The position numbers and the translations under genes were made by a program. A DNA stretch of 64,000 nt from Xestospongia bergquistia (Eukaryota > Porifera > Demospongiae > Haplosclerida > Petrosiidae): NCBI GenBank assembly GCA_963965975.1, contig OZ014412.1, positions 8,618,708 through 8,682,707 on the forward strand, read 5' to 3'. The notes beneath the pieces are model-generated. The model was not told where the DNA came from and ran no database searches. It saw nothing but the letters and a program-made list of their open reading frames with translations. Within the stretch, counting starts at the first letter, position 1, and every line of letters begins with the position of its first letter. Below, in pieces: positions 1-64,000 of this stretch.

Positions 1-154
1 TATCTTCAAATTGATGTTTAATCAAGTTACTCGGTAATTCAATCTAGTACTATCAACTGTAGATACTTTATCTACTGATCCTCCACCTGGTGGTCCCACA
101 ATTAGATTACCATCTCTACCATAGCAACATTCATTACCTGCTCCTTCATTAGTC
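1..154 (-). pseudogene. AMOP second-half exon, frameshifted, cut by window edge
   Basis: The reverse strand after a TTTGTAG acceptor (exon starts at 154) encodes the conserved AMOP second half, with [10 protein letters not shown] and [14 protein letters not shown]. Paralogous exons read through to a GTGAGT donor. Here one base is missing near position 34 (ctcggtaatt where others have ctcaagtaatt), so the frame breaks after TRLNY. No matching first AMOP half, TIG or IgGFc exon lies upstream, only intron-like relic. I call it a 5'-truncated pseudogene fragment; the rest is outside the window. Confidence 0.75.
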
Positions 155-1925
155 CTACAAATGTACATAATTATATTAATAATATAACATGTGTATATAA
201 TATAGTACACAGATCATTGTATAGTAGTTGTACAGCTATTTTTCAAATATAAGCTACATGTGAATACTATAATATATCAGTTTGTTATTATAGATTCATG
301 TGACTCATTAGTTATGTAGTAGTAAATAAGATACCTAAACAAATCTACAATGTATATATTCACATACTGGTTCCCTCATATAATTAGTTCATTGTCTACA
401 CTAATGACTTTAATTGTTTATAGCAGTATACAATTAAGTATCTATAACATAGATTCTAATTAAATTAAATTCACTACATGTAGTGAACTATTAATAGAAA
501 TACAATTTTTAGTATTATCATTATTTTATGAATGAACTATAATAATCAAATACATCAAATGATAACTGTATCATCATGTACATAAAGGTAACAGTTACCT
601 GATGTTATAAATTACCTTTTAACAATATTAGTGTAGAACTATTATACTAATAACATATTAACTTAAATGATGAACTACTACTATTAATAGTTTATAATAA
701 TAGTTTATTTCAAATTTGTAATGACATCAAGTTTTAAAAATTTGTAAGATAACTGCTATTATAAAGTATGTTACAGTAACATATTATCTCAAATTTACTC
801 CCAGTAGCTGATTGATGACCTTATATCTTCAATACTGATCCTCTTCAATTATATTTCATTCATTCTTTATAAACATACACTAAATATTTAGTTATTTGAC
901 AAGTGTACGTAGGAGGTGTTCAGGTAAGATAAACCACTATTATTGATGTCAATGACATTATTATAATAAATAGGTAAGAAATGTATGTTCAAGTAAGTTT
1001 GAAATCATATAAAATAGACATTTGTTGTTTTGTTCAGAGGATTTGTTGTATATTATAATACTGGTCCCTTTCCTCCTAAATTCTAAACATTAACTGTATG
1101 CAACAAAGATTGCAATGAGATTGAAGTTTGCAGCATAGCTCCTCATAAATACACTATTGTATTTTGTACTGGGGAATAAAGGGATGAGCAGTGATTATGA
1201 GTTACAAAACAAAGCTATCATAATTATAATGATTAATAGTTAGAGGATGAAAACTAAACCAAATAATTGAATCTTATGAACTTAACATTAACAAACTAAA
1301 TACCACTATCATTATACATGTAACTTTTACATGTATATAGCAATCACTTTATGTGGTAAAGTGTCACAATAATAATATATATTATAACAAATATTAGTAG
1401 TAGTTTTAAGGATTGTTTATAAAAAGTCAACTCTTATAGACTAGACACACACTAGCAAGTTCACCACAGAGTAAAATACAGCAGAGATTTTCTGCTCAGT
1501 AACATTTATAATATATAATGTAGTTTGTCTTCCTATTTCCCAATATATATCTTGGCTAACATGAGTAATCACAAAAGGTGTCTGCATTTCAAAACTAATA
1601 TTGAAGTACTAGTATTACAATAATATCACACTAAATGTAAAGTCTCCTCCTATACATAGCTGGTCAAATATATGCACAAAATTATATTATGAAATTATTT
1701 GCATATAATAATAACAATTGACCAAGCAAAGCAAAAACAAATACATTATATTTGAAATTTTATATTCAGAGCACACTTTAGTGACAACACATTATTGTCA
1801 AACACGGGATTTGTAGTTCCAGCAATTAAATTTTTTTTGAATGAACATCTTGAGGTAGTATCTATATAATAAAAACTAATGACTGTATTTATCAATGATA
1901 GTCCATGTAACATTAATACACCATC
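155..1925. other. Relic of the large AMOP intron and flank; no gene seen
   Basis: AT-rich non-coding DNA. It aligns by eye with 57228-59965 (minus the BED insertion there); both share blocks such as the one around taacagttacctgatg at about 590 and 58590. The part next to the AMOP exon resembles the long intron of the intact genes. Part of a segmental duplication. Confidence 0.6.
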
Positions 1926-2276
1926 ATTATCAATACCATATTGTAGACACCATTATCAATATAATATACCATATTGTAGACACCATTATCAATATAATAC
2001 ATACCATATTGTAGACACCATTATCAATATAATACATACCATATTGTAGATACCATTATCAATATAATACATACCATATTGTAGACAACATTATCAATAT
2101 AATATATACCATATTGTAGACACCATTATCAGTACAATACATACCATATTGTAGAAACCATTATCAACATAATACATACCATATTGTAGACACATTATCA
2201 GTACAATACATACCATATTGTAGACACCAATATCAATATAATACATACCATATTGTAGACACCATCAATACAATAC
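1926..2276. repeat. 35-bp minisatellite, about 10 degenerate copies
   Basis: Tandem unit of about 35 bp centred on ccatattgtagacaccatta followed by tcaatataatacat. Copies differ by substitutions and small indels. The same array occurs at 59971-60413 with about 12 much more uniform copies. All reading frames contain stops. Confidence 0.9.
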
Positions 2277-2734
2277 ATAATTTTAAGCTACAGCCTCTTT
2301 ATCCTAACCTCTGTATTGCCTTTGCACAATTTCTACAACAGTAGCTGTGCCCATTAAAATTAATTAAAATTTATTTTATGTTCAACTATAACACAGAATC
2401 TATTGGCAGATTTAGATATCTTAGCCGTTGAGAGTGGACTTTCTGAAACACTTAACTTTGATGACATCATTGTTCATTAAAAGGCCAGAAAAATGCACCT
2501 AACTTAACTTCTTTATTGAAGTAACATATATACATGTAATTTTTTAGGCAAATAGACATCATTGATTGTTACTGCCATTCACCATTTTATAAATATGTTG
2601 ACAACAATATGGGACCCCTTTAGAAAGTAGAGCCCTTGAGAAATATCTCTGGCTGCTAGCTGCCCCCTTCCCCTCTCATCGAGCCTGACTGTTGGAGACA
2701 ATAATAATGTTACTAGGTTTCTAACTAGTGATTA
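2277..2734. other. Duplicated non-coding spacer
   Basis: Matches 60414-60880 and, more weakly, 28265-28735 (shared cagcctctttatcctaacct, and blocks around ggcagatctagatatcttag). No open frame or RNA recognised. Confidence 0.5.
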
Positions 2735-2845
2735 AGTTACATATTGCAGCTAACAGGAAAATGAAGACTATCTTCAGTTTGATCTCTTTCTCTCCCTCAA
2801 TATTCTTCCAATATGGACAAACAAGTGTACTCTCATAAGCAAAGC
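2735..2845 (-). pseudogene. Relic promoter and signal-peptide exon lacking ATG
   Basis: The reverse strand keeps the family's promoter-proximal block TTTGTCCATATTGGA and a sequence parallel to the signal exon (KIVFIFLLAAIC), then a donor-like GTAACT and an intron ending CTCCAACAG. The initiator is CTG (2775-2777), an in-frame stop lies upstream, and the TATA box has become CTTATGAG. The IgGFc exon that should follow is absent. Sister relics lie at 28735-28840, 53785-53895 and 60880-60985. Confidence 0.65.
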
Positions 2846-2849
2846 AACA

Positions 2850-3680
2850 AATCAGTCAGTGCCTTAGAACCTTAATTTAAATTACAAGTACATTGATCAG
2901 CTATTAATGAGAAGACACATATGTTGAGATGACTAAAGGTACTCTCAATGGATGACAAAGAGTAACTTATGTTTTTCTTAGGTCTAGAATATCTTTCTAT
3001 ATTACCAGTTACCAATTCCATTGCTATGTGTTGCAATATAAATGGATTCCTTTCTGTCATAATGTACAGACATCTTATCATCATGACTTGAACTTAATGT
3101 GGACAAAACAACAAGTATCAAAAATATCTTTAAGCCTGTCATCAAAACAAGAGATTAACAAAATTTCGAATCCCCTTTTATCTAAACCATATTCACAATA
3201 CTTTATCAGATGAATACATGTGATGTGCAAGAATATTAAAACAATTTACAAAACATTATAATAATTTAGATATCTCATGACTCTTCACTCCACTCTGAAA
3301 GACATATGTATTTCTATGTGTGACCTTTCTTATTATCTATAAAAATTGCTCTCGATCTTTTTATATGTTCATATATAATGCAACTGGTATATATTGAACA
3401 TGCAATTTGTTGAGAACAGTTTACACTCTGTGTCAGCACAACTAACTATAATTACTGCTGTAACTGTCAAGAAGTAACATAAAATATGAAGAAATGATAT
3501 TACAATGATTGTTTATTCAAAAACTGAAGATAAATGAAGATACAGCACAAAAAATAGCAAATATCAAAGTTCTTAATTTAACTTGTAAATATGCAAAAAG
3601 CAATTATAATTAAGTACAAAGCAACAGTACAGTCTTTAAATGTAATGTATTGTTAATCACTTTTTGTCTAATCGTTTTCA
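2850..3680. other. Conserved 3' flank of family gene; no gene seen
   Basis: Non-coding DNA also found at about 29090-29850 and 53900-54630, downstream of other family genes. The AATAAA present at the same place in intact copies is lost here: a 3-nt difference near 3645 leaves AACAATACATT. Confidence 0.55.
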
Positions 3681-3682
3681 AA

Positions 3683-5485
3683 TTAAAGTTGATTACTCAT
3701 TTCAGGCTTCTCTAGATCTTTAGAGTCAAGAGACTTTTTAGTGGTCTTCTTTTTAAGTACCAGTACTACCACTAAAACTATTATCACTACAACAAGTAGT
3801 AATACTCCAAGACCTACTACAACTACAACAACAACACCAAGATTATTATCATCAGTTGATTTTTGTACTGTAGGAGCTAATACAATAATAAAATATGATA
3901 ACAACTAATATTTTCAACTATAATAACTAATAATTTATTATGTAAAAAAATTAATTCTGACTTCCTTGTGACTTCATCCTTACAATATTCTCTTATAAAT
4001 CCAGGTAAACAATGACAGTTATAATTCTTACCATGAGGTTGACATGTACCACCATTAGAAGGGTTAAAATTACTAGAGTTGGGTTGAAGGGCACCTATTA
4101 GTAACAATAAATAGAGATAAGATTATATGGAAAAACCTGTATTGATAATGTTTAGATTCATTCCTGTTAAGTATGTATATCCTTCTGCATTGAGAGAATG
4201 ATAGTATTTAGTTCCTCCATATCCAATTACACTAAGACCAGCAGTAATATCAGTATGATGTAAAACATGAGGTAGAGTGTCATTAAACTCATGAACTGTT
4301 CCATATCCTATAATGTCACCATTATTACCATGAATAGGTTTCCAGTCCCAGTTATAAGGTTTATCATCTAATAAAACATCAGTTGTGGTAGTTGTTGTAA
4401 TTTGAATGTAATGATGATCAAACCAGTCAATTAATGAAGTGTTCAGTGGTACATAGACAACTTTATTAATGTACTGTTCTATAGGAGGTATCACACTCAG
4501 GATTTCACGGAGGTATGAATATTTATATTTTGAGTATCCTCTATGACCTTCTGAAACAAGTTCAGATACAAGTATTGGCTTATCAGATTCAATAGTACAA
4601 TAGGTAACTGGATCAAAGTAAGGACTTATAAAGTTCCATTCACCAGGAGATGTCAAAAATGTGGATTTAATTAATGTATTGTTACAAGTTTGAGTGATAT
4701 TAGTTTCTCCTTCAGAGGCCACAATCTTTGTGCAGTGCTGCAGTGATGCTTCAGGAAATGGTACAAGGAGGAACTTTTTACCCCAAGTTACTGTTGGAGG
4801 GATCTGCTCTGTAACATAATCACAATATCCCGACCACCACAACAACCCATATTGTGACATCCCACCACCATAGTTGATCTGACACTATACCACACTCATG
4901 TCTACTAATAACTGTTAAAGGTTCATTTGAAATAATTCGAGTGCCAGTTAAATCATCTAAAGCTCCAATCAGAAGTGTTTGCATTAAATGTAGTGTAATG
5001 GTATAGGTATTGCCATCATTGATAATAATAGTTGGGTTGCTTGGATTTTGAGGGTCTGCTGGAACCTTTATCATCTCTGTAGGTACAATAGTTATAATAG
5101 TAAAAGAAACAGACTCTGGTCTCCCCACCAGCTATTTATTGATACCACATAATATTCATATCGTTGTAGTCCCATATTGATGTATGGATATGCTAAATAT
5201 TCAGCAATGAGGTCATAACTCACAGACATCACAACAACTGATATAGGAGTGTTGTCATCATTGGAATAGATATGAATTCCTTTGAATCGTTCTGAATAAT
5301 TTCCATGACGTGGTTCAACATTATCAGGTAGTATTACAATAGCAGGACTATCAACAGATACATTACAAGTGTAGTACCAACCTGTACTACTGTGGTTCCA
5401 CCCAATACCTAACTCTACTGTGAAGGTAACTGGTTGGACTTATAGTGTAGTAATGGTGAGTTCTCTTGTATAGTTCCAACTTGAA
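3683..5485 (-). pseudogene. Decayed short IgGFc-domain transmembrane gene
   Basis: Clearly homologous to the short gene at 61001-62980: IgGFc-binding domain (about 4135-5485), degenerate EGF exon (about 3960-4096) and transmembrane exon (3683-3876) with a valine/leucine-rich helix, KKKTTKK stop-transfer and complete tail. Disabling changes seen directly: a TAA in place of the Ser codon in TTLSVQPV (near 5450); a 19-nt deletion near 5099 relative to paralogues; an 8-nt deletion near 4855 in the Trp-rich loop; and replacement of promoter, signal exon and about the first 25 codons by DNA from the neighbouring AMOP/VWD relic (join near 5480). The EGF donor is GGAAGT instead of GTAAGT and the poly(A) signal is lost. 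Confidence 0.88.
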
Positions 5486-6187
5486 ATCAAGTAGTAATCA
5501 AACCACAATGGCAAACATGCTTGTTATCCATAAACCATATTCTATAATACTGTTAATATGACACATATTCACCAGGTATTGGAGGAGTGTAAGCTGAACT
5601 CTTTTCTTTGGCTACACAAGCTGAGAAGACAGTAGCATTTGCAACTCTTCCCAATGAAGTTTTAACTTCAATCATTCTTCCATGTAGTGTAAATGATTCA
5701 TCATTTGTCTCAATGAGAACAAACTCTCCCTTTCCATTAAACGTGTACTTGTGAAGATCAAGAGTCACAATATGTGGATCACCAATTATGATAGCTAATG
5801 AATGACAAATTATTATAAATTACACAAGAAATCAAGTATTAATCTTACAAATTGAAACCACACTGGCAATCATGCTTGTTATCCATGAACTATATTCTAT
5901 AATACTGTTAACATGATACATACTCACCAGGTATTGGAGGAGTGTAAGCTGTTCCATTATCTGAAGGACGTCTTTCATAGTAAATATTACAACTAGTTTG
6001 TGTTCCTTTACAACAGAAGATATATGGTAGGATATCTTCAATTTGATGTTTGATCAAGTTACTCAAGTAATTCAATCTAGTACTACCAACTGTAGATACT
6101 TTATCTACTGATCCTCCACCTGGTGGTCCCACAATTAGATTACCATCTCTACCATAGCAACATTCATTACCTGCTCCTTCATTAGTC
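5486..6187 (-). pseudogene. AMOP/VWD relic with chimeric VWD-AMOP exon
   Basis: Contains an intact AMOP second-half exon (5928-6187) but with a different acceptor context (TTGTACAG). The VWD exon starts at 5794 with the hallmark GDPHIVTLD and a Lys-Tyr-Thr-Phe-Asn-Gly stretch, then about 67 codons in it joins in frame to the last codons of an AMOP exon (AYTPPIPG), ending in a donor at 5572. The rest of the VWD and all later exons are gone; the following DNA runs directly into the decayed IgGFc exon at about 5485. Upstream AMOP, TIG and IgGFc exons are absent. It is a recombination product rather than a working gene. Confidence 0.8.
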
Positions 6188-8560
6188 CTGTACAATTAAG
6201 CATCCATAACATAGATTCTAATTAAATTCAATTACCTACATGTAATGAACTATTAATAGAAATACAATTTTTAGTATTATCATTATTTTATGAATGAACT
6301 ATAATAATCAAATACATCAAATGATATCTGTATCATCATGTACATAAAGGTAACAGTTACATGATGTTATAAATTACCCTTTAACAATATTAGTGTAGAA
6401 CTATTATACTAACAACATATTAACTTAAATGATGAACCACTACTATTAATAGTTTATAATAATAGTTTATTTCAAATTTGTAATGACATCAAATTTGTAA
6501 GATAACTACTACGTTATAGTAACATATTATCTCAAATATATGTCATTCATTCTTTATAAACACACAGTAAATATACAGATACTTGACAAGTGTACGTAGG
6601 AGGTATTCAGGTAAAACAACCTCTATTATTGATGTCAATGACATTAATTATAATCAATATTAGATTAAATAGGTAAGAAATGTATGTTCAAGTAAGTTTG
6701 AAATCATATAAAATAGACATTGTTATTTTGTTCACAGGAAGTCCATGCTTTATTGTGTATTATAATACTGGTCCCTTTCCTCCTAAATTCTAAACATTAA
6801 CTGTATGCAACAAAGATTGAAATGGAATTGATCACTTATTAATTATGAGTAGAAGTGAATAGGATACTTAAATAGATCTACAATGTACATATATACCTTC
6901 TTCATATAATTAGTTCATTAGTTGTCTAGACTAATGACTCTAATTGTTTATAACACTGTACAATTAAGTATTCATAACATAGATTCTAATTAAATTAAAT
7001 TCCATACATGATATATACTATATACGTAATGTATGATAGATTGTATATTAATTGTATAAGCATTAAATTTGATATAATTATTCTTAGTAAGGAATTACAT
7101 ATAGCTAAGCTAGTTTTAGTATGTTACAAGCCTATGCATACACATTTCTAGTAAATCCATATGTTTCCAAAACTCAATCAATGTACTCAACAACCTGCTA
7201 ATATACAGTACCATATATAAAGTCACACTCATATATGAAACTCATATAATGAATGCATATAATGTTAAAGTGACATATCACTTTTAGCAGTGCTATAGAG
7301 TGTAATAGTAGTAGTATACTAAATCAAACCACTTTACTTACTACAACTACTCTACATGGACTGTTATAATATTACTAGCTATATCTACCCACATTATATG
7401 TTGCTTGAATAAACATTTTAGTAGTATAGAATAGAATACAGGATATCTACTATTCTACATCATACTTGTCCAGGTTTGCCATATGGGATACCTATAGGAA
7501 GTTCTATGCTGTCCATAATCCCACAGTCTCATATGATATGAAATGGGACTGTGAGATTTGAAGGGAATTCTGATAGGAAATTTGGACAACATCATTATAC
7601 AAAGACTATTCATTTACATCACTATCTATATCATATACTGAATTAGTAGTACTTAGAAGAAAACAGGATATCAACTACTCTACATAGACTGTTTACTAAA
7701 TAAGCTACATACTGTGAGTAATATTAAGTGTAGAGTCTGTATATAGTTGATGATACAATTATTTAGTCTTCTAATTACTCAAAGTGGGTAGTAATAATTG
7801 TTTTTGGTAAAAGATTTCAAAATATACATTAAAACCACCTCTTTTACATGTACATGTTCAATAATGTCATGAATTAAGTTGCCCAATGGTATTTAGACAA
7901 AATAACTCATTTAGTACACAATAACTGTCTTCTTCTTAATACTACTAACTTCAATTCTCAAAACCATATGATGTAGATAGAGATTGCGTATTTAATAAGT
8001 CATCTTTACTACTAATTCCACCCATTTTTTTTAATATATGGTAAACCACTTAACCAGAAGATTATCTTCTACATACAGGCTGTTTCCTATGAAGTACCTC
8101 TAGTAGTTCAAAACTAGTAAACATTTAGTTTAGTCATTAATATTAGGTGGAATATTGAGTCTAGCTATGAAATTTAAAGCTTAATCTTAATGTACAAATA
8201 TAGTCATAAACAAAATAATTATATGATATGAACCTGTTAAAACTGGACAATTAACTGTTTTAAGGAAGTGTTACTTGATCCATTGGCACTCTAAATAGAA
8301 TGTTATGAATTACAAACTACATATATTGTATTTGTTACTCAATATCAGTTATGTATATCATTATATTGTGAATACAAAATTATACACAATGTTATTTAGC
8401 ACTAACCACAATACACAATATTACTTGTATTACTGAGAGAATGTACAACATTATATATTAAATGGTTTATTCTTATCATAAATCTCCTCATGTATAAAAA
8501 GGTTATTCTACTTAGAGAGTAGCTTTGGTACTTAGAGAGTAATAACTTAATTAGTTGAAA
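6188..8560. other. Relic of the long AMOP intron; no gene
   Basis: 6190-6900 resembles 155-1100; about 7000-8560 resembles the 1.9-kb intron of the intact gene (39647-41561), including the block around ctaatatacagtaccatata. No exon of the family survives in it. Confidence 0.55.
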
Positions 8561-9292
8561 TACATGCAATGGCTAACAACTAATATAAGCTAGTCTGTCT
8601 GTCTCTTTATTTGTGAATCTTTTCTTTGTTTATTTGTCTCTCCATTATTTCATTGTCTTTTCATTTAATTACCCAAAGGCTGATCCAGTGGGAGGTGGAT
8701 AGATCTCGTGTTCTTCATTCTTGTGTTGTTATTATTTATCTCAGCCATTATAATTAATTATCCATAAGTACCTCTTGTCAGTCATTACTAATTAATTATT
8801 CATAAGTAAACTGTTTGAAAAAAAATGTTATTATTATAGTCTATTCTCAGAGATTATCAAAATATCTAAACCATATTCACAATACTTTATCAAATGAATA
8901 CATGTGATATGCAGGAATATGAAAACAGTTTACATAACATTATAATAATTTAGATATCTCATAACTCATCACTTCACTCTGAAAGGCATATGTATTTCTA
9001 CATGTGACCTTTCTCGTGATCTATGAAAATTCTTCTCAATCTTTTTATATGTTCATATAACATTTACATTCTGTGTTAGCCCAAGTAACTATAAATTGCT
9101 GTTGTAACTGTCATGAAGTAACTTATAATATGAAGAAATGATATTACAATTATTGTTTATTCAAAAATTGAGGATTAATGAAGATGAAACACAAAAAATA
9201 GCAAAGTACATATCTCTTTATTTAACTTGTAAATATGCAAAAACAATTATAATTAAGTACAAAACAATACTACACTCTTTAAATGTAATGTA
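8561..9292. other. 3' flank of fused gene
   Basis: About 8720-8830 carries the ccattataattaattat block also at 27730 and 53530. About 8860-9292 matches the 3' flanks of the other genes (29390-29815, 54120-54595). The relic promoter that separates these blocks elsewhere is missing. No gene seen. Confidence 0.5.
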
Positions 9293-9298
9293 TTTATT
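9293..9298 (-). promoter_or_regulatory. Poly(A) signal AATAAA of fused gene
   Basis: Reverse strand ATTAACAATAAATACATT, about 90 nt beyond the predicted stop. The same signal sits at the same relative place at 29816, 37437 and 54595. Confidence 0.6.
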
Positions 9299-9384
9299 GT
9301 TAATCACTGTTTGTCAAATTGTTCTGAAATTAAAGTTGATTACTCACTTCAGGCTTCTCTAGATCTTTAGAGTCAAGAGACATT

Positions 9385-12300
9385 TTAGTGGTCTTCTTTT
9401 TCAGCACCACTAGCACAATGAACACAGGATGGATTACAATTTACTATAAATGAGATAGAAGTCAGTAGAGTGAGCGAGTATTAATTACTTACTTGGTTTG
9501 GATAAATTAATTAGTTGTTCAAGTTCCTGTCCTCCTCGATATGTAGCCTCTCCAATCTCGATTCTTCCAGTAGTTGCTATATCAAACTTACAGAACACAT
9601 CGTCTCCACAAATATCACTAGCTTTTTTTTCCAGAGCAGTATCAGAAAAGGAAGGTTCATACACAGGAATGAATGATGGAAAATAGTATGTAGACCAGTG
9701 TTGTCCAAAATGATATGTAAACAAACTCTCACTAGGATTATCAATGATCCCTAAATGAAATTTAGAACTATTGGAAATTCCTAACTAACATACACTTACA
9801 TGTAATTCCAAACTTTTCATGTATCTCTTGTATAGTAGAGTTTAATGATAATATCATTCCATTTCCTCTTGGAGTAAGGTCATCCGTCTTATCACCATTA
9901 TATGTACCCATTAATCCTTGAGTTTTGCTTTGATAACTCTCAGGGAGGCTAACAATAAGGACAGATATAAAACCATTTTCTTCTTGTACTTGTAGAAATG
10001 CACCACTTGAGAAGGTAGCACTGAATGTGGTGTTACCAGATTTAATGATGGTAACATTTTCAAAGTCTTGAATTTTTAATTCATCAAAGTTAGCTCTTTC
10101 TCCATCAACAAGAGTAATCACAGAAGTGATATTGTCAACTGTTTCTATTTCAAACTGAACTGTACTTGAACTCTCTTCTTTGGCTACACAAGCTGAGAAG
10201 ACAGTAGCATCTGCAACACTTCCCAATGAAGTTTTAACTTCAATCATTCTTCCTTGTAGTGTAAATGATTGATCATTTGTCTCAATGAGAACAAACTCTC
10301 CCTTTCCATTAAATGTGTACTTGTGAAGATCAAGAGTCACAATATGTGGATCACCGATTATGACAGCTAATGAATGACAAATTATTATAAATTACACAAG
10401 AAATCAAGTATTAATCTTACAAACTGAAACCACACTTGTAGGAATGCTGGTTATCCATGAACTATATTCTATAATACTGTTAATATGATACATACTCACC
10501 AGGTATTGGAGGAGTGTAAGCTGTTCCATTATCTGAAGGACGTCTTTCATAGTAAATATTACAACTAGTTCGTGTTCCTTTACAACAGAAGATATATGGT
10601 AGGATATCTTCAAATTGATGTTTGATCAAGTTACTCAAGTAATTTAATCTAGTACTACCAACTGTAGATACTTTATCTACTGATCCTCCACCTGGTGGTC
10701 CCACAATTAGAATACCATCTCTACCATAGCAACATTCATTACCTGCTCCTTCATTAGTCCTACAAATGTACATAATTATATCAATAATATAACATGTGTA
10801 TATAATATAGTACACAGATCATTGTATTGTAGCTGTATAGCTATTTTTCAAATATAAGCTACATGTGAATACTATAATATATCAGTTTGTTATTATAGAT
10901 TAGTGTGACTCATTAGTTATGTAGTAGTAAATAAGATATATAAACAGATCTATAATGTATATACTCACATAATGGTTTCCTCATCTATTTAGTTCATCAT
11001 CTATACTAATGACTTTATCATTGTTTATTAAATTCTAAAATTAAACATAGATTCTAATTAAATTAAATTCCTTATGTGGCTGTATACTAGTATATTAAAT
11101 GTATAAACATTACATCTAATGATTATTCTTAGTAAGGACTTGCATATACCTAGTTGAAGTGTGTCAACAAGTCTATTCATACACATCTCTAGTAAATCCA
11201 TGTTTCCAAAACTCAATAAATGTATTCAACAACCTGCTAATATACAGTACCATATATAAAGTCATATTCATGTATGAAATTCATATAATAAATGTATATG
11301 TTTAAGTGATATATCACTTTTAGCAGTACTATAGAGTGTAATAGCAATATATAAGTGAATTACATACTAGGAATCAAACCATTTTAAATACAGCAACTAC
11401 TCTACATAGACTGTTAAATTATATAATATTACTAGTTATATCTACCTACATTATATGCTGCTTGAATAAACAGTTTAGTAGTACAGAATAGAATACAGGA
11501 TATCTACTATTCTACATCATATTTGTCCAGGTTGGATACCTAAAGAAATTTTTATGTTGTCCATAATCCCACAGTCTCATATGATATGAAATGGACTGTG
11601 ACATTTCATGCTGAATTATTCTGTATATTTATTATATACAATGTTATTTAACACTAACCTCAAAACACCATATTACTTAGACTGTTAACTTATATAATAT
11701 TACTAGCTATATCTACCTACACCATATGCTGCTTGAATAAACAATTTACTAGAAGACAGAATATCTACTGTTGTATATATTAACTGTTGACTTACATTAC
11801 TATCCACATCATATGTTGTTTGAATAAACGATTTATTAGTACAGAATACTCAGACCATGTGATGTGGTTAGAGATTGCTTATTTAAAAAGTTATTTTATT
11901 ACTAATTTCACCCACTTTGTATAATATATGGTAAACCACTTAACCAGAATATACAGGCAGTTTTCTATGAAGTACCTCTAGTAGTTATAAAACTATTTAG
12001 TTTATTCATTAATATTCGGTGGAATATAGTCTAGCTAAGAAAGCTAAGAAGCTTAATATTAATGTACAATTGTAGTCATAAACTAAATGATTATATGATA
12101 CATATCCTATTAAAACTGGACAATTGTTTTAACCAAGTTATTACTAAATACAATGCCACTCTAAATAGAATGCCTATCATAAATAGCTAAATCTTGTGAA
12201 TTACAAACTAAATCTATTGTATTTGTTACTTAATATTTGGAGTTATGCATATCATTATATTAACAAATTTATATGCAATGTTTATTTAACACTAACCACA

Positions 12301-15300
12301 ATACACCATATTAATTGTATTACTGAGAGAATGTACAATATTAAAACTAATTAGTCTTATTAAAATTTTCCTTATGTATAAAAAGGTTATTCTACTCAGA
12401 GAGTAGCTTTGGTAATTAGAGAGTAATAACTTAATTTGTTGAAATAACCAATCAGTTTTAACATGACATTTAATCACTCAGAGCAAAATAGTTACTATGT
12501 TACTGTTACTAATTAATAATACTATAGTTCATGAATAGATCAATTTACCTTGTAATAGTCCTTTGATGAAAACATTTAAAAGCTTTAGGATGAAAGAATT
12601 CTATCAGTTTTGTATCTCTATCTTCAAGAAGTCCACTGTTCACAGTTCTAGCTTGACCAATAGTGGGTGGGCATGGGAAATCAGAACGCACTTTTTCTAA
12701 TAATTGTTGACCAATACTAGATGGTTCACTGATAGACCATGCTTTACATGCAGACCATAGTTTAATACCACTAGATTGTTTATTGGTTGATACTATCCAT
12801 ATTATATCTGTCCATTGAGTGACTGTTCCTTCTGCTTTATCAAATAATGTTAGATTTTGCAAATTACTACCTTTAGCTTCAATGGAAATAATAGCAGCAT
12901 AAACAGATTGATTACTGGAGTGAGATATAATAGGTACTGTGACAGTAGCTGACCCAGTATTAGCTACATCACTGTCTAGTGTGGTCACTTGTTCTAATGT
13001 AGAGACATCATTAGATATCTGGAAGATGTGTAACTTAATGTCAACAAGTAAATCTGAGGGAGTAATGACATTTTTCAATGGCTTAGTTAGAGATACTGTT
13101 GACCACATTAATGCAATATTATCTCCTACATGTATAAGTAGTTTATTAGAGCTAACATAAACATGATTATCATCTTCAATGCGTCCTACAGATGAGATGA
13201 ATCAAAACATTACTTAAAGTTAAAATCATTACTTACGTGAATAAAATGATGATTCCCTTTCATATTTAAATCCATTATGAAACAGTTGTACATTCACTCT
13301 TCCTATCTTTCTTAGTCTAGGTGTAACACATAATATTTGTCTTTGACTAACATAGACACCATCCACTTTAATACCATCAAATAAACAATACAACTTATCA
13401 GTAGATTTAATATAAGTGGGTCCAGTTAGTATTACTGGTACACCACCTAATATATGACCGTACCATGGATTGAGTTGAAGAGCACCTATTAGTAACAATA
13501 ATAAGAGATAATTAGATTAGATTTATTTGTCTTACCTGTATTGATAATGTTTAGATTCATTCCTGTTAAGTATGTATATCCTTCTGCACTGAAATAATAG
13601 TCTTTCATACTTCCATATCCAATTATACTAAGACCAGCAGTAATATCAGTATGATGTAAAACATGAGGTAGAGTGTCATCAAATTCATGAACTGTTCCAT
13701 ATCCTATAATGTCACCATTATAACCATGAATAGGTTCCCAGTCCCAGTCATAAGGTTTATCATCTAATAGAACATCAGTTGTATTAGTTGTTGCTATTTG
13801 AATGTAATGATGATCAAACCAGTCAATCAATGAAGTGTTCAGTGGTACATAGACCACTTCATTAATGTACTGTTCTATAGGAGGTATCACGCTCAGGGTT
13901 TCATGTACGAATGAAAAGTTATAATAGGAGTCTCTTACATGACCTTCTGAAACAAGTTGAGATACAAGTATTGGTCTATCAGATTCAATGGTACAATAGG
14001 TAACTGGATCAATGTAAGTATTTGTAAAGTTCCAGTCACCAGGAAATGTCATAAATGTGCTATTAATTAACGTATTGTTACAAGTTTGAGTGATAGTAGT
14101 TTCTCCTTCAGAGGCCACAATCTTTGTATAGTGCTGCAGTGATGCTTCACGAAATGGTACAAGGAGGAACTTTTTACCCCAAGTCACTGTAGGAGGGATC
14201 TGCTCTGTAACATAATCACAAAACCACCACCACCACCACCACCGGTCATCTTGTGAGAAGAACACATTCCACCACCATTGTGCATTTGATACTACACCAC
14301 ACTCATGTCCACTGATAACTGATAAAGGTTTATTTGAAATAATTTGAGTACCAGTTAAATCATTTACAGCTCCAATCAGAAGTGTTTGCATCAAATGTAG
14401 TGTAATGGTATAGGTATTGCCAGCATTGATAATAATAGTTGGGTTGCTTGGATTTTGAGGGTCTTCTGGAACCACTATCATCTGTGTAGGTACAATAGTT
14501 ATAGTAGTGTTGTCCTCATTTCCAACTAAAAGAAACAGACTCTGACCTCCCCATAAGCTATCTAAAGATACCACGTAATATTCATATCGTTGTAGTCCCA
14601 TATTGATGTATGGATATGCTAAGTATTCATCATTGAGGTCATAGTCCACAGACATCACAACAACTGATATAGGAGTGTTGTCATCATTAGAATATATATG
14701 AATTCCTTTGAATCGTTCTGAATAATTTCCATGACGTGGTTCAACATTATCAGGTAGTATTACAAGAGCAGGACTATCAACAGATACATTACCAGTGTAG
14801 TACCAACCTGTACTATTGTGGTTCCACCCAATACCTAACTCTACTGTGAAGTTAACTGGTTGGATTGATAGTGTAGTAATGGTGAGTTCTCTTGTATAGT
14901 ACCAGTATGACCTTAGTATACCAATATAGAAATGAACTCCATATGTAGAAAGCTGACCATTGGTTATCTTAGGAAAATACACAGATATAACTGTTGAAGA
15001 AAATAATGTTATATTACTTGGTTACTAATTTTTAATTCTGACTTACTTGTCACTTCATTCTTACAAGATTCTCCTATAAATCCAGGTAAACAATGACAGC
15101 TATAACTCCTACCATGAGGTTGACATGTACCACCATTACAAGGGTTAGGATCACAGGGTGTATGAACTAATAACAATTAGTAAATTTAGTTTACTCATAA
15201 TAACAGTGAATCCTTACCAGTAGTATTACAACTGTCTCCTTCATATCCTTCTTCACAAGCACACATATTAGCATCCACACAAGAACCATGAACACATGAT

Positions 15301-18300
15301 GCATTACATGTAACTAATGTTCAATGTTGAAAAGAAGCCATAAATAATTAACTTACTTCTTTGCTTTTGTTCACAAAATTCTCCAGTAAAGCCAGGTAGA
15401 CATGTACAGATGTAATTTCCAGCATGATATTGACATGTACCATTATTGTTACAAACATTTTCATCACATGTTGAGTAAACTATAATATTAATACAAGTAG
15501 TTTATCTATTGAATTATGTAACTGTATCATTCATTACCTATGATATCACAAGTGTCTCCTTTATAGCCTTCTCCACAAGCACACACATTAGTATCCACAC
15601 AAGCACCATGAACACAGGATGGATTACAACTTACTATAAATGAGAGAGAAGAAGTAGAGTGAGTAAGTGTTAATTACTTACTTGGTTTGGATAAATTAAC
15701 TAGTTGTTTAAGTTCCTGTCCTCCTCGATATGTAGCCTCTCCAATCTTGATTCTTCCAGTAGTTGCTATATCAAACTTACAGAACACATCGTCTCCACAA
15801 ATATCACTAGCTTTTTTTTCCAGAGCAGTATCAGAAAAGGAAGGTTCATACACAGGAATGAATGATGGAAAATAGTATGTAGACCAGTGTTGTCCAAAAT
15901 GATAAGTAAACAAACTCTCACTAGGATTATCAATGATCCCTAAATGAAATTTAGAACTATTGGAAATTTCTAACTAGCATACACTTACATGTAATTCCAA
16001 ACTTTTCATGTATCTCTTGTATAGTAGAGTTTAATGATAATATCATTCCATTTCCCCTTGGAGTAAAGTCATCTGTCTTATTACCATTATATGTACCCAT
16101 TAATCCTTGAGTTTTGCTTTGATAACTCTCAGGGAGGCTAACAATAAGGACAGATATAAAACCATTTTGTTCTTGTACTTGTAGAAATGCACCACTTGAG
16201 AATGTAGCACTGAGTGTATTGTTACCAGATTTAATGATGGTAACATTTTCAAAGTATTGAATTTTTAATTCATCAAAGTTAGCTCTTTCTCCATCAATAA
16301 GAGTAATCACAGAAGTGATATTGTCAACTGTTTCTATTTCAAACTGAACTGTACTTGAACTCTCTTCTTTGGCTACACAAGCTGAGAAGACAGTAGCATC
16401 TGCAACACTTCCCAATGAAGTTTTAACTTCAATCATTCTTCCTTGTAGTGTAAATGATTCATCATTTGTCTCAATGAGAACAAACTCTCCCTTTCCATTA
16501 AATGTGTACTTGTGAAGATCAAGAGTCACAATATGTGGATCACCAATTATGATAGCTAACGAATGACAAATTATAAATTACACAAGAAATCAAGTATTAA
16601 TCTTACAAATTGAAACCACACTGGCAAACATTGTTATCCATGAACTATATTCTACAATACTGTTAATATGATACATACTCACCAGGTATTGGAGGATTAT
16701 AAGCTGTTCCATTATCTGAAGGACGTCTTTCATAGTAAATATTACAACTAGTTAGTGTTCCTTTACAACAGAAGATATATGGTAGGATATCTTCAAATTG
16801 ATGGCTGATCAAGTTACTCAAGTAATTCAATCTAGTACTACCAACTGTAGATACTTTATCTACTGATCCTCCACCTGGTGGTCCCACAATTAGAATACCA
16901 TCTCTACCATAGCAACATTCATTACCTGCTCCTTCATTAGTCCTACAAATGTACATAATTATATCAATAATATAACATGTGTATATAATATAGTACACAG
17001 ATCATTGTATTGTAGCTGTATAGCTATTTTTCAAATATAAGCTACATGTGAATACTATAATATATCAGTTTGTTATTATAGATTAGTGTGACTCATTAGT
17101 TATGTAGTAGTAAATAAGATATATAAACAGATCTATAATGTATATACTCACATAATGGTTTCCTCATCTATTTAGTTCATCATCTATACTAATGACTTTA
17201 TCATTGTTTATTAAATTCTAAAATTAAACATAGATTCTAATTAAATTAAATTCCTTATGTGGCTGTATACTAGTATATTAAATGTATAAACATTACATCT
17301 AATGATTATTCTTAGTAAGGACTTGCATATACCTAGTTGAAGTGTGTCAACAAGTCTATTCATACACATCTCTAGTAAATCCATGTTTCCAAAACTCAAT
17401 AAATGTATTCAAAAACCTGCTAATATACAGTACCATATATAAAGTCATATTCATGTATGAAATTCATATAATGAATGTATATGTTTAAGTGATATATCAC
17501 TTTTAGCAGTACTATAGAGTGTAATAGCAGTAACAATGAACTACATGCTAAAAATCAAACCATTTTACATACAGCAACTACTCTACATAGACTGTTAACT
17601 TATATAATATTACTAGCTATATCTACCTACATCATATGTTGCTTGAATAAACAATTTACTAGAAGACAGGATATCTACTGTTGTATATATTAACTGTTGA
17701 CTTACATTACTATCCACATCATATGTTGTTTGAATAAACGATTTATTAGTACAGAATATTCAGACCATGTGATGTGGTTAGAGATTGCTTATTATTTAAA
17801 AAGTTATTTTATTATTAATTTCACCCACTTTGTATAATATATGGTAAACCACTTAACCAGAATATACAGGCAGTTTCCTATGAAGTACCTCTAGTAGTTA
17901 CAAAACTATTTAGTTTATTCATTAATATTCGGTGGAATATTGTCTAGCTAAGAAAGCTAAGAAGCTTAATATTAATGTACAATTGTAGTCATAAACTAAA
18001 TGATTATATGATACATATCCTATTAAAACTGGACAATTGTTTTAACCAAGTTATTACTAAATACAATGCCACTCTAAGTAGAATGCCTATCATAAATAGC
18101 TAAATCTTGTGAATTACAAACTAATTTTTATTAACAAATTTATATGCAATGTTTATTTAACACTAACCACAATACACCATATTAATTGTATTACTGAGAG
18201 AATGTACAATATTAAAACTAATTAGTCTTATTAAAATTTTCCTTATGTATAAAAAGGTTATTCTACTCAGAGAGTAGCTTTGGTAATTAGAGAGTAATAA

Positions 18301-20952
18301 CTTAATTTGTTGAAATAACCAATCAGTTTTAACATGACATTTAATCACTCAGAGCAAAATAGTTACTATGTTACTGTTACTAATTAATAATACTATAGTT
18401 CATGAATAGATCAATTTACCTTGTAATAGTCCTTTGATGAAAACATTTAAAAGCTTTAGGATGAAAGAATTCTATCAGTTTTGTATCTCTATCTTCAAGA
18501 AGTCCACTGTTCACAGTTCTAGCTTGACCAATAGTGGGTGGGCATGGGAAATCAGAACGCACTTTTTCTAATAGTTGTTGACCAATACTAGATGGTTCAT
18601 TGATAGACCATGTTTTACATGCAGACCATAGTTTAATACCACTAGATTGTTTATTGGTTGATACTATCCATATTATATCTGTCCATTGAGTGACTGTTCC
18701 TTCTGCTTTATCAAATAATGTTAGATTTTGCAAATTACTACCTTTAGCTTCAATGGAAATAATAGCAGCATAAACAGATTGATTACTGGAGTGAGATATA
18801 ATAGGTACTGTGACAGTAGCTGACCCAGTATTAGCTACATCACTGTCTAGTGTGGTCACTTGTTCTAATGTAGAGACATTATTGGATATCTGGAAGATGT
18901 GTAACTTAATGTCAACAAGTAAATCTGAGGGAGTAATGACATTTTTCAATGGCTTAGTTAGAGATACTGTTGACCACATTAATGCAATATTATCTCCTAC
19001 ATGTATAAGTAGTTTATTAGAGCTAACATAAACATGATTATCATCTTCAATGCGTCCTACAGATGAGATGAATCAAAACATTACTTAAAGTTAAAATCAT
19101 TACTTACGTGAATAAAATGATGATTCCCTTTCATATTTAAATCCATTATGAAACAGTTGTACATTCACTCTTCCTATCTTTCTTAGTCTAGGTGTAACAC
19201 ATAATACTTGTCTTTGACTAACATAGACACCATCCACTTTAATACCATCAAATAAACAATACAACTTATCAGTAGATTTAATATAAGTGGGTCCAGTTAG
19301 TATTACTGGCACACCACCTAATATATGACCGTACCATGGATTGAGTTGAAGAGCACCTATTAGTAAAAATAATAAGAGATAATTAGATTAGATTTATTTG
19401 TCTTACCTGTATTGATAATGTTTAGATTCATTCCTGTTAAGTATGTATATCCTTCTGCACTGAAATAATAGTCTTTCATACTTCCATATCCAATTATACT
19501 AAGACCAGCAGTAATATCAGTATGATGTAAAACATGAGGTAGAGTGTCATCAAATTCATGAACTGTTCCATATCCTATAATGTCACCATTATAACCATGA
19601 ATAGGTTCCCAGTCCCAGTCATAAGGTTTATCATCTAATAGAACATCAGTTGTATTAGTTGTTGCTATTTGAATGTAATGATGATCAAACCAGTCAATCA
19701 ATGAAGTGTTCAGTGGTACATAGACCACTTCATTAATGTACTGTTCTATAGGAGGTATCACGCTCAGGGTTTCATGTACGAATGAAAAGTTATAATAGGA
19801 GTCTCTTACATGACCTTCTGAAACAAGTTGAGATACAAGTATTGGTTTATCAGATTCAATGGTACAATAGGTAACTGGATCAATGTAAGTATTTGTAAAG
19901 TTCCAGTCACCAGGAAATGTCATAAATGTGCTATTAATTAACGTATTGTTACAAGTTTGAGTGATAGTAGTTTCTCCTTCAGAGGCCACAATCTTTGTAT
20001 AGTGCTGCAGTGATGCTTCACGAAATGGTACAAGGAGGAACTTTTTACCCCAAGTCACTGTAGGAGGGATCTGCTCTGTAACATAATCACAAAACCACCA
20101 CCACCACCACCACCGGTCATCTTGTGAGAAGAACACATTCCACCACCATTGTGCATTTGATACTACACCACACTCATGTCCACTGATAACTGATAAAGGT
20201 TTATTTGAAATAATTTGAGTACCAGTTAAATCATTTACAGCTCCAATCAGAAGTGTTTGCATCAAATGTAGTGTAATGGTATAGGTATTGCCAGCATTGA
20301 TAATAATAGTTGGGTTGCTTGGATTTTGAGGGTCTTCTGGAACCACTATCATCTGTGTAGGTACAATAGTTATAGTAGTGTTGTCCTCATTTCCAACTAA
20401 AAGAAACAGACTCTGACCTCCCCATAAGCTATCTAAAGATACCACGTAATATTCATATCGTTGTAGTCCCATATTGATGTATGGATATGCTAAGTATTCA
20501 GCATTGTGGTCATAGTCCACAGACATCACAACAACTGATATAGGAGTGTTGTCATCATTAGAATATATATGAATTCCTTTGAATCGTTCTGAATAATTTC
20601 CATGACGTGGTTCAACATTATGAGGTAGTATTACAATAGCAGGACTATTAACAGATACATTACCAGTGTAGTACCAACCTGTACTATTGTGGTTCCACCC
20701 AATACCTAACTCTACTGTGAAGGTAACTGGTTGGACTGATAATGTAGTTATAGTGAGTTCTCTTGTATAGTGCCAAAATGACCTCAGTATACTAACATAG
20801 AAATGAACTCCATATGTAGAAAGCTGACCATTGGTTATCTTAGAAGAATATAAAGAAATCACTGTTGGAGAAAATAATGTTATATCACTTGATTACTAGT
20901 TAGTTATCAACTTACAGACTGAAGCTAATAGAACAGTGTAGACTAGCTTCAT
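9385..20952 (-). CDS. Fused double IgGFc/TIG/AMOP/VWD/EGF protein, no TM anchor
   Basis: Nineteen exons keep one frame (about 2460 aa): 20916-20952, 19407-20861, 19108-19356, 18420-19056, 16683-16942, 15989-16555, 15682-15939, 15538-15633, 15357-15479, 15218-15313, 15047-15166, then 13536-14990, 13237-13485, 12549-13185, 10500-10759, 9800-10366, 9493-9750 and 9385-9443 (plus the first-copy order as listed). The first copy gives signal peptide [12 protein letters not shown], IgGFc-binding domain, TIG, AMOP (two exons), VWD (GDPHIVTLD), CGDD module and four EGFs. After EGF4 the donor at 15046 opens a 56-nt intron whose 3' half is the family's intron 1, joining a second IgGFc exon in the same phase 1. 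The second copy repeats TIG to CGDD. Its EGF1 is joined out of frame to the old transmembrane exon, ending in [12 protein letters not shown]. Likely an extracellular recognition or adhesion protein. It could instead be transcribed as two units, but the second copy has no promoter or signal exon. Confidence 0.75.
14222..14245 (-). repeat. Coding CCA/TGG triplet repeat (six Trp)
   Basis: Plus-strand (CCA)n inside the second IgGFc exon of the fused gene. On the coding strand it is (TGG)6, giving [14 protein letters not shown]. Same tract in the first copy at 20094-20114. Confidence 0.9.
20094..20116 (-). repeat. Coding CCA/TGG triplet repeat (six Trp), first copy
   Basis: Same hexa-tryptophan tract as at 14222, in the variable loop just before the conserved [16 protein letters not shown] motif. 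Confidence 0.9.
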
Positions 20953-21010
20953 TTTGATTTTTCTCTCCTCCAATATGGACAAACAAGTCCACTCTTATAA
21001 ATACAGTAGT
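20953..21010 (-). promoter_or_regulatory. TATA promoter of fused gene
   Basis: Reverse strand carries TATTTATAAG (about 20994-21003) followed by TTTGTCCATATTGGA and the ATG at 20952, so the 5' UTR would be very short. The block is shared with promoters at 31649, 44108, 56417 and 62981. The CBS stop codon is only about 450 nt upstream. Confidence 0.6.
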
Positions 21011-21499
21011 AGTTTTTCAATGGCTTCAGTGATATCACTAAACCACATTACAGGATAACATACTTAACAGTACATTAGTAATAATGTACTCATAGTAAGT
21101 TATTAATATAGTGCTAATATAATGTTGATTGTTTATCAAAATAAATATTACAATAACATTATATAAGTGGTCTAGAGTAATTTATAAGTTGATTTTTGAC
21201 AAATAATAAACTGTAAATCAATTTTAGTTGATTATTCAAATGATAAATAACAAAATTCAAATCAATCTACATAAAGTCTAATATAATAGAACTAACTACA
21301 ATATATAGTGTACTGGTATTATATGTCAAAGTACATGTTAACTAGTTTGATTATATAGTCCTCTCCCTCAATAGAGTAACTAAAATCTAATTGTGTTCTT
21401 GTGGTTCATTTTGAATTATAGTTGAGAAGATCAATACGAATGACTATACAATGTATATATGTATATATTGTGTTTTTTAATAACTTCTCTCTAGTAACT

Positions 21500-21502
<3 letters not shown>

Positions 21503-21538
<36 letters not shown>
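21503..21538. repeat. (GA)n microsatellite
   Basis: On the minus strand it is a (CT)n tract directly before the TTATAG acceptor of the last CBS exon, so it serves as the polypyrimidine tract. Confidence 0.85.
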
Positions 21539-21539
<1 letters not shown>

Positions 21540-22282
21540 CAATTGTCATTTATGATACAAGTGGTATTAATACCTCATATCATAAACACTTACTTCGACG
21601 TTCTATCCTAGTAATTACAGCAAAGTGATCATGATTGAGAACACAAGAGAGATGACCCAATGGAATACCAATATCCAACTATGAGAATTATATCTATCAT
21701 TACAATTCTAATAATATTAACTGACCATTTCAAATTGTTTGTAGAGGACTTTATTAACTGCATCTGAGGACTTTACAGTACCTTTTAACATTTTGGATGT
21801 CATATTAGTCAGTGTGACTACACCCTCTACTTCACTATTAATTGACAGAGAAAATTAGTATATAACAAACAGTTATGTACTGATTTCACTATAACACTAT
21901 ACTATAATATAATATGACCTATATGTATATAAATTATATATTACTATTACATGTATTGTACATGTATAGTTGTCTTAATTAGTCTTGTTATGAGGTCACT
22001 TTATTATTGGTAGTAAATATAATATATCACATTTATAATATATGTATATATGATATTATTATTAAATAGTGAGTGTGATATATACCCATTCTTGTCTACT
22101 ACTGGCATTTGATCAATAGCTTCAGATCCTAATATCTTAAGAGTATCACTACAATACACATCAGATTGAACTGTTATTGGAGGAGATATTTCTAGAACAC
22201 TTATAGGTTGTTTCCACCACCTAACAGAGAGAAGAAAATGTATTGGACAATATAATAGCCAGTCAATAAAATATACTATTAC

Positions 22283-22385
22283 CATTTATCTTTATCAGAT
22301 ACAGATGACTCCATATATCCTTTATCAACCATCCAAGGAGATAAAGGAGGAGATTTCTAGGACACTTATAGGTTGTTTCCACTAC
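22283..22385 (-). pseudogene. Hybrid duplicate of two CBS exons
   Basis: The start copies the WWWKQP exon (here GTAGTGGAAACAACC after a TTAG acceptor). It then jumps to the WMVDKGYMES exon and ends in the same AAATG/GTAATAG donor. It lies inside the intron between the two genuine exons and looks like tandem duplication with internal deletion. It is probably skipped. Confidence 0.7.
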
Positions 22386-22983
22386 CTAACAAAGAGAATG
22401 AAGTGTATTAGACAAGGTATAGCCAGTCAATAAAATATACTATTACCATTTATCTTTATCTGACTCCATATATCCTTTATCAACCATCCAATCATCATTG
22501 ATAAATTTAGTACTATCATAATACAAACACCAATGTTATGATAAAATATTACCAGTAATAACATTAATAGACAAAAGTCTATCATATCTACTAATACATA
22601 TGTATGTACATGTATTATATAATATACTGTGACATATAATTTCTGACAGAGTCTATTAAAAGAACTACACAACGTTGTCCTTTTTGTAACTTCTGAGCAG
22701 CTTTTACAGCTGCAGCCACAGTACTACCACTAGAACCACCTACATGTGAGGAGGAGGAATACATTAAGACTACTTCTAAAGTTTATGAGCTCATAGTTAC
22801 TAAATTTAAGGTTACATTACTTTATTTAAGAGCATACATCTACTTACCACACAATAATCCTTCTTCTTTGATAAGTTGTTGAGCAAAGTCAAAACTTTCA
22901 GCATCTCCTGTTTTATACCATTTATCAACAACTGATCTATCAAGGACAGTGGGTATAAAATCATAACCAATACCTTCCACCTA

Positions 22984-23097
22984 AGAGAGAGAGAGACAGA
23001 GAGACAGAGACAGAGACAGAGACAGAGACAGAGAGACAGAGAGAGACAGAGAGAGAAGAGACAGAGAGAGAGAGAGAGAGACAGAGAGAGAAGTAAG
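22984..23097. repeat. (GAGACA)n/(GA)n microsatellite filling a CBS intron
   Basis: Nearly the whole 141-nt intron 22981-23121 is this repeat. On the coding strand it is a long CTCTGT tract ending at the CTTAG acceptor of the VEGIGYDF exon. Confidence 0.85.
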
Positions 23098-23447
23098 TAG
23101 ACAGTGAAAGTACTCAATTACCTGATAAACAGTAACTGATGTCTCATTTAATTCTTCAGGTTCAGCTAATATAGAGCCTATAGGATCTACACCAATAAAC
23201 TAGTGATAAATGATAGAGGACTTTTTAATAAATTATACTTTTTACCTTAACATTTGGCATCTTCTCTTTCATTTTCCTCCCAATACCAGTAACAGTACCA
23301 CCTGTACCAGCACCAATAACTACCATATCAAGTTGACCTGTAGACAAAGAGATACATGCGTATATTCGTAATATTTTTACAAAGAAATACATATAGAGAT
23401 ACAGTCAGAATGATAGACAAACAGATAATGATAATATTCTAATTTAC

Positions 23448-23618
23448 CATTGCACTGGTTAATAATTTCCTCAGCAATACTGTCATAGTGAGCTAATGGG
23501 TTACCATGGTGACGATACTGTAAAAATACACATGGCTAGAGCGTTTGGTATGAACCTGATCAAAGTATGCGAGTTTGGTATCTCTTTTTTAACCTCCAAG
23601 CAACTCCAATATGAGATT
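23448..23618 (-). pseudogene. Duplicated CBS exon pair, first one frameshifted
   Basis: 23556-23618 copies the SHIGVAWRL exon with two bases missing (63 against 65 nt; one lost from the A-run), so it cannot be used in frame. 23448-23517 copies the NPLAHYD exon ([17 protein letters not shown]) and is intact, with the same length and phase as 24054-24123. The two NPLAHYD exons could be alternatives. Confidence 0.75.
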
Positions 23619-23788
23619 CTATACTCAATATGAGATAATAATAGTAAATACAATATTACATAAATTCAAATATAATATTACAGATAAAATTAGCAAACAG
23701 AATTTCTTTTAAAATGGCCACAATTTATAATATTATACATGTACATCTATATGATACAACTCATTACTTCTGTTGTTTTCACTCTGAG

Positions 23789-23858
23789 GTATATGTACTA
23801 AAGGCTCTGGGAGCAGAGATAGTTCGTACACCAACCACAGCTGCTTTTAATTCAGCAG
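23789..23858 (+). pseudogene. Inverted duplicate of a CBS exon
   Basis: The plus strand encodes VLKALGAEIVRTPTTAAFNS with flanking AG and GT as in the minus-strand exon 24594-24663. It is open and 70 nt long like its partner but opposite in orientation to the gene, so it cannot join the CBS transcript. Confidence 0.8.
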
Positions 23859-23934
23859 GTCAGGAAATCAATATAACATATAACATAAGTTAATATATTA
23901 ATATAATATATAATATAAGTTCATATATGAACTG

Positions 23935-23935
<1 letters not shown>

Positions 23936-23965
<30 letters not shown>

Positions 23966-23985
23966 AAGATACAGAGACAGAGAGA
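23936..23985. repeat. (GA)n-rich microsatellite
   Basis: Imperfect gagagaga/gagata tract in a CBS intron. A similar tract is at 25086-25120. Confidence 0.8.
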
Positions 23986-24268
23986 TAACATAGATAGATA
24001 GATGGACAGAATGATAGACAAACAGATCATAATAATATTCTAACATAATCTACCATTGCACTGGTTAATAATTTCCTCAGCAGTACCATCATAGTGAGCT
24101 AATGGGTTACCACGGTGACGATACTGTAAAATACACATGTATATTTAATACACAATACAGTTAATGTATATTTAGTTGTGAAGTTATTAAAGTTTATATA
24201 AGAAGACGTTATATGTACTACAAACATAGAACATAGATACAGAAGTACAATAACCAATTCAATAGCTA

Positions 24269-24490
<222 letters not shown>

Positions 24491-24889
24491 TTACAAAAAG
24501 TAGCAATTGTGTCAAATTAAAAGCATCAATTTTTTCTACTATACAGTACATTAATACTTAATATGGTCTGTAGAAATATAGTGATTTCCTGACCTGCTGA
24601 ATTAAAAGCAGTTGTGGTTGGTATATGAACTATCTCTGCTCCCAGAGCCTTTAGTACATATACCTCAGAGTGAAAACAACAGAAGTAATGAGTTGTATCA
24701 TATACATGTAAATTTATATGTAAATATGTAGTACATGTGTACTACATATACATATACATATACATGTACATGTATATGTAACTACCTTTTCATTACTCTT
24801 TTTCTCTGGCATTACTACAATATAGTGATAACCTTTGATACAATACAGAGATACCCTTTGAAATTTGCTGCTAAAGCTAACCCAATACT

Positions 24890-25087
24890 TATAAAATTAA
24901 GAAATTATCACTAGACATATATGTGACTATTAATATAAGTCTATATGCATTACTATAAATAGCATGTTACTATTTATAGAAAAGGACAAATTTTGACCTT
25001 ATAAGGAGGTCAGACATTTGTGTTATTGGTGTACACAAAGATTGACATTTGACATTGGAGTATATAGACTGCACTTTTAGAACTGGA

Positions 25088-25118
<31 letters not shown>

Positions 25119-26365
25119 GGAAGATAATATAGGTTAATTTACCTTATTTTACTAATCAAAATATTTATTTCCATCTTTAAAATGTTCCATCATTGTTCTT
25201 TCATTATCCATCTTGCATAAAAGAAAGCATATTAAAAACCCCAATTAATAACAATGGATGCATATTAAATTGTATGGATATATAAATATTCCAATGGATA
25301 TATTGTACATGTATCAAACATGGTAATGGATCTATGACATAGTAATAAATCTAATCAATAAATAAAACAATGGATGATTATTTAATCTATATCATTTGGT
25401 TTGAATTTACAGATTCATTTTTAACCCTAACTTTGCTTATATTGTTTGCTAAATAGTCAATTTAAATATTATTAGATTCTCTCTTTCTTATTATACTATA
25501 TACAAGAAGTGATTGGTATTTTCTAAGTTTTCATTTTGACAACTCTCCATATAATTATGTGTATAATCTCCCATAATAAATCTATCTATCTTCAAAGTTA
25601 AAATAAAGTACAAGCTTACTTTGCTACTTCCACACATTTCGTCTCCTTCCATTGTACACCCACACATCTGATAACACTAGCATCATAAGTCCCATTGTGT
25701 GTCTCTTTATAATACTATCACCAATATTAACTTGATGAGAGAGGACAGGTTTTACATATGTGGGTATTTCCCCTTGTCCCGTGTGAACAGTGACTAATAC
25801 TTTTGGTACCTTTTGGTATCTGAGTATCTATATCTGATGTGCTTCTTCTCGGCAGTGAGGATATTTTCATAGGTTTGATTGGAAGGGAGGTCCCACCAGC
25901 AGTAAGTGCTTGTGTTGTTGGCCTTTTAGTTTTCTCTCTGGGGAGGTGTGTTTTATCTGATGATAAACGAAGTGTTCTGTCATGTCCGAGATCATAGAGA
26001 ATACAAACATTGGAATCTAATACTCAATTATTGAAAACTTGTGATTCTGAAAAATATACAAAATTATAGAATGAGGTACTTATTTACTTTTCTTTTTAAC
26101 CATCCATTTGTACACTACATGTATCCATCTATCCAATACCCATTCACTCATCTATCTATCCATCCATTTTTCCATGTATCCATCCACACACCAATAAGCT
26201 GTTCGTGTACTCATCATTTTATTTACCAATTGATTTATTCAACTATCTGTCCATTAATTCATGTATCTATCCATAAATCCATCCATTTAACTAGGTGGGT
26301 TCTCTTAGCAACAAACTCAAAGAGAAGGAGAAATAACTCTCAAAACTACATATAACTTCATATGA
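24890..26365. other. Region upstream of CBS; no gene assigned
   Basis: I searched it for the missing CBS N-terminal exons and found none. It holds a (GA)n tract (25086-25120) and a degenerate ATCC-rich simple repeat (26100-26290) whose translation is only low-complexity His/Ser/Ile. Confidence 0.5.
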
Positions 26366-26683
26366 TTCTATTCTGAGGGTAGCAGAGAACTCCAACAACA
26401 TCTTAATGTAGTACTAAATGAGAATACTCTTCAACAAATTGAATTAAAAATTGATAAATACAAAATTAGAGACACAACAAAAGTCAAAAGGATTGATAGT
26501 CTCCACCAGCAAGTCTGGTATCTGGAAAGGGAAGAAGACCATGTCCACAATGATGTACATACCAGTGGTTATTCTGATCAAAATAAATTTAGTGACAATA
26601 ATAAAAAGGGGAGTGGTTCGATGACAGAGAGGTGGAGCTATATGTGCCATATACATTATCTGACTCATTTGTACAAACCCTAA
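26366..26683 (+). other. Possible coiled-coil exon (105 codons, no ATG)
   Basis: An open plus-strand frame beginning after TGA (26363), with heptad-like charged sequence (ELQQHLNVVLNENTLQQIEL, later DSLHQQVWYLEREEDHVHND) and a stop at 26681. It has no in-frame start; AG sites at the 5' end could be acceptors. Composition looks like coding sequence, but no family is recognised. It may be an exon of an unseen gene or a transposon remnant. Confidence 0.25.
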
Positions 26684-27031
26684 ACCATTTAGCCATTTTT
26701 TTACGGGATCAACACATTCCTTACCTCCAATGATAGCAAAGATTTCAATTATTCAAGACAATACTAAATAAAGTGTTCCCTTATTTTGCCAACAACCAGT
26801 TAAATGAAGTCAATCAGTTTCCATTTTAACTCTCAAATCCTGAAAGTCTTTTAACTGCTTTGACCTTCCTTTATTTTAAGTTGTAAAGTGTTACTTCCAT
26901 AGTAACCAACAAAACAAAAATTTAATTCTCTTGTGAATTACGTTAAATTAAATATGATTATAGTAGACATTCTAACATCAAGACAATGGTTTAGTGATTG
27001 TTCTATAAACTGTTTGTCTCTTTGCATCTCT

Positions 27032-27595
27032 TCTAAGAGAGTTTGAACACTTACAAGTTCTCCAGATTACTCATCTGTTCTAAGAGAGTTTAAACACTTA
27101 CAAGTTCACCAGACTACTCATCTGTTCTAAGAGAGCTTGAACACTTACAAGTTCACTAGACTACTCATCTGTTCTAAGAGAGCTTGAACACTTACAAGTT
27201 CACTAGACTACTCATCTGTTCTAAGAGAGCTTGAACACTTACAAGTTCACTAGACTATTCATCTGTTCTAAGAGAGCTTGAACATTTATAAGTTCACCAA
27301 ACTACTCATCTGTTCTAAGAGAGCTTGAACACTTACAAGTTCACTAGACTACTCATCTGTTCTAAGAGAGTTTAAACACTTACAAGTTCACCAGACTACT
27401 CATCTGTTCTAAGAGAGCTTGAACACTTACAAGTTCACTAGACTACTCATCTGTTCTAAGAGAGCTTGAACACTTACAAGTTCACTAGACTATTCATCTG
27501 TTCTAAGAGAGCTTGAACATTTATAAGTTCACCAAACTACTCATCTGTTCTAAGAGAGCTTGAACATTTACAAGTTAACTAGACTTTCCCTTGAG
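27032..27595. repeat. 47-bp minisatellite, 12 copies
   Basis: Unit tctaagagagcttgaacact followed by tacaagttcactagactactcatctgt. Copies start at 27032, 27079, 27126 and so on to 27549, spacing exactly 47. Variant copies recur in order (copies 2, 3, 5, 6 resemble 8, 9, 10, 11), indicating higher-order duplication. Confidence 0.95.
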
Positions 27596-28734
27596 AAACT
27601 AAGACAGAACTACATATAATTAACAATAATTTACCGCCATTCATCGTTACTTTAGTGTTTTACTTTGAATGTCTCTTAAGACTGAAACAAACAGGAACAA
27701 GACACATCAATAATTAGCTCCACCCATCTCAGTCATTATAATTAATTATTCATAAGTACCTGTTGAAAGACAATTAATCAGATTTGTGCACATGTACTAA
27801 AATCATTATTTTTGTAAACTGTTTGAAAAAAACTCAATCTTAAGTACATTTTATGTACATTGACTAAAAGTTTTTCCTCTTCATTAGATTTTACCTGCTC
27901 ATATAATGAGTAATAGAGCTAATATAGGTAGTAATTAAGCTACATCTGGTACATCAGATACAGCTGACACTCTTCAATGTCTATGTGAGGTTTTTACAAG
28001 CTTTTAGATGTTGTTATTTCTGAACTAACAGTTAGGTATACTATGAAGCAAGAAAGTCAGATCAATAACCATTTCTCATAAATTTCTTTCGCAGTACATA
28101 GTCTTGACAGGTAAAGTATATATTACACGCTAGTAAAAGTAGAGAGCTTTATACAAACTTACAGCAATGATGTTTTAGAGGATCTTGTTCAACAATTAAA
28201 AATATTAAAGCAATTTATATGTTAAATTTTGGTAAAGAGTCTTTGCTACATCTTAATCTCCTCTTCATAAATTTAGTTGTAAACTACAGTCTCTTTTTCC
28301 TAAACTATGTATTACCTTATGTATTTTCACACAATTCCTACAACAGTGGCTGAGGCTATTAAAATTGTAATTAACATTTATTTATGTTCAACCATGACAA
28401 AGGATCTGTTGGCAGATCTAGATATCTTAGCCATGTGCATTTAGAATGACTTTCTGAAACACTTAACTTTAATGACATTATTAACATCTTTACTCATTAA
28501 AAGGCCAGAAAACCATACCAAACTTAACTTCTTTGTTAAAGTAATATATATACATGTAATTCTTGAGATAAATAGTATTTATTGATTGTTACTGTCATTA
28601 ATTAATTTAGTTAATAACATAATAGGGCCCCTCTAGAAAGCAAGGCTCCAGAGAATATTGGCTGTCCCCTCCCTCTAGGTAGACCTGACTGTTGGAAACA
28701 ATAATAACGCTAATAGATTTCATACTTGTGATCA
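27596..28734. other. Duplicated spacer; no gene seen
   Basis: 27590-27780 matches 53370-53580 (gagaaactaagacagaacta; aattagctccacccatctca). 28265-28735 matches 2290-2735. Non-coding. Confidence 0.5.
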
Positions 28735-28840
28735 ACCTACACACTGCAGTTAACAGAAAGTAAAGACTATCTTTAGTTTGATCTCTTTCTCTCCCTCAAT
28801 ACTCTTCCAATATGGACAAACAAGTGTACTCTCATAAAAA
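28735..28840 (-). pseudogene. Relic promoter and signal-peptide exon (initiator CTA)
   Basis: Same block as at 2735-2845. The initiator position is CTA (28774-28776), with TTTGTCCATATTGGA retained upstream. No IgGFc exon follows. Confidence 0.6.
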
Positions 28841-28849
28841 TCAGTCAGT

Positions 28850-29815
28850 GGTTACAATTCTGCTCACTAAATTTCTGTAATATTGGGTTCATTATGTGGC
28901 ATTTGCTAGTACACAAAACAAACCTTCACACAATGTTGTATATGTAAACAAATGAATCAACTATATGGTAAGGTAAATTTCAATGTGTACATTTTGTGTC
29001 GAAGTGTAACAGTGTACCCACACTAGTATCAGGTTCTTAATACAGTAATAACTGTTGTCATATAGGATGATGGTAATGGAGTGTAGGCATGTAGAACCTT
29101 AATTTAAATCACAAGTTGATCAGCTAATGATGAGAAAACACATATGTTGGGATGACCAAAGGTACTATTAATGGATGACAAAGAGGAACATATGATATTT
29201 TTTAGTCTAGAATATCTTTCTATATTGAGTTACCAATTCCATTGCTATGTGTTATAATACAAATGGATTCCTTTCTGTCATAATGTAAAGACAGTTTATC
29301 ACCATGACATTAACCTGATGTAGACAAACCAGTAAGTATAAAAAATATCTTTAAGGCTGTGATCGAATCAAGAGATTATCAAAATAAATATCAAATACCC
29401 TTTTATCAAAACCATATTCACAATACTTTATCAGATGAATACATGTGATGTACAAGAATATGAAAACAGTTTACATAACATTATAATAATTTAGATATCT
29501 CATGACTCATCACTCCACTTTGAAAGACATATGTATTTCTACATGTGACCTTTCTCATGATCTATAAAAATTCTTCTCAATCTTTTTATATGTTCATATA
29601 TAATATGACTGCTATATACATGCTATGCCAGCAGAACTAACCATAAATTCCTGCTGTAGCTGTCAAGAAGTAATATAAAATTTGAAGAAATCATGTAACA
29701 ATCATTGTTTATCCCAAAAAATAGTAAATTTCATAGTTTTTTATTTAACTTGTAAATATTCAAAAGCAATTATAATTAAGTACAAAACAATACTACACTC
29801 TTTAAATGTAATGTA
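28850..29815. other. 3' flank of the 29.9-31.6 kb gene
   Basis: Non-coding. 29090-29815 parallels 2870-3660 and 53925-54595. Confidence 0.5.
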
Positions 29816-29821
29816 TTTATT
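29816..29821 (-). promoter_or_regulatory. Poly(A) signal AATAAA
   Basis: Reverse-strand AATAAA about 32 nt after the TAA of the gene at 29853. Confidence 0.6.
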
Positions 29822-29852
29822 GTTAATCACTTTTTGTCTAATTGTTCTAAAA

Positions 29853-31648
29853 TTAAAGTTGATTACTCATTTTAGGCATCTCTAGATCTTGAGAGTCAAG
29901 AGACTTTTTAGTAGTCTTCTTTTTCAGCACCAGTACTACCACTAAAACTATTATCACTATGACAAGTAGTAGTACTCCAAGACCTACTACAACTCCAACA
30001 ATTACACCAAGATTGTTATCATCGGCTGATTCTTGTACTGTAGGATCTAATACAATATAAATTATGAGAACAATTAAATAAATAGAGATAAGATTATTGG
30101 ACAAACCTGTATTGTTAATGTTTAGATTCATTCCTGTTAAGTATGTATATCCTTGTGGATTTGCAAAAAAATAATAGCCTTTCATACTTCCATATCCAAT
30201 TACACTAAGACCAGCAGTAATATCAGTATGATGTAAAACATGAGGTAGAGTGTCATCAAACTCATGAACTGTTCCGTATCCTATAATGTCACTATTATTA
30301 CCATGAATAGGCTGCCAGTCCCAGTTATAAGATTTATCATCTAATAGAACATCAGTTGTGTCAGTTGTTGTGATTTGAATGTAATGATGATCATACGAAT
30401 TAGTCAATGAAATGTTCAGTGGTACATAGACCACTTTGTTAATGTACTGTTTAATCGGAGGTATCACCATTAGGATTTCATGTAAGAATGAATAGTTATA
30501 ATAGGAGTTTCTTACATGACCTTCTGAAACAAGTTGAGATACAAGTATTGGCTTATCAGATTCAATTGTACAATACGTAACTGGATCAATGTAATTATAG
30601 TTAAGGTTCCAGTCTCCAGGAAAATTTAAAAATATAGAATTAATTAATTCATTGTTACAAGTTTGAGTGATATTATTTTCTCCTTCAGAGACCACAATCT
30701 TTGTATAGTACTGCCTAATCCTTGAAAAGTGATGCATTGATGATTCAGGAAATGGTACAAGGAGGAACTGCTTACCCCAAGTCACTGTTGGAGGGATCTG
30801 TTCCATAACATAATCACATTTCCTATACCATCATGTTGGGTACGTAAACAACCCCCCATTTTTTGATACTATTCCACACTCATGTCCACTGATAACTGTT
30901 AAAGGTTTATTTGAAATAATTTGAGTACCAGTTAAATCATCTTCAGCTCCAATGAGAAGTGTTTGCATCAAATGTAGCGTAATGGTATAGTTACTGCTAG
31001 CATCAATAGTAACATTTGAATTGCTTGCAGTTTGAGGGTCTTCTGGAACCTCTATCATCTGTGTAGGTACAATAGTTATAATAGTGTTGTCCTCATTTCC
31101 AACTAAAAGAAACAGACTCTGGGGTCCCTCAAAACTATTTATTGATACCACATAGTATTCATATTGTTGTAGTCCCATATTGATGTATGGATATGCTAAG
31201 TATTCAGCATTGAATTGATAACTCACAGACATCACAACAACTGATATAGGAGTGTTGTCATCATTAGAATAGATATGAATTCCTTTGAATCGTTCTGAAT
31301 AATCTTCATTACGTGGTTCAACATTATGAGGTAGTATTACATTAACTGGACTATAAACAGATACCTCACCAGTTTTGCACCAACTTGTACTCCACCCATT
31401 ACCTAACTCTACTGTGAAGGTAACTGGTTGGACTGATAATGTAGTAATGGTGAGTTCTCTTCTATAGGTCCAATATGACCTCAGTATACCAACATAGAAA
31501 TGAACTCCATATGTAGAAAGCTGACCATTGGTTATCTTAGGAAAATATACAGAAATCACTGTTGAAGAAAACAATGTTACATCACTTGGTTACTAATTAT
31601 GATCAACTTACAGACTGAAGCTAATAGAACAGTGTAGACTAGCTTCAT
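29853..31648 (-). pseudogene. Short IgGFc transmembrane gene with one in-frame TGA
   Basis: Exons 31612-31648 (signal peptide), 30107-31558 (IgGFc-binding domain) and 29853-30046 (transmembrane exon) total 1683 nt in one frame. Promoter, splice sites, transmembrane helix, KKKTTKKS tail and AATAAA are all intact. The only lesion is TGA at 30831-30833 in the variable loop between ECGIVSKNG and [16 protein letters not shown]. The frame is the same on both sides, so this is a substitution, not a frameshift. The 60-nt last intron is itself open, so retention would still be coding. Function as for the family: probable cell-surface recognition or adhesion. It could be a young pseudogene, an assembly error or a readthrough case. 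Confidence 0.8.
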
Positions 31649-31705
31649 TTTAATCTTTCTCTCTTCCAATATGGACAAACAAGTGCACTCTTATAAATAC
31701 AGTAG
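31649..31705 (-). promoter_or_regulatory. TATA promoter of the 29.9-31.6 kb gene
   Basis: Reverse-strand TATTTATAAG (about 31690-31699), then TTTGTCCATATTGGA, then ATG. Confidence 0.6.
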
Positions 31706-32075
31706 TAATTTTCAATGGCTTCAGTGATATAACTTGTGTGATAACATACTTAACTGTACATTAGTAATAATATACTCATATATAGTAGGTGATCAATATA
31801 GTGTTAATATAATGTTAATAAGTTTATAATATTATAACAATATTATTTAAGTAGTCTAGAATAATTTATTACTTGATTGTTCAAATGATAAATAAAAAAA
31901 TTCAAATCAATCTACATAAAGTCTAATATAATAGAACTAACTACAATATATAGTGTACTGGTATTATATGTCATAGTATATGTTAACTAGTTTGACTATA
32001 TAGCTCATAGAGTAACTAAAATGTTCTTGTGGCTCATTTTGTATTTAATAGTTGAGAAGATCAATACAAGTGACT

Positions 32076-33041
32076 CATACGCACATCTAGGTCTCTAAAA
32101 TACTAGGTTATTAATTATTCATCATTATTAACTAGTAGTTATTAATAGTTATTAACAATTTTAAACTTTTACTCAACCAAAAACAAGGTATGTTTCCTGT
32201 CCCTGAACCCGTTCTGAGTGAATGCATCATCTGGATTGCTATACTAGAAAACCTACATGGGAAACAAAAAGCAGCATCCAAGCTTTTTGAATATTCAAGT
32301 CATGGAAACTGTTGGTACCATCTAGGTTGAAACCATCAACTACCCTTTCCAAAAACAGAAAGTGGAAAATCAATGCCGACTGGATGAGTAGGCTTTTCGG
32401 ATTTATATTTAGCTATGGCTTGAGCTTGATGCTATATCACCAACATGTACATGTATGTTAACTTCTGGTATTGTGGGTATATCACTACCTAAACCCTGCG
32501 GACTCTCTAGATCAACACCATCACCATCTGTATCTGTACAGTACGAGAAAAGTAGAAAGAACAATTTCAAACTACTTTATTATTAGATTTACAGTTAACC
32601 ATTTTGATCATTTAATCCTCTAATTTCTCTGTCAATTTCTTCATTGCTGTTATTTCCACTGTCATCTTCCTCACTCTCTGGAACATTGTATGCTTTTTTT
32701 GATGGACCTACGCCACTACTGCTACTATTACTACAAGCCCAAAAGTCTTTAAGAGTTCTTTTCATATTGGCACCCAGTCTGGCTCAGATCACAGTTCACT
32801 CACTCAAAAGAAACTAAGGGCAAAACTCTACAATACAAGTGCTAATTGCTAACTGTGAAGTCATACATATGGACTGGCATGTGTTAGTGGTTAATCTTTG
32901 TGTAAATAAACAGATTATGAATTTTAAATTGGTTAAAGTTCAAAAGTATTGAATTTATTTTTGAAAAAATATAATTAATTTTGGTCTGGGCAAGTTTACC
33001 CGGGCAAAGTCCGTGTTGGCCCGGGTATAAATACGCCTATG
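32076..33041 (-). mobile_element. hAT-like DNA transposon, about 966 bp, degenerate
   Basis: It interrupts the last CBS exon. Flanks aagtgact (32068-32075) and gagtgact (33042-33049) are a probable 8-bp target duplication with one mismatch; the uninterrupted paralogue at 21435-21450 has a single copy. Ends CATACGC and, on the other strand, CATAGGCG form short imperfect terminal repeats. Inside are the N-terminal start of a transposase-like frame (32595-32765) and a degraded segment (about 32180-32260) reading like the NPDDAF...GFRD motif of TTF-type zinc fingers. Confidence 0.7.
32595..32765 (-). pseudogene. Transposase N-terminal fragment (56 codons)
   Basis: ATG at 32765, reading MKRTLKDFWACSNSS, then an acidic Ser/Asn/Glu-rich stretch (PESEEDDSGNNSNEE) to a TAA at 32595. 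A short basic start followed by an acidic linker is typical of hAT/TTF zinc-finger transposases. The catalytic domain is not recognisable. Confidence 0.45.
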
Positions 33042-33807
33042 GAGTGACTATACCATGTATGTGTTGTTTTTGTTTAACAACTCCTTCACTAGTAGCTATG
33101 AGAGAGAGAGAGAGTCAATTGAAATTCATGATACAGGTGGTATTAAAATCTCATATAATAAACACTTACTTTGGCATTCTATCCTAGTAATTACAGCAAA
33201 GTGATCACGATTGAGAACACAAGAGAGATGATCCAATGGAGCAGCAATATCTAACTATGAGAATTATATCAATCATTACAATTCTAACAATATTCTTTAT
33301 AATTATAGAGGTTAAATAATACACTAAAGTATTAGTATGGGACTAGAACAAATGTCTTCAATTTAGAGGTTGCATGATACAGTAAAGTATTATTATAAGA
33401 TTAGAACAAGTGTCTTCAATGTAGAGGATGTCCTCAATTCAGTGTGCCTTTTAAAAGAGGTTCTTTTGTATATAAGTCATATTTTAACCCTTTATGTTTC
33501 TCTGACTTTAGCCTTGCAGGGATCAGTCTCTGTGAACTACTTCATGTTAAAGTAAACATTTCCTGTTATATATTATAATAGTCTTCAGACTCATTTTATA
33601 CTGAATTATACTACAGTGTACTACAAAATAAATTAAATTATACTACAGTATATAAATATATACATTACATAAGATATTAAGACTTTAGTAACAATATTGT
33701 TTACACATACACATCACAATCTTGTAATTCAATCTTTTCTCATAATCAAATAAATCAAAGTTATTTTTTTCAATTCTAGTTAGTGTCACTCACTCACTCA
33801 TATATAG

Positions 33808-34340
33808 GTTATTGCTGTTTCTAATAGTGCAGATGAGGCAGACAAACTAACTTTACTACATCCTACACTTTGTGAGTTGACTGGACAGTAATACAGTTTT
33901 AGTTATAACAGAAATGATAACTTCTTTAATTGACTTTGAATTGAATATTTTAAGGGTGTTACTCAAAGTGCCAGTATAATGATCTTCAATATCTTTAGAT
34001 AAAATTGTTAATACTGTCATAAAAAAAAGATCTCATTGAGATTTGTCAACAGAAGACAGGAGGAATGGGTGTGTTCTGTGTCATTGATCAAGGAGGTAGT
34101 TGAGTCAATGTCACATGATTTATTATTGATATATCTTGTACAGTATCACCTGGTTACTCTATCACTGATTTTAATATTACTTCAATGTCTGTTAAAAACC
34201 AAGTAGAACCATCTTTAAAACAATACAAATATTAAACCACACCCACTACTATACACAATCTACCAACAAAACAAGAAATTATTAATTTATTAGCATCACA
34301 AGGACATTGGATTACAACTCAACCTAATTTACAAGTAAAC
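33808..34340 (+). other. Possible plus-strand gene fragment, several short exons
   Basis: Coding-like segments with plausible splice sites: after tatatag, VIAVSNSADEADKLTLLHPT (33808-33887); GGMGVFCVIDQGG (about 34055-34093); after ttgtacag, SPGYSITDFNITSMSVKNQ (about 34148-34205); NLPTKQEIINLLASQGHWIT (about 34255-34335, followed by gtaaac). They fall inside a block missing from the paralogous region. I do not recognise the protein; joining them is speculative. Confidence 0.25.
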
Positions 34341-35765
34341 ATGATTGTTATATATTTTCCATCTCTCTGTTGCTCTCTCTCTCTCCTTTTGGAACCCCCT
34401 GAGACTAAACTGTTATTCCTAAAGGGAAACAGCCTTCATTTTCTCTTTGATCCCACATAGACACTCTCTGGTTCACAACAAGGCTAGTATGTGACTAGGC
34501 TATATGTGACTAGTTCTTCATTAGTAAAATACATAGTGTTAGTAGAATCATATGTCTTGATTGTAGACATTATAATTTTTTAAAAATAGATGTCAAGTCA
34601 TGTATGTGACTGTCATGTGATCATGTCATGCATAGGTAGGTAATAGGTAAGTATTATGTCATGATACATGATATCGTATAAAATAGACAACTAATATTGT
34701 CTTTAACATAAAGATATATTAAATGATGCTGTATCAAAACATAAGGAATGAATCTTAAGTAAGACTTGAGATAATGAATGGATGGATAGATGGATCTATG
34801 AATTCATTAATGGACAAATGAATGTATAATTGAATATAATTATGGACAGACTATTATATCATATTGTTATCTAGGTCTCATATATGATGTATGGTAGTTA
34901 TAAATCAAGTCTTTGATGAACTGATAAAACTAGGATCACAATTACTAGGGAGAATTGTCATGACAACACAAATGTTGTAATTATCACATTTAAATAATGT
35001 TTGAAAGACAACAATATACCTTTTTATTTGTTAACAATTGAATCAAATTTAATAAATAAAATGATTTTGTCATTTTAAAAAGAATTAGTTTAAAATTAGA
35101 TTTATATTATAATTAGATTTATATTAAAGTTATATCAAGTGATAATGTAGGCTTTACTTTGAGACACCTATGTTCAGATAATAGTAACTGAGTTTGAACT
35201 TTTTTAAAACTTAAAACAAATAAAAATATAAAATGAATTAAACAAAAGTTAAAAATTAATCGAATACAGTTATTAATTATCTGGACACGAAATGAGGTGA
35301 CAGTCAAAGGTGATCCAATGTAAATGGCAATATTCAGAACTAGATTGTTAGGCACATCGTAGAGATATTGTATCTGGTTTTTCTTTCTGTTTAAACTTTG
35401 GGCATAAAATAGAGCAGTCTGTGGTAACAGTCTTCAATAGCAACACAGACCTGTTCAAATCTATCGAAAGAGAGAAGAAAAATGAAGTTACAAAGATACA
35501 GAGAACAGCTATTGGTGGATTTGATGTAGTACATTTAGCATTTCTAAACAATTGATCTAAGTTCTATACAAGAACTATTGAGACCCCAGGCAACACCATG
35601 TAGAGGTAGTACTACATTGTAGCCCAAACTGTTGGGAAAGAGAAGAGAAAATTAATTAATGATAATGTACTTGAAAAATGTGAAGACTTTTGGATATAAT
35701 CTTTTAGAGAGAGAGAGAGAGAGGAAGAGAAGATTAAAACATGATTAGAAATACAGGTTATTTCT
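34341..35765. other. No firm gene; one weak plus-strand open segment
   Basis: Mostly duplicated non-coding DNA. After a ttgttag acceptor-like site near 35351, the plus strand is open for about 65 codons (VVTVFNSNTDLFKSIEREKK within it) to a TGA near 35550. The paralogous locus at 46330 has lost most of it. (GA)n at 35705-35724. Confidence 0.3.
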
Positions 35766-35769
35766 TTTA

Positions 35770-36115
35770 AAGTTCTTGAATCAATGTAGACATTTTAAAG
35801 AATTTATTGCAACTGTATAGTGCTTGATCCAATGTTAATACTAGAGAAGATATTTTTAAGAAATTACTGCTACAAAGTAAAGTTCTTGTAACACTAGAGA
35901 AGATATTGTAAAGAACTTAATGCAGATTTTCGATCCATTGGTGTCTCTTGAGAAGATATTGTTAGGAACTTACTGTAACAAACTGGATTTTTCTATCCTG
36001 TTGTGACACTTGAGAAGATATTCTTAAAAACTTGCTATTACAAACTAATGTTCTTAAATCAATATTGACACTAGAGAAGATAATGTTTAAAGTTACTGCA
36101 ACAAACTCAATTAAT
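35770..36115. repeat. Degenerate tandem repeat, about 60 bp unit
   Basis: Repeated cores cactagagaagatattgtta and aacttactgttacaaactg. Five to six diverged copies. The same family is at 46465-46850. Confidence 0.75.
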
Positions 36116-36316
36116 AGTAAATGTACATATAATAATTATACATAACTCAAATATAATTTAGCAAACATGGAATTTCTTGTAAAATGATATTTGGTACATT
36201 TTATGATATTGGTGTGACCAAATGCAACAATTATGTTGAGTTAAAAGGGTCAATTTTTCTGCTATACAATACGTTAACACTTAATATGGTCTATAGGAAT
36301 ATAGTGGTTTCCTGAC

Positions 36317-36352
36317 TTGCTGAATTAAAAGCAGCTGTAGTTGGTGTACGAA
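36317..36352 (-). pseudogene. CBS exon fragment
   Basis: Reverse strand reads VRTPTTAAFNSA next to a GTCAGG donor, matching 24594-24663, but the 5' half of the exon is missing. Surrounding DNA (36170-36420) also matches the CBS intron at 24420-24600. Confidence 0.65.
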
Positions 36353-36496
36353 CAGCGTGTATTACATGTATATGTACATGTACTTTTCATTGCTCATTTT
36401 CTCTGGCATTACTACAATACATTATGTCCTCAAAAACTCCAGTTGGTCATTAAATCACACATAAATATAAACAGTAATAATTATTTTGTGCTCAAA

Positions 36497-36976
36497 AGTG
36501 CAATGTACAGTGTGTACTATGTACAGTGTGTACTATGTACAGTGTGTACTATGTACAGTGTGTACTATGTACAGTGTGTACTATGTACAGTGTGTATTAT
36601 GTACAATGTGTGTACTATGTACAGTGTGTACTATGTACAGTGTGTATTATGTACAATGTGTGTATTATGTACAGTGTGTACTATGTACAGTGTGTACTAT
36701 GTACAGTGTGTACTATGTACAGTGTGTACTATGTACAATGTGTGTACTATGTACAGTGTGTACTATGTACAGTGTGTATTATGTACAGTGTGTACTATGT
36801 ACAGTGTGTACTATATACAGTATGTACTATGTACAGTGTGTACTGTGTACAGTGTGTACTATATACAGTATGTATTATGTACAGTGTGTACTGTGTACAG
36901 TGTGTACTATATACAGTATGTACTATGTACAGTGTGTACTGTGTACAGTGTGTACTATATACAGTATGTACTGTGT
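36497..36976. repeat. 16-bp minisatellite, about 30 copies
   Basis: Unit tgtgtactatgtacag, each containing the short palindrome TGTAC/GTACA. Copies after about 36800 follow a 48-bp higher-order pattern with tatatacagtatg variants. Because 16 is not a multiple of 3 and no phase has a stop, long open frames run in all plus frames and in one minus frame; I do not regard these as genes. Confidence 0.95.
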
Positions 36977-36979
36977 ATG

Positions 36980-37436
36980 TGTTGTATATATAGTTGACCA
37001 TTATCTTAATACAAGAATTGATCTTCCTAAGGAAATGTCAACTAAAATCATCAGAAATTCATTCAAGTGTACAATATACAGTAGACTATCAATCTAGTAT
37101 TCTTTTAACACTGATAATACCATACTATGAACTATTAAATATTGTGGTTATCTTATTAACTGAAATGTTTTCATTAACTTGGATACTATTGAAGATGATC
37201 TTATAATCCCTGGAACTCCTGGTTCACCATTGTTGCATGTGTGTAAAAAAGCATAAATTAGTAACAGAAAATATGAAGAAATGATATTGCAATGCATATT
37301 TATTTAAAAATTTAGGATAAATGAAGATGCAGCACAAAAAATAGCAAATTTCACAGCTCCTTATTGAACTTGTAAATATGCAAAAGGCAATTATAATTAA
37401 GTACAAAACAACGCTGCACTCTTTAAATCTAATGTA
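36980..37436. other. Junction of minisatellite and gene 3' flank
   Basis: 36980-37230 unique-looking, nothing recognised. 37240-37436 is the usual 3' flank of the family (matches 3490-3650, 9125-9292). Confidence 0.45.
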
Positions 37437-37442
37437 TTTATT
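37437..37442 (-). promoter_or_regulatory. Poly(A) signal AATAAA of long gene
   Basis: Reverse-strand AATAAA about 65 nt after the TAA at 37506. Confidence 0.6.
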
Positions 37443-37505
37443 GTTAATCACTTTTTGTCTAATTGTTCTGAAAATTGATCACTCATCTCAAACTTCTCTA
37501 GATCT

Positions 37506-40500
37506 TTAGACGAAAGTCATTTTAATGGTCTTCTTTCTCAACATCAGTACTACCACTAAAACTATTGTCACTATAACAAATAGCAGAACTCCAAGACCTA
37601 CTACAACACCAACAACAAGACTATTATCATCAGTTGATTCTTTTACTGTAGGAGCTAATACAATATAAAGTATGAGAACAATTTATACTTTTGACTATAA
37701 TAACTAATAATTTATCATCTAAGAAATTTTATTTCTGACTTACTTGTCACTTCATCCTTGCAAGATTCTCCTATAAATCCAGGTAAACAATGACAGCTAT
37801 AATTCTTACCATGAGGTTGACATGTACCACCATTACAAGGATTAGGATCACAGGGTGTATGAACTAATAACAAATAGTAAATTTAGATTGTTCATGATAA
37901 CAGTGAATCCTCACCAGTAGTATTACAATTATCTCCTTCATAGCCTTCTTCACAAGCACACATATTAGTATCCACACAAGAACCATGAACACATGGTGGA
38001 TTACATGTAACTAATGTTCAATATTGAAAAGAAGCCATAAATAATTAACTTACTTGTTTGCTTTTGTTCACAAAATTCTCCAGTAAAGCCAGGTAGACAT
38101 GTACAAATGTAATTTCCAGCATGATACTGACATGTACCATTATTGTTACAAACATTTTTATCACATGTTGAGTAAACTACAATATTAATACAAGTAGTTT
38201 ATCTATTGAATTATGTAACTGTATCATTCATTACCTATGATATCACAAGTGTCTCCTTTATAACCTTCTCCACAAGCACACATATTAGTATCCACACAAG
38301 CACCATGAACACAGGATGGATTACAACTTACTATAAATGAGATAGAAGTCAATAGAGTGAATGAGCATTAATTACTTACTTGGTTTGGATAAATTAACTA
38401 GTTGTTCAAGTTCCTGTCCTCCTTGGTATGTAGCCTCTCCAATCTCAATTCTTCCAGTAGTTGCTATATCAAAATTACAAAACACATCATCTCCACAAAT
38501 ATCATTAGCTGTTTTTTCCAGAGCAGTATCAGAAAAGGAAGGTTCATATACAGGAATGAATGCTGGAAAATAGTATGTAGACCAGCTTTGTCCAAAATGA
38601 TATGTAAACAAACTGTCACTAGGATTATCAATGATCCCTAAATAAAATTTAGAATTATTGGAAATTTCTAACTAGCATACACTTACATGTAATTCCAAAC
38701 TTTTCATGTATCTCTTGTATAGTAGAGTTTAATGATAATATTGTTCCATTTCCTCTTGCAGTAAGGTCATCTGTCTTATCACCATTATATGTACCCATTA
38801 ATCCTTGAGTTTTGCTTTGATAACTCTCAGGGAGGCTAACAATAAGAACAGATATAAAACCATTTTCTTCTTGTACTTGTAGAAATGCACCACTTGAGAA
38901 GGTAGCACTGAATGTGGTGTCACCAGATTTAATGATGGTCACATTTCCAAAGTCTTGAATTTTTAATTCATCAAAGTTAACTTTTTCTCCATCAACAAGA
39001 GTAATCACAGAAGTGATATTGTCAACTATTTCTATTTCAAACTGAACTGTACTTGAACTCTCTTCTTTGGCTACACAAGCTGAGAAGACAGTAGCATTTG
39101 CAACACTTCCCAAAGAAGTTTTAACTTCAATCATTCTTCCTTGTAGTGTAAATGATTGATCATTTGTCTCAATGAGAACAAACTCTCCCTTTCCATTAAA
39201 TGTGTACTTGTGAAGATCAAGAGTCACAATATGTGGATCACCAATTATGATAGCTAATGAATGACAAATTATTATAAATTACAAAAGAAATCAAGTATTA
39301 ATCTTACAAATTGTACCCACACTGGCGTGAATGCTTGTTATCCATGAACCATATTCTATAATACTGCTTATGTGATACATACTCACCAGGTATTGGAGGA
39401 GTGTAAGCTGATCCATTATCTGAAGGACGTCTTTCATAGTAAATATCACAACTAGTTTGTGTTCCTTTACAACAGAAGATATATGGTAGGATATCTTCAA
39501 ATTGATGTTTGATCAAGTTACTCAAGTAATTCAATCTAGTACTACCAACTGTAGATACTTTATCTACTGATCCTCCACCTGGTGGTCCCACAATTAGATT
39601 ACCATCTCTACCATAGCAACATTCATTACCTGCTCCTTCATTAGTCCTACAAATGTACATAATTATATTAATAATATAACATGTGTATATAATATAGTAC
39701 ACAGATCATTGTATAGTAGTTGTACAACTATTTTTCAAATATAAGCTACATGTGAATACTATAATATATCAGTTTGTTATTATAGATTAGTGTGACTCAT
39801 TAGTTATGTAGTAGTAAATAAGATACCTAAACAGATCTACAATGTATACACTCACATAATGGTTTCCTTATATAATTAGTCCATCGCCTACACTAATGAC
39901 TTTAATTGTTTATAACACTGTACAATTAAGTATCCATAACATGTTATATACTAGATAGCTAATGTATGCTTTCACATTATATATATATATATATATATGG
40001 ATCATATGCTAGCAAGTTAAGTGTATAAGCATTACATCTGATGATGGTTCTTAGTAAGGACTTGCATATAGCTAATTTTAGTGTGTCATCATCTTCATAC
40101 ACATTTATAGTAAATCCATATGTTTCCAAAACTCAATTAATGTACTCAACAACCTGCTAATATATACAGTACCATATATAGAGTCACATTCATGTATGGC
40201 AATATACACATGTGAATTACATACTAAAAATTAAACCATTTTACTTACAACAACTACTCTACATAGACTGTTAAGTTATATAATATTACTAGTTATATCT
40301 ACCTACATCATATGTTGCTTGAATAAACAATTTAATATGAAGACAGGATATCTACTGTTGTATACATTAACTGTTGACTTACATTACTATCCACATCATA
40401 TACTACTTGAATAAACAATTTAGTAGTATAGAATAGAATACAAAATATCTACTATTCTACATCTTACTTGTTCAGGCTTGTCATATAGGATACCTATAGG

Positions 40501-43500
40501 AAGTTCTATGTTGTCCATAATCACACAATCTCATATCATATGAAATGGACTGTGAGATTTCAAGGGAATTCTGATGGCAAATTTGGACAATATTGTTGTA
40601 CATGATTTACATCACTACCTACATCATATGTTGAATTAGTAGTTCTTATAAGACAGGATATTAACTACTCTACATAGACTGTTTACTAAATGAGTTATAT
40701 ACTGTGCATAATATTAAGTGTAGAGTCTATGTATAGTTGATGACACAATTATTAGTCTTCTAGTTACTCAAAGTGGGTAGTAGTAATTCTTTTGGAAAGG
40801 ATTTTGTAATAACTCATTTAGTAAACAATAACTGTCTTCTTCTTAGTACTACTAACTTGTTTACTTAAAACCATGTGATGTGGATAGAGATTGCTTATTT
40901 AATAAGTTATCTTTACTACTAATTACACCCACTTTGTATAATATATTATCTTCTATATACAGGCTATTTCCTATGAAGTATCTCTAATAGTTACAAAAAT
41001 AATAACTGTATTGTTTAATCATTTATATTTTGATGGAACAGTCTAGCTATGAAAGTTAAAGCATAACCTTAAATCTTAACATGCAAATATAGTCATAAAC
41101 TAAATAATTGTATGATATGAACCTGTTAAAACTGGACAATTATTTTAACAAAGTTGTTATTAAATGCATTGCCACTCTAAATACAATGTCTATCATAGAT
41201 AGGTAATTGTTATGAATTACAAACAAAATCTATTGTATTTGTTACTTAATATTTGGAGTTATGTATATCATTATATTCTGTATATGAATGATACACAATG
41301 TTATTTAACACTAACCACAATCAACCATATTAATTGTATTACTGAAAGAATATACAATATTAAAACTAATTGCTTTATTCTTATTATAATTTTCCTTATG
41401 TATAAAAAGGTTATTCTACTTTGAGATTAGCTTTGGTAATTAGAGAGTAATAACTTAATTAGTTGAAATAAACAATAACTTTTAACATAAGATTTAATCA
41501 CTCACAGTACATTGGTTAGTATGTTACAATAATTATAATTGTATATACTAGATCAACTTACCTTGTAATAGTCCTTTGATGAAAACATTTAAAAGCTTTA
41601 GGATGAAAGACTTCTATCAGTCTTGGATCTCTATCTTCAAGAAGTCCACTGTTCACAGCTCTAACTTGACCAATAGTGGGTGGACATGGGAAATCAGAAC
41701 GCACTTTTTCTAATAATTGTTGACCAATACTAGAAGGTTCACTGATAGACCATGCTTTACATGCAGACCATAGTTTAGTACCACTAGATTGTTTATTAGT
41801 TGATACTATCCATATTACATCTGCCCATTGAGTGACTGTTCCTTCTGCTTTATCTAACAATGTTAGATTTTGTAAATTACTACCTTTAGCTTCAATGGAA
41901 ATAACTGCACCATAAACAGATTGATTACTGGAGTGAGATATAATAGGTACTGTGACAGTAACTGACCCAGTATTAGCTACATCACTGTCTAGTGTGGTCA
42001 CTTGTTCTAATGTAGAGACATCATTAGATATCTGGAAGATATGTAACTTAATGTCAACAAGTAAATCTGAGGGAGTAATGACATCTTGTAATGGTTTAGT
42101 TAGAGATAGTGTTGACCAAGTTAATGTAATATTATCTCCTACATGTATAAGTAGTTTATGAGAGCTAATGTCAACACAATTATCATCTTCAATGCGTCCT
42201 ACCGATGAGATAAGTCAAAAATATTTAAAGTTAAAATCATTACTTACGTGAATAAAATGATGATTCCCTTTCATATTTAAATCCATTATGAAACAGTTGT
42301 ACATTCACTCTTCCTATCTTTGATAGTCTTGGTGTAATACATAATACTTGTCTTTGACTAACATAGACACCATCCACTTTAATACCATCAAATAAACAAT
42401 ATAACTTATCAGTAGATTTAATATAAGTGTGTCCAGTTAGTATTACTGGTACACCACCTAATATATTACCATACCATGGATTGAGTTGAAGAGCACCTAT
42501 TAGTAACGATAATGAGAGATAAATAAAATAAGTTTGCTTGTCTTACCTGTATTGATAATGTTTAGATTCATTCCTGTTAAGTATGTATATCCTTCTGCGT
42601 TATGAACATGAAAATAATAATAATAGTATTTCATACTTCCATATCCAATTACACAAAGACCAGCAGTAATATCAGTATGATGTAAAACATGAGGCAGAGT
42701 GTCATTAAACTCATGAACTGTTCCATATCCTATAATGTCACCATTATAACCATGAATAAGTTCCCAGTCCCAGTCATAAGGTTTATTATCTAATAGAACA
42801 TCAGTTGTGTTAGTTGTTGCTATTTGAATGTAATGTGATTCATACCAGTAAATCAATGAAGTGTTCAGTGGTACATAGACCACTTTGTTAATGTACTGTT
42901 CAATAGGAGGTATCACACTCAGGATTTCGTGGAGGTATGAATATTTATAATTGGAGTCTCCTCTAAGACCTTCTGAAACAAGTTGAGATACAAGTATTGG
43001 CTTATCAGATTCAATGGTACAATAGGTAATTGGATTAATGTAAGCGTTTATAAAGTTCCAGTCACCAGGAAATGTCAAAAATATAGAATTAATTAATGTA
43101 TTGTTACAAGTTTGAGTGATATTAGTTTCTCCTTCAGAGGCCACAATCTTTGTATAGTGCTGCAGTGATGTTTCAGGAAATGGTACAAGGAGGAACGTTT
43201 TACCCCAAGTCACTGTCGGGGGGATCTGCTCTGTGACATAATCACAATATCCTCCCCACCGCCAATACCACCGATTTTGTGAGAGGTACACATCCCACCA
43301 CCATTGTTCATTTGATATTATACCACACTCATGTCCACTGATAACTGTTAAAGGTTTATTTGAAATAATTTGAGTACCAGTTAAATCATCTGCAGCTCCA
43401 ATCAGAAGTGTTTGCATCAAATGTAGTGTAATGGTATAGGTATTGCCAGCATTGATAATAATAGTTGGGTTGCTTGGATTTTGAGGATCTTCTGGAACCT

Positions 43501-44107
43501 CTATCATCTCTGTAGGTACAATAGTTATAACAGTGTTGTCTTCATTTCCAATTAAAAGAAACAAACTCTGGTCTCCCCACCAGCTATCTATTGATACCAC
43601 GTAATATTCATATCGTTGTAGTCCCATATTGATGTATGGATATGCTAAGTATTCACCACTCAATTCATAGTCCACAGACATCACAACAACTGATATAGGA
43701 GTGTTGTCATCATTGGAATAGATATGAATTCCTTTGAATCGTTCTGAATAATTTCCATTACGTGGTTCAATATTATCTGGTAGTGTTACAAGAGCAGGAC
43801 TATCAACAGATACATTACTAGCGTAGTACCAACCTGTACCATCGTGGTTCCACCCAATACCTAACTCTATTGTGAAGTTAACTGGTTGGACTGATAGTGT
43901 TGTAATGATGAGTTCTCTTGTATAGTGCCAATTTGACCTCAGTATACTAACATAGAAATGAACTCCATATGTAGAAAGCTGACCATTGGTTATCTTAGGA
44001 AAATATACAGAAATCACTGTTGGAGAAAACATTGTTACATCACTTGGTTACTAGTTAATGATCAACTTACAGACTGAAGCTAACAGGAGAGTGTAGACTA
44101 GCTTCAT
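37506..44107 (-). CDS. IgGFc-TIG-AMOP-VWD-EGF transmembrane protein (full length)
   Basis: Exons 44071-44107, 42547-44016, 42248-42496, 41562-42198, 39387-39646, 38687-39253, 38380-38637, 38235-38330, 38054-38176, 37915-38010, 37744-37863, 37506-37654 sum to 4062 nt, one frame, about 1353 aa. Order: signal peptide [12 protein letters not shown]; IgGFc-binding N-terminal domain (about 30-500; [36 protein letters not shown]); IPT/TIG (503-585); beta-rich segment; AMOP (about 730-885; [22 protein letters not shown]); VWD (885-1072; [18 protein letters not shown]); CGDD module; four EGFs (1159-1304); helix and short basic tail. AMOP then VWD then EGF then helix is the MUC4/SUSD2-type order. All junctions are phase 1 except the one inside AMOP (phase 2). 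The tail after KKTIKMTFV is shortened by an indel. Probable cell-surface adhesion or recognition protein; ligand unknown. Confidence 0.85.
39979..39998. repeat. (AT)n microsatellite in long intron
   Basis: About ten AT units within the 1915-nt AMOP intron 39647-41561. Confidence 0.85.
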
Positions 44108-44162
44108 TTTGATCTTTCTCTCTTCCAATATGGACAAACAAGTGCACTCTTATAAAAACAGT
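44108..44162 (-). promoter_or_regulatory. TATA promoter of full-length gene
   Basis: Reverse-strand TTTTTATAAG (about 44149-44158), TTTGTCCATATTGGA, then ATG at 44107, about 45 nt from the TATA. Confidence 0.65.
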
Positions 44163-44666
44163 AGTAGTTTTTCAATAGCATCAGTGTTATCACTAAACCA
44201 TATTATGTGATCACATACTTAACAGTACATTAGTAATAATGTACTCATATATAGTATGTTCTCAATATAGTGTTAATATTGCTAATATAATGTTAATAAG
44301 TTTATAAATAATACAATAACATTATATAAGTGGTCTAGTGCAGTTTTAGTTGATTCTTCATATGATAAATAACAAAATTCATATCAATCTACACAAATTT
44401 AATATAATAGATCTAACTACAATATATAGTGTACTGGAATTATATGTCAAAGTATATGTTAACTAGTTTGACTATATAGCCCTCCCCCTCATTGGAGTAA
44501 CTAAAATATTAATTATGTTCTTGTGTATTAAATAGTTGAGAAGATCAATACGTCTTGTTATGAGTTCAACTTTAAAGTTTAAATTTATTATTGGTAGTAA
44601 ATAAAATATATCACATTTATAATATATGTATATATGATACTATATTTAATAGTGAGTGTGATATAC

Positions 44667-44801
44667 CCATTCTTGTCTACTACTGGCATTTGATCAATAG
44701 CTTCCGATCCTAATATCTTAAAAGTATCACTACAAGACACATCAGATTGAAGTGTTATTGGAGGAGATATTTCTAGGACATGTATAGGCTGCTTCCACCA
44801 C
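44667..44801 (-). pseudogene. Orphan CBS exon (WWWKQP exon, third copy)
   Basis: 135 nt, open, with CAG acceptor and GTATAT donor; encodes HVLEISPPITLQSDVSCSDT and DQMPVVDKNG. It matches 22086-22220 in length and phase. No other CBS exon is adjacent. The flanks 44560-44660 also match 21990-22080. Confidence 0.8.
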
Positions 44802-44979
44802 CTGACAAAGAGAAGGAAGTGTATTGGACAATTTATACCCAGTTAATAAAATTATTCAAATTAGCCATTAATTATTAAGTATGTTTCACATCTTTTCAGT
44901 AAGATATTATGATAATATAGACATTTTATAGTGGACAATATTGTGACTATGAACTGTGCTTAATTAATAATAGAAGTGT

Positions 44980-46464
44980 TCTTTATATAGTGGTTAAATA
45001 CACTAAGTACACTAAAGTATTAGTTTGGGACTATAACAAGTGTTTTTAATATAGAGGATGTTCTCAATTCAGTGTGTCTTCTAAAAGAGGTTCCTTTGTA
45101 TATTGGTTATATTTTAACTCTTTATGTTGCTCTGACTTTATAGCCTGATGGACGTGCAGTGATCAGTCTCTATGAACTACTTCATCTTAAAGTAAACATT
45201 TTCTGTTACATATTATAATAGGTCTTCAGACTCATTTTATACTGAATTATACTACAGTATACTACAAAATAAATTAAATTATATTACAGTATATGAATAT
45301 GTACATTATATAAGATATTAAGACTTTAGTAACAATATTGTTTACACATACACATCATAATCTTATAATTCAATCTGAGACTAAACTGTTATTCCTAAAG
45401 GGAAACAGCCTTCATTTTCTCTTTGATCCCACATAGACACTCTCTGGTTCACAACAAGGCTAGTATGTGACTAGGCTATATGTGACTAGTTCTTCATTAG
45501 TAAAATACATAGTGTTAGTAGAATCAAATGTCTTGATTGTAGACATTATAATTTTAAAAATAGATGTCAAGTCATGTGACTGTCATGTGATAAATCATGT
45601 GATCATGTCATGCATAGGTTATAGCTAAGCATTATGGCATGATATCGTATAAAATAGACAACTAATATTGTCTTTAACATAAAGATATATTAAATGATGC
45701 TGTAACAAAACATAAGGAATGATAACTTAAGCAAGGCTTGAGATAATGACTGGATGGATTGATGGATCTATGAATTCATTGATGGACAAATGAATGTATA
45801 ATTGAATATAATTATGGACAGACTATTATGTCATATTGTTATCTAGGTCTCATATATGATGTGTGGTAGCTATAAATCATGAGGGTCATAATCACTAGGG
45901 AGAGTTGTCATGACAACAAATGTAACTCTATTAGTATAAGAGTATTGTTAATATTTTTCAGTGTAAATAACTCAGAACTGATATTGTAATTATCATAATT
46001 TTAAAGACAACAATATGCCTATTTATTTGTTAACAATTGAGACAATTTAATAAATAAAACAATTTTGTCATTTCTAAAAGAATTAGTTTAAAATTAGATT
46101 TATATTAAATTACTTCAAGTGACAATGTAGGCTTTACTTTGAGACACCTAAATTCATATAATAGTTACTGAGTTTGAACTTTTTAAAACTTAAAAACAAA
46201 TAAAAATATAAAATGAATTAAACAAAAGTTAAAAACAAATCAAATACAGTTATTAATTATCTGGACACGAAATGAGATGACAGTCAAAGGTGATCCAATG
46301 TAAATGGCAATATTCAGAACTAGATTGTTTAGGCACATTGTAGAGATATTGTATCTGGTTTTTCTCTAAATTTGATGTAGTACACTTAGCATCTCTAAAG
46401 TTCTATACAAGAACTATCGAGACCTCAGGCAACACCTTGTAGAGATAGTACTACATTGTAGCCC
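44980..46464. repeat. Segmental duplicate of 33290-36110
   Basis: See 33290-36110. This copy lacks the roughly 650-bp block that carries the plus-strand coding-like segments. No gene recognised in it. Confidence 0.7.
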
Positions 46465-46850
46465 AAAACTAAAGTTCTTGATCAATATTGACACTAGAGA
46501 AGATATTGTTAAAAACTTACTGTTACAAACTGAAATTCATAGATCACTATTGACACTAGAGAAGATATTGTTAAGAACTTACTGTTACAAACTGGAGTTC
46601 TTGAATCAATATTGACACTAAAGAAGATAATGTTAAAAACTTACTGCAGCAATGAAACTTGATTTTTATACAGTGATGACACTGGAGAAATAATTTTTAA
46701 ATTTAAAACTTACTAAACAGAAGTTCTTGATTCAATATGTTGGCACTAGAGAAGATATTGTAAAACATTTATTTACTTAACAAACAATGGAGTTCTTAAT
46801 TAATTTAATCCTGACATTAGAAAAGATATTGTAAAAAACATATTCTATCT
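46465..46850. repeat. Degenerate tandem repeat, about 60 bp unit (second array)
   Basis: Copies of gacactagagaagatattgt with aacttactgttacaaactg, as at 35770-36115. Confidence 0.75.
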
Positions 46851-48245
46851 GTTCAGTAAGGAAGGCTACAGTAGCTAGTGTTAGTTGAACCAAAAATAAA
46901 GGCTAAAGTTATTTTAAGGATAAATCTGGTTATTAAAGTAGGAACTGTTGTGTTAAAGTTAAGGCAGCTGGTTATGTAGTAGAACATGTACGGAGATATA
47001 AAAAAAAATTGACTGTCTCTATTGTTAAACTTGAAATGACATAAGTGCTACATAGTCCACACAGTAAGACGACATTGTTGTCGCGTATATATAGTTGAGA
47101 AATTACTGGATTTACTCAAGGAGATTAAGAAACAGACACTACTTTCTGCATTTCAGGAGCGAATTGTCAATTATCCAGGCAGAAAACAAGATACAAGTTC
47201 TTTATACCATGTTTTCCCGGGTTTTCTACTGGGCATGCTCAGTAAACAGTCAAACCAGACTTACCAGTAACTACTTGAGGAATACTAATAACATATGATA
47301 TTTATCAGAAATCAAGAAATTTTATTGGTTAGTCAGTGCCTTTTTAGAAGAGCAAATGCTAATCAATCAGACTTCAGACTGTGGTAAAGTAGTTAACTAT
47401 AATTGTTATTATAGAATGATATATTAATAAACTTTACGCACATAGGTTTAATAGATTGAATCCAAACTCAATACATTGTTAACTGTTTATCATGACTAAC
47501 TAGCAGACACTGGTCAGTCAACAGCTGTTCCTTTATAAATACCAGAATCCACTAATTCAATTCAGTTTTGTAAATAATATTATTTAAAATAAATGTGATA
47601 AACACACAAGCAATCCATAATAAACATGGAATTGCTATCACCATGGCAATACACAGTTTCCAAGATAGTGAAAAGAATCTAAACCACACCCCTCTATGAT
47701 CAACATCTCTTAAGTGATGATAAAGAAAAGTTCAGTAATATTATAAGTGGAAGGTATTGAGTGTATTTTTTATGACTGAGATGAGAAATTAAACAAGTAA
47801 ACAGGAAGAGTTAAATAGTGTTGTATTGTGTGCAAATGGTCTTTTGGACAATCAAATAGCATCCTATAATGATAACGTTGATAGCAATTAAGTTAAATCA
47901 ATCTACATACATAAGGATAATTAATGAACAGGGACTACCTCATAAAAAATGCCATTAACATATACATTTATAATAATGGCAATTCTATCTTTGAAAAGTA
48001 ACAAATTATATTAATTCAAATTAATCAAATTAATTAAGCCTTTTACTCATTTACTCCTGAAATTGAGACTGGGATATTGTGGTAGATATGAAGATAATTA
48101 CAATTTGGTAAAGCTGATAAGTTGAATATATGGGCCCAAATCAGCAGAAAAATAAAAAATTGGTATGGCACACTACATTTATACCAACACATACCACAAT
48201 TTAAAACTAATGCTCAGAAAAAATCAGACTTCTGTAATTACGTCT
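46851..48245. other. Non-family spacer; nothing assigned
   Basis: AT-rich. Contains one aaaccacaccc motif (near 47680). No convincing exon on either strand. Confidence 0.45.
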
Positions 48246-48249
48246 AATT

Positions 48250-50697
48250 TCAATCATCTAGCTTCGAAGACACTAACCACGTCCATTCCAACTTGGAAAA
48301 TTCCATAGCATCTTGATACAACCCTTCTATTTTAGGATAATGATGTGTTTGATGGTGACATTGATATATAACCTGAAAAGATCAGAATGAAGCATGGGAA
48401 TCAAATAATGAGAATTAATCCTACAGAATGAAACATGGGAATGAATCATTACTAGAAAGTAGAGACACTTAGTTTGTTCATTCATAATGGTAGCATACTA
48501 CACTAACTAGTTCTCCAGTGCTGTCATACGATCCTTACATTCTATGAGTTCTCATTCCTTGGTGTCCAGGTCTGAGTCTTCTCTTAGTCTCTTGTTACAG
48601 CCTGGGTCAATGGCAGCTAAATGGACAAACGCAGTGTTGAATGGATGTACAGTATTTTAAAGTGTTCATAGTAGAACATGACAGCTGATGATTATAGATT
48701 AGATTTTTTTAACCACACCCACTAATTTATAACTTACTTGCCATTTTAATATTCCTTCTAATTGTTTGACACATCCCTCCAATTAGGACAGAGACTTGTT
48801 CTAAATTAGTTTGAAGACATTTATTCTCCTCTTGTAAAGCAATGATGTTAACTTCAGATGTTCCCTACAATAATGGACGCAACAAATCATGTGACCAGAT
48901 CTTGACAAACTATGACTACCCACTCATATAATGAAAAAAGTACAAGGCATTTATAATAACTACATGTATTGATACATACATATACAGTTGATAAGAATCT
49001 TAGAATGGTGACAAAGCACCGATACAACTATACCTGTATTTAGTTACATAAAATCCAGTGTTACTAGTAGTTGCTACAGATATATTCTGCTTTTAGAACT
49101 TGTTTGATTGGTCTGACCAGTTTTAGAAGAAGCAATTGTGATGGGAGGATGATGTTTGGTGACTGACAATTTCAAAATGGTGGAGGAGGAAGCGGTACTT
49201 GCTTGGTTTAGATATACATGACATGTGAACTAGGGAAATGAAATGAAGTGATAAAGGAATAGGAATGAAAGTGGTAGTTTGGAAATGGGACTAAAGTATA
49301 TAGTATGGGTATAAGACTATATTAATTAACAATATGCTGAGCATGAAATCACACAATAGCGAGAACAAGGTATAAGATTATGAGTGGGGAGTCAGACTAG
49401 AATAATGAAGATTAGGAATTTGTCCATATGATATAGGTCATAGTCATAAGACCAATGTGAGTCTTACGAGGTTCCTGTAGGAACTATAAAGATTTAACCT
49501 TGGCAGGACTACCTATATCATTCTGGACTAAACTGCCAAAAGAATTCTTTAGAATCAGTGAGTGTGGCTTGTGTATCAAAACTAGGTGGAAATATAGACA
49601 AAAATCATTGCTTTTAAGTAATAGATTTTGTTATTGTTGGAGTGAGATAAGTTGTGGTAAGAGAATATAACTCTATGATATGGATAAATACGTAGCATTA
49701 ATGAATAAATGGATGAATTGATAGAGTGATGGATGAATGAATGGACAAATGGACAGATTGATGAATTAATAGATAGAAGAATGAATGGACAAATGGACAG
49801 ATCAACATATACAAATATAGTTAGAACTATAGTTCCTCACAAAACCACGCCCATTTAAATAACCTACACTATCTTGTGGAGTATAATAAAATATAAAATA
49901 TATACTTTCTGTCTTCCTCCTCCAGCTCTAACATTACCACTATAAGTCTCATTCCCATACTGATACCCAGATGACTCATCTACTCCATGCCTTTGTCTTG
50001 TATTTGATATGCCAGATTATAATTAACTTTAAAAACAGGATCATTAATTATAATAATTATAATAATAAATTAATTAAATAAGTGATAACAGATTTAGTAG
50101 TGGCTGGGTAGCTTGTATTCTAAGTGTATGTTGTATCTATGGTTGAATGAAATATAAAATGGACAAATAGAGATTATAAATGGATAAACAAAAGTGAAAA
50201 TGAATAAATAAAGATTAACAGAATAACAAATTAATGAATATTAGTACATGTACTTAACAACAACAATTATTTAATGAAAGTTAATGATTACTATCTTACT
50301 AATCATTAATTAAATTACATGTATTATTTGTTGTAAGGATGGTACAAAAATAAGAATCTACATCTAAATTATAATCCAACCTGGAAATTGCTAAAAAAAG
50401 TAAAATTGTTAAAATCAATAGATATACAACTGATAGTAACCACAAGTATATAAGTAGAGGACACATATGTACATGTGCATGTATTATTCCTATTGTGTTT
50501 ATTAACAATACCTTCTTGTGTTACATATTTCTTATATTAAGTTCTAATTGTACCATCTCTCAATCATGTTTGACAATAAAATTCTTTAAAGGATAACAAT
50601 AGCTACTTTCTATTACCAGTTGTCCATCCTTTTTTCCAACTGGACTATCAGTAGGATCAGTTGTGTAATGGATACCATTGGAAACCAACTCTACAGA
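48250..50697 (-). CDS. Possible small coiled-coil gene, incomplete model
   Basis: Candidate exons with good splice sites: 50617-50697 (SVELVSNGIHYTTDPTDSPV), about 49915-49975 (DESSGYQYGNETYSGNVRAG), 48738-48864 (coiled coil, NIIALQEENKCLQTNLEQVS), about 48485-48628 (CNKRLREDSDLDTKE) and 48250-48372 (PKIEGLYQDAMEFSKLEWTW, stop). The fourth has an in-frame TGA just after DTKE, with coding-like sequence continuing beyond (ELIECKDRMTALEN), so it is either the true end or a lesion. The start is not found and phases between the first exons are uncertain. Family not recognised; Glu/Gln-rich heptads suggest an intracellular protein. 48870-49900 would be intron. Confidence 0.35.
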
Positions 50698-50699
50698 CT

Positions 50700-52000
50700 G
50701 TGGATAATGAATGACTTATTTTTGTGGCTATGAAATGGACAAGTCCTATTTATAAAACAATAGCAAATTACAAGTTGTCATTATAGTGATCTATGAATTT
50801 TAAATAAGTCTTTCATAGTATGTAATTGTCCATATCATTCAATATTTGTACAATACTTCATTGAGAATACATGTAAATAACATACATTGAAGGCACTTAA
50901 CAAGGTTACATTCTTGTGCCAGACAATGGAGTCCATGAAAAACATACTTTAACTGTATTACATCATTTACATGGTAAAAAAATCATTGTTTTGTTCATCC
51001 GTTGATCAACCACAGTTACATAACATCCTTATATATGAAGTATTCTTTTGGTACTCCCTCTCAATATTCTTGTCTTGGTACAATTAATGATAAAGTAAGT
51101 GATAAGAATGGAAGCATTGAAATACAAATTAAACTGCCTCAACAGATGAAGATTTCAAGAGTCCAGTCAACGAATGTCTCCAAAGAATCCATTACTAATA
51201 AGAATGCACATGTTGGTTAGGCGGGAAAGTATCAGGACCACACGCCTACCAGTGAACACGTGACCACCACTACAAGTAACGAGAACAGCAAACGTTAAGG
51301 AAGGTTTTAATTAATTTTTAAAAAAGATTGTTAATCAACTTATATAGCTTTTTGCTAAAAAAATATTAACGATAACATGATACGAAGTTAGTTCATCTTG
51401 TAAAAGAACGATTAACAATAATGATGATCTATATTGATAATAATGCATAATACAATAGTAAATTCAATATCATTGTAGTTGTGTAATAAAGAAATTCCAT
51501 TCTGAACAAATTCATGAAACAAGTTCAAAGTTAAAAAATCTAGAATGTTTGATTTGAAGATTAATACTTAAAACTGAAGTTAAGATAATTTGACTTTTTC
51601 ACAAATTTTACATTAAAAAATGTTTATTTGAGGACTTCAATATAATAAAATAAAAAGAATATCTATAATAACAAACTATTTCTTTTAACATGGAAAATAT
51701 TACATTAATAAAAAAAATAAAAATAAAAAAATTAAATAAAAAAAGAGTCTTAGTAGTTGAATCGTCTCCAAGAGTCCTCCAGTCAGTCCACAAGTAACAT
51801 GAGGAAGGAAGAGAAAGTTATCTGGAGTAACTGGATTACTAAAGAATAGATGGATGGGGAGGTAGCTCACCTTTTTAAACACTGATGCTCCTGCAGGGAA
51901 AGAAAAAGAGTAGTCATAACTGAACTGGTAGTGACAATATGAATGGATGGAGAGACTACCAACTTACACACACACACATGCACCCTAGAAGATCAGAGAT
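50700..52000. other. No firm gene
   Basis: A plus-strand frame at 51002-51220 (IEIQIKLPQQMKISRVQSTN) is mildly coding-like but isolated. Near 51862-51895 the minus strand has CCCTGCAG and AAAAAG/GTGAGC flanking only 20 nt. 51230-51300 is slightly less AT-rich than its surroundings. Confidence 0.3.
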
Positions 52001-52064
52001 TCCCCCACCACCTGGTGGCCTAGGATATTAAAAAAAATTTTTGGGCCGCCAGGTGGTAGGGGAA
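52001..52064. repeat. Imperfect inverted repeat, about 19-bp arms
   Basis: cccccaccacctggtggcc (about 52002-52020) and ggccgccaggtggtagggg (about 52044-52062) around an A/T-rich loop. Could be a hairpin or the remains of a small inverted-repeat element. Confidence 0.6.
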
Positions 52065-52234
52065 ATATGATTTTTAGGGATGGTATGAGTGTATGTATGG
52101 TGTAGATAGGCTAAATAGCCCAAAATAAAATTAAAAAAATAAAAATTAAAAGAAGAGGAAAGAAGGCTTGAAGGAAGACAGGAAAGAGTCCAATGAGCAG
52201 GAGAGCGACTCATCTTTTACATCCAGAGAGCTTC

Positions 52235-52360
52235 ATAAAAGACCAGTCAAGAACACCAGAAAACATCAGAACAGTCAGGAGAACATCAGAGAAGTATAGT
52301 CAAGAACACCAGAACAGTCAATAGAAAATCAGAGAACAGTCAAGAACATCAGGCCAATCA
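52235..52360. repeat. Imperfect tandem repeat of agaacatcaga/cagtcaa blocks
   Basis: Several irregular copies of gtcaagaacaccagaa and agaacagtca-like blocks. No gene. Confidence 0.5.
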
Positions 52361-52364
52361 CAGA

Positions 52365-53784
52365 AGAACTTCCAGGTTGAGTCCTGTAGAAATGAAGAGT
52401 GACAAGAAAAACCTTTTACACAAACAAAAAAAAGAAAAAGAAAAGAAAAGTAAAGAAACAGATAAGGATGACACGCCAGTGATGGCTTTGAAAAATAATA
52501 CATTTTAAATATATCAATCATCTAACTTCAGTTCTAATTAAATGTTATTAACACATTTTACATTTTGTAAATTTTAGTCATGAATGAAAATTGTAGGTTT
52601 GTCATTAAGACAAGTTACTGTGTTATATATAATCTACTGACCATATAATATATATCATCAAGTGTCACTTAGTTTTACTATACTGAGTAAGATCTTTGAG
52701 CTTTAAGGTGACAGTAATTCTGTAGTCTCTCTTACATAAATAGATCTTGTCTACTTAGATACCTTGTAAAAGTAGTTAGAGACATAGAATAATTTTTATT
52801 ATATAGTCAATAGTAATTACTAATAAGGAAGGCTTCAGTTCATAGAATTGTTAATAACCAAATTATGATTACATGAAGTTAGGCTTAGTAGAGTAGTTGT
52901 CCCTGCTCAGAAATAATCAAATGTTAGAGTATACAATAAAAAAAACTAAAGAGACTCATCAATTAATATTTATGTACATGTACATATAATATTGCTTAAT
53001 AAGGACCTATAACTCTAATTTCTAAAAAAATTCAAGTGTTTTATATGACTTAGTCAAATTCTCAATTTAAAAAAAAACATGGATTATATATATTGTCATT
53101 GGTTCTAATTAAAAATACACTCAAAAATAATATTATGATCTCGTATGTAATATTTTATGTAACTTAGACTTGTAACCATTTACTAAACCGCTAACCACGC
53201 CCATTCCAATTCGAGCCACGCCCATTGACGAAATGTTATCTGATTGCAAGTATCTGATACAGCTTTAAACAATTTAGTTTTCAGGTTTTTTCTAAGCTAA
53301 TGACAATGCAACTAGCGCCAAAACAGAACAATACCAGTAAAAGAGAACTAGTCTCGTGAGACACCATCCCCTTGAGAGACTAAGACAGAACTATATGTAA
53401 ATAACAATAATTTGCCGCCATTCGTGGTTACTTTGGCGTTTTACTTTGAATGGATAAGATTTCTTAGATCAAATGAATAAATCAGACAAAGACACATCAA
53501 TAATTAGCTCCACCCATCTCAAGCTCAGTAGTCATTACTAATTAATTATTCACAAGTACCTGTTAAAAGACAAGGACTCGTTAATTTATCAGATTTTGTG
53601 CACATTGAAGTAACATATATACATGTATTTCTTGAGTTAAATAGACATCATTGATTGTTAGTGCCATTCATCAATTTATAAATAAGTTGACAACATAATG
53701 GACCCCTTTAGAAAGTAGATTCCCCTCTCTTGTCATTAAGCCTGACTGTTGGAGACAATAATATTGTTACTAGGTTTCTAGCTA
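52365..53784. other. Spacer; 3' part duplicated from 27.6 kb region
   Basis: 52365-53360 shows no gene; ccacgcccattcc/ccacgcccattga motifs near 53195-53225. 53370-53600 matches 27590-27790. Confidence 0.45.
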
Positions 53785-53895
53785 GTGATCAACTTACATA
53801 TTGCAGCTAACAGGAAAGTGAAGACTATCTTCAGTTTGATGTCTTTCTCTCCCTCAATACTCTTCTAATGTGGACAAACAAGTGTACTCTCATAA
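53785..53895 (-). pseudogene. Relic promoter and signal-peptide exon (initiator CTG)
   Basis: As at 2735-2845. CTG at 53832-53834; donor GTAAGT kept; the IgGFc exon is missing after the relic intron. Confidence 0.6.
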
Positions 53896-53899
53896 ACAA

Positions 53900-54594
53900 A
53901 TCAACAGTGCCTTAGAACCTTAATTTAGATTACAAGTATGTTGATCAGTTATTGATGGGAAGACACATGTGTTTAGATGACTAAAGGTACTCTCAATGGA
54001 TGACAAGGAGGTATGATTCCTTTCTGTCATAATGTACAGACAGCTTATGACATTAACCTGATGTAGACAAAACAGCAAGTATCAAAAATATCTTAAAGGC
54101 TGTCATCAAAACAAGAGATTACCAAATATCCATTTCTCTAAACAATATTCACAGTACTTTATCAGATGAATACATGTGATGTGCAAGAATATGAAAACAG
54201 TTTACATAACATTATAATAATTTAGATATCTCAGGACTCATCACTCCACTCAGAAAGACATATGTATTTCTACATGTGACCTTTCTCATGAACTATAAAA
54301 GCTCTTCTCAATCTTTTTATATGTTCATATATAATGTGACTGCTGTTAAACATATGATATGTTGAGAACAGTTTACATGCTGCATCAGCCCAACTAACTA
54401 TAAATTTGCTGCAGTAACTGTCAAGAAGTAGCATAAAATATGAAGAAATGATATTACAGTAATTGTTTATTCAAAAATTGAAGCTAAATGAAGATACAGC
54501 ACAAAAAAACAGCAAATTTCATAGTTCTTTATTTAACTTGTAAATATGTAAAAAGCAATTAAACAACGACAGTACAGTGTTTATATATAATGTA
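53900..54594. other. 3' flank of the 54.6-56.4 kb gene
   Basis: Non-coding; parallels 2870-3640 and 29100-29815. Confidence 0.5.
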
Positions 54595-54600
54595 TTTATT
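54595..54600 (-). promoter_or_regulatory. Poly(A) signal AATAAA
   Basis: Reverse-strand AATAAA about 31 nt after the stop at 54631. Confidence 0.6.
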
Positions 54601-54630
54601 GTTAATAACTTTTGTCTAATTGTTCTGAAA

Positions 54631-56416
54631 TTAAAGTTGATTACTCATTTCAGGCTTCTCTAGATCTTTAGAGTCAAAAGACTTTTTAGTGGTCTTCTTT
54701 TTCACTACCAGTATGTATACTACCACTAAAACTATTATCACTACAACAAGTAATATTACTCCAAGACCTACTACAACTCCAACAACAACACCAAGATTAT
54801 TATCATCTGTAGGACCTAATACAATAGTAACAATAAATAGAGATAAGATTATTGGACAAACCTGTATTGATAATGTTTAGATTCATTCCTGTTAAGTAGG
54901 TATATCCTTCTGCTTTGAAAGAATAATAGTATTTTGTTCCTCCATATCCAATTACACTAAGACCAACAGTAATATCGGTATGATGTAAAACATGAGGTAG
55001 AGTGTCATTAGACTCATGAACTGTTCCATATCCTATAATGTCACCATTATTACCATGAATAGGTTTCCAGTCCCAGTCATAAGGTTTATCATCTAATAGA
55101 ACATCAGTTGTGTTAGTTGTTGTAATTTGAATGTAATGATGATCAAACCAGTCAATCAATGAAGTGTTCAGTGGTACATAGACCACTTTATTAATGTACT
55201 GTTCTATAGGGGGTATCACACTCAGGATTTCATGGAGGTATGAATATTTATATTTTGAGTATGCTCTATGACCTTCTGAAACAAGTTGAGATACAAGTAT
55301 TGGCTTATCAGATTCAATTGTACAATAGGTAACTGGATCATAGTAAGGACTTATAAAGTTCCAGTCACCAGGAGATGTCAAAAATATGGACTTAATTAAT
55401 GTATTGTTACAAGTTTGAGTGATATTAGTTTCTCCTTCAGAGGCAACAATCTTTGTACATTGTGGCCTATTCGGCACTGATACTTCAGAAAATGGTACAA
55501 GGAGAAACTTTTTACCCCAAGTCGCTGTCGGAGGGATCTGCTCTATAACATAATCACAATATCCTGACCACCTCCACAACAGGTATGGGTTGGAGTATAT
55601 ATGCCACCACCATATTTGACCTGACACTACACCACACTCGTGTCCACTGATAATTGTTAAAGGTTTATTTGAAATAATTTGAGTACCAGTTAAATCATTT
55701 AAAGCTCCAATCAGAAGTGTTTGCATCAAATGTAGTGTAATGGTATAGGTATTGTTAGTGTTGATAATAATAATTGGGCTGCTTGGATTTTGAGGGTCTG
55801 CTGGAACCTTTATCATTTGTGTAGGTACAATACTTATAATAGTGTTGTCCTCATTTCCAACTAAAAGAAACAAACTCTGGTCTCCCCACCAGCTATTTAT
55901 TGATACCACGTAATATTCATATCGTTGTAGTCCCATATTGATGTATGGATATGCTAAGTATTCAGCATTCAATTCATAACCCACAGACATCACAACAACT
56001 GATATAGGAGTGTTGTCATCATTAGAATAGATATGAATTCCTTTGAATCGTTCTGAATAATTTCCATGACGTGGTTCAATATTATCAGGTAGTATTACAA
56101 GAGCAGGACTATTAACAGATACATTACCAGTGTAGTCCCAACCTGTACTATCATGGTTCCACCCAATACCTAACTCTACTTTGAAGGTAACTGGTTGGAC
56201 TGATAGTGTAGTAATGGTGAGTTCTCTTGTATAGTTCCAACTTGACCTCAGTATACTAACATAGAAATGAACTCCATATGTAGAAAGCTGACCGTTGGTT
56301 ATCTTAGGAAAATATACAAAAATCACTATTGGAGAAAATAATATTACATCACTTGGTTACTAGTTAATGATCTACTTACAGACTGAAGCTAATAGAACAG
56401 TGTAGACTAGCTTCAT
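54631..56416 (-). CDS. Short IgGFc-domain transmembrane protein, intact
   Basis: Exons 56380-56416, 54862-56325 and 54631-54815 give 1686 nt, 561 aa. Signal peptide [12 protein letters not shown]; one IgGFc-binding N-terminal domain filling residues about 30-500 ([59 protein letters not shown]); variable loop with IWWWHIYSNPYLLWRWSGY; then PTDDNNLG and a long Val/Ile/Leu helix (about 510-538), VKKKTTKK and tail EKPEMSNQL. It lacks TIG, AMOP, VWD and EGF. The 46-nt last intron is a hybrid of the long gene's second-intron 5' side and its transmembrane acceptor, so the short form arose by a deletion between introns. Promoter and AATAAA are intact. Predicted type I surface protein; ligand unknown. 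Confidence 0.85.
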
Positions 56417-56470
56417 TTTGATCTTTATCTCCTCCAATATGGACAAACAAGTGCACTCTTATAAAAACAA
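56417..56470 (-). promoter_or_regulatory. TATA promoter of the 54.6-56.4 kb gene
   Basis: Reverse-strand TTTTTATAAG (about 56459-56468), TTTGTCCATATTGGA, ATG. Confidence 0.6.
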
Positions 56471-56584
56471 TAGTAGTTTCAATGGCTTCAGTGTTATTAA
56501 CTAAACCACAATATGTGATAACATATATAGCTGTACATTAGTAATTAATATACTCGCAATATGTTCTCAATATAGTACTAATAT

Positions 56585-57227
56585 AATGTGCAACACTTCC
56601 CAATGAAGTTTAAACTTCAATCATTCTTTCTTTTAGTGTAATCAATTGTTTCTATTTCAAACTGAACTGTACTTGAACTCTTTTCTTTAACTACACAATT
56701 CCAATGAAGTTTTAACTTTAATCATTCTTCCTTGTAGTGTAAATGATTCATCATTTGTCTCAATGAGAACAAACTCTCCCTTTCCATTAAATGTGTACTT
56801 GTAAAGATCAAGAGTCACAATATGTGGATCACCAATTATGATAGCTAATGAATGATAAATTATTATAAATTACACAAAAAATCAAGTGTTTATCTTACAA
56901 ATTGTAACCATACTGACTGAATGCTTGTTATCCATGAACGATATTCTGTAATACTGTTAATATGATACATACTCACCAGGTATTGGAGGATTGTAAGTTG
57001 TTCCATTATCTGAAGGACGTCTTTCATAGTAAATATCACAACTAGTTTGTGTTCCTTTACAACAGAAGATATATGGCAGAATATCTTCAAATTGATGTTT
57101 GATCAAGTTACTCAAGTAATTCAATCTAGTACTATCAACTGTAGATACTTTATCTACTGATCCTCCACCTGGTGGTCCCACAATTAGATTACCATCTCTA
57201 CCATAGCAACATGCTCCTTCATTAGTC
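56585..57227 (-). pseudogene. AMOP/VWD relic, VWD scrambled
   Basis: AMOP second-half exon 56977-57227 is intact apart from a 9-nt in-frame loss (NEGACCYG where others have [11 protein letters not shown]). The VWD exon begins at 56844 with GDPHIVTLD, but within about 250 nt it is rearranged: the LGSVA and [10 protein letters not shown] segments are out of order, partly repeated and frameshifted. It then runs into the promoter flank of the gene at 54631-56416. Upstream exons are missing. Confidence 0.75.
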
Positions 57228-57589
57228 CTACAAATGTACATAATTATATTAATAATATAACATGTGTATATAATATAGTACACAGATCATTGTATAGTAG
57301 TTGTACAGCTATTTTTCAAATATAAGCTACATGTGAATACTATAATATATCAGTTTATTATTATAGATTAGTGTGACTCATTAGTTATGTAGTAGTAAAT
57401 AAGATACCTAAACAGATCTACAATGTATGTACGCATGCACTAATGTTGTAAAAGTAATGCATTTGTATTGTTATTGTAAAGACTTTGTAATAATTATTGT
57501 TTTAGTTATTAATTGTTCAAAAAAACTCAAAGAATTTTAGTTTTAGTTATAGTAATAGGTTTTAGTTATTGTTATTATAAATCAATAAA

Positions 57590-57958
57590 CTAAAGAAGAT
57601 AATAAATTGTAGTGATGTGCTTGTATTGTGGATCTTCCTTATTATACTTCTTTGCTTTTTGCATGACCTGAAGAATTGTTTGCTGCCCCTTAAAATTACA
57701 CCATGACTTTTTGGAATTTGCCAATGTTGACTCATTTTTTCTTGTAATTTCCTTTTCTTTTTGTAACAACTCCTCATATTCCTGTCCATGTTTGCTTTTC
57801 AGGTGAAATTTCAAGTTTGTACTGAACTTTCCTTTGAAAGTAGTCTCATAGTGTTTACCATTTACGTCAACTTGGCACACAGTCTTTCCTAGAGTCACAT
57901 CATACTTAAAATAGTCCCAAGCTGGGCTGGTTTTTGGGCTTCCATGTTGTACTGCCAT
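57590..57958 (-). CDS. BED-type zinc-finger protein (122 aa), transposase-like N-terminus
   Basis: ATG at 57958, stop at 57590. It has the BED pattern: aromatic SPAWDYFKYD, Cys in TVCQVDVNG, then STNLKFHLKSKHGQEY with the two His. The usual second Cys (CxxC) is Asp here, so zinc binding may be impaired. A basic/acidic helix follows (ELLQKEKEITRKNE) and no dimerisation or catalytic domain. BED fingers bind DNA in hAT transposases and ZBED proteins. Likely a transposon remnant. Confidence 0.65.
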   Translation of the reverse strand: MAVQHGSPKTSPAWDYFKYDVTLGKTVCQVDVNGKHYETTFKGKFSTNLKFHLKSKHGQEYEELLQKEKEITRKNESTLANSKKSWCNFKGQQTILQVMQKAKKYNKEDPQYKHITTIYYLL

Positions 57959-58024
57959 CTTGATTAGAATGCCAGATACTGTGTGTCACATGGCACCCAG
58001 CTGCTTGCAATGTGACATACAGTA

Positions 58025-58072
58025 TGGTCAAAAGAAAGTTGTGAGACAGCCTGTCTCAACTTTCTTTTGACC
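58025..58072. repeat. Near-perfect 48-bp palindrome (hairpin)
   Basis: tggtcaaaagaaagttgtga... pairs with ...tctcaactttcttttgacca around a gcc centre, with one 2-nt bulge. It lies just upstream of the BED frame. Confidence 0.85.
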
Positions 58073-58342
58073 ATTCAGCTTGATCATTGTGTTAATTGAT
58101 TGTTATTTTAGTTTGTGTTTAACTGTTACACATTTGAATGGTTAACTGATCTGATTGTGTGAAATCTGGAAATGAAATAACTAAAATTCACAACTACTTT
58201 CATGCAATTTTAGTTTTTGTTATTAATTGTAAATCATTGGCTGGTTAATTTTAGTTATAGTTTGTTATTGTTAACAATAATGATTTGGCCATTACAAAAA
58301 TAGTTTTAGTTTTAGTTATTGTTAAACAATTACAAGACTAAT

Positions 58343-59970
58343 ACTCATATAATGGTTTCCTTATATAATTAATTCATTATCTACACTAATGACTTTAATT
58401 GTTTATAACAGTGTACAATTAAGCATCCATAACATAAATTCTATTTTTTAATAATTAAATTCAATTCCCTACATGTAGTGAACTATTAACTATTAATTAA
58501 AATACAATTTTTAGTATTATCATTATTTTATGAATGAACTATAATAATCAAATACATCAAATGATAACTGTATCATCATGTACACAAAGGTAACAGTTAC
58601 CTGATGTTATAAATTACCTTTTAACAATATTAGTGTAGAACTATTATACTAATAACATATTAACTTAAATGATGAACTACTACTATTAATAGTTTATAAT
58701 AATACCGGTAGTTTATCTCAAATTTGTAATGACATCAAGTTTTTAAAGTTTGTAAGATAACTACTATAATAAAGTATGTTACAGTTACATATTATCTCAA
58801 ATTTACTCCCAGTAGCTGATTGCTGATCTTATATCTTCAATACTGATCCTCTTCAATTATATGGCATCATTCTTTATAAACACACAGTAAATATATAGTT
58901 ATTTGACAAGTGTACGTAGGAGGTATTCAGGTAAGATAAACCACTATTATTGATGTCGATGACATTAATTATAATCAATATTAGATTAAATAGGTAAGAA
59001 ATGTATACTCAAGTAAGTTTGAAATCATATAAAATAGACATTGTTACTTTGTCCACAAGAAGTTTATGCTTTTTTGTGTATTATAATACTGGTCCCTTTC
59101 CTCCTAAATTCTAAACATTAACTGTATGCAGCAAAGATTGCAATGAGATTGAAGTTTGCACCATGGCTTGCTTATACTCCTCATAAATATACTATTATAT
59201 TTTGTACTAGGGAATAAAGGGATGAGCAGTGATTATGAGTTACAAAGCTATCATAATTATAATGATTAATAGTTAGAGAATGAAAACTAAACCCAATAAT
59301 TGAATCTTATGAACTTAATATTAACAAACTAAATGCCACTATCATTATACATGTACCTTTTACATGTATATAGCAATCACTTTATGCGGCAAAGTGTCAC
59401 AATAATAATATATATTATAACAAATATTAGTAGTAGTTTTAAGGATTGTTTATAAAAAGTCAACTCCTTTAGACTAGACACACACTAGCAAGCTCACCAC
59501 AGAGTAAAATACTGGTATCAACATTGTCCATGAGACAGCAGAGATTTTCTGCTCAGTAACATTTATAATATATAATGTAGTTCCTCTTCCTATTTCACAA
59601 TATATATCTTGGCTAACATGAGTAATCACAAAAGGTGTCTGCATTTCAAAAATAATATTGAAGTACTAGTATTACAATAATATCACACTAAATGTAATGT
59701 CTCCTATACATAGCTGGTCAAATGTATACACAAAATTATATTATGAAATCATTTGCATATAATAATAACAATTGACCAAGCAAAGCAAAAACAAATACAT
59801 TATATTTGAAATTTTATATTCAGAGCACACTTTAGTAACAACACATTATTGTCAAACACAGGATTTGTGGTTCCAGCAATGAAAGTTTTTTGAATGAACA
59901 TCTTGAGGTAGTATCTATATAATAAAAACTAATGACTGTATTTATCAATGATAGTCCATGTAACATTAAT
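58343..59970. other. Segmental duplicate of about 360-1925; no gene
   Basis: Intron/flank relic matching the left end of the window. No coding potential. Confidence 0.6.
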
Positions 59971-60413
59971 ACACCATCATTATCAATATAATACATACCA
60001 TATTGTAGACACCATTATCAATATAATACATACCATATTGTAGACACCATTATCAATATAATACATACCATATTGTAGACACCATTATCAATATAATACA
60101 TACCATATTGTAGACACCATTATCAATATAATACATACCATATTGTAGACACCATTATCAATATAATACATACAATATTGTAGACACTATTATCAATATA
60201 ATACATACAATATTGTAGACACCATTATCAATATAATACATACCATATTGTAGACACCATTATCAATATAATGCATACCATATTGTAGACACCATTATCA
60301 ATATAATACATACCATATTGTAGACACCATTATCAATATAATACATACCATATTGTAGACACCATTATCAATATAATACATACCATATTGTAGACACCAT
60401 CAATACAATACAT
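59971..60413. repeat. 35-bp minisatellite, about 12 uniform copies
   Basis: Same unit as 1926-2276. gtagacac recurs every 35 bp from 60005 to 60390 with very few substitutions. Confidence 0.95.
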
Positions 60414-60879
60414 AATTTTAAGCTACAGCCTCTTTATCCTAACCTCTATATAGCCTTATGTATTTTTTGCACAATTTCTACAACAGTAGCTGTGTCCATT
60501 AAAATTAATTATTTTTTTTTTATGTTCAACTATAACACAGAATCTATTGGCAGATCTAGATATCTTAGCTGTTGAGAGTGGACTTTCTGAAACACTTAAC
60601 TTTAATGACATCATTGTTCATTAAAAGGGCCAGAAAAACGCACCTAACTTAACTTCTTCATTGAAGTAACATATATACATGTAATTCTTTAGGCAAATAG
60701 ACATCATTGATTGTTACTGCCATTCACCAATTTATAAATATGTTGACAACAATATGGGACCCCTTTAGAAAGTAGAGCCCTTGAGAAATATCTCTGGCTG
60801 CTAGCTGCCCCCTTCCCCTCTCATTGAGCCTGACTGTTGGAGACAATAATAATGTTACTAGGTTTCTAGCTAGTGATTA
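60414..60879. other. Duplicated spacer, matches 2277-2735
   Basis: Non-coding segmental duplicate. Confidence 0.55.
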
Positions 60880-60985
60880 AGTTACATATTGCAGTTAGCA
60901 GGAAAATGAAGACTATCTTCTGTTTGATCTCTTTCTCTCCCTCAATGCTCTTCCAATATAGACAAACAAGTGTACTCTCATAAGC
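60880..60985 (-). pseudogene. Relic promoter and signal-peptide exon (initiator CAG)
   Basis: As at 2735-2845; initiator position CAG (60920-60922). Here it abuts the transmembrane exon of the next gene because the 3' flank was deleted. Confidence 0.6.
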
Positions 60986-61000
60986 AAAGCAACAAATCAG

Positions 61001-62980
61001 TCAGTCTAGATCTTTAGAGTCAAGAGACTTTTTAGTGGTCTTCTTTTTCACCACCAGTACTACCACTAAAATTATTATCACTACAACAAGTAGTAATACT
61101 CCAAGACCTACTACAACTCCAACCATAACACCAAGATTATTATCATCAGTTGATTCTTGTACAATAGGACCTAATACAATAATAAAATATGAGAACAACT
61201 AATATTTTCAACTATAATAACTAATAATTTATTATGTAAAAAAAATTAATTCTGACTTCCTTGTGACTTCGTCCTTACAAGATTCTCTTATAAATCCAGG
61301 TAAACAATGACAGTTATAATTCTTACCATGAGGTGGAGATGTACCACCATTAGAAGGGTTAAGATTACTAGAGTTGGGTTGAAGGGCACCTATTAGTAAC
61401 AATAAATAGAGATAAGATTATATGGACAAACCTGTATTGATAATATTTAGATTCATTCCTGTTAAGTATGTATATCCTTCTGCATTGAAAGAACGATAGT
61501 ATTTAGTTCCTCCATATCCAATCACACTAAGACCAGCACTAATATCAGTATGATGTAAAACATGAGGTAGAGTGTCATTAAACTCATGAACTGTTCCATA
61601 TCCTATAATGTCACCATTATAACCATGAATAGGTTCCCAGTCCCAGTTATAAGGTTTATCATCTAATAGAACATCAGTTGTGTTAGTTGTTGCTATTTGA
61701 ATGTAATGATGATCAAACCAGTCAATCAATGAAGTGTTCAGTGGTACATAGACCACTTTATTAATGTACTGTTCTATAGGAGGTATCACACTCAGGACTT
61801 CATGGATGTATGAATATTTATATTTGGAGTATCCTCTATGACCTTCTGAAACAAGTTGAGATACAAGTATTGGCTTATCAGATTCAATTGTACAATAGGT
61901 AACTGGATCAAAGTAAGGACTTATAAAGTTCCAGTCACCAGGAGATGTCAAAAATATGGACTTAATTAATGTATTGTTACAAGTTTGAGTAATATTAGTT
62001 TCTCCTTCAGAGGCTACAATCTTTGTACATTGCAGCTGATGCTGCAGTGATGCTTCAGGAAATGGTACAAGGAGAAACGTTTTACCCCAAGTCACTGTCG
62101 GAGGGATCTGCTCTATAACATAATCACAATATCCCGACCACCGCCACAACCCGTATGGTGAGGAGTATACATTCCACCACCATACTTGATCTGACACTAC
62201 ACCACACTCATGTCCACTGATAACTGTTAAAGGTTTATTTGAAATAATTTGAGTGCCAGTTAAATCATCTAAAGCTCCAATCAGAAGTGTTTGCATCAAA
62301 TGTAGTGTAATGGTATAGGTATTACCATCATTGATAATAATAGTTGGGCTGCTTGGATTTTGAGAATCTGCTGGAACCTTTATCATTTGTGTAGGTACAA
62401 TACTTATAATAGTGCTGTCTTCATTTCCAACTAAAAGAAACAGACTCTGGTCTCCCCACCAGCTATTTATTGATACCACATAATATTCATATCGTTGTAG
62501 TCCCATATTGATGTATGGATATGCTAAATATTCAGCATTCAATTCATAACTCAAAGACATCACAACAACTGATATAGGAGTGTTGTCATCATTAGAATAG
62601 ATATGAATTCCTTTGAATCGTTCTGAATAATTTCCATTTCGTGGTTCAACATTATCAGGTAGTATTACAATAGCAGGACTACTAACAGATACAGTACCAG
62701 TGTAGTACCAACCTGTACTACCATGGTTCCACCCAATATCTACTGTGAAGGTAACTGGTTGGACTGATAGTGTAGTAATGGTGAGTTCTTTTGTATAGTT
62801 CCAATTTGACCTCAGTATACTAACATAGAAATGAACTCCATATGTAGAAAGCTGACCATTGGTTATCTTAGGAAAATACACAGAAATCACTGTTGAAGAA
62901 AATAATGTAACATCACTTGGTTGCTAGTTAATGATCTACTTACAGACTGAAGTTAATAGAACAGTGTAGACTAGCTTCAT
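61001..62980 (-). CDS. Short IgGFc-domain transmembrane protein, truncated tail
   Basis: Exons 62944-62980, 61432-62889 and 61001-61170 give 1665 nt, 554 aa: signal peptide [12 protein letters not shown], IgGFc-binding domain ([36 protein letters not shown]), variable loop QVWWWNVYSSPYGLWRWSGY, Val/Leu helix and KKKTTKKSLDSKDLD. The last residues and the 3' flank with AATAAA are deleted and replaced by the relic promoter at 60880-60985. A degenerate EGF exon (61255-61389) lies in the last intron; its donor is GGAAGT and one of its Cys is lost (GGTSPPHG), and reading through it hits a stop, so it is probably skipped. Close paralogue of the pseudogene at 3683-5485. Promoter intact. Confidence 0.78.
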
Positions 62981-63035
62981 TTTGATCTTTCTCTCCTCCA
63001 ATATGGACAAACAAGTGAACTCTTATAAATACAGT
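62981..63035 (-). promoter_or_regulatory. TATA promoter of the 61.0-63.0 kb gene
   Basis: Reverse-strand TATTTATAAG (about 63022-63031), TTTGTCCATATTGGA, ATG at 62980. Confidence 0.6.
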
Positions 63036-63090
63036 AATAGTTTTCAATGGCTTCAGTGATATAATTAAACCACATTACAGGATAACATAC

Positions 63091-63190
63091 TTAACTGTTA
63101 ACAGTTAACAGATGGCTGTAGACTAGCTTCATTTTGATTGTTCTCTCTTTTAATATGGACAAACAAGTGAACTCTTATAAAAACAGTAGT
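63091..63190 (-). pseudogene. Tandem duplicate promoter and truncated signal exon
   Basis: A second TTTTTATAAG and TTTGTCCATATTAAA block with ATG at 63132 (MKLVYS...), running into TAA at 63091 after 13 codons without a donor. It lies about 150 nt upstream of the real promoter. Confidence 0.7.
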
Positions 63191-63317
63191 AGTTTTCAAT
63201 GGGTTCAGTGTTATTAAGTAATCATATTACATCATTACATACATAGCTGTACGTTAGTAATTAATGTACTCATAGTAGGTTATCAATATAGTGCCAAAAT
63301 AATGTTGATTGTTTATC

Positions 63318-63819
63318 AAACTAAATGATTGACCATTTGTCTCAATGAGAACAAATTCTCCCTCTCCATTAAATGTGTACTTGTGAAGATCAAGAGTCAC
63401 AATATGTGAATCACCAACTATAATAGCTAATGAATGACAAATTATTATAAATTACAAAAGAAATCAAGTGGTAACCTTACAAATTATAACCACAATGGCA
63501 AACATGCTTGTTATTCATGAACTATATTCTATAATATTGTTAATATGATACATATTCACCAGGTATTGGAGGAGTGTAAGCTGTTCCATTATCTGAAGGG
63601 CGTCTTTCATAGTAAATATGACAACTAGTTCGTGTTCCTTTACAACAGAAGATATATGGTAGGATATCTTTAAATTGATGTTTGATTGAGTTACTCAAGT
63701 AATTCAATCTAGTACTACCAACTATAGATACTTTATCTACTGATCCTCCACCTGGTGGTCCCACAATTAGATAACCATCTCTACCATAGCAACATTCATT
63801 ACCTGCTCCTTTATTAGTC
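63318..63819 (-). pseudogene. AMOP/VWD relic with VWD cut after about 35 codons
   Basis: AMOP second-half exon 63560-63819 is full length (donor GTGAAT, weaker than GTGAGT). The VWD exon starts at 63426 but stops matching near 63325, after LIETNGQSF, where it joins DNA that elsewhere lies upstream of family promoters (compare 21121-21145). All later exons are missing. Upstream exons, if any, are outside the window. Confidence 0.75.
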
Positions 63820-64000
63820 CTACAAATGTACATAATTATATTAATAATATAACATGTGTATATAATATAGTACACAGATCATTGTATAGTAGTTGTACAA
63901 CTATTTTTCAAATATAAGCTACATGTGAAAATTTATACCACATGTGACTTATTAGTTATGTAGTAGTAAATAAGATACCTAGTGTAGAACTATTATACTA
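63820..64000. other. Start of the long AMOP intron of the truncated copy
   Basis: Matches 155-330 and 39647-39820, with a deletion near 63930. Window ends here. Confidence 0.5.

Follow-up and report, generated by a model that had tools for sequence, protein, structure and literature searches.

We propose that two neighbouring members of a tandemly arrayed gene family were fused by a tail-to-head join inside the array, which connected an upper copy, through its fourth EGF exon (EGF4), to a lower copy from within its intron 1, and that the resulting gene encodes a predicted secreted protein with two ectodomains; taken as a whole, we hold this explanation with moderate confidence. The fusion gene lies on the minus strand of the window (the whole 64,000-nt stretch analysed, C2:8618708-8682707), which comes from a genome of 146.46 Mb in 21 contigs. 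Its upper half comprises exons 1-11 and its lower half exons 12-18, with the following features:

21011..21199, minus strand: family upstream (promoter-region) sequence, the sole one for both halves; it matches many copies and none at window positions 1-21010
20916..20952, minus strand: exon 1, signal peptide, phase 1 donor (splice rebuild; signal region matched across the array)
19407..20861, minus strand: exon 2, upper IgGFc_binding exon, PF17517 (splice rebuild, Pfam)
18420..19356, minus strand: exons 3-4 (19356-19108 and 19056-18420), upper TIG and first part of AMOP (splice rebuild, Pfam)
15682..16942, minus strand: exons 5-7, end of upper AMOP, VWD with GDPH, MUC4-type C8-3 (splice rebuild, Pfam)
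15047..15633, minus strand: exons 8-11, four upper EGF exons, exon 11 being 15166-15047 (splice rebuild, Pfam)
14991..15046, minus strand: composite 56-nt intron, EGF-TM donor half and intron 1 acceptor half, breakpoint at about 15027-15031
13536..14990, minus strand: exon 12, lower IgGFc_binding exon, without a signal exon or promoter region of its own (splice rebuild, Pfam)
12549..13485, minus strand: exons 13-14, lower TIG with the beginning of AMOP (splice rebuild, Pfam)
9493..10759, minus strand: exons 15-17, end of lower AMOP, VWD with GDPH, C8-3 (splice rebuild, Pfam)
9385..9443, minus strand: exon 18, the beginning of EGF1 fused to the TM exon in a shifted frame that ends in the stop at 9385 (splice rebuild, TM-exon match)
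9330..9412, minus strand: what is left of the TM/cytoplasmic-tail exon, its positions 113-195 of 195, in a frame other than that of exon 18 (TM-exon match)

Rebuilt from its splice borders, the gene runs from 20952 to 9385 in 18 exons that total 7383 nt, corresponding to 2460 residues and a single terminal stop. AG/GT is present at all internal exon borders, and every junction is phase 1 save that between exons 4 and 5 of either half, which is phase 2. The initial annotation had described a single frame of about 2460 residues in 18 exons with a stop at 9385, two ectodomains with no promoter or signal exon between them, and a phase 1, frame-keeping junction between EGF4 and the second IgGFc exon; its coordinates all hold in the rebuild, where that junction is also seen, and the reading of two ectodomains served by a single promoter region and signal exon is supported. 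The lower-half exons match those of the upper half at 92-99%, so a chance match of the halves is set aside. Retention of the frame by itself is weak evidence, because the family's introns are almost all phase 1.

The family was surveyed by mapping exon types over 200 kb of the same contig (C2:8575001-8775000, loci L009-L028), read without an N. Its full-length genes are ordered as a signal exon, IgGFc, TIG, AMOP (two exons), VWD, C8-3, 4-9 EGF exons and a TM exon; a shorter class has a signal exon, IgGFc, at most one EGF-like exon and a TM exon. Exons 2-7 are open with correct splice borders in all seven other full-length copies, five of which are followed by a TM-exon match; none is listed for g-23386 and g-35404, from one DNA query that a diverged exon could escape. 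The array holds 19 complete IgGFc exons (16 open, 3 with stops; eight partial matches were excluded from these counts), and a signal-region match stands directly upstream of 18 of them, the exception being that of the lower half of the fusion. The unit next downstream of the fusion gene is promoterless and has a partial IgGFc exon with 10 stops in its best single frame. Genome-wide, the IgGFc_binding search gave 132 scored matches among 213 candidates, from which the superfamily is very large in this genome.

The first breakpoint lies in the composite intron between the halves, where 18-20 nt from the start of an EGF-TM intron lead into the final 36-37 nt of intron 1; both native splice signals are retained. 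The acceptor side of this intron, 15030-14992, agrees at 89.7% over 39 nt with the 3' end of intron 1, and the length of the whole intron falls within the 36-60 nt of the gaps between adjacent EGF matches in the family. The annotated succession of an EGF4 donor at 15046, 56 nt and a second IgGFc exon at 14990 is present to the base, and between the halves nothing matched the signal exon or the promoter region of the upper copy, as the annotation had it. Such a composite of two different introns with the frame kept is what is expected of an intron-intron join in a tandem array. When 14900-15300 was compared with the genome, the self match alone spanned the joint among the 58 matches listed (40 of 54 candidates scored). 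In comparisons of five EGF-TM introns with eight copies of intron 1, the longest word common to the parental introns is 9 nt and lies away from the joint; at the joint itself, inspection by eye gives about 1 nt in common, or no more than about 4 if a mismatch is allowed, and extended homology was looked for there and not found. The junction had been ascribed to an unequal crossover of intron 1 with the intron that follows EGF4: the join of these two introns stands, but a homologous unequal crossover is rejected, homology being absent at the joint. Because the parental introns share almost nothing at that point, end joining is preferred and, on the sequence, would fit the first breakpoint better than homologous exchange.

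The presence of near-identical copies could also suggest an assembly error joining two of them. This is highly improbable in a 146 Mb genome assembled into 21 contigs, with no N across the 200 kb; moreover, overlap-based misjoins need common sequence, whereas the words shared by the parental introns reach 9 nt at most and none lies at the joint, and the 97 sites plus indels at which the halves differ mean that one does not simply repeat the other.

The second breakpoint, at about 9412, fuses the start of the lower EGF1 to the last 83 of the 195 nt of the TM exon, in or near the short common words GTGCT and GTGG (by eye), leaving the lower copy without EGF2-4 and without the start of its TM exon. 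The junction between EGF1 and the TM exon shifts the frame, which makes the stop at 9385 a frameshift stop; the annotated position of this stop was correct, and its origin in a second rearrangement was absent from that account. Beyond the stop comes the KKKTTK-type tail, in a different reading frame. No C-terminal transmembrane anchor is present in the fusion gene, whose TM exon is truncated and no longer in frame: among 19-residue segments of the product, mean hydropathy peaks at 1.68, in the N-terminal signal peptide, against 3.84 for the TM segment of a sister. The term "receptor-like" given to these genes does not carry over to the fusion product, which has no TM segment left in frame; the product is predicted to be secreted because the second rearrangement shifted the frame and so removed the TM segment.

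The 3' sequence of the lower copy is still its own and includes an AATAAA near 9300. Since both broken introns are phase 1 and kept their own splice signals, the product should splice as one 18-exon gene, and we infer that the likeliest output would be one spliced transcript ending at that 3' sequence. An improbable alternative is one transcript with another protein end, through retention of the composite intron (giving a secreted single ectodomain) or splicing onto the next unit's TM exon (3875-3683). The frame read from EGF4 into the composite intron indeed hits a stop before 14990 (by eye), and the TM exon at 3875 has an AG acceptor in a family whose EGF joints are phase 1, but the latter route would require a splice that spans more than 5 kb and skips the lower copy's AATAAA.

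The upper and lower copies are sisters with 100/100 support among nine copies and differ at 57/3462 exon positions and 37/1799 intron positions. The longest run of family-variable sites at which they agree is 137, a value that none of 20,000 shuffles reaches; the longest such run of the upper copy with any of the seven other copies is 21. Identity is unevenly distributed, since another copy is closer to the upper or the lower than they are mutually in 7 of 30 comparison intervals, namely 2/11 in the IgGFc region (first 300 columns), 0/7 in TIG-AMOP and 5/12 from the end of intron 4 to EGF1. On account of this uneven spread, the middle of the halves looks to have been homogenised by gene conversion. 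The join itself is probably recent and would have brought together either two sister copies or a copy and its own duplicate. Two alleles arranged in tandem were considered and rejected, the upper copy lacking its 3' end and the lower copy its 5' end together with a further deletion.

The sister relationship would also follow if most of the ectodomain of a single gene (intron 1 to the EGF4-TM intron) had been duplicated in tandem and its ends overwritten later by conversion, a reading that we consider possible though less probable than a join of two copies. Against it, another copy is closer at both ends (the first 300 nt and the exon 5-EGF1 side), and conversion in the middle of two older neighbours needs fewer tracts. 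In its favour, a second gene in the same genome, L029 (C1:14398801-14403900), has repeats with two identical joints as such an origin predicts: two copies of the joint sequence agree over 261 nt without a difference, and of the 32 matches the remaining 30 are one-sided.

L029 consists of a signal exon, three successive IgGFc-EGF units and a TM-like exon, all in phase 1, with no stop across the 1469 positions read, up to the donor of the TM-like exon; the three IgGFc exons are Pfam matches, and the EGF, signal and TM parts were identified by eye. Its inner EGF introns and its intron 1 have the same 3'-terminal sequence. L029 resembles the fusion gene in its one signal exon, its in-frame repetition of IgGFc and EGF-like exons and its phase 1 introns, and differs in having three short IgGFc-EGF units and a TM-like exon that is kept; neither AMOP nor VWD exons were noticed over the stretch read. 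Judging by these features, it is an independent product of the same kind of join. At L031 (C7), an Ig-IgGFc unit is tandemly repeated ahead of a Ser/Thr-rich stretch (read as frames only). As ectodomain multiplication by such joins recurs in the genome, the fusion gene is less surprising. Pairs of IgGFc exons were also seen at L030 and L032 (C13) and at L033 (C1), read as frames or sequence only.

With its anchor gone and its tail out of frame, the fusion gene could instead be a non-functional chimaera that lost the upper TM exon and the lower promoter and is open only because it is recent; a frameshifted, anchorless end would equally suit a broken gene. Divergence is low (the 57 exon differences given above), only about 4-5% of random coding changes create a stop, so few stops are expected so far, and 3 of the 19 complete IgGFc exons of the array do contain stops. 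However, the reconstructed frame of the lower half has no internal stop, and upper-lower indels number 0 in 3462 exon nt versus 8 in 1799 intron nt (p 1.9e-4 by length, in a test that covers both lineages jointly and ignores base composition). The lower copy's private nonsynonymous:synonymous changes are 5:7, the lowest ratio of the nine copies (upper 13:4; other seven pooled 227:117); under random change the probability of so few nonsynonymous changes is 0.007-0.020 (kappa 1-3), and the difference from the eight other copies (240:121) is not significant (Fisher p 0.12). The upper-lower dN/dS is 0.54, compared with 0.39-0.94 for the remaining 35 pairs. The composite intron with both its splice signals likewise speaks against a non-functional chimaera. 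The lower half thus gives no sign of coding decay, at a divergence too small to serve as proof of function, and this test of its integrity is weak, there being few changes and conversion from the upper half being able to hold the frame open. A plain pseudogene was not adopted as the best reading, the halves being without internal stops or mutual exon indels; a non-functional chimaera appears unlikely, yet it is still a serious rival.

In the preferred explanation, a tail-to-head join of two copies, the upper copy would contribute the promoter region, the signal exon and the ectodomain through EGF4, and a second small rearrangement in the lower copy, from EGF1 to the TM exon, would then have shifted the frame. 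The predicted secreted product of 2460 residues would carry two IgGFc-TIG-AMOP-VWD-C8 ectodomains with four EGF domains between them. From the sequence we infer that the gene may be transcribed, spliced and secreted, its function being that of a soluble two-headed adhesion or mucus-type protein instead of a membrane receptor. By analogy with FCGBP and SUSD2, each GDPH would be expected to be cut, with the pieces staying together.

The fusion is probably a young case in which a multidomain animal protein gained a second copy of its entire ectodomain in a single step via phase 1 introns, and its locus has breakpoints, likely conversion tracts and unjoined family members all side by side. The join doubles the recognition part, and with the second small event what was a membrane protein would become a predicted secreted one; L029, an independent triple gene of this genome, offers a way to test whether the process recurs. 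A more speculative idea, which we consider quite doubtful, is that the array is a workshop for multivalent recognition proteins, in which end joining in phase 1 introns repeatedly yields two- and three-headed receptors from membrane receptors with a single ectodomain, here a secreted, doubly GDPH-cleavable and bivalent one. If so, the near-identical halves of about 5.9 kb could let recombination vary ectodomain number between individuals, and such variation would be a source of individual-specific recognition or mucus proteins.

IgGFc_binding (PF17517) scores 151 and 150.2 bits in the upper and lower halves, above the Pfam cut-off of 25.6; TIG, VWD and C8-3_MUC4 also exceed their cut-offs in both halves, and EGF does so in the upper half. 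AMOP passes its cut-off in the lower half and, on the upper side, in the scan of the exon 4-5 piece; the scan of the whole upper half does not list it. GDPH is present in both VWD domains of the fusion product (residues 884 and 2171) and in all nine family copies examined. Searches for this architecture in the literature outside subscription journals turned up no report of the gene, and a scan of viral contigs for VWD proteins confirmed none of four pattern matches.

MUC4 carries NIDO, and FCGBP carries an IgGFc-binding domain and has the unit order VWD-C8-TIL. The fusion gene has the MUC4/SUSD2-like order of AMOP followed by VWD with GDPH and C8-3_MUC4, and it resembles that type further in its EGFs and in the TM exon behind five of the seven intact sisters; it differs from it in the N-terminal IgGFc_binding and TIG domains, the doubled ectodomain and the missing TM, and from MUC4 in that no NIDO appears in the Pfam lists of its halves. 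SUSD2 is described as a transmembrane protein that is cut at GDPH, with the fragments held together by disulfides and a serine protease suggested for the cleavage (PMC6696261). FCGBP is described as having 13 VWD domains and GDPH sites that undergo autocatalytic cleavage, the cut domain being more protease-resistant (PMC10880436). The fusion gene departs from an array of many VWD units, with one VWD per half, no TIL in the Pfam lists, and AMOP, TIG and EGF in addition. IgGFc-binding is also named among the domains of Halichondria panicea receptors (PMC8242945). The likeness to FCGBP, a secreted mucus protein, lies in the IgGFc-binding domain and the GDPH-bearing VWD, and the exon 5-8 stretch that contains the VWD has FCGBP (8rde) as its best PDB match.

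The units of the array set out below, in window positions, include one that precedes a short gene (signal exon, IgGFc exon, at most one EGF-like exon and TM exon).

63322-63819: AMOP-end exon and the first 105 nt of VWD, preceding a short gene; the VWD piece abuts the promoter region directly
3683-6187: unit next downstream of the fusion gene; AMOP-end exon and part of VWD, followed by an IgGFc exon from which the first 85 nt are missing
29853-31589: short-type unit; IgGFc exon with an in-frame stop, TM exon still open

The arrangement at 63322-63819 recurs at window-relative positions 67741, 73039, 106361 and 112378, within the 200-kb stretch of tandem array that contains the window (L009-L028), and the VWD end point is identical in all five units. 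The joint of AMOP-end exon and VWD to promoter in these five short genes is an older tail-to-head join, which was amplified along with the array. In the unit at 3683-6187, neither a promoter nor a signal-exon match was found; its frame is broken, and even the best single frame of the partial IgGFc exon contains 10 stops.

Tandem repeats occur in the window at 1854-2298, 59883-60537, 26931-27679 and 36471-37051; two of these places share a 35-nt unit, and the others have units of 47 nt and 16 nt. A reading frame is present at 57590-57985, which we take to resemble the BED-type zinc finger of a hAT-like transposon.

Outside the array, the exons of a gene at L029 (C1:14398801-14403900), positions 91-4981, were read as signal, three IgGFc-EGF pairs and a TM-like exon, the IgGFc exons being Pfam matches and the others assigned by eye; every junction is phase 1. 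At both inner joints an EGF intron is united with the end of intron 1, and 261 nt are identical between the two. This gene is independent of the fusion gene in the window. Eight matches to its intron 1/IgGFc start lie in C1:16278992-16361825, spaced at about 11 kb with one gap of 16 kb, and seven of them have equal scores; this region is perhaps a further regular tandem array.

At another locus outside the array, L031 (C7:1031501-1036500), read as frames only, an Ig-IgGFc unit is repeated in near-identical copies, and a long Ser/Thr-rich frame follows the repeated units. L031 would resemble a mucin with repeated IgGFc heads.
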